NCBI GenBank assembly: GCA_021731365.1
Contig: JAKFXL010000034.1
Span: 1-44,785, forward strand
Direction: 5' to 3'
Length of the DNA: 44,785 bases
Source of the DNA: Gammaproteobacteria bacterium
GTDB taxonomy: Bacteria; Pseudomonadota; Gammaproteobacteria; Tenderiales; Tenderiaceae
Shown: positions 1 through 44,785 of the stretch, piece after piece
Position numbering within the stretch: position 1 is the stretch's first letter
How the letters are laid out: every line of letters starts with the position of its first letter
Notes under the pieces: model-generated
What the model was told of the DNA's origin: nothing
The model's database searches: none
What the model saw: only the letters and a program-made list of their open reading frames with translations
Position numbers and translations under genes: made by a program

Positions 1-2
1 CA

Positions 3-305
3 GACGTTGCGGTTGCGCCATTGCGGGTGGCCCGTGGTGTTCAGAACAAAGTATTAGAGGCGTTGGCGGCAGGTGCGCCCTGTATCGCATCTCACAAGGC
101 AATGGAGGGGATTGATATTGAGTGCGATAATCTCTATGTGGCAAGTGACGAACAGTCATGGTGTCAGTTATTACAGAAAATTTTACATCAGCCACGGGCA
201 GCACGACGCAGATCAGCGCCTGTATGCCGTGGCCTGGAGCAGTATGATTGGCAGTTAAATGCCAACAGGATGCTGGAGATTATAGAGCGTGAAGGTAAAG
301 TGTAA
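3..305 (+). CDS. XrtA-associated sugar transferase (stp1 type), C-terminal end only
   Basis: This is the last 100 codons of a gene that enters from the left edge; the reading frame is open from base 3. The sequence around APLR..RGVQNKVLEALA followed by G.P.IAS is the nucleotide-sugar-binding end of a GT-B (family 4-like) glycosyltransferase. It matches my recollection of the TIGR03087 family, which usually sits immediately before exosortase A. It would add a sugar to a lipid-linked EPS intermediate at the cytoplasmic face of the inner membrane. The stop is 11 bp before the xrtA start, so the genes are probably co-transcribed. The donor sugar cannot be told from this fragment. Confidence 0.8.
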   Translation, partial: DVAVAPLRVARGVQNKVLEALAAGAPCIASHKAMEGIDIECDNLYVASDEQSWCQLLQKILHQPRAARRRSAPVCRGLEQYDWQLNANRMLEIIEREGKV

Positions 306-316
306 ATGGAATTGAC

Positions 317-1828
317 ATGGAGATAAAGTGGCGTACATCCATCATGATGATTGCCGTGAGTGCACTGGTGATTGTTGGGGCATTCTGGACAACCTTCACC
401 ACTATGTATGCAACCTGGGCAAACTCACAAACCTTTACCCACTGCTTTTTTGTTGCCCCTTTAAGTGCGTGGCTCGTTTGGCGTGAGCGGCGAGTATTAA
501 AACCGTTACGACCAACATCTACATATCTTTTTTTGCCACTTTTGGTCGTGGTGGGATTGGCTTGGCTGTTCGCAACCTATATTGACATATTGTTATTTAA
601 ACAGCTGGCAGTGGTCACGCTATTTTTGGTGATTGTATTGAGTGTGCTCGGCTGGCAGGTGACAAAGAAAATCGTCTTTCCACTGCTATTGCTCTATTTC
701 TTAGTGCCAGCGGGCGATGAACTTATTCCCTATCTCATCGATTTTACCGCCAACTTTACCGTTGCAGCCGTCAGGATGGTGGGGGTGCCGGTATATCAGG
801 AGGGGCAGTTACTTTTTCTGCCCACCGGTACCTGGTCAGTGGTTAAGCAGTGTAGTGGTGTACGTTATCTGATCGCTTCGTTTATGCTGGGGTTTCTGTA
901 TGCCTACCTGAATTACACCAAGCTTTGGAAACGTCTACTATTTATTGCAATATCGCTGATTGTGCCGGTAATTGCCAATGGCATGCGTGCATCAATGATT
1001 GTATTGCTTGGCCATTACAGTGACATGACATTGGCTGTGGGTGTTGATCACCTGATCTATGGATGGGTATTTTTTGGCATAGTGATTGGTGCCATGTTTT
1101 ATCTGGGATCGTTTTTTGCTGATCCTGTACCGAATGAGTCGCCGCTCTCATTTGCACTTGATAGCAATACAAATCGTGGTGGCTCCTTTAGTAAAGCAGT
1201 TACCGTTTTGCTGCTGGCGTTAACGCTGTCAGTGGTGTGGCCACTTTACTACCACTACTCATCTGAACAGTCACAACTGAATGGGAAAGATTACTCTGTA
1301 GAGATGCCTGATGTCCCTGGGTGGGCGGGTGGTGAGCCGATGGTGACTGACTGGATTCCCGCTTATAGAAATTTTGATGCCGATGGTGCGGGAAATTACC
1401 GTACGGAACAGGGCGCGGTGAAACTCTACATCGCCTATTACAATTCGCAGCAACAGGATCATGAGCTGGTCAATTATCACAACTCAATGCTGGATGAGCA
1501 CGATACAGATTGGCATGTGGTAGAACACGGTACGATTACTGTGACTTTAGGGGGTAAAGAGGTTGATGTACCACGAATGGTGGTGAAATCTGAATCAGAG
1601 AGATTGTCACTGCTCTATTTTAACTATATGGAGAGCGGGTTTGTTGCCGGTGATATGCGGACAAAACTGGCGGAGGCGATGTTACGGTTACGTGGGTTGC
1701 CAACATACGGTGCTTTAATCACGGTAATTTCCCCTTACAGTCAAGAGGCAGTGGCGTTGAATAGTGCCTTTGCAGAGGCGGCGGCAGATGTGGTGGCGGC
1801 AAAAATCAGGGCCGCGCATGGAGAGTAG
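317..1828 (+). CDS. xrtA: Exosortase A with fused EpsI domain
   Basis: This is an integral-membrane transpeptidase-like protein of 503 residues. The first 285 or so residues form about eight hydrophobic segments. They carry the exosortase triad: Cys179 in CSGVRYL, Arg224 in NGMRAS, and His245 in DHLIYGW. Residues from about 290 to the end form the periplasmic EpsI domain that is fused to exosortase A in many proteobacteria. By family knowledge XrtA cleaves PEP-CTERM sorting signals and hands the protein to the cell surface or EPS. The gene lies between two sugar transferases, as expected for the XrtA locus. Its end overlaps the next gene by 11 bp. No PEP-CTERM substrate is visible in the window. 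Confidence 0.95.
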   Translation: MEIKWRTSIMMIAVSALVIVGAFWTTFTTMYATWANSQTFTHCFFVAPLSAWLVWRERRVLKPLRPTSTYLFLPLLVVVGLAWLFATYIDILLFKQLAVVTLFLVIVLSVLGWQVTKKIVFPLLLLYFLVPAGDELIPYLIDFTANFTVAAVRMVGVPVYQEGQLLFLPTGTWSVVKQCSGVRYLIASFMLGFLYAYLNYTKLWKRLLFIAISLIVPVIANGMRASMIVLLGHYSDMTLAVGVDHLIYGWVFFGIVIGAMFYLGSFFADPVPNESPLSFALDSNTNRGGSFSKAVTVLLLALTLSVVWPLYYHYSSEQSQLNGKDYSVEMPDVPGWAGGEPMVTDWIPAYRNFDADGAGNYRTEQGAVKLYIAYYNSQQQDHELVNYHNSMLDEHDTDWHVVEHGTITVTLGGKEVDVPRMVVKSESERLSLLYFNYMESGFVAGDMRTKLAEAMLRLRGLPTYGALITVISPYSQEAVALNSAFAEAAADVVAAKIRAAHGE

Positions 1829-2945
1829 TGCGCCACTGGTGGTGCACGTGGTCTACCGGTTTGGTATTGGCGGGCTGGAGAATGGTGTGGTGAATATTAT
1901 TAACCATATGCCACCAGAGCGATACCGACATGCAATTATCTGTGCGACAGATTACACCGACTTTGTTAAAAGAATAACTCGCCCCGATGTTGAGGTGTAT
2001 GCACTGAATAAACAGCCGGGCAATGATCTGCGTGCCCAATACCGTTTCTGGAAGCTGCTTCGCCAACTAACCCCCACCATTGTTCATACCCGAAATATGG
2101 GTACTATCGAATATGTCATCCCCGCATTACTGGCCGGTGTAAAACATCGTATTCACGGCGAACATGGCCGGGACATGCTCGACATTGATGGCAGTAATCA
2201 GAAATATATATTTATGCGGCGGTTATACGCACCTTTTGTTAGCCGTTTTATCACAATGTCTCGCGATCTTGAACAGTGGTTGATTGATCTGGTGGGGATT
2301 CCCGTTCGTAAGGTAACGCAACTCTATAATGGTGTTGATGTGCAGCGGTTTGATAGCGCAACACTATATCAGCGCGGTGATTTTGGTCTGTACAAACATG
2401 ATTTTGTGATTGGTACTGTAGGTAGATTGCAAGGTGAAAAAGACCAGGCGACGCTGATTAAGGCCTTCTCCCAGTTACATAAAGAGTCGTCAGATATGGC
2501 ATCGCTCAAACTGTTGATTATTGGTGATGGGCCGGAGCGCAGCACCCTTGAGGCACTGGCTGCGGATCGTGGTGTGGCCGATAAGGTACTGTTTTTAGGT
2601 GCGCGAGATGATGTGGCCAGCATGCTCGGCATGTTGGATCTGTTTGTTTTGCCCTCGCTGGGTGAAGGGATCTCGAATACCATTCTTGAGGCGATGGCGT
2701 CAGCCTTGCCAGTGGTGGCTACCCGTGTTGGTGGTAATCCAGAACTTGTTGAGCATGGGGTCACAGGTTTGTTGGTAAATGCTGCAGATGAGCAGGCGAT
2801 GGCCGATGCTATTGCTGTGTATCTCAAATCGCCAGAGTTGTTGATAGCGCATGGTACAGCAGGGCGTAAAGTGGTTGAGGATAAATTCAGTATTGTGGCG
2901 ATGGTGAATCGTTACATGGAAACTTACGATGCAGTGCAATCCTGA
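1818..2945 (+). CDS. XrtA-associated sugar transferase (stp2 type, GT4)
   Basis: A GT-B fold glycosyltransferase of 375 residues. The N-terminus, HVVYRFGIGGLENGVVN, and the C-terminal donor-binding block (LPSLGEGISNTILEAMA, then V.TRVGGNPELV) are diagnostic of family 4. They match the exosortase A-associated TIGR03088 group. I chose the ATG at 1818, which overlaps the xrtA end by 11 bp, because the family motif begins directly after it. The longer frame back to 1764 would lie entirely inside xrtA. It probably adds one sugar of the EPS repeat unit on undecaprenyl-PP at the cytoplasmic membrane face. The sugar specificity is unknown. Confidence 0.9.
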   Translation: MESSAPLVVHVVYRFGIGGLENGVVNIINHMPPERYRHAIICATDYTDFVKRITRPDVEVYALNKQPGNDLRAQYRFWKLLRQLTPTIVHTRNMGTIEYVIPALLAGVKHRIHGEHGRDMLDIDGSNQKYIFMRRLYAPFVSRFITMSRDLEQWLIDLVGIPVRKVTQLYNGVDVQRFDSATLYQRGDFGLYKHDFVIGTVGRLQGEKDQATLIKAFSQLHKESSDMASLKLLIIGDGPERSTLEALAADRGVADKVLFLGARDDVASMLGMLDLFVLPSLGEGISNTILEAMASALPVVATRVGGNPELVEHGVTGLLVNAADEQAMADAIAVYLKSPELLIAHGTAGRKVVEDKFSIVAMVNRYMETYDAVQS

Positions 2946-2987
2946 TTTGTTCACCCCGCTTATCAATAGAAGGATGAAAGGCTAAAT

Positions 2988-4880
2988 ATGTGTGGCATCG
3001 TTGGAATATTTAACCTGACGGGTAGCGGCGAAATTGACCGTGATCTGCTTCAACGCATGAATGATGTGCAGTACCACCGTGGGCCGGATGCGGGTGGTCT
3101 GCATGTAGAGCCGGGAGTGGGGCTGGGACACAGGCGACTCTCGATCATTGATCTTTCCAGTGGCCAGCAGCCGATGGAGAATGAAGATGGCTCAGTAATC
3201 GTCACGTTTAATGGAGAGATTTATAACTTTCCTGAATTGAGTGAAGAACTCAAAGTGGCTGGCCACCAGTTTAAAACTCATAGTGATACTGAAGTCATCG
3301 TTCACGCCTGGGAAGAGTGGGGAGAGGCGTGTGTATTGCGTTTTCGCGGCATGTTTGCCTTTGCTATTTGGGACCGTAATAAAAAAACGCTTTTTCTGGC
3401 CCGTGACAGATTAGGTAAAAAACCGTTGCACTACTCACTGCTGCCAAATGGTGAGGTTATATTTGCATCAGAGATGAAGGCACTCTACATTCATCCCCTG
3501 TTACACAAGCAGTTGGATCTTCTGGCGGTGGAAGAGTACTTTGCCCTGGGTTATATCCCTGATCCACGCAGCATATTTACCAGTATTCAAAAGTTGCCAC
3601 CAGCGCACACACTGCTGCTGCAGCAGGGGGAACCGTTGCCGGCTCCTAAAGAGTATTGGGATATTCCGTTTACGCCCATCGGTTACTCTTCGGAAGATGA
3701 AGTTGTGTATGAGTTAACCCGGCGCTTTAAAGAAGCAGTCTCTATTCGTATGATGTCTGAAGTGCCGCTGGGTGCATTTCTTTCAGGGGGCGTCGATTCA
3801 AGTGCTGTGGTTGCGATGATGGCGCAAGAGTCAACTTCAGCGGTTAACACCTGTTCTATTGCCTTCCCCGATCCAAAATATAACGAATCAGAGTTTGCAC
3901 GTATGGTGGCGGAGCGTTATCACACCAACCATTTGGTGGAAACAGTCGGTGCGGATGATTTCTCGCTGCTCGATTCGCTCATCGATGTTTATGATGAACC
4001 ATTTGCTGATAGCTCGGCCATTCCTACCTTTCGTGTGTGTGAGCTTGCCAGAAAAAAAGTGGCTGTAGCGCTTTCGGGGGATGGTGCAGATGAGTACTTT
4101 TCAGGTTATCGTCGCCATCGCTGGCACATGAATGAAGAGAAGATCAGAGGTTTGATGCCTTATGCACTACGTAAGCCGCTGTTTGGATTTTTAGGCCGTT
4201 GTTATCCAAAAATGGATTGGGCACCCCGTTATTTACGTGCCAAAACAACATTTCAAGGGTTGGCACGGGAAAGCGCATCGGCTTACTTTCACACAGTGGG
4301 GGTTATTTCTGATGAGCTGCGGGAAAAGATCTATTCCGATACATTTAAAAAGAGTCTGGCGGGTTACCGTGGCATTGAAGTATTTCGCAAGGTGGCTGCC
4401 CGTTCTCCCAGTGACCACCCACTATCGCTGATTCAGTATCTTGATCTTAAAACGTACCTGAGTGGTGACATCCTCACTAAAGTTGACCGTGCCAGCATGG
4501 CTAACTCACTGGAGGTGAGAGCCCCTTTGCTGGATCATAAATTAATTGAATGGGTTTCAGGCTTAAACCCTGATCTAAAATTGCGTGGTCAGCAGGGAAA
4601 ATACATTCTTAAAAAGGCGATGGAGCCTCATCTGCCAAATGATGTGCTCTATCGTCAAAAGATGGGATTCTCTGTGCCGCTGGCGGAGTGGTTCAGGGGG
4701 CCGTTAAGTGGCATGGTGAAACAGCGGATTACAGCCGGAACGTTAATGAGCACAGGGCTGTTTAATGAAAAAACATTGAATACCATGGTGGCGGAACATG
4801 CGAGTGGCATTAAAGATCATAGTACGCCACTTTGGACGCTTTTGATGTTCGAGCGATTTGTTGACAGACATCTTCAGTAG
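2988..4880 (+). CDS. XrtA-associated glutamine amidotransferase (asparagine synthase family)
   Basis: A 630-residue protein with the full asparagine synthetase B layout. Residues 1 to about 200 are a class II glutaminase domain starting MCGIVGIF (Cys2 nucleophile) with the RGPD signature. From about residue 240 there is an ATP-pyrophosphatase synthetase domain with the PP-loop SGGVDSS at 266-272. The family (TIGR03108-like) is a regular member of XrtA loci. It is thought to amidate a sugar carboxylate or other EPS precursor, not to make asparagine; that role is inference. It starts 42 bp after the previous gene, behind an AGAAGGATG-like Shine-Dalgarno stretch. Both active sites look intact, unlike the homologue at 14095-15903. 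Confidence 0.92.
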   Translation: MCGIVGIFNLTGSGEIDRDLLQRMNDVQYHRGPDAGGLHVEPGVGLGHRRLSIIDLSSGQQPMENEDGSVIVTFNGEIYNFPELSEELKVAGHQFKTHSDTEVIVHAWEEWGEACVLRFRGMFAFAIWDRNKKTLFLARDRLGKKPLHYSLLPNGEVIFASEMKALYIHPLLHKQLDLLAVEEYFALGYIPDPRSIFTSIQKLPPAHTLLLQQGEPLPAPKEYWDIPFTPIGYSSEDEVVYELTRRFKEAVSIRMMSEVPLGAFLSGGVDSSAVVAMMAQESTSAVNTCSIAFPDPKYNESEFARMVAERYHTNHLVETVGADDFSLLDSLIDVYDEPFADSSAIPTFRVCELARKKVAVALSGDGADEYFSGYRRHRWHMNEEKIRGLMPYALRKPLFGFLGRCYPKMDWAPRYLRAKTTFQGLARESASAYFHTVGVISDELREKIYSDTFKKSLAGYRGIEVFRKVAARSPSDHPLSLIQYLDLKTYLSGDILTKVDRASMANSLEVRAPLLDHKLIEWVSGLNPDLKLRGQQGKYILKKAMEPHLPNDVLYRQKMGFSVPLAEWFRGPLSGMVKQRITAGTLMSTGLFNEKTLNTMVAEHASGIKDHSTPLWTLLMFERFVDRHLQ

Positions 4881-4883
4881 CAG

Positions 4884-6053
4884 GTGAGCATGAAAATCCT
4901 CTATCACCATCGTCTCGGTTCAAAAGATGGCCAATATGTACATGTCACGGAGATCGTGAATTCACTGCGTAAGCAGGGGCACGAGGTCGTTATTGTCGAG
5001 CCAGAAATGCTGAAAGATAATGCATTTGGTGGTGAGACCCCTCTTGTGGCAATGCTCAAAAAGAGGTTGCCACAGTTTCTCTATGAGGTGGCGGAGTTTT
5101 TTTACTCTTTTATAGCATTGTTTAAAATTATGCGGGCTGCCAAAAAATATAAACCGGACTTTATATATGAACGGTTTAGTCTGTACATGATTGCCGGAGT
5201 GGTAGCTAAGCGGTTACTCGGTATTCCGCTTATTCTCGAAATTAATGCGCCACTTTATGAAGAGCGATCTGAAGATCTGGTTATTTCACTCAACAAGTTC
5301 GCCCGTTGGACTCAGTGCTACACCTTTAAACATGCCGATAGGTTATTGCCAGTCACGGGGGTGATGGCCAACATTGTTAAAACATATGATGTGCCTGACA
5401 GTAAAATAGATGTGATCCACAATGGCATTAATATAGAGACGTTTGTCTACGCAGGCAGTAAGCAGGGCTATCGAAAATCGTTGAAACTACCCGAGCGTCT
5501 CACGATTGGCTTTGTCGGTTTTTTGCGTGGGTGGCATAAACTGGAGTATCTGCTGGAGTCATTTTCCAAGGCAACTCTGGGCAGTGATGCAACCCTGTTG
5601 ATTATTGGTGATGGTCCCGGCAAGGTTGAGCTGCAACAGTTGGCAGAAACTCTGGGGATTGGTGACCGGGTCCATATTACAGGCATTGTTGAGAGAGATG
5701 AGATGCCTGGTTATATTGCCGCACTTGATATAGCGATCCTGCCTAATGTGGTGCGGTATTCATCGCCACTGAAGCTCTTTGAATATATGGCCATGCAGTG
5801 TGCGGTGATCGCGCCAGACAGTGAAAATATTCGTGAAATATTAGTGAGTGGTGAAACCGCATTGCTGTTTGAAAAAGATCAGGTACAGCAGTTGACTGAA
5901 AAACTACGTCATCTGGTACAGGAGAGTGTGCTGAGAGAGCAGATAGCCACTGCGGGACAGGCACTCATTGAGTCGGCAGGGTATACCTGGGATGACAATG
6001 CCCGAAGGATTGTTAACCATGCTCACGCGCTTATAGAGCCTCATGCTACATAG
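4884..6053 (+). CDS. Glycosyltransferase family 4
   Basis: A 389-residue GT-B glycosyltransferase. It has the N-terminal acceptor half (MKILYHHR, KDGQYVH), a linker IHNGIN, and the donor half with LLIIGDGPG and the SSPLKLFEYMAM block that replaces the usual E-x7-E context. The start is uncertain: GTG at 4884, used here, or ATG at 4890. Both lie within ten bases of the amidotransferase stop, so translation is probably coupled. It acts on the lipid-linked EPS intermediate in the cytoplasm. I do not recognise the exact exosortase-associated subfamily. Confidence 0.85.
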   Translation: MSMKILYHHRLGSKDGQYVHVTEIVNSLRKQGHEVVIVEPEMLKDNAFGGETPLVAMLKKRLPQFLYEVAEFFYSFIALFKIMRAAKKYKPDFIYERFSLYMIAGVVAKRLLGIPLILEINAPLYEERSEDLVISLNKFARWTQCYTFKHADRLLPVTGVMANIVKTYDVPDSKIDVIHNGINIETFVYAGSKQGYRKSLKLPERLTIGFVGFLRGWHKLEYLLESFSKATLGSDATLLIIGDGPGKVELQQLAETLGIGDRVHITGIVERDEMPGYIAALDIAILPNVVRYSSPLKLFEYMAMQCAVIAPDSENIREILVSGETALLFEKDQVQQLTEKLRHLVQESVLREQIATAGQALIESAGYTWDDNARRIVNHAHALIEPHAT

Positions 6054-6062
6054 AGATCAGTC

Positions 6063-7361
6063 ATGAGAGATCTTTTAATTACGCTGTTTATATTAGGGGC
6101 TATCCCTTACATCCTTCAACGACCACATGTTGGAATCTTGATGTGGTCGTGGATTGGTTATATGAATCCACACCGTTATAGTTGGGGGTTTGCGTACAGC
6201 ATGCCATTTGCAATGATTACGGCCATTGCATTATTGATAGGCATGCTTTTTAGTAAAGAAAAGAAAAGTCTGCCCATTAATGGCATCACAATCATCTGGA
6301 TGCTGTTTTTAGCATGGGCGCTCATCTCGACACTGTTTGCTACTAATATAGATAATTCAATTGTAGAGTTAAATCGGTTCTCAAAAATACAGTTCGCGGT
6401 GTTGTGTACACTGTTGTTGATGACCAACAAGGAGCGGCTAATTCAGTTGGTCTGGGTGATCGTTGTCTCCATCGGTTTTTTTGGTGTGAAGGGTGGTATC
6501 TTTTCAATTGCACATGGCCTTCAATTCAGAGTGAATGGTCCGCCGGAATCATTTATATCGGGTAATAATGAGATTGCTTTGGCGATATTGATGGTTATAC
6601 CGTTAATGTATTTTCTTAAACTGCATACCAAAAATAAATATATCGGTTTGGCTTTGCTGGGGAGCATGGTGCTTTGCGCCATTGCCGTGATTGGTTCATA
6701 TTCGCGGGGAGCACTGCTGGCTGGGGTTGTGACACTGATATTTTTGTGGTTTGGAATGAAACGTAAACTGCTCACTGTGGTTGTTATATTGTCATTGGGA
6801 GTGGCAATTGCCCCATTTATACCTGAACAGTGGTATAGCAGAATGAATACCATTGAATCATATAGTGATGATGAATCAGCGCAAGGGCGGATTAATGCCT
6901 GGTATATGGCTGTGCAACTGGCCAACGATAGACCATTGACTGGAGGTGGGTTCCGCTCGTTTACGCCAGAGAACTTTAAAAAATATGCACCTGATCCGGA
7001 AGATGTGCATGATGTACATAGTATCTATTTTGAAGTGCTGGGTGAGATGGGATATGTAGGCCTGTTTTTGTTCCTGATGTTATGGTTTTTAGTGTTTTTA
7101 GAGTCGCGTTATGTCTACAAATGGGCAAAAAAGGATGAAGAGCTTAAATGGTTGGCAGACTTGGCTAAAATGTCCCAGGTGGGGTTGTTGGCCTATTTGT
7201 CCGGTGGTGCATTTTTAGGACTGGCCTTTTTTGATTTGCCGTACCACTTGATGTGTCTGATTGTGCTCTCAGGTATGCTTTTAAGAAAACATCAAAAAGA
7301 GTTTCCGGCAAAGAAATTTAAAAGATTTCAAACGGGCAGTGTGAAAACTATCGACGGCTAA
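6063..7361 (+). CDS. Exosortase A-associated O-glycosylation/O-antigen ligase-like protein
   Basis: A 432-residue polytopic membrane protein with about ten to twelve hydrophobic segments. The N-terminus (ILQRPHVGILMWSWIGYMNPHR) and the periplasmic loop with GSYSRGALLAG and DRPLTGGGFRSF match the Wzy_C/O-antigen ligase family, specifically the group recalled as TIGR03097. Family members join an oligosaccharide from undecaprenyl-PP to an acceptor on the periplasmic face. In XrtA systems the proposed acceptor is a sorted protein or EPS chain; that is inference. The gene begins 9 bp after the glycosyltransferase stop and belongs to the same operon. Confidence 0.9.
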   Translation: MRDLLITLFILGAIPYILQRPHVGILMWSWIGYMNPHRYSWGFAYSMPFAMITAIALLIGMLFSKEKKSLPINGITIIWMLFLAWALISTLFATNIDNSIVELNRFSKIQFAVLCTLLLMTNKERLIQLVWVIVVSIGFFGVKGGIFSIAHGLQFRVNGPPESFISGNNEIALAILMVIPLMYFLKLHTKNKYIGLALLGSMVLCAIAVIGSYSRGALLAGVVTLIFLWFGMKRKLLTVVVILSLGVAIAPFIPEQWYSRMNTIESYSDDESAQGRINAWYMAVQLANDRPLTGGGFRSFTPENFKKYAPDPEDVHDVHSIYFEVLGEMGYVGLFLFLMLWFLVFLESRYVYKWAKKDEELKWLADLAKMSQVGLLAYLSGGAFLGLAFFDLPYHLMCLIVLSGMLLRKHQKEFPAKKFKRFQTGSVKTIDG

Positions 7362-7404
7362 CCGGTATGACATGGTTTTTTGAAAAAAATGAACAAACAG
7401 AGAT

Positions 7405-8361
7405 ATGATTAGTTTCCCATTCCGAGTGGCTGCAAAATATGTAATGCCTGGCGGGACGGCGGGGCGTTTTCAGATATTTATTTTTCACCGGGTGCTGGAT
7501 CGTCCCGATGTACTGTTTCCAGATGCAGAGCCTGATACTTATCGTTTTGACAGAATAGTAAAGGCGATATCCGCCGTCTATAATCTGTTGCCACTAGATG
7601 ATGCTGTTGTGCGCCTGCAGAATGGAACGCTGCCTGACCGTGCAGCATGTATAACGTTTGATGATGGTTATCTTGATAACTATCTGAATGCCTTTCCCGT
7701 ACTGCAGAAATATAAAGCACCTGCAACCATTTTTATCGCTACCGGTTTTATGCAGGGGGAGATTATGTGGAATGATCGTATTATTGAAGCAGTGAGGTCT
7801 TTTACGGGAGTGTTTGAACTGCCTGAGCTAGGCATAAGAAAAATGGACTGTTCCAGTATTTCTTGTAAACGTGATGTTATACATGCATTGATTGGCAAAG
7901 TTAAATATATGTCGCCTGAGGCACGTCTCGGATCGGTTACTGATATTGAGTCATTAACGGGGTTTGTACAAAAAGAGCGCATGATGATGTGTGAAGAGGA
8001 GATCAGGGCGCTCCGTAAAAAAGGCGTATTGATAGGTGCCCATACACAAAGCCATCCAATTTTGGCCGCTCTGGATGATGCTGAGTCAAGACGTGAGATC
8101 AGTGGTAGTAAATCCGATCTTGAGGCTGTATTGGGTGAATCTGTGACATCATTTGCCTATCCAAATGGACGCTATGGACGTGACTATGATAAGCGCCATA
8201 CGGAAATTGTTGAGCAGTTGGGCTTTGAATTTGCGGTCTCAACTAACCAAGGCATAGCAGCCAAGGATAGCTCTTTATATGAGTTGCCTAGATTTACGCC
8301 GTGGGATGTAAGCCTTGCAAAATTTATGGCAAGAAATATTTACATGGCGATGAAAGGGTAG
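7405..8361 (+). CDS. NodB-type polysaccharide deacetylase
   Basis: A 318-residue carbohydrate esterase 4 protein. Motif 1 is TFDDGY with the catalytic and metal-binding Asp pair at 86-87. Motif 2 is HTQSHP, with His213 and His217 completing the metal site. SFAYPNGRY is a later motif. No clear signal peptide is visible, although the first 20 residues are mildly hydrophobic. It probably removes N-acetyl groups from GlcNAc-like residues of the EPS. That would create free amines, which the FemAB-like acyltransferases encoded nearby might modify (inference). It is not the standard XrtA deacetylase subfamily whose N-terminus carries a DVEDYF-like motif. Confidence 0.88.
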   Translation: MISFPFRVAAKYVMPGGTAGRFQIFIFHRVLDRPDVLFPDAEPDTYRFDRIVKAISAVYNLLPLDDAVVRLQNGTLPDRAACITFDDGYLDNYLNAFPVLQKYKAPATIFIATGFMQGEIMWNDRIIEAVRSFTGVFELPELGIRKMDCSSISCKRDVIHALIGKVKYMSPEARLGSVTDIESLTGFVQKERMMMCEEEIRALRKKGVLIGAHTQSHPILAALDDAESRREISGSKSDLEAVLGESVTSFAYPNGRYGRDYDKRHTEIVEQLGFEFAVSTNQGIAAKDSSLYELPRFTPWDVSLAKFMARNIYMAMKG

Positions 8362-8464
8362 TGGCATATGGCTGTGTGCCACTTAATAATGCTCGCGGTT
8401 TTTTATGTGCGGGACTTCGGTAGAGCTGGCCATTTTATACACTCGATTGCAGGTAGGTATGTGA

Positions 8465-9358
8465 ATGTTATTTAATATTCGGAGGGAGTTTAATAGAGAG
8501 TTTTTTAACTTGATGACAAAAGATATCAAGAAGAAGCTCCGAATAAAACCGCAGGGTGACTCAAATTTCACCATACTGACGCAATTATGTTCGTCTGATA
8601 TCAATATGTATCTCATTGCTATGGCATCGTTCTGCCGGTTTGTTGTGCCAAAAAAAGTAATAGTGGTTGCCGACAGATTGACCAATGATGAAGTAGCGCT
8701 GCTTGCTCAGTGTATCGAGGGTATTCATATCATACCTATTGCTGAAGCAGGTTGTGAAGATTTGCCATCGGGTGGCTGTTGGGAGCGATTGATATCGATA
8801 CATAAGTTAATAGATAATAACTATGTGGTGCAACTGGATGCTGACACAATCACACTTCAATACCCGGATGAGGTAGTGGCTGCTATTAACGGCAACAGAA
8901 GCTTTACGTTGCCCACTAAAATGGGGCAGGAGATATGGACGTTAACAGAGACCGCTGACAAGATAGCAAGTATTGAAGGGGACCATGTTCAACTGCGGGC
9001 AGAAAAATCATTTTCGAAACTTGCCTCGCCGGATACAAGATTGTATGTGCGCGGCTGTGCCGGGTTTGCAGGCTTTGCAAAAGGCTCTGCTGTGCTGGAG
9101 GCACTGATTGATTTCAACAGGGAGCTTGAGGCAGCCATCGGTAAAAAAGAGTGGAACCAGTGGGGGAGTGAGCAGGTGGCCTCAAATTATGTGATTGCAA
9201 ATACACCCCATGCCCTTATTCTGCCATTTTCGAAATACCCGTATTATGAGGTTGGTTTGAATCTGGATGGGGCTGCCTTTGTACATTTTATTGGTGGCAG
9301 TCGTTATAAGCGGGGGGTCTACATGAACCTCTCCAGACAGCTTATTTCTCAGCTCTGA
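8465..9358 (+). CDS. Putative GT-A-like glycosyltransferase
   Basis: A 297-residue soluble protein of no family I can name. A beta-strand-rich N-terminal half (KKVIVVADRLTNDE) leads to a DxD motif at Asp125-Ala-Asp127 (VQLDADTI), as in GT-A nucleotide-sugar transferases of the GT8/GT24 sort. A C-terminal FVHFIGGSRYK could complete a metal or donor site. It is preceded by AGGTAGG about 8 bp before the ATG. It sits in the EPS operon after a 103-bp gap, so a role in EPS assembly is likely. It shares this architecture with the next gene, but the two are not close copies. Confidence 0.6.
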   Translation: MLFNIRREFNREFFNLMTKDIKKKLRIKPQGDSNFTILTQLCSSDINMYLIAMASFCRFVVPKKVIVVADRLTNDEVALLAQCIEGIHIIPIAEAGCEDLPSGGCWERLISIHKLIDNNYVVQLDADTITLQYPDEVVAAINGNRSFTLPTKMGQEIWTLTETADKIASIEGDHVQLRAEKSFSKLASPDTRLYVRGCAGFAGFAKGSAVLEALIDFNRELEAAIGKKEWNQWGSEQVASNYVIANTPHALILPFSKYPYYEVGLNLDGAAFVHFIGGSRYKRGVYMNLSRQLISQL

Positions 9359-9450
9359 GGATTGTGTGTGACATCTCTTTTTGAACACTGTGATAGTCGT
9401 TACATTGTGGGGTGTGTTGTGCCTCTTAGCTGTTTATAGGGAGTATTTCG

Positions 9451-10284
9451 GTGATTCCAATCCGCATTAAACAGTTTCCCCAGTTGGTTAAGCAGACCTA
9501 TGAGCGTAGTGTTGTTTTAAGGCGTGAACCTCCCGCTGATACTACGTTTCATCTCTGTTTTTTCAGTTGCCACTCCTATTTTAGTTATCTGTATTGCTCA
9601 CTGCATAGTCTGGTTAAACATCTGCACGGGGTATCGTTCAGGGTGATTATATTTAGCGATACCGATCAACCTCTTTCCCCCGCACAGGTTGATACTATTC
9701 TGGAACTCATACCCAATGCTGAAGTTATGCTGTGGCCTAAAAGCATGGGCTGGGGTGCGGAGCAGATTGGCTGGATCTGGAAGGCCTATGAATATGCCGC
9801 TGTGGGTGTGCGCGAAAATGATTATATTGCCCGGATTGACTCCGATGTCTTCTTTTTTAATGACAGAATATTTCATGCGGTTGCCAAAAGTGAGGCCGAT
9901 TTTATTGGTGATGGGCACTTTGTGGATTTTAAATACTGCCAGGGAGGGTGCTATTTTTTTAGGGCATCGGCGGTACAAAAAATAGTCACGATGATAGAGA
10001 AAGAGTCGATGGTGGCACTGTTGAAAAGTGTTGATGTGGTGGTTGAGGACGTAGCGGCATACTATTTCGCCAAAAGACTTGATATGGCAGTTTGGCAAAC
10101 GTGGTTTATGATGTTTCCTGATGAGTTGAGAAACGCAGGAGGATTAACTACCTGGCAACGCTGGAAGTTTAGCTGCGCACATTTTGTCATGAAGAATAAG
10201 GCTGAGATGTTAAAGGCATATCAAAAAGAGGTATTGAAGGGGAGCGCCCCTGCTGAATATCTAAAGGCACTTGAATCTGTGTAA
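9451..10284 (+). CDS. Putative GT-A-like glycosyltransferase, GTG start
   Basis: A 277-residue protein starting with GTG, behind AGGGAG at a good distance. A DxD-type motif, Asp130-Ser-Asp132 (ARIDSDVFFF), follows a hydrophobic strand, as in GT-A transferases. GGCYFFRASAV then resembles the acceptor loop of such enzymes. No signal peptide or membrane segment is seen. It is the last gene of the + strand EPS block and faces the flippase gene tail to tail. Function is inferred only from the fold-like motif and the neighbourhood. Confidence 0.6.
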   Translation: MIPIRIKQFPQLVKQTYERSVVLRREPPADTTFHLCFFSCHSYFSYLYCSLHSLVKHLHGVSFRVIIFSDTDQPLSPAQVDTILELIPNAEVMLWPKSMGWGAEQIGWIWKAYEYAAVGVRENDYIARIDSDVFFFNDRIFHAVAKSEADFIGDGHFVDFKYCQGGCYFFRASAVQKIVTMIEKESMVALLKSVDVVVEDVAAYYFAKRLDMAVWQTWFMMFPDELRNAGGLTTWQRWKFSCAHFVMKNKAEMLKAYQKEVLKGSAPAEYLKALESV

Positions 10285-10595
10285 CACGCTGTTGTGTGAA
10301 CGTTTAAATAGATGTGATGCGGTAGCCTGATTTCATAACAATTAGCCAGAGTAATTTTTCGAGTGCGTATACTAATGTGCCATCTGTCTGAGCCATCTCA
10401 AATGGAAAAGCTTTATCAGTAATATTCAATGATTGCAGTTCAGCCATTGCTGTCAAACGAAACTAGAATATGGCCCCCGGCACGAATAAAATAGCTAATA
10501 GCTAATAGCTAATGAAATGTTTGGTGCCCTTGCACCTTCATAGTCTAGTCTGATTTTTTATAGAGTACAGCATTGTCTCAAGAGTGTCTGATCCA
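10285..10595. other. Convergent intergenic region
   Basis: A 311-bp gap between the ends of the two EPS blocks. It holds no convincing reading frame. It contains three tandem copies of a 7-bp unit (10492-10512) and a short hairpin (GGTGC/GCACC arms, 10523-10536). A T-run at about 10554-10559 lies some 17 bases after that hairpin, so it is not a textbook terminator. I see no tRNA or known ncRNA. Confidence 0.6.
10492..10512. repeat. Tandem 7-bp repeat, three copies
   Basis: TAGCTAA is repeated three times without a break. The unit contains TAG and TAA stop codons and is partly self-complementary (TAGCTA). It is non-coding and lies in the convergent gap. Such short repeats can vary in copy number by slippage. 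Confidence 0.85.
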
Positions 10596-12047
10596 TCATG
10601 AGCGTCTTAACCGGCTGGTGATATCGCCAATGAGTGTGGTGGCCTGTTTTCTTGCTAGTAGTAGCAAAATTGTGCCATATAGAACTACTCCTATCAGAAT
10701 GCTAATGACTAATCTCGCCCAGGGTGAATAGTCGCTGAGCCAAGGGGCTATGCTAGCCACCGCAATTGCCATGACAACAGAGGCGATGGCCCAGGGTGCA
10801 AGCTCAAGAAAAAATCGCGAAGGGGCAATTTTAATTTCACGACAGGCCAATATGCTGGTCACGACATAGGCGATTATGTTGACGAGTGCATAGCCGATGG
10901 CAGCACCTTCGATACCGTACATAACACCGTACAAAAGTGCCACACCAATGGCGGGAACTGTTACGAGTGTAATGCGCAGGAGAATGTCTACTCTACCCAA
11001 GGCCATCAATACGGTGCTGGCAGTGGTGAGCACACTCTGTATCGCCATGACTACGCAGAGTATTCGCAGTACATCAGTTGCCGGAATCCACTGTGCACCA
11101 AATACAACGGGGACTAGATCAGGTGCAACAGCAATAACTCCTGTCATGGCAGGAAGACTGACAATGGCGATGGCGGAGCTGGCTTTAAGCCAAATAGCGG
11201 GTAATCGTGTTGGATCATCACGTAGACTGGCCAAGGTTGGGAACATTACTTTGACAATCACAGAGCTGACTTGAAACAGTATGCTACCGGTGATACCCGA
11301 TGCCAGATTGTAGTGGCCCAGTGCCGATGCGCTGAGCTGTTTGCCTAATATAAATGCATGCAGATTACGACCGATGCAGGAGATTAAACTGACGCTGAGC
11401 ATCTTCCAGGAGAAATTTATCATCCCTTGTATGCTTTGCAATACAGGGGATCCTGTTGGCCGCCAGCGTGAAAAATAGAACAGCATGACACCGGTGACAA
11501 TATTGCCAATGGCAGGCTGTGATGCCAGTGCCCATACGCCTGTGCCAGCAACAGCCAGTGATATTGCACCGATGGATGCAACAATACTTCCGATTATTTG
11601 AGAGATGGTGATTTCACGAAACTTCAGATCTTGTGTGAGTACAGCTTGAGGCACCACTAGCCCCGCACAGATGAGCATGTTGATGGCGAGTGGAATAACA
11701 AGGAGAATCACTTCCGGACGGCCGTAAAAACTGGCGAGCAGTGGGCCACCCAGCATGAGTAGAGTGGCGATGACCATGCCTATAGCCATGGTCAGCCAGA
11801 AACAGGTTGTCAGTGCGACCTGTGACTTCTCTTGACGTTGAATGATAGCCGCACCAAGCCCGAAGTCAGTTAATATTTGCGCAATCTCAGCAGCAGCAAA
11901 TGCCAATGCAAACAGGCCAAAATCATCAGGAAAAAGTGTGCGGGCAAGGATTATGTTGGTTGCAAAGGCAAGCACTTGCCGGAACATTTGCCCACTGCCA
12001 AGCCATGCGGCTCCGCGGACAGCACGAGTACCAACATTATCGTCCAT
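10596..12047 (-). CDS. Wzx-type polysaccharide flippase (MOP superfamily)
   Basis: A 483-residue polytopic membrane protein with about twelve to fourteen hydrophobic segments. Its N-terminus (RAVRGAAWLGSGQMFRQ, then LARTLFPDDFGLFALA) is typical of WzxC-like lipopolysaccharide/EPS exporters. It would flip undecaprenyl-PP-linked repeat units across the inner membrane. It is the last gene of the - strand operon. The start region is oddly duplicated: a 14-bp direct repeat places a second ATG 20 bp upstream, in another frame. That ATG opens a five-codon uORF ending 2 bp before this start. Confidence 0.88.
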   Translation of the reverse strand: MDDNVGTRAVRGAAWLGSGQMFRQVLAFATNIILARTLFPDDFGLFALAFAAAEIAQILTDFGLGAAIIQRQEKSQVALTTCFWLTMAIGMVIATLLMLGGPLLASFYGRPEVILLVIPLAINMLICAGLVVPQAVLTQDLKFREITISQIIGSIVASIGAISLAVAGTGVWALASQPAIGNIVTGVMLFYFSRWRPTGSPVLQSIQGMINFSWKMLSVSLISCIGRNLHAFILGKQLSASALGHYNLASGITGSILFQVSSVIVKVMFPTLASLRDDPTRLPAIWLKASSAIAIVSLPAMTGVIAVAPDLVPVVFGAQWIPATDVLRILCVVMAIQSVLTTASTVLMALGRVDILLRITLVTVPAIGVALLYGVMYGIEGAAIGYALVNIIAYVVTSILACREIKIAPSRFFLELAPWAIASVVMAIAVASIAPWLSDYSPWARLVISILIGVVLYGTILLLLARKQATTLIGDITSRLRRS

Positions 12048-12076
12048 GGTTAATGGGTGAACTCCATGGTTAATGG
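12043..12076 (-). repeat. 14-bp direct repeat over the flippase start codon
   Basis: TCCATGGTTAATGG occurs at 12043-12056 and again at 12063-12076, a 20-bp period. On the - strand each copy carries an ATG. The downstream one is the flippase start (12047). The upstream one (12067) opens MEFTH-stop, ending at 12050. This may be a recent duplication or a translational coupling device. Confidence 0.8.
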
Positions 12077-12107
12077 TGTAGTCAGGTTTTGCATGAGAAC
12101 ATTGTAA

Positions 12108-13316
12108 TCATTTTGGCTTATGTTCGGTATGAATACGGTGAATAAGTTCATATAAATGGGCTGTTGTCTCTTGCCAGCTAAAATTATTGGCATACTCTCT
12201 CACCGCCCCTCTATCAGGGTAATGTTGGCGTAACGTCTGAATGCCAGAGGTTATGCCAGCTGCACTTCTATCACTAATTAATTGACCGGCTGTTTCATTG
12301 AGAACAACCTCAGGTGTGCCCGACACCGCAGTGGCGACCACGGGTGTACCACACGCCATCGACTCAAGTAGTACATTGGCCCAGCCTTCACGGCTTGAGG
12401 CGAGTACCATGCAGTCTGCAGCACTATAGTAATCAGCTAGCTGCTCCTGTTTTATAGCACCGGTAAATATGACGCGCTCTTCTACCTGGTGAAATACGAC
12501 TAATGCGCGCAGCTCTTTATCCATTGGGCCATCGCCAATCAATATCAGCTTGACGTCAGGCAGCTGCGTCAGTGCCTCAATGATAAAGTGGTGTCCTTTA
12601 CGTTCTATAAAGTGGCCAACAGAGATAAGCGTGAATGAATCCAGTTTTAATTTTGCACGTATTTCATCACGATTGCGTGGGCTAAATCGTTCCAGATCGA
12701 CCCCGTTACGCATTACAAGGTTGCTATTTTGTATAACGTCTAGTTTTTTTATCTCTTCCGAGAGGTAGCGGCAAACGCTAATTACAGCAGAACATTGATT
12801 GATGGCCCAAATGATCAACCGGCGTGGTAACCAATAGTGGGGATATAGAGTGATGTCATTGCCACGTGCAGTAATGATGGAAGGGAGTTTGAGGATTTTT
12901 GAAAATAGTACCGCCACCACGCCATCTGGATAGATGAAATGTGCATCAATCAGATCAAAATTTTGTTGTTGTAAATTTTTCATCGTAGGCCAGAGTGATA
13001 GGGCCATTAATAGTGGAGCCAGATTCATTCCAATCTTGGGTATAACAAGATAGCGTGGATGATGAATAGTCATGCCATGGCGTATTTCTCTTTTTGGGAT
13101 GGCTGCGTAAACACCATATTGGCCAAACATTTTATGTTTAATAGGAAACCATGGAACTGGTGCAACGACGGTAATCTCTATAGGATAGCTTTGTATAAGC
13201 TCTTTCATTCGTGTTTCCACAAATATGCCGTGGCGTTGCTGCTCTCGGTTGGGATATAGAGAGGTGAACGTAAGTACGCGAATTTTTTTAGATGGGTGAT
13301 TTTCTGATAATGCCAT
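12108..13316 (-). CDS. Glycosyltransferase family 4
   Basis: A 402-residue GT-B glycosyltransferase. The N-terminus has VLTFTSLYPNREQ..GIFVETR; the hinge is VMRNGVDLERF; the donor domain has LILIGDGPM and ASSREGWANVLLESMACGTPVVAT, with the E-x7-E pattern. It probably extends the EPS repeat unit in the cytoplasm. Its start overlaps the end of the GT2 gene by 29 bp, so the two are almost certainly co-translated. The donor sugar is not determinable. Confidence 0.88.
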   Translation of the reverse strand: MALSENHPSKKIRVLTFTSLYPNREQQRHGIFVETRMKELIQSYPIEITVVAPVPWFPIKHKMFGQYGVYAAIPKREIRHGMTIHHPRYLVIPKIGMNLAPLLMALSLWPTMKNLQQQNFDLIDAHFIYPDGVVAVLFSKILKLPSIITARGNDITLYPHYWLPRRLIIWAINQCSAVISVCRYLSEEIKKLDVIQNSNLVMRNGVDLERFSPRNRDEIRAKLKLDSFTLISVGHFIERKGHHFIIEALTQLPDVKLILIGDGPMDKELRALVVFHQVEERVIFTGAIKQEQLADYYSAADCMVLASSREGWANVLLESMACGTPVVATAVSGTPEVVLNETAGQLISDRSAAGITSGIQTLRQHYPDRGAVREYANNFSWQETTAHLYELIHRIHTEHKPK

Positions 13317-14091
13317 AATGATGCTTTTTGAAGAGATATAACAACCCTTTAAGATGGCTAAAGAAAAAAGTGTTTAGTTTTCTTCTGGAAATTTCCTGTG
13401 CATCGTGAACAATACAGACGGTTGGGTCATATACTATTCGGTAACCCTGTTTTTTGATGCGGATACAATAATCCACATCTTCTGGAGAATAAAATATATT
13501 TTCATCTAATACGCCTACTTTTTGAATTAGGTCACCTCGAAACAGCCAGAAGGCAGAGATTGCATAGTCGACATCTATGGGGTTAACTAACTCTTTCAGG
13601 TGGCTGTTTTTTTCTTCTGTTTTTAGAAAGAAGTAGCGCATAAATTTATTGGTGAGTGTGGGAAATGCATCAGTTGATTTCTGAAAATTCCCTGATGGAT
13701 AAAGTACCTTAGGCACAACCATACCGATGCCAGGATTGCTATTTAATACTTCGTATAGATGATCAACCGCACTGCCGTTTATATAGGCATCTGAATCAAG
13801 CACAAGCACATAACGGCTGCTGATTTGATTTAATGCGTGGTTTCTTGAGCGTGTAGTGCCAGTGTTTTCGCTGAAGAATTTGAGCTTGATTATGTCGGGA
13901 TAGCGTGATTGAAAGGCGTTGAGCTTTTCTGTACTACCATCCTTTGAGCCATTGTCGATGATATAGATGTCAAAAGAGTATCGACTGGTTGGAATCGCCT
14001 CAATGATTGAATTTATACACTTATCTAGATAGCGAGCAGAGTTGTAACTGAGTATTACAACGCTGATATCGAGTGGGTTCTCTTTTGTCAT
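13288..14091 (-). CDS. Glycosyltransferase family 2
   Basis: A 267-residue GT-A fold transferase. The N-terminus (ISVVILSYNSARYLDKCI), IDNGSKDGS, and the metal-binding VLDSDAYI are standard family 2 motifs. The C-terminal part with YSPEDVDYCIR resembles rhamnosyltransferase-like members (the ED motif). No membrane anchor is visible. It begins 3 bp after the stop of the asparagine-synthase homologue, in the same operon. Confidence 0.88.
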   Translation of the reverse strand: MTKENPLDISVVILSYNSARYLDKCINSIIEAIPTSRYSFDIYIIDNGSKDGSTEKLNAFQSRYPDIIKLKFFSENTGTTRSRNHALNQISSRYVLVLDSDAYINGSAVDHLYEVLNSNPGIGMVVPKVLYPSGNFQKSTDAFPTLTNKFMRYFFLKTEEKNSHLKELVNPIDVDYAISAFWLFRGDLIQKVGVLDENIFYSPEDVDYCIRIKKQGYRIVYDPTVCIVHDAQEISRRKLNTFFFSHLKGLLYLFKKHHYGIIRKSPI

Positions 14092-14094
14092 GGC

Positions 14095-15903
14095 TTAATG
14101 GTGCCTGGACTCTAACCACTCGTTCAGTACGGCAAGTATCCAAACCATGGTGCCGTAGTATGATGCTGAGTTTTTAGTTCTATGAATATCGATGATATGG
14201 TCAATAAAATCTGGTTTTATATAACGGCGCTTTTTAAGGTCGGCCAAGTTATCATATATGTGTTCTTGCATAGCGGGTGATTTTTTTAGCCATTCACCAA
14301 ATGGCAGACCAAAACCATGCTTCGTCTTGTTGATGATCTGCTCAGGTAAAAACCCGGTAAGACACTCTTTATAAAAATAACGAAGATTTTGTCCTTTGAG
14401 CTTTAATGTTGAGGGTATTTTAGTAGATATATGGAGCAGTTCATCACTGAGCATCGGATAACGTACATTCATGCCGGCCATTGCGCAGGCTCGGTTCACT
14501 TTTATCAGGTCGTTATCTGCGAGTGTTGATTTCCATTCCATGTAGAGCATGCGATTTAGCATGCTGGCATCGGTTGGCCTGTTATAGCTAAGTCGTTTTT
14601 CGTTAACCGGGTATTGTTGATCGATCGTACTGAGGAAGTCTTTATGAAATATTTTCTCAGAGGAAAAATAGTTAATGAAACTGTAGCGCTCCATTCTATC
14701 GGGCATAGGGGTATTAGCCTGTTCAATGTAACTTTTGAGTTTGGCAAAAGGCTGATATTTGTTGTAGGCCATATTATTTAATAATAACGGCTCGAACAGA
14801 TGTTTTCTGAGTAGATTGGGCACTTTTTTGTAGGGTTCGAAGAGATATTGTTTGGCATAACGGGCATTCCCAGCAAATAGTTCATCACCGCCATCGCCTG
14901 CTAACAGAGTGGTGATTCCATCTTCCTTTGCTACCTTGGCGCATAGATAGGTGGGTATGGCCGATGAGTTACCAAATGGCTCATCGTATCCTCTGATCAC
15001 CGTAGAAAATGCTGCCGCCACATCATCAGGAGTTACGTAGTAGCTTCTCAGGTTAATACCAAAATGTTTTGCGGCAATTTTTGCGTATTCAGTTTCGTCA
15101 TAGCCGGACTCTTCAAAGCCCATGCTGTATGCACTGATTGTACGGTCTGCATGTTGTGATAAGTAACCAGTGACCGTTGAACTATCAAGCCCCCCACTAA
15201 GAAACGTCCCAGTGGTTGTAGAAACATCGTGTTTTATCACTGATTGATAGAGCGCTGCTCTCGTTTGTTCTTTTAATGTTGCTAATGAGTCATGATTGGA
15301 TTCATCAAAGGTGGGCATCCAATATAGTGATTTAGTCTGTGAACCGCTGAAAAAATGCACTGATTGTGCAGGCTCAAGTTTGTATATGTTTTTATAAATT
15401 GTCATTGGGCTTGATATGACATGTGAATCAATAAAGTTAAAAATTGCTTGGTCGTTTATGATGGGTGTGGCCTGCATTGATGCGGTTAATAGCGTAAGCT
15501 GGTTTCCGATTATTATCTGTTCTGAATTTTGAGTATAGAAAATTTGTGCGGACGAAAATTTATCAGTACTGATTAAAACAGCACCAGACTTTTTGTTGAA
15601 TGCAACAAGAGACACCCCTTCAGAGATATTAGATAAGTTAATATTATTAGAAATATATTCATTTAATATGATATAGGCAGCTTTCTGTCCAGATTCACCT
15701 TTATAAAAGACTAGGTCGCTGGATAGAATAACGACTGCATCGTTATTGTCCGCTATAAGAATAGGGTTAAGGAGCTGGTTATGATAGGCAATCCCGGCTC
15801 TTGAGTTTATGGGAAATATTGTTGGCGATAGTATGTTTTTACTATGAAGCGAATTTATTACAGTATTGTTATCAATATTGCACCAGAAAATGAATTTGTT
15901 CAT
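14095..15903 (-). CDS. Asparagine-synthase homologue lacking the glutaminase nucleophile
   Basis: A 602-residue protein. The C-terminal synthetase domain is intact: PP-loop SGGLDSS at 236-242, then GYDEPFGNSSAIPTY and AGDGGDELFAGN. The N-terminal glutaminase-like domain is degenerate. Residue 2 is Asn, not Cys, and no RGPD signature is seen. It therefore cannot take ammonia from glutamine in the usual way. Known family members with this pattern (beta-lactam synthetase, lasso cyclase) adenylate a carboxylate and let an amine attack it. Here the acceptor may be an EPS sugar or amino acid, which is inference. It lies between an XrtA-type FemAB gene and GT2. No lasso peptidase or precursor is seen nearby. 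Confidence 0.85.
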   Translation of the reverse strand: MNKFIFWCNIDNNTVINSLHSKNILSPTIFPINSRAGIAYHNQLLNPILIADNNDAVVILSSDLVFYKGESGQKAAYIILNEYISNNINLSNISEGVSLVAFNKKSGAVLISTDKFSSAQIFYTQNSEQIIIGNQLTLLTASMQATPIINDQAIFNFIDSHVISSPMTIYKNIYKLEPAQSVHFFSGSQTKSLYWMPTFDESNHDSLATLKEQTRAALYQSVIKHDVSTTTGTFLSGGLDSSTVTGYLSQHADRTISAYSMGFEESGYDETEYAKIAAKHFGINLRSYYVTPDDVAAAFSTVIRGYDEPFGNSSAIPTYLCAKVAKEDGITTLLAGDGGDELFAGNARYAKQYLFEPYKKVPNLLRKHLFEPLLLNNMAYNKYQPFAKLKSYIEQANTPMPDRMERYSFINYFSSEKIFHKDFLSTIDQQYPVNEKRLSYNRPTDASMLNRMLYMEWKSTLADNDLIKVNRACAMAGMNVRYPMLSDELLHISTKIPSTLKLKGQNLRYFYKECLTGFLPEQIINKTKHGFGLPFGEWLKKSPAMQEHIYDNLADLKKRRYIKPDFIDHIIDIHRTKNSASYYGTMVWILAVLNEWLESRHH

Positions 15904-15952
15904 GACGTTACCATATGAGTGTCATTATAATTGGTCCTATTATTTATATATT

Positions 15953-16981
15953 TCATGGTAAGTATTTTACAATCTTAGGTCCGATGAAGTTGGCTATTTT
16001 TAATGGGAGTTTCTGCCAAAGTTGAATTGCCAGTCGATATTTTGGATTGTTTGGATTAAGGGCGGGTAGTGATTCATTATCAGCCTTCAACCAATAATGC
16101 CAATACAGTTGTTTCTCACTGGCTCCCCACTGACGTTTGAACTTATACGTTCCGCTATCTCTGGAGCATCGGCCAAAGTCGAAGGTGTGATAACCATGGG
16201 TAATAGCGAGTCGAAGTGTGTCCCAGTAGAGTGCCATGTTAGCGCTGATGTGATTATATTCTTTAAGGGACGATGCCCAGGGAATCTCAAGAGTGCCATT
16301 GAAACCAATTAAAAAAGCTGCGGCAATCGGTTGTTTCTGATGTTGTATAACAATAATATGGCTATTCTGTGCAAAGGTAGAGATGATCTCCCGGAAAAAA
16401 CTAATTGGATAAACAGGTGTGCCGAGATCACGCATGTTTTTTGAGAATACACTATAAAAATCGCCAAGCAGTTCGATACCTCCGACAATGGTTTGAACAC
16501 CTTCTTTCAGGGGGCGTTTGATTTGAGCGCGTAACTTTGATGAAAATGATTTCCATAACATCTCTTCATTATCAGGAAGTTCAAGAAGCATAGTTATTTT
16601 ATCGTGCTTGACGGGTAAGTTATCACGCTGTTGGCTGTCACGATACTCAATGTGGCTGACATTGAGTTTATTGCACATTATATTTGCGTGTTCCATTAGA
16701 GAATTTTCAATCTCTGGAGTATTACCAAGCGCGCCGCCGTAATTGAAGTATGGCATGGAAATAAAAAAATCACCAAAAAGGGGGCTTTTCAGCCGTATGA
16801 GTTGTAAAACGCCTAAAATCTCCCCGTTCTCGACGGCAGCTATTTGAATAGAGTTATGACCGAACACATTTTTTATTATCGTCACCCAGCATGACAAATG
16901 GTAGATGCCGCCAAGGGGTGATTTTCTGACATATTCATCCCAGGCACCTGTTTCTTGCTTTTCTATTGAGATGATATCCAT
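15953..16981 (-). CDS. XrtA-system FemAB-type aminoacyl/acyltransferase
   Basis: A 342-residue protein with tandem GNAT folds as in FemAB peptidyltransferases. Recognisable blocks are GGIYHLSCWVTIIKNVFGH near residue 25, MPYFNYGGALG, and the C-terminal FDFGRCSRDSGTYKFKRQWGA, which is characteristic of the PEP-CTERM/XrtA FemAB family (TIGR03019 as recalled). Members probably add an amino acid or acyl group to an amine on a sugar; the substrate is unproven. It is followed 49 bp later by the amidotransferase homologue and preceded by the TPR gene, 9 bp away. Confidence 0.88.
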   Translation of the reverse strand: MDIISIEKQETGAWDEYVRKSPLGGIYHLSCWVTIIKNVFGHNSIQIAAVENGEILGVLQLIRLKSPLFGDFFISMPYFNYGGALGNTPEIENSLMEHANIMCNKLNVSHIEYRDSQQRDNLPVKHDKITMLLELPDNEEMLWKSFSSKLRAQIKRPLKEGVQTIVGGIELLGDFYSVFSKNMRDLGTPVYPISFFREIISTFAQNSHIIVIQHQKQPIAAAFLIGFNGTLEIPWASSLKEYNHISANMALYWDTLRLAITHGYHTFDFGRCSRDSGTYKFKRQWGASEKQLYWHYWLKADNESLPALNPNNPKYRLAIQLWQKLPLKIANFIGPKIVKYLP

Positions 16982-16990
16982 AGCAGCGAG

Positions 16991-17755
16991 TTACTGCTTC
17001 TGCTTCACGTTGGAGGAGCTACTCTCATTGGTATTTTTCCATACGCCGGCATCAATTAATTGTTGTTTAAGTGAATTGAGTGGGTATTTCAGTGCGTATG
17101 CCTTTTGTGCGTGAATTAAAGCATCGTTAGGGCGTTTCATGCGAAGCAGGAGCAGGCCAATGTTATAGTGAGACTCAGCATTTTCGGGATTAATACTGAT
17201 AGCTTTTTTGTACTGAATCTCCGCTTCTTTGTACTTCCCGATACGATAGAGGTAAATTCCATGTAAAAGTGGAATGTGCTCCTGGTTAGGTCTGTATCTC
17301 TCGGCGCGTTGTAAATAGCATTCGGGCGGTGTAGAAAAGGGTTGGAAATTGTACCCACCTCTTTTGTTCGCTTTTAGCCGCTCTATTTCCAGTGTAATAA
17401 TGTCTCTTAGTGCCAACACGTGATTTGGGAATGCCCTTAAGGTGTAGTCATAATCGCCCCAAGCCAGATTGATTGTGATGGGATTAAGTCCGTCGCGTAA
17501 TCTTTCTGCTGCTCTTCCGTAGTGAATTCTATCAACTTCCCATAGCCTTGCATTGTCTACTAAAACCTTGTCTGTTGAATTGATAATATCAATGTAATCA
17601 TAAGGGCCGTGGGATTGTGGATTGCCGTCACACGTGATGCCGTCAATAGACATGCCGAACCAACCGATTGCCTCAGCATTTGTAGGCGCTATGAGGCATA
17701 TGCTCAGGCTAAATAGAGCAGTATAGATTCTTTTTATGTTTTTCTTAATGTTCAT
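16991..17755 (-). CDS. Secreted TPR protein of unknown function
   Basis: A 254-residue protein with a signal peptide (KK..KR, hydrophobic core, ending TNAEA at residue 29), so it is probably periplasmic. Residues 30 to about 145 (with DYIDIINSTDK and LNLAWGDYDYTLRAFPNH-like features) match nothing I can name. From about 160 there are two to three tetratricopeptide repeats, for example YRIGKYKEAEIQYKKAI and NAESHYNIGLLLL. It overlaps the upstream acyltransferase gene by 4 bp (ATGA). TPR proteins in EPS loci often scaffold polymerisation or export in the periplasm; that role is inference here. Confidence 0.7.
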   Translation of the reverse strand: MNIKKNIKRIYTALFSLSICLIAPTNAEAIGWFGMSIDGITCDGNPQSHGPYDYIDIINSTDKVLVDNARLWEVDRIHYGRAAERLRDGLNPITINLAWGDYDYTLRAFPNHVLALRDIITLEIERLKANKRGGYNFQPFSTPPECYLQRAERYRPNQEHIPLLHGIYLYRIGKYKEAEIQYKKAISINPENAESHYNIGLLLLRMKRPNDALIHAQKAYALKYPLNSLKQQLIDAGVWKNTNESSSSNVKQKQ

Positions 17756-18888
17756 ATGGTTTGTTTGGTACGTATTTTGGATGACACGGTTAACAATGAA
17801 TTTTTTACGGCTTTTCGTAGTTTTGAGACAATATAGATTAGATAGCCTTTTGAATGGGGGTTATAAACGATGACTGTTTCATGTGGTCTTAATTTTTTTG
17901 TCCATGCCATCTTATGTGGCATTACATCACCTAAAAAATCAAATTCGATATAACCCTCTTGATAATATTGGCGTAATGCCTCTTCTATTATCATTGCTCC
18001 TGGTGATAGTTCCTGATAGGAGTTGTCGAATGATGTTTTAATTTGGCCAACATAGCCATTTACTTGATAACATAAATTATAAGCTATCGCAATCCCTTCA
18101 AATTTTAATACATTGGCGATGAGAAGATTGTGCTTGCTGAGGTAGGGGATGAGATGTTTGTAGTAAAGAGTTTCTATTGGGCGGCTGGTTATATCCATGC
18201 TGTCTTGAACTTTCCAGCTACGTTGCTCAATGTGTAGTATGTCATTAATGAGATCATCATAATTATCGCCACCTCTAAACCAAATACTTTTCAGGGAGTG
18301 ATTGTTGGCCAACTCTTTTTCGCGTTTGTTGACTTTGTAACGGAATTTTTTCGGTTTTGAGGCGATAAGTTGTTCCCAAGTACCTGATAAGGCCAGATAA
18401 GGTGACGATTCGCTAAGGTATGTGGTTGATAATAAGCTGCTGGTTAATCCTTCGTATGTCTTTCCACCTATCTGCAAATCTTTAAATAGGATGGCGTCCC
18501 ACGAAGTTTTTTTTCTAAGGTGAGAAATGAATATTTCCATTGTCTCTTTTATGGTGAGTTGTGTAATCAGTTCTTGATGATATGTAACAAGGTTGGTCGC
18601 TAACTCAATGCACTTTGCGGTTATTCCTGAAATATTTTTCTCTACGAAATAGTAGGGGATAACGCTAGCCACCTCGCTATTTTTATAAATAACAAATACT
18701 TTTATATCATCGCTGATACGGAATGCATCGCAGGCGCATTTTAACCATCCTAGAGAAAGTGATGGGTTTATATTTTCATTTCTAATGATATTTGACCATG
18801 CTGAATCCATGCTGATAACAGCATTTTCGAACGATATTTCTGATGTTTCGTATGGCCCTGAATACGATGTCACAATCACTTCTGCCAA
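17752..18888 (-). CDS. FemAB/CelD-like GNAT acyltransferase
   Basis: A 378-residue protein of the Acetyltransf_6 (CelD/BcsL) type. The core is KPKKFRYKVNKREKELA, then IEQRSWK, then YNLCYQVNGYVGQIKTSF, then SPGAMIIEEALR, and IEFDFLGDVMPHKMAWTK. The GNAT domain lies at about 175-345. It probably transfers an acyl or aminoacyl group to EPS sugars in the cytoplasm. It shows the same block order as the proteins at 18993-20102 and 21565-22653 but is more diverged. The coding sequence is AT-rich. Confidence 0.8.
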   Translation of the reverse strand: MAEVIVTSYSGPYETSEISFENAVISMDSAWSNIIRNENINPSLSLGWLKCACDAFRISDDIKVFVIYKNSEVASVIPYYFVEKNISGITAKCIELATNLVTYHQELITQLTIKETMEIFISHLRKKTSWDAILFKDLQIGGKTYEGLTSSLLSTTYLSESSPYLALSGTWEQLIASKPKKFRYKVNKREKELANNHSLKSIWFRGGDNYDDLINDILHIEQRSWKVQDSMDITSRPIETLYYKHLIPYLSKHNLLIANVLKFEGIAIAYNLCYQVNGYVGQIKTSFDNSYQELSPGAMIIEEALRQYYQEGYIEFDFLGDVMPHKMAWTKKLRPHETVIVYNPHSKGYLIYIVSKLRKAVKNSLLTVSSKIRTKQTI

Positions 18889-18992
18889 TATGTTATTTTT
18901 ATTGTTGAAGATATTGATTCGTTAACGCTCATATGGTGCCTTGTGATGCGGCGGTGAATAAGCAATGGTTCTTTAAAAAAACAATTCATCTT

Positions 18993-20102
18993 CTATCCTT
19001 TTGTGTCGCGAAGAATATATTTTATGATATTTTTTGATCGTGTTGCACTGTATGCGATTCTGGATTTTATTTTTTTGTTAAATATGGTGTAGCGCTTTTG
19101 CGTGTAAGTGCTAGTTGCCCATCTCATTTTCATGGGGTCTTTTACGCCAAGCAAATCGTAATATTTTATTCCATGTGCGCAGAGATATTTTGTTATTTCA
19201 AACTTTATAATGTTCCCCGGGCTATATTTTTTGTAGTCGTCAGAAAAACTTGATTTTAGACTTTCGAATACCCCATTGAATAGAATTCCGTAGCTGTAAG
19301 CAATAGGGATATCTTTATCAAAGATAACAAATCCCATTAGCCAGTTATTGATGGCTGCCAGCTCTGTGAAATTGTTATAGAATTTTTCTTGGAGTTTATT
19401 GGTTGTGATCGATGTTCCTGATTGCTCTTTCCACGATTTTTTCTCTATATAGTGTATGTGTTCAATAAATTCATTGTGATTCTCAATGGATGTGTATATT
19501 TTTAAGTGCGTTTCTTTTTTAAGGCTAAGTTTTTTTAGCCGGGAAATAACATTGTATCTAAATTTTTTGTTGAGTCTGTTGATAAACGTTTCGTGAGACT
19601 CGGGGAGATGAATATATGGGGATTCAATATATGCATCATTTGTATACGATAAGTTGTATTTTTCGAGTGTCTTATTGACATTTTCTTCGTGATAACTGTT
19701 TGATGTGACGCTAAAAATTAAAGTATCCCATTGGTCAGTATTGTTGTGTAAGAATTTTATAAAGTTATCAAAATGGAGATATTCATTATCTTCTAGTATT
19801 AATCCATTCCTTGATGAATATATTTCTTGTATTTGTTCAATTGATTCTAATTTAATTATTTTGAAGTGGTTTTTAATTCTCTTGGAGTATGGAAAAATAA
19901 ATTTAATTGCGCCGTTTTTTTCGCTTGTAAATACGCCACTTTTATCGTGGAGTGAATGGCTTTTTATAATGGCGCTTGTCCATTCATAAGTGGAAGATAC
20001 CCCAGTGTTTTTTATGTGTGGATGGGCTGATGAGACAATACTGTTCCATGTTTTTTTTATTTCTTCGCAGTCGTGTATTGTTTTGATTTTTATTGTTGGC
20101 AT
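18993..20102 (-). CDS. FemAB/CelD-like GNAT acyltransferase, paralogue 1
   Basis: A 369-residue protein. I chose the ATG at 20102 because the protein then aligns from its first residues with the paralogue at 21565-22653 (IKTIHDCEEI/IKTLEACREL, then TWN, PHI, YEWT). The upstream in-frame ATG at 20147 would add 15 residues. Core blocks: LNKKFRYNVISRLKKL, IEKKSWKEQSGTSITTN, SYGILFNGVFESLKSSF, YSPGNIIKFEI, YYDLLGVKDPMKMRW. It is extremely AT-rich (16 G+C in the 60 bases 19441-19500, counted by eye). Acyl or aminoacyl transfer to an EPS sugar is the likely role. Confidence 0.8.
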   Translation of the reverse strand: MPTIKIKTIHDCEEIKKTWNSIVSSAHPHIKNTGVSSTYEWTSAIIKSHSLHDKSGVFTSEKNGAIKFIFPYSKRIKNHFKIIKLESIEQIQEIYSSRNGLILEDNEYLHFDNFIKFLHNNTDQWDTLIFSVTSNSYHEENVNKTLEKYNLSYTNDAYIESPYIHLPESHETFINRLNKKFRYNVISRLKKLSLKKETHLKIYTSIENHNEFIEHIHYIEKKSWKEQSGTSITTNKLQEKFYNNFTELAAINNWLMGFVIFDKDIPIAYSYGILFNGVFESLKSSFSDDYKKYSPGNIIKFEITKYLCAHGIKYYDLLGVKDPMKMRWATSTYTQKRYTIFNKKIKSRIAYSATRSKNIIKYILRDTKG

Positions 20103-20302
20103 GGCGTTGGTGAATGCGTGTTGTTTATAAGGATTATTGTAGAGCAACTGTTTTCTTTTCTGTTGTGCCTGAATTTTTTGGCTGAGTTTATTAGAGGAAT
20201 TTTTTTTGTTTTACGAATTATTTGAAAGGCAATAGTCAAAATATGGTTGCAAGATAGCAGTTTTTTGTTTTTTCCGGTCGTATTTTCTAGTCGTATAGTC
20301 AT

Positions 20303-21568
20303 TTATGTTCTAGAGGCTTCGTTGCATATTTCTGATAATAAGTGTGCTGTATTTCTTCGAGAATAGCTGTTTATAACACATTGCTCCAAGGGTGCTATTT
20401 CTTTGTTATTTATTGAAGTGATAAAGCCCTCTATATGTTTTTTTATTTCGTCTTGGTCATCCAGGGCCGCAATGTGTTTCATGCCTAATTTGGCAAGTAA
20501 TTTTGCAGTATCGCCATGGTGGTCTGTGAGAGCAAGAATGGGGCGTTTTGCGCGCAGATATTCATATAATTTTGCAGGGATGGCCGGATTCGATGTGTAG
20601 CCTTGAAATATTAATAACCCGTCAGTCAATAGCATCTCTTTGATTGCTTCACTGTAGGGAATAGGTGGTTTGAATTCGATTATGTCTGCGATGTCTTTAC
20701 CGACGACCATTTTTTTATAGTCATTCTCATGGCCGCATGCACGTAAGGTAATAACGAGGCTCTCTGAGCTAATCTTTTTTTCATGTTTTAGTTGTGAAAC
20801 GGCCTCAAAAAAATGGCTGGGGTCTCTATCGCTGGTGTTGTATATCAGACCGCTATGAAGTAGACGTATTTTTTTCTCTTGAATTTTTTCGGGGAGATTT
20901 TTTTCGGCCTCCTGAAAAGTCTCTTCATCGAAACCGTTAGGTATAACATGCCACTGTGCATGGTTTGCTTTTGGGTAGCGTTTCATGCATATGTCTTTTG
21001 CCCCCTCGGTGCAAAAGATAACGCGTATGGCGTGCTTTACAACGCTCTTTTCGATGAATAATCGGGCTTTTCTAACCAATTTGTTGCGGGGTGCCCATTC
21101 GCCTGTTTTAAGATCTTGCTCAACCATCGGGTCTCGGAAATCAACTATCCATGGCACGCCTGTTATTTTGTGAAGGCAGTAGGCGATTAGGTGCGTGGTG
21201 GCGAGTGGGTAGGTTGACCAGATAAGTTCTGGTTTGTGGCGTTTAATTGCCCGTACTCCCGCAGGTATTGCCCCGATAATCCAGCTAATCCATCGATCCG
21301 GAATGGCAAGTAATTGAGTGTGTCGACCTTTGATTGATAGGTGGCGAGCTGAGTCGAGGGCAAATGCCCTGATAGTTTCAACCTCTTTGGGTATCTCTGA
21401 GATAAGATCGTTCGATGTTTTTTCGTATGCTCGTGGGTGGGCGCTTAAGACAACTGGAAGCCATCCATCGTTGGGTAAATACTGACTGAATCGTAGGGTC
21501 CGTTGTACGCCACTGCTGCCTGCAAAGGGTGGGTAGTGGAAAGCGATCATTAGAATTTTTTTACTCAT
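20303..21568 (-). CDS. Glycosyltransferase family 4-like protein
   Basis: A 421-residue GT-B protein. The N-terminus (ILMIAFHYPPFAGSSGVQRT), WSTYPLATTHLIAY, WIVDFRDPM, and the C-terminal PAIPAKLYEYLRAKRPILAL are typical of this EPS glycosyltransferase group. Its start overlaps the end of the upstream FemAB-like gene by 4 bp (ATGA), so translation is coupled. It lies between two paralogous acyltransferases. That suggests the sugar it adds is the one they decorate, which is inference. Confidence 0.85.
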   Translation of the reverse strand: MSKKILMIAFHYPPFAGSSGVQRTLRFSQYLPNDGWLPVVLSAHPRAYEKTSNDLISEIPKEVETIRAFALDSARHLSIKGRHTQLLAIPDRWISWIIGAIPAGVRAIKRHKPELIWSTYPLATTHLIAYCLHKITGVPWIVDFRDPMVEQDLKTGEWAPRNKLVRKARLFIEKSVVKHAIRVIFCTEGAKDICMKRYPKANHAQWHVIPNGFDEETFQEAEKNLPEKIQEKKIRLLHSGLIYNTSDRDPSHFFEAVSQLKHEKKISSESLVITLRACGHENDYKKMVVGKDIADIIEFKPPIPYSEAIKEMLLTDGLLIFQGYTSNPAIPAKLYEYLRAKRPILALTDHHGDTAKLLAKLGMKHIAALDDQDEIKKHIEGFITSINNKEIAPLEQCVINSYSRRNTAHLLSEICNEASRT

Positions 21569-22653
21569 GTAAATGACCTGGTCTTTTCTACTCGGTATTT
21601 CTCCAGTACTGAGTAGGTGCTGGCAAGCTTTCCAGTGATGCTGCTGCTGTAGATGGTATATTGCGTTTGTATATAGCTGTCTTTAGTCCATTTTCGTTTT
21701 GACGGCTCAATAATACCAAGAAAATCAAATAGCATTAATTTGTTATCATGCAGGTCCAAAAAAACCATATAGTCTATAAGATGCCCTGGGCTATACTGTT
21801 TGTATTTCTCTTTGAAACTGGTTTTAAGGCACTCACAAACTCCGTTAAACACGATGTTTATACTATGTACAAAGGGTTCGTTATCTAGATAAATAATTGC
21901 GCCTCTTAACCAGCCCCGTTTGGCTGATTTTGGTATGAAGGAGTTATAAAAATCTTGCTGGTACTGATTTTTTGTAATAGAAGTGCCCGCTTCTTCTTTC
22001 CACGATGCGCGCTCTATTTCATAGACATCACTTAGAAAATCGGCACATTCGTTTTCATGAGTGATGGTCTTGAATGTTAACCGCCCAGTCTGTTCGAGAC
22101 TCTTTATGCTTGTTCTGAGGGTGTATCTGAATTTCTTTTCTAAGGCATTTAAAATATCATCTCTATCTTCCGGGAGTTTTTTCCAGGCAGATATTATGTG
22201 TTGTGTGCTGGTGTAAAGTGTACGTGTTTGATTTAGGTGGTCTGTTATAGCGACGTTGTCTTCTGGATTGCAGGTGGTTAATTTAAATGATGCAATGTCA
22301 TTTCTTTCCATTACTGAAGAGATTATATCAATGGAAGAAGCTGTTGATTTTCTGATGAGTCCGTTACGAGTTGCATATAGTTCGGCTACTTGCGACAGGT
22401 TTTTTTCCTGATATAGGTATCTGCTTTTCTGCTTTTTATACACGGGTAGAATAGCTGTTATTTCGTTTTTATCTCGGGCAACATACACGTGTACCAGTTC
22501 ATTTTTCAGGCGGGTCTCTGCCAACGATTCAGTCCATTCATAGGTCATGGATATCCCCGGTGTTTGAATATGGGGATTGTCATGTGATAACAAGGCGTTC
22601 CATGTGTCACGTAATTCTCTGCATGCTTCCAAGGTTTTTATTTCGATATTCAT
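21565..22653 (-). CDS. FemAB/CelD-like GNAT acyltransferase, paralogue 2
   Basis: A 362-residue paralogue of the protein at 18993-20102, with matching blocks in the same order. These are SMTYEWTESL near residue 35, YATRNGLIRKS near 92, LEKKFRYTLRTSIKSLE near 185, IERASWKEEAGTSITKN near 225, NIVFNGVCECLKTSFKEKY, YSPGHLIDYM, and LFDFLGIIEPSKRKWTK. It has no signal peptide. It is the second gene of the - strand operon, 7 bp from the PLP enzyme gene. Substrate unknown; most likely an amine on an activated or lipid-linked sugar. Confidence 0.8.
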   Translation of the reverse strand: MNIEIKTLEACRELRDTWNALLSHDNPHIQTPGISMTYEWTESLAETRLKNELVHVYVARDKNEITAILPVYKKQKSRYLYQEKNLSQVAELYATRNGLIRKSTASSIDIISSVMERNDIASFKLTTCNPEDNVAITDHLNQTRTLYTSTQHIISAWKKLPEDRDDILNALEKKFRYTLRTSIKSLEQTGRLTFKTITHENECADFLSDVYEIERASWKEEAGTSITKNQYQQDFYNSFIPKSAKRGWLRGAIIYLDNEPFVHSINIVFNGVCECLKTSFKEKYKQYSPGHLIDYMVFLDLHDNKLMLFDFLGIIEPSKRKWTKDSYIQTQYTIYSSSITGKLASTYSVLEKYRVEKTRSFT

Positions 22654-22660
22654 TAGATAT

Positions 22661-23821
22661 CTAGCCTAATACCGTTTTTATTGCCATGGCGGTTTTGTTG
22701 ATTTGTTGTGGCGTTATATTTTGGTGCACAGATAGGCTTAGTAGTGATTTTGATAGGTATTGGGCTGTTTCAATGGTTTCAGTGGAGCTGCATTTATTAA
22801 TGCTGCTGTGTAGCTCTTCACCAAAGGTAAACAGCACACCCCCGGATTTTTTTATGAGGTGGTCGTAGTCGCTGCGGTTGTTGATTAATACTGGATAAGC
22901 CCATGGGCAACAGCGTTTTGGGAGTGTGGGGAAAAGTGTTTTTGCTGCTGGGTGATGGGCAATCTGTTCGGCCAAGGCTTCGTAGTTTTTACGTCGGGTG
23001 GCTGAAATCTGGGCGAGATTGCTACGTTTTAAGATATGTGAGCAGATGGCGGGGATCTTATCGGCATAATGTTCCATCTCTGCCTTGTAGGCGCTGCTTT
23101 CAGCGGGTGCGTCTGCTTCAATCTGGCCCTGCTGTTTGTTCCTGTTGTTTACACGGATCTGTTCAAGTTTCTGAAGACCGTGTTTGATGATGCCATCTGA
23201 CATGTTGTTGATTGAGTATTCAACAATATGTTTGATATTTTTTAGTTTTGTTGTGGTGCTGAGGGTGATGCCATTTTTTTCGATGGCTGATACGAGATTA
23301 CCGTCATGCCGAAAGCCGCCACCCTCATGACATGGTACAAGTTTCCAAAATGAGTAAACAGAAAACTCTGCCCGTTTCCCTGTCAGTTCTAATGGGGCCG
23401 TTTTCAAAAACGAGTGTGACCAGTCGTCAATGATGGGGATCCCCAATGTGTCGCAGACGGCCTTGATTTCCGTAATCTCCTGTTCAAAACCGTAATAGTT
23501 GATGATGATAACGGCGGCGATAGTGGCCGATAGTTGGCTGATCAGATCCTGATTATCGATACTTAGATCGGCATTGATTCGGTAATATTGAACATTTAAT
23601 CCGGCATCCAGAATAGGGTGGATAACGGTTGGGCAGTGAAAGCTGGGCGCCAGTACGGTTTTTGCCGACCCCGATCTGCTGGATAATAGCGCTCTATAGA
23701 TGGCACCACGTGCTTTGTAGGTCAGGTGTGTCTGTGGATCGTCGTAGATCAGTGCCAGAGAGTTGGAGTCTTCCGGCTTGGTAAGATCAGAAAAATGGGC
23801 GCTAGGGTGGGTGCTTGTCAT
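22661..23821 (-). CDS. DegT/DnrJ/EryC1-like PLP-dependent enzyme
   Basis: A 386-residue fold-type I PLP protein of the sugar aminotransferase family. Asp132-Asp133 (IIDDWSHSF) sit where the pyridine-nitrogen contact is expected. Lys160 in SFWKLVPCHEGGG is spaced six residues before E-G-G, as in DegT enzymes, and should form the Schiff base. The rest is divergent, so transamination of a keto-sugar is likely but not certain. It is the first gene of the - strand operon and reads away from the acyl carrier protein gene across a 228-bp divergent promoter region. Confidence 0.78.
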   Translation of the reverse strand: MTSTHPSAHFSDLTKPEDSNSLALIYDDPQTHLTYKARGAIYRALLSSRSGSAKTVLAPSFHCPTVIHPILDAGLNVQYYRINADLSIDNQDLISQLSATIAAVIIINYYGFEQEITEIKAVCDTLGIPIIDDWSHSFLKTAPLELTGKRAEFSVYSFWKLVPCHEGGGFRHDGNLVSAIEKNGITLSTTTKLKNIKHIVEYSINNMSDGIIKHGLQKLEQIRVNNRNKQQGQIEADAPAESSAYKAEMEHYADKIPAICSHILKRSNLAQISATRRKNYEALAEQIAHHPAAKTLFPTLPKRCCPWAYPVLINNRSDYDHLIKKSGGVLFTFGEELHSSINKCSSTETIETAQYLSKSLLSLSVHQNITPQQINKTAMAIKTVLG

Positions 23822-24049
23822 CTCATTGTCTATAGCGGTTTTGCCATTAAAAATAAGGTCTTATTATCGGGTAATCTGTTACCATTTTCTACCTAATATT
23901 GCGGCTCTTGACGGTGACTGGCGTAATGTTGTGGTGAATTGTGTTGTTGTTTTTATCGGGTTTGCCGCTGTAATGTTAAGTTTTGCGGGTTGGTTTTGTG
24001 TGTGAGCCGTGTGTTCTATGGGTTTGTAATTGTCTGAGAAGGTAAGAAA
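23822..24049. promoter_or_regulatory. Divergent promoter region between the two EPS operons
   Basis: A 228-bp gap between start codons of opposite operons, so it must hold promoters for both. A small palindrome GGTAA-TCTG-TTACC lies at 23870-23883 and could be an operator. The ACP start at 24050 is preceded by a GAGAAGG Shine-Dalgarno. I could not identify a convincing sigma-70 or sigma-54 promoter by eye. Confidence 0.5.
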
Positions 24050-24298
24050 ATGGCGTTGATCGATGAAGTTAAACAGATTCTTGGCGATGTTCTGCAGTTG
24101 GGAGACAAGGGTGACACCATGTCTGAAAGCACCCTGTTGCTGGGTAGTATGCCTGAGTTTGACTCGATGGCGGTGGTCTCTGTCATTACGGCAATAGAAG
24201 AGAATTACGGTTTTGTGGTGGATGATGATGAGATCGACGCCGAGGTGTTTGAGTCGATAGGGAGCTTGGCCCGTTTTGTAGAGCGGAAGCTCGGCTAA
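24050..24298 (+). CDS. Acyl carrier protein, XrtA-associated
   Basis: An 82-residue acidic helical protein. The phosphopantetheine attachment site is Ser39 in EFDSMAV; the canonical ACP version is DSL. The sequence is typical of the carrier proteins linked to exosortase A loci. It would hold an acyl or aminoacyl group as a thioester, loaded by the AMP-forming ligase at 28420-30000. Its stop overlaps the next ATG by 1 bp (TAATG), so it is translationally coupled to the hydrolase genes. Confidence 0.9.
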   Translation: MALIDEVKQILGDVLQLGDKGDTMSESTLLLGSMPEFDSMAVVSVITAIEENYGFVVDDDEIDAEVFESIGSLARFVERKLG

Positions 24299-25134
24299 TG
24301 TCTTTAAGAGGGATTGGGTGCCAGCCACTCTTTCTTAACGGGGCGCAGGGCCGCCTGTTTGCGCTGAGTTACCACCCCCCCCAGCTATTAACGCGCCGCC
24401 ATGGCGTGTTGATTGTTCCGCCGTTTGCGGAGGAGATGAATAAGTCACGCCGCATGTTGTCGCAGCAGGCACGGCTGCTGGCGGGGGAGGGGTATTTAAC
24501 CCTTCTGCCTGACCTTTATGGTACGGGAGAGAGTGACGGTGAGTTTAGTGATGCCAGCTGGACCGGTTGGTGTGAAGATCTGGTGTGTGGCTATCGCTGG
24601 TTGCGGGAGCGTGGTGTTGATACGGTGTCAGTATTGGCGCAGCGTACGGGGGCGCTTCTGGTGACGGCGCTGGTGCGTGAGAAGAGCGTCACGTTGAACC
24701 GGTTGGTTTTGTGGCAGCCGGTTGTCTCCGGGGATATGTTTCTGACCCAGTTTTTACGGTTGCGCCTGGCGGCAGAGATGGCTAAAGGTGTCGCTGAGAG
24801 ATCCAGTGTGGCCCAGATTAGAGCGGAACTGGAGGATAAGGGGACGATTGAGGTGGCCGGTTATACACTTTCACAGCATCTGGCGTTGCCGTTAGGTGAT
24901 AGCCGCATGGAGTTTCCTGCTGACTGTTTTGCCGGTGAGTTGCACTGGTGTGAGCTGGTGGCAACCGCTGACCGGGCGGTTACGGTAGTGACACAACGTG
25001 CGCTGGATGCACTTCAGGCCGGTGGTGTTCAGTGTGAATTACACAAGGTGGTTGGGCACCCCTTTTGGGGGGCGACAGAGATTGAGGATCTGCCCCTGTT
25101 ATTAGATACCACTCGGCGGATATTTTCCCAGTGA
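24298..25134 (+). CDS. Exosortase A system-associated hydrolase 2 (alpha/beta fold)
   Basis: A 278-residue protein with the family signature LIVPPFAEEMNKSRRM near residue 40 and DLYGTGESDGEFSD near 75, as recalled for TIGR03101. At the place where the nucleophile elbow is expected (near residue 115) the sequence reads LAQRTGALL, with no Ser or Cys. It may be non-catalytic or use another residue. It is always seen paired with hydrolase 1; here the pair overlaps by 4 bp. A role in releasing or transferring the ACP-bound group is inference. Confidence 0.88.
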   Translation: MSLRGIGCQPLFLNGAQGRLFALSYHPPQLLTRRHGVLIVPPFAEEMNKSRRMLSQQARLLAGEGYLTLLPDLYGTGESDGEFSDASWTGWCEDLVCGYRWLRERGVDTVSVLAQRTGALLVTALVREKSVTLNRLVLWQPVVSGDMFLTQFLRLRLAAEMAKGVAERSSVAQIRAELEDKGTIEVAGYTLSQHLALPLGDSRMEFPADCFAGELHWCELVATADRAVTVVTQRALDALQAGGVQCELHKVVGHPFWGATEIEDLPLLLDTTRRIFSQ

Positions 25135-26003
25135 CGGCCACGGTTGCCGGGACCCCGCTGCTGTTCATGTGTGGTGATAAAGAGTTGCTGGGCATGTTGC
25201 ATCTGCCCCAGCAACCTCGACGTACCGGCGTGGTGGTGGTGGTGGGTGGGCCACAATACCGGGTTGGATCGCACCGTCAATTTTTGCTTTTAGCACGCTT
25301 CCTCTCCCGGCAGGGTGTTGCCGTCTTTCGTTTTGATTACCGGGGTATGGGAGATAGCGAGGGGGAGATCGGCAGTTTTGAAGCGGTGGATGATGACATA
25401 AAGGCGGCTGTGGATACCTTTATGGCCAACGCGCCGGGTGTAGAGCAGGTGATGTTATGGGGGTTGTGTGATGCCGCCTCTGCCGCGCTCTTTTATGCCC
25501 ACCAGGATAGACGTATCAGTCAGCTGTTGTTGCTCAACCCCTGGGTCAGGACAGAGGCGGGGCAGGCCAAAGCTTATCTACGCCACTACTATTTGCAGCG
25601 TGTGATGGATAGAGAGTTCTGGGCAAAGCTGTTCTCTGGCAGGTTTGATTTTCGCGCCTCCCTACGTTCAATTTTGGGCTTTATCAGAACCAGTCGCCAA
25701 GGGGGTGCAGTAGAGCGTATTGAAGCGGATAGCCATCTGCTAGCGCCACCATTACCGCTGCCTGAGCGGATGCTGGAGGGATTGGGCCGTTTTGAAGGCA
25801 AGGTGCGGATTATCATCAGTGGTGATGATCTGACGGCGGCTGAGTTTATGGATTTGGTAAAATCGTCAAAGGGTTGGCGTAAGATATTAAAAAAACGGCG
25901 GGTTGACTTTAAGTCTCTGGACGGGGCCAACCACACCTTTTCAACTCAGCAGTGGCGTGACCAAGTGGCGGAATGGAGTCTCGAATGGATAGATACGGAA
26001 TGA
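25131..26003 (+). CDS. Exosortase A system-associated hydrolase 1 (alpha/beta fold, Cys nucleophile)
   Basis: A 290-residue protein starting with GTG inside the preceding stop (GTGA overlap). FRFDYRGMGDSEG is the alpha/beta-hydrolase strand, and WGLCDAASA is the nucleophile elbow with Cys113 in place of Ser. A C-terminal GANHTF supplies His268 as the probable catalytic His. This matches the family recalled as TIGR03100. A Cys nucleophile suits acyl transfer or thioester chemistry, consistent with the neighbouring ACP gene (inference). Confidence 0.9.
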   Translation: MTATVAGTPLLFMCGDKELLGMLHLPQQPRRTGVVVVVGGPQYRVGSHRQFLLLARFLSRQGVAVFRFDYRGMGDSEGEIGSFEAVDDDIKAAVDTFMANAPGVEQVMLWGLCDAASAALFYAHQDRRISQLLLLNPWVRTEAGQAKAYLRHYYLQRVMDREFWAKLFSGRFDFRASLRSILGFIRTSRQGGAVERIEADSHLLAPPLPLPERMLEGLGRFEGKVRIIISGDDLTAAEFMDLVKSSKGWRKILKKRRVDFKSLDGANHTFSTQQWRDQVAEWSLEWIDTE

Positions 26004-27139
26004 GTTCTGTGCGGTGGTGGCTCGGAATATTACTGATTGTGGCCGGAGTGGCCGAAGCGCGTACGCTGCAGGTGGGACCTGGCAAGCAGTTCCTGTTTCC
26101 CAGTGTGGCGGCCCAGTTTGCCGAGGATGGTGATCTGATTGAGATTGACGCAGCGGGACTTTATCAAAACGATCATGTTGTCTGGCCGCAGAACAATATC
26201 ACCATCAAGGGAGTGAATGGCCGCCCACATTTGAAGAGTTTTGGTTTGATCCCGAACCAGAAAGGGGTCTGGGTCATTCAGGGGAGCGGTGTGACTGTGA
26301 CCAATGTCGAGATCTCCGGTGCCAAGGTGAAAGATGGTAATGGCGCGGCTATCCGCCTGGAGGGGGAGAATTTCCACCTGTCCGACTGTTTAATCCATAG
26401 CAACCAAAACGGTATTCTCGCTGGCATACGCCAACCCGACAGTGAAGTGTTAATTGAGCGCTGTGAATTTGCCTTTAACGGTGCGGGTGATGGTTATACC
26501 CATAATATCTACATTGGTGAGGTAGGCAAGTTTACCCTGCGTGACAGCTACTCCCACAATGCGTTGGTGGGCCAGAATGTAAAGTCACGGGCGAAAGAGA
26601 ACTACATCCTCTACAACCGGCTGTTTGAAGGGACAACCAGTTATGCGGTGGATCTTTCAAACGGCGGTTATGGCTTGGTGATGGGGAATATCCTTTATCA
26701 GGGCAAGGATACTGAAAACTGGACGCTGGTGACGTTTGGTCCAGAGGGGCTGAGCTATCCTGAGAACAAGCTGGAGGTGGTTTACAACACCTTTTTGAGT
26801 GAACGTGCCGGTGGTGGTGTCTTTGTGAAGGCCGCAGATAAGGCGGACGTGAAGATTATCAATAATATTTTTGGCGGTATTGCGGAGCTGTTTTTAGGTG
26901 ATAAAAGCAGTGCGCGGATTGAAAATAATGTGCAGGAGAAGATGCCCTACGGTAGTTTCTCCCCTCAAGGGGTCACCTTAAGCGGTCTTGTGGCACCCAA
27001 GGTTATTGATATGGCCGTGCCGGTGGTTGACCTGCGTGGCGAGGCGTTGTTACCTCTCCGGCAGACCATTGCCAGTGTTGTCGGGGGGCGCAAACCCTTG
27101 GGCAAGGGGTTGGATATTGGCGCGCTGGAGTACCGTTAG
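25985..27139 (+). CDS. Secreted right-handed beta-helix protein
   Basis: About 384 residues with a short signal peptide (RWWLGILLIVAGVAEA) followed by repeated beta-helix rungs of the N-x-I / G-x-x-L type (IRLEGENFHLSDCLIHSNQNGI, VYNTFLS). The fold is that of pectate lyases and alginate epimerases. I chose ATG 25985 because GGAG lies 6 bp before it. ATG 26000, which overlaps the hydrolase stop as ATGA, is equally possible. No catalytic set of a named lyase family is recognised. It may act on the EPS in the periplasm as a lyase, epimerase or binding protein. It has no PEP-CTERM signal. Confidence 0.75.
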   Translation: MDRYGMSSVRWWLGILLIVAGVAEARTLQVGPGKQFLFPSVAAQFAEDGDLIEIDAAGLYQNDHVVWPQNNITIKGVNGRPHLKSFGLIPNQKGVWVIQGSGVTVTNVEISGAKVKDGNGAAIRLEGENFHLSDCLIHSNQNGILAGIRQPDSEVLIERCEFAFNGAGDGYTHNIYIGEVGKFTLRDSYSHNALVGQNVKSRAKENYILYNRLFEGTTSYAVDLSNGGYGLVMGNILYQGKDTENWTLVTFGPEGLSYPENKLEVVYNTFLSERAGGGVFVKAADKADVKIINNIFGGIAELFLGDKSSARIENNVQEKMPYGSFSPQGVTLSGLVAPKVIDMAVPVVDLRGEALLPLRQTIASVVGGRKPLGKGLDIGALEYR

Positions 27140-27167
27140 CGCGACTGCCAGAGTCTGTTAACAGGCC

Positions 27168-28400
27168 TTAGAGTAGCAACTCGCTGGCCGCCGGGTGGCT
27201 CAAAAACTTCTCCGGGCTGGCGCTCAGGCCATATGCCCCCGACTGATAAATAGCCACCAGATCACCAACTTCCACTTTTGGCAGCTCCATTTTGCTGGCC
27301 AGTAGATCGAGTGGTGTGCAGAGTGGCCCCACAATCGTAACGTTTTCATGCTCCGTGCAATCCATGCGGTTGGCGATGGCGACGGGGTAGTTTTTGCGGA
27401 TGACCTGACCAAAGTTGCCCGAGGCGGCAAGGTGGTGGTGCAGGCCGCCATCGGTCACAATAAACCGCTCCCCACGGGACTCTTTGATATCGATCACCCG
27501 ACAGATATAGAGTCCCGCTTCGCCAACAATAAACCGTCCCAGCTCAGTGATGAGTGTTGTTTCAGGTAGTGATTTGCTGAAGGTTGCCATTAAACGTTCG
27601 AGGTTCTCACCAATGGGGCGCAGATCAAGCCGCTTTTCACCGGGAAAGTAGGGGATGCCCAGGCCGCCACCTATGTTTAAGTGGTGTGGCTGCTGCGGTG
27701 CTGCGTTGCTGAGGCGTAACGCCAGTGCCAGTGTCTTTTCGTGGGCCTCCATAATTGCCTCAGGATTGAGGTTTTGTGATCCCCAGAAGAGGTGAAAGCC
27801 GCGAAACTCCAGCGCCATGGTTGCCATCTCTTGCAGCATGGCAGGTACCTGTTCTGCATCCACACCAAAAGGTTTGGGGCCGCCGCCCATCTTCATGCCG
27901 GAAGATTTCAGGTCGTAGTCGGGGTTTACCCGTATCGCCACTCGGGGTGTGATGCCCAGCGCCATGCCTATCTGTACGGCGCGGCGCATCTCGGTAACCG
28001 ACTCAAGGTTGATGGTGATGGTTGCGGCGATGGCCTGGCGCAGCTCACGGTCAGTTTTGCCGGGACCGGCGAGGCTGATTTTTTCTGCCGCCATGGTGGT
28101 ATCAAGGGCCGTTTGCATCTCGCCAGCAGAGGCGAGGTCAAAACCATCCACCAGTGTTGCCAGGTGTTGTACAACAGCGGGCATGGGGTTGGCCTTGATG
28201 GCGTAGTGGAGTTTTAGCGCTGTTGGCAGGGCGTCCCGCAGGTACTGGATACGTTCGCTGATCAGACGGCGGTCGTAGGCGTAAAAGGGGGTCTGCCCAA
28301 CCCGTTCTGCCAGCTGTGTGATGGGCATTCCGCCCACCTGGAGTTCGCCGTTGATAGTGGGAAACTGCTCCATCGGCGCGTGTATGGGTCTCTCTTTCAC
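27168..28400 (-). CDS. Exosortase A-associated PLP-dependent decarboxylase
   Basis: A 410-residue fold-type III decarboxylase of the diaminopimelate/ornithine decarboxylase family. Lys69 in YAIKANP binds PLP. HLNIGGGLGIPYF is the phosphate-binding glycine loop. The C-terminal GPLCTPLD and SGAYGLSASP supply the residues of the second subunit's active site. It matches the XrtA-associated group recalled as TIGR03099. It lies 19 bp after the acyl ligase gene on the same strand. It may decarboxylate an amino acid, possibly while attached to the carrier protein; the substrate is unknown. Confidence 0.92.
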   Translation of the reverse strand: MKERPIHAPMEQFPTINGELQVGGMPITQLAERVGQTPFYAYDRRLISERIQYLRDALPTALKLHYAIKANPMPAVVQHLATLVDGFDLASAGEMQTALDTTMAAEKISLAGPGKTDRELRQAIAATITINLESVTEMRRAVQIGMALGITPRVAIRVNPDYDLKSSGMKMGGGPKPFGVDAEQVPAMLQEMATMALEFRGFHLFWGSQNLNPEAIMEAHEKTLALALRLSNAAPQQPHHLNIGGGLGIPYFPGEKRLDLRPIGENLERLMATFSKSLPETTLITELGRFIVGEAGLYICRVIDIKESRGERFIVTDGGLHHHLAASGNFGQVIRKNYPVAIANRMDCTEHENVTIVGPLCTPLDLLASKMELPKVEVGDLVAIYQSGAYGLSASPEKFLSHPAASELLL

Positions 28401-28419
28401 AGGTCACTCATCCTTACAA

Positions 28420-30000
28420 TCAGTCAAACAGATTCTGGTATTCGCCGCTGAGCAGTTTGCGGTCGATCTTACCGTTGGGGTTGCGCGGCAGGGCGTCGCG
28501 TTGCTCAATGGCGTGGGGCACCATGAAGTTAGGCAACTGCTGTTTGCAGTGGCTGATGATCTTGTCAGGCTCCAGCTCGCCGGCCTGATTGGCGGTGGCC
28601 ACCAGCAGAATGGCTTGGCCGAGGGTCGGGTGGGGGATGCCCAAGGCCACCACTTCGCCCACCAGCTGGCTGGCGTAGATCACCTCTTCCACCTCGGTTG
28701 GGCTGACACGATAGCCGGAGGTTTTGATCATTTCGTCACGGCGCGCCACAAAATAGAGATACCCCTCATCATCCATTTTGACGGTATCCCCCGACCAGAC
28801 TGCAATTTCGGTGAGGGTGAGCGCCGGATTTTGCCCGGGCAGTGGTTTAAAACGTTCGGCGGTTTTGGCCGGATCATTCCAGTAGCCCATGGCCACCAGT
28901 GCCCCCCGATGTACCAGCTCGCCCGGCTCGCCCGGCGCACAGCCACTGCCATCGTCACGCACGACCATAATCTCAGCATTGGGGATCGCCTTGCCCATGG
29001 AGTCAGGGCGGTTGTCGATCTCCTCCGGCGGCAGATAGGTAGAGCGGAACGCCTCGGTCAGGCCATACATGAGGAAGAACCGGCTGTTGGGCAGGGAGGT
29101 ACGTAATCTGGCCAAGGTGGTTTTAGGCATTGCGCCACCAGAGTTGGTCATGTAACGCAGAGAACTAATCGCCTCTGCTGGCCACTCCAGCTCCGCCAGC
29201 TGGTTCCAGAGCGGTGGTACCCCGGCCAGACCGGTGATCTGCGCGTTGGCCACCATCTTCAACACATCCCGTGGCAGCAGATAGTCCATCAGCACCGTGG
29301 TTGCGCCGGTATAAAAGGCGGTACTGAGCTGGCTGAAACCGTAATCAAAACTGAAGGGCAATACGGCGAGCAGGCGATCTTCCGGGCTGTTGTGCAGATA
29401 CTCCGCCACACTTTTTGCCCCGGCCACCATGTTTTTGTGGGAGAGCACCACCCCTTTGGGTTTGCCGGTACTGCCAGAGGTGTAGAGGATAGCGGCCATA
29501 TCGGCGTCAATCCGGCGGTGTGGCCGTCTGCCCGTCCCTACTCCGCGTAGCGCCTCCCAAGCGAGGCAGTTCACGGGAGCACCTTCTGGCAGGTCGGCAG
29601 CCGCACAGTTGACCACGATAATGGTGTGCAGATCGTGGCACTGTGGCAACATCTCTTTCAGCTGTTCATAACGTTCTTTGGCGGTGATCAGTATACGGAC
29701 ATTACAATCGGCCAGGATGTAACCGACCTGTGGGCTTTTGAGCAGTGGATTGACCGGTACAAATACCCCGCCGGTCTGACTGATGGCAAAAAATGAGATG
29801 ACACTCTCAGGCAGTTTAGGCAGGTAGATGGCCACCCGTTCGTCGCGCTCCAGACCGATATCGAGCAACGCCTGGGCAATAGACTCCACCTCAAGTGCCA
29901 GCGTTGCGTAACTGTACCGGCTGGTTTTATGTTGCAGCGCCACCTGCTCGGGGCGCTGTGTGGCGGAGTTTATAATCAGGTTGTGGAGTAGGTCAGTCAT
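28420..30000 (-). CDS. Exosortase A-associated AMP-forming acyl-CoA ligase
   Basis: A 526-residue adenylating enzyme. The P-loop-like motif ILYTSGSTGKPKGVVLSHK lies near residue 170. MYGLTEAFRSTYL and YLYFVARRDEMIKTSGYRVSP (the hinge) follow, and the C-terminal NPNGKIDRK carries the catalytic Lys. I chose ATG 30000, which matches the family N-terminus, over ATG 30018. The XrtA group (TIGR03098 as recalled) is predicted to activate an acid and load it onto CoA or the nearby carrier protein. It is the first gene of a two-gene - strand operon with the decarboxylase. Confidence 0.92.
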   Translation of the reverse strand: MTDLLHNLIINSATQRPEQVALQHKTSRYSYATLALEVESIAQALLDIGLERDERVAIYLPKLPESVISFFAISQTGGVFVPVNPLLKSPQVGYILADCNVRILITAKERYEQLKEMLPQCHDLHTIIVVNCAAADLPEGAPVNCLAWEALRGVGTGRRPHRRIDADMAAILYTSGSTGKPKGVVLSHKNMVAGAKSVAEYLHNSPEDRLLAVLPFSFDYGFSQLSTAFYTGATTVLMDYLLPRDVLKMVANAQITGLAGVPPLWNQLAELEWPAEAISSLRYMTNSGGAMPKTTLARLRTSLPNSRFFLMYGLTEAFRSTYLPPEEIDNRPDSMGKAIPNAEIMVVRDDGSGCAPGEPGELVHRGALVAMGYWNDPAKTAERFKPLPGQNPALTLTEIAVWSGDTVKMDDEGYLYFVARRDEMIKTSGYRVSPTEVEEVIYASQLVGEVVALGIPHPTLGQAILLVATANQAGELEPDKIISHCKQQLPNFMVPHAIEQRDALPRNPNGKIDRKLLSGEYQNLFD

Positions 30001-30123
30001 ACAATATGGGCGCCGCATTCCGTGTGAGTTGTTGGACCATTATCAGGCGTGGCTGCCATTATAGGCTATGCTGTTGGGCGAAAAAAATTATATCCCGTCA
30101 GAGGGGTGTGTCGGTTCGAATAG

Positions 30124-30143
30124 GCTCTTCTTGAGCGAAGAGC
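30124..30143. promoter_or_regulatory. Hairpin in the leader of the protease gene
   Basis: Perfect 7-bp inverted repeat GCTCTTC/GAAGAGC around a 6-nt loop, ending 18 bp before the probable protease start. It also lies in the divergent region upstream of the acyl ligase. There is no T-run, so an operator or mRNA hairpin is more likely than a terminator. Confidence 0.55.
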
Positions 30144-30161
30144 TTATTAATGGAGGGAATC

Positions 30162-30962
30162 TTGAAAACGAACAATAGAAACTGCCTGCGTCGTCTATGG
30201 CTATTTATGCTTGGCTGTGGTGTGGCGGTACCGCTTTGGGCGGCAGACTACTCTGCGGCTGTTGCCGTCGTTAAACCCAGCGTTGTGGCGATTGCCAGCC
30301 ACCAACCATTAAGGCAGCCAGCGTTAAGCTTTATAGGCACCGGGTTTATAGTGGCAGATGGTCGACATGTTGTGACCAATGCCCACAACATTCCCGCTTA
30401 CCTTGACCCCGATAAAAAAGAGAGTTTGATGATTGTGATCCCGGGGGTGGATGGTGATGATAAAAGTGTCCGTTTGGCGACCCTGGTCAGGCAGGACAAA
30501 CTGCATGATGTGGCCATCCTGAAGTTTGCAGATGCACCGTTGCCGGCACTAAAGCTTGGCGACTCTGCAATGGTTAAAGAGGGGCAAGAGTACCTGATCA
30601 CAGGGTTTCCTATCGGTAGTGTTTTGGGTTACCACGCAGTGACACATAAATCGATGGTATCGGCCATCACCCCTGTGGTGCAGCCGGTGGATAACGCAAG
30701 CCAGATCAATCCACGGATGGTTAAACGGATGTTGACGGAGTTCAAAGTCTTTCAGCTTGATGCCATTGCTTACCCCGGCAACAGCGGCAGCCCCGTTTAT
30801 AACGTTGAAACTGGCGAGGTGGTGGGGATATTAAATAGCGTGTTTGTGAAAGACACCAAAGAGAGTGTGATTGAAAAGCCGAGTGGGATCTCCTACGCAA
30901 TCCCCGTGCAGTACATAAAACAGTTGATGATAGATTCCGGGATGATCACAGAGCAACGGTGA
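30162..30962 (+). CDS. Secreted trypsin-like serine protease (S1C type)
   Basis: About 266 residues. The likely start is TTG at 30162, because GGAGG lies 5 bp before it; the ATG at 30150 has no Shine-Dalgarno. A signal peptide ends near VPLWA (residue 27). The chymotrypsin triad is His75 (TNAHN), Asp116 (LHDVAIL) and Ser208 (YPGNSGSP), with ISYAIPVQYIKQL at the end, as in DegP-like proteases. No PDZ domain follows, so it is a short form. It probably cleaves proteins in the periplasm or outside. It adjoins the XrtA region, but nothing ties it to sorting. Confidence 0.88.
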   Translation: MKTNNRNCLRRLWLFMLGCGVAVPLWAADYSAAVAVVKPSVVAIASHQPLRQPALSFIGTGFIVADGRHVVTNAHNIPAYLDPDKKESLMIVIPGVDGDDKSVRLATLVRQDKLHDVAILKFADAPLPALKLGDSAMVKEGQEYLITGFPIGSVLGYHAVTHKSMVSAITPVVQPVDNASQINPRMVKRMLTEFKVFQLDAIAYPGNSGSPVYNVETGEVVGILNSVFVKDTKESVIEKPSGISYAIPVQYIKQLMIDSGMITEQR

Positions 30963-31114
30963 CAGTTGTGGTGGCGAGTGTTGGTAATAATGGCCCTGTT
31001 TTTGGCTAAAGCCCACAAATGGCTCATGGTTAATGGGGGTGAAATGTTCAATAACAGCCCGATTTTAGCCATTTATTGCCCCGGTGGTATGGCAAAAATG
31101 GGTCATAGTGATAT

Positions 31115-31152
31115 CATCAACCCGGTAATTGGCCCCTGGGGAGGGGTTGATG
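31115..31152. repeat. Inverted repeat upstream of cytochrome c4 gene
   Basis: Arms CATCAACCC (31115-31123) and GGGTTGATG (31144-31152) are perfect complements. The 20-bp spacer contains CCCC-T-GGGG. No T-run follows, so a terminator of the protease gene is doubtful; an operator about 80 bp upstream of the cytochrome start is possible. Confidence 0.55.
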
Positions 31153-31233
31153 CACGAATTTATTAAACACACAAAATTCACATATCCAATCGGGTAATGG
31201 ATCTGTTTCGGGATACCTCTAAGGGGAGAAAAT

Positions 31234-31884
31234 ATGAAGTTTGTAACAGCAAAGGCACGTTTTGCCGCAGTAGCGGTAGCAATGGTGATGGGTGGTTATG
31301 CGGCCACCCTGCAGGCAGAGCCGATTGGTGACGCTGCGGCCGGTGAAGCAAAGGCCGGTTTGTGTGCCGGTTGTCATGGCGCGGATGGGAATAGTGAAGA
31401 TGCGACATACCCACGGTTAGCTGGGCAGTATGCCGGGTACATTGTTAAGCAGATTAAGGACTTTCAAAAAGGGCACCGTACCAACAATGAGACGATGACT
31501 GGCATGGCGGCGATGGTTGCCTCTGATGAAGATGCAAAAGATATAGGTTCCTATTTTGCCAAACAGAAGATGAAGGGTGCGCTGACCAAACCTACCAAAG
31601 AAAATATTGCGGCGGGTGAGAAGCTCTTCCGTGAAGGTAATGCGAAGAGCGGAGTATATGGCTGCATAAATTGCCATGGTGAGTCTGGCAAAGGAAAATC
31701 AGCATCGGTTTCTGCCTTCCCCGTCATTGGCGGTCAGCATCGTGACTATCTGATTAAGCAGTTGACCGAGTTTCGTGACGGCGCACGGGCTAATGATCCT
31801 GCCGGGATGATGTCTGGTGTGGCCAAAAACCTGACAGACAAAGAGATCCAGTCCGTTGCTGAGTATCTCTCCAGTCAGATATAA
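31234..31884 (+). CDS. Diheme cytochrome c4-like protein
   Basis: A 216-residue periplasmic protein. The signal peptide ends near ATLQA (residue 28). Two class I heme c sites follow, CAGCH at 44-48 and CINCH at 144-148, about 100 residues apart. Candidate Met ligands lie near residue 88 (NETMTGM) and in PAGMMSG of the second domain. This is the layout of cytochrome c4, which carries electrons to terminal oxidases or from sulfur compounds. A strong AAGGGGAG Shine-Dalgarno precedes the ATG. A clear terminator follows, so it is transcribed alone. Confidence 0.93.
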   Translation: MKFVTAKARFAAVAVAMVMGGYAATLQAEPIGDAAAGEAKAGLCAGCHGADGNSEDATYPRLAGQYAGYIVKQIKDFQKGHRTNNETMTGMAAMVASDEDAKDIGSYFAKQKMKGALTKPTKENIAAGEKLFREGNAKSGVYGCINCHGESGKGKSASVSAFPVIGGQHRDYLIKQLTEFRDGARANDPAGMMSGVAKNLTDKEIQSVAEYLSSQI

Positions 31885-31905
31885 ACGCGGATAGTTGTCT
31901 GCAAT

Positions 31906-31940
31906 AAAAAGGCGAGCCATCTGATGGCTCGCCTTTTTTT
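31906..31940. terminator. Bidirectional intrinsic terminator
   Basis: A perfect 10-bp stem (GGCGAGCCAT 31911-31920 with ATGGCTCGCC 31924-31933) has a 3-nt loop, A5 before and T7 after. It works for the cytochrome gene on + and for argF on -. Confidence 0.95.
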
Positions 31941-31972
31941 ATCTGAGTTATTTTATAAATGGGTGTGGTGGT

Positions 31973-32890
31973 TTAATGACGTGGGCTGCTGGCCAGCAAA
32001 AACTCCAGTAATGCCTTTTGTGAGTGAAGCCGGTTTCCAGCTTCGTCCCAGACGACACTCTGTGGTCCTTCCAATACCTCGTCACTGACCTCTTCACCTC
32101 GATGGGCCGGCAGGCAGTGCATAAAGAGGCAGTCGGGTTTGGCCAGTTTCATCAGTTTTCCCGTTACTTGATAGTCGGCAAAGGCACGTCGCCTGAGCGC
32201 CATCTCCTCCTCTTGCCCCATACTGCTCCAGACATCTGTCACGATTAGATCGGCGTTGTGGGCGGCCTCTTCTGGTGTGTCAGTGAGTGTGGCAGCACCT
32301 GCGGAAGCGTGTATCACAGCACCATCTGGCTCATAACTTTTGGGGGTGGCTATTTTTAAGTGGAAGCCAAACTGGCGCGCTGCATTGATATATGAGTGAC
32401 ACATGTTGTGGCCATCGCCGATCCAGGCCACGGTTTTGCCCTGGATATCGCCACGCAGCTCAAAAAAGGTCTGCATGTCAGCAAGTAGTTGGCAAGGGTG
32501 ATGAGAGTCGGTGAGGGCATTGATCACCGGTACCTTGGAGTGTGCCGCAAACTGCTCAATCTTCTCATGTTCGAACGTACGGATCATGATGATATCAACC
32601 ATCCGTGAGAGCACCCGTGCGGTATCCTCAACCGGTTCACCGCGGCCCAACTGGGTGTCCCGTGGCGAAAGAAAGATGGCGTGACCACCGCTTTGGGCCA
32701 TGGCCGTTTCAAAGGCAACACGGGTGCGGGTGGATGATTTTTCGAAGATCATGCCAAGCACCCTGTTTTTGAGCGGCTCAAAGAGCTGGCCAGAGCGTTG
32801 GATGGCCTTCATCTCAATGGCGCGCTTGATCAATCCCCGCAGTTCAGCGGGGGTAAAATCCATCAGGGTTAAAAAGTGACGGGTAGTCAT
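31973..32890 (-). CDS. argF: Ornithine carbamoyltransferase
   Basis: A 305-residue cytoplasmic enzyme that makes citrulline from ornithine and carbamoyl phosphate in arginine synthesis. The carbamoyl phosphate site STRTR is at 53-57. HPCQLLAD and the ornithine loop [11 protein letters not shown] are present. Length is normal. It follows argD by 19 bp and is probably co-transcribed with it. It ends at the bidirectional terminator. Confidence 0.97.
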
Positions 32891-32909
32891 GAAAAAACCT
32901 TAAAAAACG

Positions 32910-34079
32910 TTAATCCCTTTGCTTGATAAGTGTGGCAAGGGTATCGACAATAGTGTCGATTTCGGTGGCTTCAATCACCAGAGGCGGCAGCAGGCGAATA
33001 ACCCGCTCGGCGGTGACGTTGATCAGCAGCCCCTTCTCCAGGGCTTTGGGTACCAGATCGGCACAAGGCTCGGTTAGCTCAATGCCAACCATCAGTCCAA
33101 GGCCGCGTACTGTTTTGACGTGTGCAGAGTCGCTGAGTGCATCTCTCAGGCCGGTTGTCAGCCGCTCACCCATTGTTTTAGCATTGCTGGACAGGTGGAG
33201 TCCCTCCATTTCACCGATGACGGCCAGGGCAGCAGCACAGGCAAGTGGATTGCCACCAAAGGTGGAGCCATGGTTGCCCGGTTGGAAAAGGGTCGCGGCG
33301 TTACCCCGTGCCAAACAGGCACCGATGGGCATGCCATTGCCCAGTGCCTTGGCCAGGGTCATCACATCGGGTTGGCTGTTGCCGTGCTGGTGGGCAAACC
33401 ATTTGCCGGTCCGGCACATGCCGGTTTGAATCTCGTCGAGCATCATCAGCCACCCATTTTTGTCGCAGAGGGCGCGAATTTTATCCAAATAGTCGTCTGC
33501 GGGGATGTATACACCACCTTCGCCTTGCACTGGCTCCACCAGGATAGCGACAATATCCTTGTTGTGGACAGCGATCTTCTCAAGCGCTTCGATATCATTA
33601 AAGGGCGCCCGTACAAAGCCTTGTACCAGGGGTTCAAAACCGGCCTGTACCTTGCGGTTGCCCGTGGCTGTGAGTGTTGCCAGGGTGCGGCCATGGAAGC
33701 TGTTTTCCATCACGATAATAGTAGGGTTGGCAACGCCTTTGTTGTGACCATAAAGCCGAGCCAGTTTGATGGCGGCTTCGTTGGCCTCGGCACCGGAGTT
33801 GCCAAAAAAGACGTTATCCATGCCAGAAATGCGTGTTAGCGCATCGGCCAGTTTGGCCTGGTTGCTGATGCCATAGACGTTGGAGGTATGGACCAGTGTC
33901 CGTGCCTGGGCACAGATGGCGTCAGCTACTTTGGCATTGGCATGCCCCAAGCTGCAGACAGCGATTCCGCTGAGCGCATCCAGATACCGTTTACCTTCTG
34001 TGTCCCATAACCAGACCCCTTCGCCACGGGCAAAGGTTACTGGCAGGCGTTTATAGGTGGACATCAGTGCGTCTGTCAT
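32910..34079 (-). CDS. argD: Acetylornithine aminotransferase
   Basis: A 389-residue class III PLP aminotransferase that converts N-acetylglutamate semialdehyde to N-acetylornithine. It may also serve lysine synthesis. LDALSGIAVCSLGHAN, FFGNSGAEANEAAIKLAR, MLDEIQTGMCRTGKWFA and the PLP lysine in TLAKALGNGMPIGA are all present. Its start lies 22 bp downstream of a strong hairpin with a T-run, so its expression may depend on read-through or on a promoter overlapping that hairpin. Confidence 0.96.
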   Translation of the reverse strand: MTDALMSTYKRLPVTFARGEGVWLWDTEGKRYLDALSGIAVCSLGHANAKVADAICAQARTLVHTSNVYGISNQAKLADALTRISGMDNVFFGNSGAEANEAAIKLARLYGHNKGVANPTIIVMENSFHGRTLATLTATGNRKVQAGFEPLVQGFVRAPFNDIEALEKIAVHNKDIVAILVEPVQGEGGVYIPADDYLDKIRALCDKNGWLMMLDEIQTGMCRTGKWFAHQHGNSQPDVMTLAKALGNGMPIGACLARGNAATLFQPGNHGSTFGGNPLACAAALAVIGEMEGLHLSSNAKTMGERLTTGLRDALSDSAHVKTVRGLGLMVGIELTEPCADLVPKALEKGLLINVTAERVIRLLPPLVIEATEIDTIVDTLATLIKQRD

Positions 34080-34088
34080 CTTTCGATC

Positions 34089-34122
34089 CCCAAAAACAAA
34101 AGCAGCCCAGTAACGGGCTGCT
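34089..34122 (-). terminator. Intrinsic terminator of sodB, in the argD leader
   Basis: On the - strand an 8-bp perfect stem (AGCAGCCC/GGGCTGCT, 34101-34122) with a 6-nt loop is followed by TTTGTTTTTG. It lies about 90 bp after the sodB stop and ends shortly before the argD start. Confidence 0.88.
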
Positions 34123-34211
34123 CACAGCAAAAAGCTGATATTACTGTGATTTATGCTGCCAAGCAAATAACAGCTAAATCTGGCGGGACCGTGATTGGCC
34201 CCTCTGTGCCG

Positions 34212-34796
34212 TTATGCGGCGAAATTTTTGGCCACAAACTCCCAGTTGACCAAGTTACCAAGGAATGTCTCAACAAACTTTGGGCGCATATTGCGGTAGT
34301 CGATGTAGTAGGCGTGTTCCCATACATCAACGCAGAGCAGAGGCTTGTCAGCGGTGGTCAGTGGGTTGCCAGCAGCACCCATGTTGACGATGTCGAGTGA
34401 ACCATCCGCTTTTTTCACCAGCCATGTCCAGCCGGAGCCAAAGTTGCCTACAGCGGAGGTTTGGAAGGCCTTTTTGAACTCATCAATGCTGCCCCATTTT
34501 TTGTCGATGGCGGCTGCCAGCGCGCCGGTAGGTGTGCCGCCGCCGTTGGGTTTCATGCAGCTCCAGAAGAAGGTGTGGTTCCAGACCTGAGCGGCGTTGT
34601 TGTAGATGCCACCAGAGGCTTTTTTGACGATATCTTCGAGTGACAGGTTCTCAAACTCGGTACCGGGGATCAGGTTGTTCAGGTTGGTAACATAGGCTTG
34701 ATGGTGCTTGCCGTAGTGGTAATCAAATGTTTCAGCGCTCAGGTGTGGGGTTAGTGCGTCTTTGGCGTAAGGCAGTGCAGGCAGTTCATGTGCCAT
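34212..34796 (-). CDS. sodB: Iron superoxide dismutase
   Basis: A 194-residue cytoplasmic enzyme that dismutates superoxide. Metal ligands are His27, His74 (VWNHTFFW), Asp157 and His161 (DVWEHAYY). Gln70 in NAAQVWNH is the second-sphere residue typical of iron enzymes. I chose ATG 34796, which has AGGAG upstream and gives the family N-terminus [10 protein letters not shown]. The longer frame to 34880 is unlikely. It is followed by a terminator before argD. Confidence 0.96.
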
Positions 34797-34948
34797 GGTA
34801 TTTATGCTCCTAGCTGATTTGGGTACAGGGTTGACAAAAATCGTTGGATTCAGTCTAAACGAGCACCAACGGTAATGCAAGAAGCACCCCCGCTGGCCAT
34901 TGTGCAGCAGTGTAGTCTATTTTATGAACTTTGATACTATGGCTCGAT

Positions 34949-36493
34949 ATGGACTCAATTCAACTTTCGCTGTTTGCCAGCCGTATTGCCGCTGTCTGTG
35001 ATGAGATGGGGGCGATGCTGCGTTGCGCCGCACTGTCACCGAACATCAAGGACCGGCTCGATTTTTCATGTGCGGTTTTTGATACGGATGGTCAGCTGTG
35101 TGCCCAGGCGGCCCATATTCCAGTCCATCTGGGGAGCATGGCCTATGCGATGGCGGGCATTGTGGGGCAACTGAACTGGTCGCCTGGGGATATGGTGATT
35201 GTCAATGACCCCTTTCTTGGCGGGACGCACCTGCCTGATGTGACGTTGATTGCACCGGTCTTTGTGGCGCAGCAGCGGGTGGCCTTTGTGGTTAACCGTG
35301 CCCATCATGCGGATATTGGTGCCAGCACACCTGGTTCCATGCCGATCTCCCGCAGCCTCGATGAAGAGGGTGTGATTATTCCGCCAACCCATCTGTTGCG
35401 AGGTGGGAACCTGGATCGCTCTTTTTTTGATGGGATTGTGACCACGATGGGGGATGTTGAGCAGAGTCGCGGCGATTTTTCGGCGCAGATCAGCGCCAAT
35501 CATGTGGGTGTGCAGCGCCTGCTCACGCTGATCGAGGGGTTGGGGGTGTGTGGGTTTGATGCGGCGTTGGCGCAGCTGAATGGGTATGGTGAGCGGCTTG
35601 CGGCCAGCGCGTTGAGCCAGATACCGGACGGTGAATATGTGTTTACTGATCTGATGGATGATGATGGTGTGGGCGGCGTTGATATCCCCCTTCGGGTGCT
35701 GTTGACGATACGGCAGGGGCGGGTCCATGTTGATTTCAGTGGTACTGCCGGGCAGGTGCAAGGCAATATTAACTGTCCACTGTCGGTGGCAGCGGCGGCA
35801 GTCTATTATGTTTTTCGCTGTTTGATGCCGTCCCAGACCCCCGCCTGTGCGGGCACTTTTCGTGATATCACCTTGAGCGCACCGGAGCGGTCCCTGGTGA
35901 ATGCCCAGCGCCCGGCGGCGGTGGCGGCGGGCAATGTTGAGACCAGTAGCCGTATTGTTGATCTGATCATGGGGGCGCTGGCGCAGGCGATCCCTGAGCA
36001 AATCCCGGCCGCCAGCCATGGCACCATGAATAACGTTGCCATGGGCAGCCGGCGTGGCGCGCGTGCCTGGGACTATTATGAAACCCTGGGCGGTGGCATG
36101 GGCGCAGGATCCCAGGGTGGCGGCTTGAGTGCGGTGCAGACCCATATGACCAATACACTTAATACTCCTGTTGAGAGTCTGGAGATGCACTATCCGTTAC
36201 GCATTCATCGTTATCAGGTGCGGCGTGGTTCGGGGGGTGCGGGGTTATACTCTGGCGGTGATGGGCTGATACGTGAGTTTGAGTTTCTGGCACCAACCGT
36301 GGTGACCCTGCTGACGGAGCGCCGTGTGTATGCCCCGTGGGGCTTGGCGGGGGGGCTGGCTGGTCAGGTGGGTATTAATAGTTTGAATGGTCAGGTGCTG
36401 CCGGGAAAGATCTGCTTTGAAGCACAACCGGGTGACAAGTTGTCGCTGGCAACGCCGGGGGGCGGTGGCTGGGGGGTGTTTGAAACGGGTTGA
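34949..36493 (+). CDS. Hydantoinase B / oxoprolinase family protein
   Basis: A 514-residue protein covering the HyuB domain: LFASRIAAVCDEMGAMLRCAALSPNIKDRLDFSCAVFD at the N-terminus, NDPFLGGTHLPDV, HHADIGASTPGSMP, and the C-terminal GGGGWGVFE. HyuB normally works with an ATPase partner HyuA to open hydantoin or oxoproline rings. No hyuA is present in the window, so the activity is unclear. ATG 34949 is preferred over TTG 34931. High GC: 40 of 60 bases at 36001-36060, counted by eye. Confidence 0.9.
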   Translation: MDSIQLSLFASRIAAVCDEMGAMLRCAALSPNIKDRLDFSCAVFDTDGQLCAQAAHIPVHLGSMAYAMAGIVGQLNWSPGDMVIVNDPFLGGTHLPDVTLIAPVFVAQQRVAFVVNRAHHADIGASTPGSMPISRSLDEEGVIIPPTHLLRGGNLDRSFFDGIVTTMGDVEQSRGDFSAQISANHVGVQRLLTLIEGLGVCGFDAALAQLNGYGERLAASALSQIPDGEYVFTDLMDDDGVGGVDIPLRVLLTIRQGRVHVDFSGTAGQVQGNINCPLSVAAAAVYYVFRCLMPSQTPACAGTFRDITLSAPERSLVNAQRPAAVAAGNVETSSRIVDLIMGALAQAIPEQIPAASHGTMNNVAMGSRRGARAWDYYETLGGGMGAGSQGGGLSAVQTHMTNTLNTPVESLEMHYPLRIHRYQVRRGSGGAGLYSGGDGLIREFEFLAPTVVTLLTERRVYAPWGLAGGLAGQVGINSLNGQVLPGKICFEAQPGDKLSLATPGGGGWGVFETG

Positions 36494-36592
36494 TGGCAAC
36501 GGTGTTGGGTGCAGTCATTTTGATTGGGGTTGATTTCCGAGTATGATGGTCAACTTTATGTTGTGGTTTAATTTGAGTAGAGAGGTGTAGGT

Positions 36593-36907
36593 ATGGATAT
36601 TCTGGAAAAGATCAAACAGCAGGTAGAAGGCGCGCCCATTGTGTTGTACATCAAGGGGACTGCACAGTTTCCGATGTGTGGTTTTTCTGCAAGGGTGGTT
36701 CAGGCGTTAAACGCTGTGGACGCCAAGTTTGATGCATACAATGTTCTGGAAGATCCTGAAGTCTTTCAGAATCTGCCACGGTACGCCAATTGGCCAACCT
36801 TTCCACAGCTCTACATTAAGGGTGAGCTGATTGGTGGTTGCGATATTACCCTTGAGTTGTTCCAGCAGGGTGAGTTGGAGAAGATGGTAAAGGCGGCGCT
36901 CGCTTAA
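36593..36907 (+). CDS. grxD: Monothiol glutaredoxin, Grx4 family
   Basis: A 104-residue cytoplasmic protein with the CGFS active site (Cys29), TFPQLYIKGELIGGCDI as the glutathione-binding stretch, and a normal length. The family binds [2Fe-2S] clusters with glutathione, passes them to other proteins and helps iron regulation. The start has GAGAGGTGTAGGT upstream. A strong terminator follows, so it is a single-gene unit. Confidence 0.96.
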   Translation: MDILEKIKQQVEGAPIVLYIKGTAQFPMCGFSARVVQALNAVDAKFDAYNVLEDPEVFQNLPRYANWPTFPQLYIKGELIGGCDITLELFQQGELEKMVKAALA

Positions 36908-36934
36908 GCCTGTTGATAGCATGTGATAGTTAAA

Positions 36935-36965
36935 AGGTCACCTTGTTTAACAAGGTGGCCTTTTT
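36935..36965 (+). terminator. Intrinsic terminator of grxD
   Basis: An 11-bp stem with one G-T pair (36935-36945 with 36951-36961), loop TTTAA, followed by a run of T. Confidence 0.93.
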
Positions 36966-37118
36966 GTTGTTAGTGGTTAAGGGTTGTAGATGCTGATAGG
37001 CCGGGGGTTGTCGAGCTACTTCCATTATATATACGAGGTAAAGGTGACATTTCCCACACTGTATTAACTGTTTGGCACTGGAACGGGCAAACCCCCGGTT
37101 GCCGATGAAGGTGGTGAT

Positions 37119-37274
37119 ATGGCCCCGATGTGGGGGCTACTTTTGATACGTGGTAGAAAGGGTGGCCCTCTCTTGCGCCCGAGTGGGGATGGTGTAGCAT
37201 GGCCCCGGGAGGGTGATTGGCTGGTTATCGTGCCGCCTGCCGTTATGGATGACCCCAAAGAGTGGTTGACGTGA
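37119..37274 (+). CDS. Doubtful small ORF (51 aa)
   Basis: An open frame in the 399-bp gap between grxD and the ankyrin gene. It is preceded by GAAGG about 7 bp upstream. The product has a stretch PREGDWLVIVPPAV that looks protein-like and faintly recalls the end of a TrkA-C/RCK-C domain. It could be a real small gene, a remnant of a larger one, or chance. I see nothing else in this gap apart from the terminator. Confidence 0.2.
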   Translation: MAPMWGLLLIRGRKGGPLLRPSGDGVAWPREGDWLVIVPPAVMDDPKEWLT

Positions 37275-37306
37275 CGGTGGATGTGCAACGTGTGAGGGGA
37301 GTTTGT

Positions 37307-39211
37307 ATGCAACAACATTTGATTAAGTTTATCCCGCGGGTCTCTATTCCACTGGTCTTTATTCCGTTGGGCCGCTGGTGTGTGTTTGGTGGGGCAATTC
37401 TGTTTTTGGCCGGGTGCGCTGCTCCCGGCCCGGTGGCGCAACACGTGGTAGAACCGCAGCCTGTTGCCGAGGCCACCAAACCGGTTGAAGAGTTGGCGGT
37501 GGTCTCCAATCTGGTGGATGCCACGCCTAAACGGCTGGTATTGGCGGCACGTTACGGTGAGGAACGGGTGCTTAAGTATCTGCTTGATGGTGGCATGGAT
37601 ATCAACAGTAAGGACCCTTACGGTGATACAGCGCTGATTGCGGCGGCAGGCAATGGCCAGAGCGCCATTGTGGAGCTGCTGCTGGAGCGTGACGCAAAGA
37701 TTAATCTGACCAACGATGAGGCACATACCGCGCTGATGAGTGCGGCGGCGCGTGGCGACTACCAGCTGGTCCATACTCTGATTAAGGCCGGGGCCACCGT
37801 TGATATTAAAAACAATCAGGGTGAAACCGCGCTGTTCCTGGCGACCCAGTATGGCCATCTGACCACGGTCAAGGTATTGCTGAACGCCGCGGCCAATCCC
37901 AATTTGCAGAACACTATTCCGGCCAACAAGGCCAACAGCGGGTTTACGCCATTAATGTATGCCACCACCCATGGGTTGACGCGTGAGCCGGTTGACTGGC
38001 CGGGGATTGCCCAGCTGCTGCTGGAGAATGGTGCTAATCCCAATCTCAACAATAGCCATGGCGAATCGGCACTGGTGTTTGCAAATAAACGGCAGGATGG
38101 CGTGATTGTGGCGATGTTGAAAAAAGCGGGGGCCAAGGATGAACAGGCCTATGTAGGGTTGGGGCCTGATGATGCCTTGATCAAGGCTGCCCGTCTGGGG
38201 GATGTGGATAAGGGTAAGCGGCTGCTGGGCAGTGGTGCCAACGTCAACTACGTCGATCGCAATGGTGTGACACCGCTGTTGGCCGCTGCCCACGAAGGGT
38301 GGTTACCGATGGTCGAGCAGCTGGTGGTTGCGGGGGCTGAGGTCAATTTTGTGCCGCTGGGGTTGCGCGAGTTTGCCATGAGCCGCACCTCTGCACCGAT
38401 GAGTGAACGGGAGGTGATGGCTGCCGCTTCACGGGGTGATACCGCCCTGATTGCAGCGGGTCGGGCGGAGCATATCGACGTGGTTGATTATCTGTTGAAC
38501 CACAATGGCCGGTTTGATGTTGCCAATCGTCAGGGTGAGTTGCTGATGTTTATGGCTGCGGGCCGTGGTGACCATCTGCTGGTGAAAAAACTGCTGGCCC
38601 ATGGCGCGGATGTAAATACCCTTGAGCATGAGGGGCGCAGTGGTCAGCAGTCGCAGATCAAAAGTGCCATGGGGCGCGACAGTGTGTTGATCCAGGCGAG
38701 CCAACAGGGGCACGTGGATGTGGTGCGGCTGTTGATTGAATCGGGTGCAGATCTTAACTACCGTGGTTTTATGGGTAAAAGCGCACTCTATGGTGCGGTT
38801 GAACAGGGGCGTCTAAATGTGGTTGATGTCCTGCTGAGTGCCGGGGCTAACGCCAATCAGGCCACGGCTGCGGGCATTACCCCCATGATGCAGGCCGCTA
38901 AAAGTGGCAACCACCGTTTGATCCAGGCGCTGCTGGATAAGGGGGCCGATGTCAACGTTATCGAGCGTCCTGAATTGGGATATGCCCGCGATGGCGGTGG
39001 CAGTTCAGGCATGACGGCCTTGATGTTTGCCGCCCGTGGTGGCCATCAGGCGGCGGTAGAGCTGTTACTGAAGGTGGGTGCCCAGGCAACAGTGACCAAT
39101 GCAAACGGTAAACGCGCTGTGGATGAGGCCCGCGACAACGGGTATGAGGATGTTGTGCAGCTTTTTAATGTTGATAATACGGTGACAGCTGCACAGGGCA
39201 GTGGTCGATGA
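37307..39211 (+). CDS. Ankyrin-repeat lipoprotein
   Basis: 634 residues. I chose ATG 37307 because AGGGGAG lies 5 bp upstream; the frame is open back to GTG 37262. A hydrophobic segment ends in the lipobox LAGC (Cys37), so the protein is probably lipid-anchored in the envelope. From about residue 75 to the end lie a dozen or more ankyrin repeats (for example GDTALIAAAGNGQSAIVELLL and GASDLNYRG-like turns), interrupted by an insertion near 365-385. Ankyrin repeats bind proteins; the partner is unknown. A TerB-like gene starts 15 bp downstream. Confidence 0.9.
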   Translation: MQQHLIKFIPRVSIPLVFIPLGRWCVFGGAILFLAGCAAPGPVAQHVVEPQPVAEATKPVEELAVVSNLVDATPKRLVLAARYGEERVLKYLLDGGMDINSKDPYGDTALIAAAGNGQSAIVELLLERDAKINLTNDEAHTALMSAAARGDYQLVHTLIKAGATVDIKNNQGETALFLATQYGHLTTVKVLLNAAANPNLQNTIPANKANSGFTPLMYATTHGLTREPVDWPGIAQLLLENGANPNLNNSHGESALVFANKRQDGVIVAMLKKAGAKDEQAYVGLGPDDALIKAARLGDVDKGKRLLGSGANVNYVDRNGVTPLLAAAHEGWLPMVEQLVVAGAEVNFVPLGLREFAMSRTSAPMSEREVMAAASRGDTALIAAGRAEHIDVVDYLLNHNGRFDVANRQGELLMFMAAGRGDHLLVKKLLAHGADVNTLEHEGRSGQQSQIKSAMGRDSVLIQASQQGHVDVVRLLIESGADLNYRGFMGKSALYGAVEQGRLNVVDVLLSAGANANQATAAGITPMMQAAKSGNHRLIQALLDKGADVNVIERPELGYARDGGGSSGMTALMFAARGGHQAAVELLLKVGAQATVTNANGKRAVDEARDNGYEDVVQLFNVDNTVTAAQGSGR

Positions 39212-39226
39212 GCAGGTAGGTAGGTC

Positions 39227-39685
39227 ATGATCAAAGGAATACAACAGTTTTTTAATACCCATATCCAGTCAGTGAGCGGTGGCACGAAACAGGCGGTGCC
39301 GGAGCGGGCGCTGCAGTTGGCAACCGCCGCGCTGTTGCTGGAGGTGGCCCGTGCCGATTTTCACGTTGCGGAAGATGAGCGGCGGGCGATTAACGGCGCG
39401 ATTCAGCAGATGTTTGAACTCTCCACCGTTGAGACGGCTGAGCTTGTGGCGCTGGCGGAGAGTGAGATGGAGAATGCCACTTGTCTGTTTGAATTTACGC
39501 GTCTGGTGAATGACCACTTTGACTATCAAGAGAAATTGAAGGTGGTGGAGAATCTGTGGCGGGTGGCCCTGGTGGATCTGGATAAAGATAAGTATGAGGA
39601 GCATCTGATTCGTCGTGTCTGTGATCTGATCTACGTAACACATCAGGACTTTGTGCGGCTGCGGGCGCGGGCCAGTGGCGAGTGA
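39227..39685 (+). CDS. TerB-family protein
   Basis: A 152-residue all-helical protein with the TerB/DjlA-N pattern: ALLLEVARADFHVAEDERRAI near residue 40 and EKLKVVENLWRVALVDLDKDKYEEHLIRRVCDLI near 110, with acidic residues that could bind a divalent metal. It lies 15 bp after the ankyrin gene and is probably co-transcribed. Although the family is named for tellurite resistance, no other ter gene is present, so a stress or envelope role is equally possible. Confidence 0.85.
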   Translation: MIKGIQQFFNTHIQSVSGGTKQAVPERALQLATAALLLEVARADFHVAEDERRAINGAIQQMFELSTVETAELVALAESEMENATCLFEFTRLVNDHFDYQEKLKVVENLWRVALVDLDKDKYEEHLIRRVCDLIYVTHQDFVRLRARASGE

Positions 39686-39710
39686 CTTTTTTATAGTAAG
39701 GGGCTCTTGG

Positions 39711-41195
39711 TCAGGGGTGGCTGTGGTTGGCGTGAGAGCGCTCCTTAGCCATCTTCCCCTCCAGCTCTAACACCTCATTTTGCAGCTCTGTGAGCCGGCT
39801 GTTCAGCCGTTGCCAGCGGAAGTTGTCCCCTTTGTCGGTTCGATCAAGTGCGATTTTCAGCTGATCAACAGCGCTGCGGGTATGGCCAATCAGGTAGTAA
39901 TACTCTGCCATCGCTTGATATGAGTCGCTTTCACGGCCGTTTGCCATTTCGGCCTGGGCCAGAAGCTGATAGTAGCTGGGGAGCAGAAAGCGCCCCTGTT
40001 GCAGAATGAGCTGCCGCAGCAGCACCACCGCCTGTTCGGCCCTGTTTAAACGTAACTCGGTCTCGACCTGCAATAGGGTCAGCAGGGGGTGGTTGGGGTA
40101 GAGGTTAAGTGCCTCTGCCAGCCGTGTGTGGGCCTGTTCCAGTGTGTTCTGTTCTAGCTCAATCCTGGTTTGCAGGGCGATAAAGAGATCTTTCTCGGGG
40201 GCTTTTTTGAGCAGCGCCTGGCTTAACTGTTCGGCTTGTTGCAGATTGGCGCTCTTCAGCTGCCAGAGTGCCTGCTCGTATTGTTGCGTGGTTGAGGGGG
40301 AGGTGTATGTGTCGAGTATTTTAAGTCGCTCCTGGCGTTCACCATGCAATGTCTGTAACTGGGCCTGGATCAGATAAAAGTCGTCACTCTCGCGAGGTTT
40401 GACCGGGGGGAACTGCTCGGCGCGGTTGCTGGAGTCGGCAATCCGTGAGGGGGTGACTGGATGGGTCCGCAGCAGCTCCGGCAGGTCACTCTGCATATAC
40501 CGTGTTGACTGTTGCAGCCGGGTGAAAAAGGCGGGCATCTGGCGTGGGTCGTAACCGGCCTGGGCCAGGGTCTCAATGCCGACCCGGTCCGCTTCACGTT
40601 CATGGTCGCGGGTGAAGTTAAGCTGTTGCTGGATGTTGCTGGCGGTGGAGAGGGCAATGGCCGCCTGGGTGACGGCGGGGTTGCCGATGATGATGGCGGC
40701 AAGAATGGCGGCGGCGGTCTGCAGATTTCCAGTGGATGCCTTCTGGAAGGCACGGGCCAGATGGCGCTGGCTGACATGGGCAATCTCATGGGCCACCACT
40801 GCGGCCAGTTCGCCTTCAGATTCGGCGGCCAGTATCAATCCTGTATGAATACCAATGTAGCCACCGGGACCGGCAAAGGCGTTGATGGCGGGGTCATTGA
40901 CCACAAAAAAGGTGTACGGCTGCTGGCTGCCGGCACTGCCTAGCAATTTGTACCCTAAGGCATTGATATAGGAGTTTATTTCGGGGGATTCAACAATCTC
41001 TGCCTGGCTGCGAACACTACGCATAAAGGCCTGTCCGAGTCTTTTATCCTCATCGGCGGACAATATGGTGGCGGAGGCGTCGCCCATCTCCGGCAGGCTG
41101 AGGCTGCTGTTGGCACTGTTAGCGGTGGTGCTGACAAAGAGTGCCAGCGAGAGCAGAAGTATGGAGCGATGTCGGGTTGTTTTTATGGTTTTCAC
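39711..41195 (-). CDS. bepA: M48 metalloprotease with TPR tail, BepA-like
   Basis: A 494-residue periplasmic protease and chaperone for outer-membrane protein assembly. The signal peptide ends near TTANSANS (residue 30). The zinc motif HEIAH is at 136-140, with the third ligand in HEREADRVG. LRTHPVTPSRIADS follows. Residues from about 280 form TPR-like helices, as in E. coli BepA (YfgC). It is transcribed away from tusA. Its end faces the TerB gene 25 bp away without an obvious terminator. Confidence 0.92.
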   Translation of the reverse strand: MKTIKTTRHRSILLLSLALFVSTTANSANSSLSLPEMGDASATILSADEDKRLGQAFMRSVRSQAEIVESPEINSYINALGYKLLGSAGSQQPYTFFVVNDPAINAFAGPGGYIGIHTGLILAAESEGELAAVVAHEIAHVSQRHLARAFQKASTGNLQTAAAILAAIIIGNPAVTQAAIALSTASNIQQQLNFTRDHEREADRVGIETLAQAGYDPRQMPAFFTRLQQSTRYMQSDLPELLRTHPVTPSRIADSSNRAEQFPPVKPRESDDFYLIQAQLQTLHGERQERLKILDTYTSPSTTQQYEQALWQLKSANLQQAEQLSQALLKKAPEKDLFIALQTRIELEQNTLEQAHTRLAEALNLYPNHPLLTLLQVETELRLNRAEQAVVLLRQLILQQGRFLLPSYYQLLAQAEMANGRESDSYQAMAEYYYLIGHTRSAVDQLKIALDRTDKGDNFRWQRLNSRLTELQNEVLELEGKMAKERSHANHSHP

Positions 41196-41297
41196 GGCTG
41201 CTCAGACATGGAGGTGAGTAGGGAGTTCCAGCGAGTAATGGTATCATCGCCACCCCTCTGGTTGGGATTGAAGTAGTCTGGATAAGGGTAATTGAAC

Positions 41298-41528
41298 ATG
41301 AGTGACGTTGTAAAAGAGTTAGATACCTCAGGCATGAGTTGTCCCATGCCCATTCTGCGCTTGAAGCAGACATTGGGCACGATTGAGAGTGGCCAACGGC
41401 TGCGGGTGATCGCCACGGACCCCGGTTCGCAGTCCGATTTTGCTGCCTTTGCGGCGCAGACAGGTCACCGTCTGGTGGAGTCTCAGGTTGAGGGTGGCAA
41501 GTTTATCTATGTGGTTGAGAAACGGTAA
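41298..41528 (+). CDS. tusA: TusA-family sulfur carrier protein
   Basis: A 76-residue cytoplasmic protein with the CPMP motif (Cys15), the persulfide-carrying site of TusA, and the alternating beta-alpha pattern of the family. The start is ATG 41298; TTG 41292 is also in frame. It overlaps dsrE2 by 1 bp (TAATG). In sulfur oxidisers tusA beside dsrE2 passes sulfur to the oxidation machinery, not to tRNA thiolation; that is family knowledge applied here. Confidence 0.88.
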   Translation: MSDVVKELDTSGMSCPMPILRLKQTLGTIESGQRLRVIATDPGSQSDFAAFAAQTGHRLVESQVEGGKFIYVVEKR

Positions 41529-41995
41529 TGGCGGATAAAAAAATTGCCATTATCGCCACCAAGGGCGCTCTGGACTGGGCCTATCCGCCCTTTATCCTGG
41601 CCTCAACCGCAGCGGCACTGGGTTATGACGCCCGTATCTTCTTTACCTTCTACGGCCTGCAACTGCTGCGTAAGGAGCTGGATCTTCAGGTGACTTCATT
41701 GGGTAATCCAGGCATGCCGATGCCGATCCCCATGCCGGTGATTCTTCAGGCGATGCCTGGTATGCAGAGCATGATGACCATGATGATGAAAAAGAAGATG
41801 CGCTCCAAAGGGGTAGCAAGCATCGAACAGCTGCGTGAGATCAGCATGGAGTGTGGTGTGAAGATGATTGGCTGCCAGATGACGGTTGATCTGTTTGATT
41901 TTGCCAAAGAGGATTTTATCGAAGGTGTTGAGTATGCCGGTGCCGCCTCTTTTCTGGAGTTTGCAGGCAGCGCTGATATCACGCTGTATGTGTGA
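41528..41995 (+). CDS. dsrE2: DsrE2-like sulfur transfer protein
   Basis: A 155-residue protein of the DsrE/DsrF family. The Rossmann-like N-terminus (IAIIATKGALDWAYPPFILASTAAALG) is followed by a Met/Pro-rich central stretch (residues 61-90, GMPMPIPMP and MMTMMMKKK). Then come Cys109 and Cys116 in MECGVKMIGCQMTVD, matching the DsrE2 subgroup. Such proteins accept sulfur from rhodanese or TusA. No rhodanese gene lies next to it here. A terminator follows. Confidence 0.85.
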   Translation: MADKKIAIIATKGALDWAYPPFILASTAAALGYDARIFFTFYGLQLLRKELDLQVTSLGNPGMPMPIPMPVILQAMPGMQSMMTMMMKKKMRSKGVASIEQLREISMECGVKMIGCQMTVDLFDFAKEDFIEGVEYAGAASFLEFAGSADITLYV

Positions 41996-42029
41996 CGAGT
42001 CTATTGGTGGCCTTGAGTGTGAGCGCCGG

Positions 42030-42049
42030 ACCCCCGCAAGGGGGTTTTT
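42030..42049 (+). terminator. Intrinsic terminator of tusA-dsrE2
   Basis: ACCCCC/GGGGGT stem with a GCAA tetraloop, followed directly by T5. It lies 35 bp after the dsrE2 stop. Confidence 0.92.
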
Positions 42050-42059
42050 AAAGGGTTGA

Positions 42060-42081
42060 TATATTAGAAAACTCTAATATA
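42060..42081. promoter_or_regulatory. Perfect palindrome, probable operator of the RND operon
   Basis: TATATTAGA and TCTAATATA form perfect 9-bp arms around AAAC. It lies between the dsrE2 terminator and the efflux gene start. The ATTAGA/TCTAAT core looks like sites bound by ArsR-family repressors such as BigR or NolR, but the cognate regulator is not in the window. Confidence 0.65.
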
Positions 42082-42129
42082 ATGATTGGCAACAGTGGCT
42101 GATATCGTATGAAGGCGAGGGGGCTGAGT

Positions 42130-43173
42130 ATGAATAGTGGTTTATATCGGTGGTGGTTTGGAGTTGTTTTGGTTGTAACATCTGTCTCGGTCAGTGCCGC
42201 CGAGCTGGCATCTGTGACGGTGCAAAAGCAGGCAGTGCCGCAGCAGCGGCTGTTTGATGGTGTGATCGAGGCGGTCAACCAGTCGACGGTCTCGGCCCAG
42301 ACCAGTGGCCGTGTCACCGAGATCAACTTTGATGTTGATGACGTCGTGCCCAAGGGGGCGGTGATCCTGCGGATTCGCGATACCGAACAGCGTTCCCGTT
42401 CGCAGCAGTCCCAGGCTGGATTGAACGAGGCCGAGGCGCGTTACAAAGAGGCTGAGGCAGATTACAAACGTATTCAGGATATCTACGCACAACGGTTGGT
42501 GGCGAAGTCTGACCTGGACCGTTCCAAAGCCGCCTTCGACGCCGCCAAGGCACGCTTGGAGCAGGCTAAGGCGCGGGTGAGGGAGACTCAGGAGCAGCAG
42601 GGTTACACAGTGATTCGTGCCCCCTACAGCGGTGTACTGACAAAACGTTTTGTTGAGTTGGGCGAGAGCGTGACCGCCGGCCAGCCGCTGGTGACGGGCA
42701 TGTCACTGGAGCAGTTGCGCGCGGTTGTTAGCGTACCGCAAGCATTGGTAAAGGCGATGCGTGACCACGGCAAGGCGACGGTTGAGCTGGCCGATGGCCA
42801 GCGTCTTGAGGCGGCCTCCATGAACATCTTCCCCTACGCCGATGAGAGTAGCCACGCCGTCAATGTGCGTGTCAATCTGCCTGCTGGTGATTATGGTGTT
42901 TATCCCGGCATGTTTGTGAAGGTCGGTTTTGTCACTGGCACAAGCGAGGTGCTTCAGGTACCGATGGCGGCCGTGGCCCATCGCAGCGAGCTGACTGCAC
43001 TCTATATTATTGGTGGTGATGGTCGCATCGGTTTCAGGCAGGTGCGCCTAGGAAATATTCAGAGGCGTGCCAGTGGCGATCAGGTCGAGGTGCTGGCCGG
43101 TCTGGAGAGTGACGAGAAGGTGGCGCTCGATCCGATCGCCGCCGGGATTGTACTAAAACAGCAGGCCCGCTGA
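42130..43173 (+). CDS. RND efflux periplasmic adaptor (membrane fusion protein)
   Basis: About 347 residues. I chose ATG 42130 because GAGGGGG lies 6 bp upstream and it opens directly on a signal peptide ending VSVSAA; ATG 42109 would add 7 residues. The barrel-sandwich/lipoyl halves (SGRVTEINFDVDDVVPKGA and YTVIRAPYSGVLTKRFVELGE) flank a coiled-coil hairpin at about 85-145. A beta-barrel domain follows (NVRVNLPAGDYGVYPGMFVKV). It links the permease to an outer-membrane channel. The permease gene starts 1 bp after its stop. Confidence 0.92.
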   Translation: MNSGLYRWWFGVVLVVTSVSVSAAELASVTVQKQAVPQQRLFDGVIEAVNQSTVSAQTSGRVTEINFDVDDVVPKGAVILRIRDTEQRSRSQQSQAGLNEAEARYKEAEADYKRIQDIYAQRLVAKSDLDRSKAAFDAAKARLEQAKARVRETQEQQGYTVIRAPYSGVLTKRFVELGESVTAGQPLVTGMSLEQLRAVVSVPQALVKAMRDHGKATVELADGQRLEAASMNIFPYADESSHAVNVRVNLPAGDYGVYPGMFVKVGFVTGTSEVLQVPMAAVAHRSELTALYIIGGDGRIGFRQVRLGNIQRRASGDQVEVLAGLESDEKVALDPIAAGIVLKQQAR

Positions 43174-43174
43174 G

Positions 43175-44785
43175 ATGAGTGATACACGCTTGGGAATCTC
43201 TGGCACCATCGCCAAGAAATTTTTGCGTAGCGAGATCACACCGCTGCTGGCGCTGGTCGGCATCCTCATGGGCATCTTTGCGGTGCTGGTCACCCCTCGT
43301 GAAGAGGAGCCGCAGATCGATGTCACCTTCGCTAACATATTTATCCCTTACCCCGGCGCCACGGCGGTGGAGGTGGAGAGTCTGGTCAGTACTCCGGCCG
43401 AACAGGTGCTCTCCGAGATCAAGGGGGTGGAGCATGTCTACTCCGTTTCACGCCCCGGCATGTCGATCCTCACCGTGCAGTTTCTGGTGGGTGAAGAGCG
43501 TACCCCGAGCATTGTAAATCTCTATAACCAGATCTACTCCAACCAGGATTGGTTGCCGCAAGGCCTCGGCGTGGGTCAGCCGATCATTAAACCGAAAGGG
43601 ATCGACGATGTGCCGATTGTCAGTCTGACCCTCTGGAGTGAGGATCAGCAGCAGGGCGCACTCGAACTGCAACAGGTGGCCCACGCCCTTGAGGCTGAGC
43701 TGAAACGGGTCAAGGGCACTCGTGATATCTACACCATCGGCGGTCCCGACCAGGTGGTCCATCTGCTGCTCGATCCGCAACGCATGGCCGGTTACAACAT
43801 CAGTTTTGATGAGCTGCGCGGCTCGCTCATGGCCGCCAACTCCACTCGTGAGGCGGGCAGACTAGTCGCCAATAACAGTGAGATCGAGGTTCAGGCCGGC
43901 ACCTTCCTCACCAGTCCGGAGCAGGTGGCGCAGCTGATTGTTGGCATGCACAAGGGCAAACCGGTCTATCTGCAGGATGTCGCCAAGGTGACACGAGGCG
44001 CTGATCAGCCGGAGCAGTTTGTCTGGTTTGGCACCGGTCCTGCCACCACGCAAACAGTGAAGGGTGAGTTTCCGGCGGTCACCATCGCCATCGCCAAACA
44101 GCCCGGCACCAACGCTGCCACCATTGCCGATCAGGTGATTGAACGTATCGAACAGCTGCGTGGCACCTTCATCCCCGACGGCATCAACGTGACGGTGACC
44201 CGTAACTACGGCCAGACCGCCACCGACAAGGCGATGACGTTGATCAAAAAGCTGATCTTTGCTACCTCCGCCGTAGTCTTGCTGGTCTTTTTTGCCTTGG
44301 GCAAACGCGAGGCGTTTATCGTTGGTTCGGCGGTGGTGATCACCCTTACCATCACCCTATTTGCGTCGTGGGCGTGGGGCTTTACGCTCAATCGTGTATC
44401 GCTGTTTGCGTTGATCTTCTCGATCGGCATTCTGGTGGATGACGCCATCGTGGTGGTGGAGAACATTCATCGTCACATGCAGATGGGTAAGACCAATCTG
44501 CTCGAGGCGATTCCGATTGCGGTGGATGAGGTCGGTGGTCCTACTATCCTCGCCACCTTTACCGTTATCGCTGCACTGTTGCCGATGGCCTTTGTCAGTG
44601 GTCTGATGGGACCGTACATGAGCCCGATCCCGATCAACGCCAGCATGGGCATGCTCATCTCGCTGGCGGTGGCCTTTGTGATCACGCCGTGGCTCACTTA
44701 TGCCGTCTTCAAGAAGCACGATCACTCCCCCCTTTCTCAAAGGGGGGCGGGGGGGTATTTAGTGGGTGACTCCGGTTCGCAAATC
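43175..44785 (+). CDS. RND efflux permease, N-terminal part (cut by window end)
   Basis: An open frame of 537 codons that runs off the right edge. It has TM1 (LLALVGILMGIFAVLV), the porter domain start with EEEPQIDVTFANIFIPYPGATA, and TM2-TM4. The D-D pair in FSIGILVDDAIVVVENIHRH is the proton-relay motif of AcrB-type pumps. It exports drugs, metals or other toxic compounds using the proton gradient. Near the end, after YAVFKKHDH, the frame passes in phase through a C/G-rich palindromic repeat coding SPLSQRGAGGYL, which looks like an insertion in a cytoplasmic linker. Confidence 0.93.
   Translation, partial: MSDTRLGISGTIAKKFLRSEITPLLALVGILMGIFAVLVTPREEEPQIDVTFANIFIPYPGATAVEVESLVSTPAEQVLSEIKGVEHVYSVSRPGMSILTVQFLVGEERTPSIVNLYNQIYSNQDWLPQGLGVGQPIIKPKGIDDVPIVSLTLWSEDQQQGALELQQVAHALEAELKRVKGTRDIYTIGGPDQVVHLLLDPQRMAGYNISFDELRGSLMAANSTREAGRLVANNSEIEVQAGTFLTSPEQVAQLIVGMHKGKPVYLQDVAKVTRGADQPEQFVWFGTGPATTQTVKGEFPAVTIAIAKQPGTNAATIADQVIERIEQLRGTFIPDGINVTVTRNYGQTATDKAMTLIKKLIFATSAVVLLVFFALGKREAFIVGSAVVITLTITLFASWAWGFTLNRVSLFALIFSIGILVDDAIVVVENIHRHMQMGKTNLLEAIPIAVDEVGGPTILATFTVIAALLPMAFVSGLMGPYMSPIPINASMGMLISLAVAFVITPWLTYAVFKKHDHSPLSQRGAGGYLVGDSGSQI
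44727..44760. repeat. C/G-rich palindromic repeat inside the RND permease gene
   Basis: Perfect 9-bp arms CCCCCCTTT (44727-44735) and AAAGGGGGG (44739-44747) around CTC are followed by C, G7 and TATTT. It resembles dispersed intergenic repeats of the CCCCCTTT..AAAGGGGG kind known from several bacteria, here read through in frame. Confidence 0.7.

Follow-up and report, generated by a model that had tools for sequence, protein, structure and literature searches.

Why a single exopolysaccharide cluster should carry several FemAB-like genes in one run, and what their products might transfer, is the question raised by the locus examined here. The window is a complete contig of 44,785 bases, and profile matches to XrtA, the TIGR03108 amidotransferase, the TIGR03097 protein and others mark it as carrying an XrtA exopolysaccharide cluster. 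The minus-strand order is a DegT-type aminotransferase, F1, a GT4-family glycosyltransferase, F2, F3, a TPR protein, Fx, an asparagine-synthase-like protein, two glycosyltransferases and a flippase. All four FemAB-like ORFs are present on the minus strand: F1 (21565..22653), F2 (18993..20102), F3 (17752..18888) and Fx (15953..16981). Each passed the 22-bit cut-off of PF13480 (Acetyltransf_6), with 80.7, 59.2, 57.3 and 59 bits, respectively. The F2 coordinates are those of its ATG-started form, the ORF staying open to a TTG at 20147, and F3 is listed with a TTG start that is a tentative assignment. Judged from gene spacing alone, this closely spaced run is a putative operon; internal promoter matches in it were fewer than in shuffled sequences and are therefore uninformative.

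The preliminary description had presented F1 and F2 as a duplicated pair flanking the glycosyltransferase, and the two are indeed full-length paralogues, with 33.5% identity over 349 aa (E 7.8e-70, z 79 against shuffles). The shared blocks reported for them (KKFRY, SWKE..GTSIT, YSPG and DFLG/DLLG) were found in the same order. Similarity extends beyond the GNAT core, since both domains are alike: 30% identity in the N-terminal domain (z 30) and 38% in the C-terminal domain (z 64). The refuting outcome named earlier, a likeness confined to that core, was thus not observed. F3, described as a third and more distant relative, proved a genuine homologue, with 25% identity to F2 (E 8e-28) and 22.5% to F1 (E 1e-20). 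In a tree of 44 proteins F3 fell in a clade with genes of Bowmanella, G237, G121, G335, G143 and one MAG; by its sequence relationships it forms a subfamily apart, with orthologues of its own. The resemblance of Fx to F1, F2 and F3 was confined to the C-terminal core (z 3.5-5), with z about 0 in the N-terminal domain.

Fx had been called an XrtA-type FemAB protein, and it passed the 260-bit equivalog cut-off of TIGR03019 with 367 bits. None of the others reached 260 bits in this test: F1 scored 15.1 bits, and F2 and F3 were not listed. Fx alone also matched the Pfam FemAB family PF02388 (56.7 bits), F1-F3 falling below the cut-off. Pairwise comparison of the four, part of the check proposed earlier, returned F1 and F2 as paralogues, F3 as more distant and Fx as related in the core only. 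The picture of four comparable enzymes was therefore not upheld: Fx is an ordinary single-copy XrtA FemAB, and F3 belongs to its own subfamily. The judgement that four such enzymes in one place are unusual held up better. Among 41 TIGR03099 genomes tabulated, only the window had four PF13480 genes within 40 kb of TIGR03099; two genomes had three, three had two, twelve had one and 23 had none, counts that are lower bounds because contigs are broken.

The run was compared with related loci. Bowmanella yangjiangensis Y57 has the order DegT, F, GT, F3, TPR, with a single F1/F2-type gene. The glycosyltransferase between F1 and F2 (20303..21568, minus strand; PF13579/PF13439) has homologues with 48-49% identity at the equivalent position in G237, G335 and Bowmanella. 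The TPR protein (16991..17755, minus strand; TPR families), which overlaps F3 and has a putative signal peptide as judged by eye, has a 41% homologue immediately after F3 in Bowmanella. One clade of the 44-protein tree held F1, F2, a Bowmanella gene and a G237 gene. Within it, F2 was sister to the Bowmanella gene (support 98/82, and 92/87 in a smaller tree), and F2 is at least as near to this single-copy gene as to F1. The split between F1 and F2 is, on these sequence relationships, old. Recent tandem duplication of F1 to give F2 is not favoured by the tree, although a p-AU of 0.115 for an F1+F2 clade means that this grouping is not rejected.

F2 looks like an old paralogue inserted between the glycosyltransferase and F3, because the Bowmanella order has no second copy, non-coding spacers of 200 and 104 nt flank F2 where F1/GT and F3/TPR by contrast overlap, and its GC content (32.5%) is the lowest of the genes measured. 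A tblastn search of the F2 spacers found no glycosyltransferase remnant, and no mobile-element repeats flanked F2; the sole find was a 15-nt A/T-rich repeat pair with one copy within F2 and the other within the glycosyltransferase gene. Among 295 genomes of Bowmanella's family, close F1/F2-type genes occurred in Bowmanella only. A pattern scan of genome contigs yielded no relatives of F1/F2 and six of F3. These features might also fit a surplus copy of F1 that is redundant or in decay and has no role of its own, a reading that concerns F2 alone and is compatible with any of the functions considered below: the spacers on both sides, the low GC and the single Bowmanella copy would all suit it. 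We consider it improbable, however, because the F2 reading frame is intact, every residue invariant in a 10-row alignment is retained, and its equal nearness to the Bowmanella gene and to F1 implies that F2 has been kept for a long time.

The label FemAB-like was right at the level of fold. Predicted models of F1 (pLDDT 89.5) and F3 (pLDDT 89.6) showed the tandem GNAT fold of the FemABX enzymes, and Foldseek returned FemX as the best PDB match for both (E 1.5e-12 for F1). For F3, FemX aligned with a Z of about 20 over about 305 residues, compared with about 15 for tandem acetyltransferases. PDB sequence searches with F3 or with an F1-F3 profile gave nothing relevant. An alignment of Fx with FemX paired the FemX motif YVFK (Lys305) with YKFK in Fx (Lys282), and the invariant lysine of F1-F3 (Lys319 in F1, Lys326 in F3; motif FDFLG...KxxW) aligned with Fx Lys282; the Lys305 equivalence of F1-F3 is thus a two-step sequence alignment through Fx.

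Might F1-F3 instead be ordinary acyl-CoA-dependent N- or O-acyltransferases, carrying out acetylation or a similar reaction, that happen to have a FemX-like tandem fold? The family name Acetyltransf_6 points that way, and tandem GNAT acetyltransferases, including a glucosamine N-acetyltransferase, also match at the Z of about 15. Against this, FemX stands about 5 Z units above the acetyltransferases for F3 and is ranked first for both F1 and F3, and such an activity would come as a surprise.

On the acceptor side, the first gene of the run (22661..23821, minus strand) encodes a DegT/DnrJ/EryC1-type sugar aminotransferase (PF01041, 57 bits). Its SxxK catalytic lysine was kept in all eight aligned proteins, and a comparison with PDB sequences gave no match at 1e-5. 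A DegT gene also adjoins a PF13480 gene in G237, Bowmanella, G143, G173, G343 and G352. The DegT enzyme is a candidate maker of the acceptor amine.

A set of genes overlooked in the preliminary description bears on the donor question. Plus-strand genes begin 229 bases from DegT and encode a carrier protein, hydrolases 2 and 1 of the XrtA system and a beta-helix-type protein; beyond them lie a decarboxylase and a ligase on the minus strand. By its predicted domains, the carrier protein, ligase and decarboxylase set is a complete donor-type module beside the putative operon. The stand-alone acyl carrier protein (ACP; 24050..24298, 82 aa) scored 24.6 bits against the PF00550 cut-off of 20.8 and 93 bits against PDB 2lki. 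It has the attachment site EFDSM, and its homologues occur in other XrtA clusters with EFDSM/ELDSM conserved. Hydrolase 2 (24298..25134; TIGR03101, 245 bits) and hydrolase 1 (25131..26003; TIGR03100, 365 bits) follow. The AMP-forming ligase (28420..30018; TIGR03098, 820 bits) resembles amino-acid-adenylation enzymes: its best solved match was an NRPS adenylation domain, and its SFD motif was conserved in 7 of 7 sequences. The Asp of the FD motif in adenylation domains binds the alpha-amino group. With activation at the alpha-carboxylate, decarboxylation would have to take place at a second carboxylate, so that no particular amino acid is predicted. The PLP-dependent decarboxylase (27168..28400; TIGR03099, 622 bits) has BtrK as its closest solved relative (7ru7/2j66, 252 bits, vs 173 for diaminopimelate decarboxylase), and the two share the motifs KMGGxPxxFGxD and QNLN. 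The BtrK substrate is glutamyl-S-ACP (glutamyl-S-BtrI), which is decarboxylated to a GABA thioester (PMC7857480).

Gene neighbourhoods in other genomes link PF13480 transferases to this module. In G121 an F3-type gene lies between the TIGR03098 ligase and the TIGR03099 decarboxylase, and in G237 and G335 F3-type, DegT and GT genes lie there together; the three genomes with this order all belong to one genus. In each of four genomes a PF13480 gene immediately precedes the ACP gene on its strand: G255 (4-nt overlap), G230 (about 2 nt), G143 (41 nt, F3-type) and G114 (133 nt). These four genes represent different clades. TIGR03099 was present in 8 of 8 genomes with F3-type proteins, compared with 42 of 369 genomes of the class. 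Within the class sample the association was 5 of 5 (hypergeometric p 1.5e-5, or 1.4e-3 counting three genera). TIGR03019 and TIGR03099 occurred together more often than expected by chance, in 32 genomes (Fisher p 8e-15, with no correction for kinship). The module is not bound to any single transferase, since an F3-type protein occurred in only 5 of the 42 TIGR03099 genomes and 54 of 86 TIGR03019 genomes had no TIGR03099. In the window itself the ACP module stands outside the F1-F2-F3 run, which counts against an ACP donor. In the literature covered, no paper joined exosortase with FemAB, and a term search of the 2006 PEP-CTERM paper found no mention of these genes.

Protein families, the F1 and F3 folds, paralogy, gene order and conserved residues form the basis of the explanation that we prefer, to which we give a probability of about 0.5: FemX-type F1-F3 would acylate one or more DegT-made amino sugars of the XrtA-system exopolysaccharide, most likely with an ACP-borne acyl or aminoacyl donor. 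We infer the donor, the acceptor, the order of steps and the activity of all three enzymes. The DegT enzyme would make the amine on the sugar, and the adenylation-type ligase would load the carrier protein. The BtrK-like decarboxylase would then trim the carrier-bound group to an acyl or (decarboxylated) aminoacyl thioester, and F1, F2 and F3 would acylate the amino sugars, probably at the stage of an activated or lipid-linked precursor. F3 would be the likeliest user of the ACP-borne donor. F1 belongs to an older DegT-F1-GT unit, and F2, the extra F1-subfamily member inserted before F3, probably has a different acceptor or donor. As a type of function, N-acylation of a DegT-made amino sugar by FemX-fold enzymes has the best support. 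For F3, a donor on the ACP accounts most economically for the linkage; for F1 and F2 this reading is weaker. Several different decorations, as proposed earlier, are plausible. The two XrtA hydrolases could, against this explanation, be the true partners of the carrier protein.

A tRNA donor is the main rival to the ACP donor. F1-F3 might, like FemX or the streptothricin enzymes, transfer amino acids from aminoacyl-tRNA to amino sugars of the polysaccharide, with the ACP module serving another modification. FemX and FemX-like antibiotic enzymes, of which 9wqx and 9wqy were among the nearest folds, use aminoacyl-tRNA as donor (PMC12945691, a review of tRNA-dependent GNAT-fold enzymes). The nearest folds belong to tRNA-dependent enzymes, among them Sbb17/Sba18 in complex with streptothrisamine, an amino-sugar antibiotic; the Lys305 equivalent is kept, and F2 is strongly basic, with a computed charge of +16. 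F1 and F3, however, have computed charges of only about +3, and F3-type genes, which in relatives adjoin the ACP, the ligase or the decarboxylase gene, turned up in no genome lacking TIGR03099. On balance we regard tRNA-dependent transfer as rather unlikely.

The locus can be compared with several known systems. FemX of Weissella viridescens and the FemABX enzymes share with F1-F3 the tandem GNAT fold without a coiled-coil arm, the Lys305-equivalent lysine and, by our reading, amine acylation on a cell-surface precursor; here, however, there is no peptidoglycan context, identity in structural alignments is about 10%, and the neighbours point to an ACP-borne donor. The TIGR03019 XrtA/PEP-CTERM FemAB proteins include Fx and occur in the same type of cluster, but F1 scores 15 bits against this family, F2 and F3 are absent from its matches, and F1 and F3 have no N-terminal similarity to Fx. 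The aminoacyl-tRNA-dependent peptide synthases of the Sba18/Sbb17 type (streptothricin group) are among the nearest solved folds and act on an amino-sugar compound; they differ in their antibiotic pathway, aminoacyl-tRNA donor and identity of about 10%. The butirosin BtrI/BtrK aminoacyl-ACP pathway shares a small carrier protein and a BtrK-type decarboxylase, whereas the window has an adenylation-type ligase, an exopolysaccharide cluster and a FemX-fold candidate transferase.

A more specific proposal, offered tentatively and with the odds somewhat against it, is that F3-type FemX-fold enzymes receive a decarboxylated aminoacyl group from a free-standing carrier protein, not from tRNA, and transfer it to an exopolysaccharide amino sugar. 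The polymer would then be positively charged or decorated with amides, and F1 and F2 would add further groups. If the carrier-protein reading is true, it would assign a testable function to genes of the XrtA system for which the NCBIfam names indicate no pathway: TIGR03098, TIGR03099, the ACP and perhaps the hydrolases. It would also widen the known donor range of the FemX fold, and the chemistry would bear on the tuning of polymer charge in floc- and biofilm-forming bacteria.

Other features of the window and of related XrtA clusters were recorded. The asparagine-synthase-like protein (14095-15903, minus strand) matched PF00733 only among synthase and glutaminase domains and starts MNKFIFWCNI, without the Met-Cys start of the TIGR03108 protein (2988-4880), and may use another amine source. 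Its homologues (42-43%) occur in L050, L052, L055, L093 and L094. At L053 (G024:C15), 8641-13110, a run of three PF13480 genes accompanies DegT and glycosyltransferase genes, in a genome with no TIGR03099 match at the cut-off used.

The beta-helix-type protein (25973-27139, plus strand) overlaps hydrolase 1 and has a putative signal peptide and, by eye, a right-handed beta-helix look; its homologues (33-43%) lie beside the ligase gene in L049, L051 and Bowmanella L101. In other XrtA clusters the middle glycosyltransferase of the window has a second homologue (40-44%), at L049:14665-15921, L051:11179-12438 and L094:10100-11386. It adjoins hydrolase 1 in L049 and L094, and in L051 a TPR gene intervenes. 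A single ORF at L092:5797-7653 matched hydrolase 1 as well as hydrolase 2, pointing to a fusion of the two.
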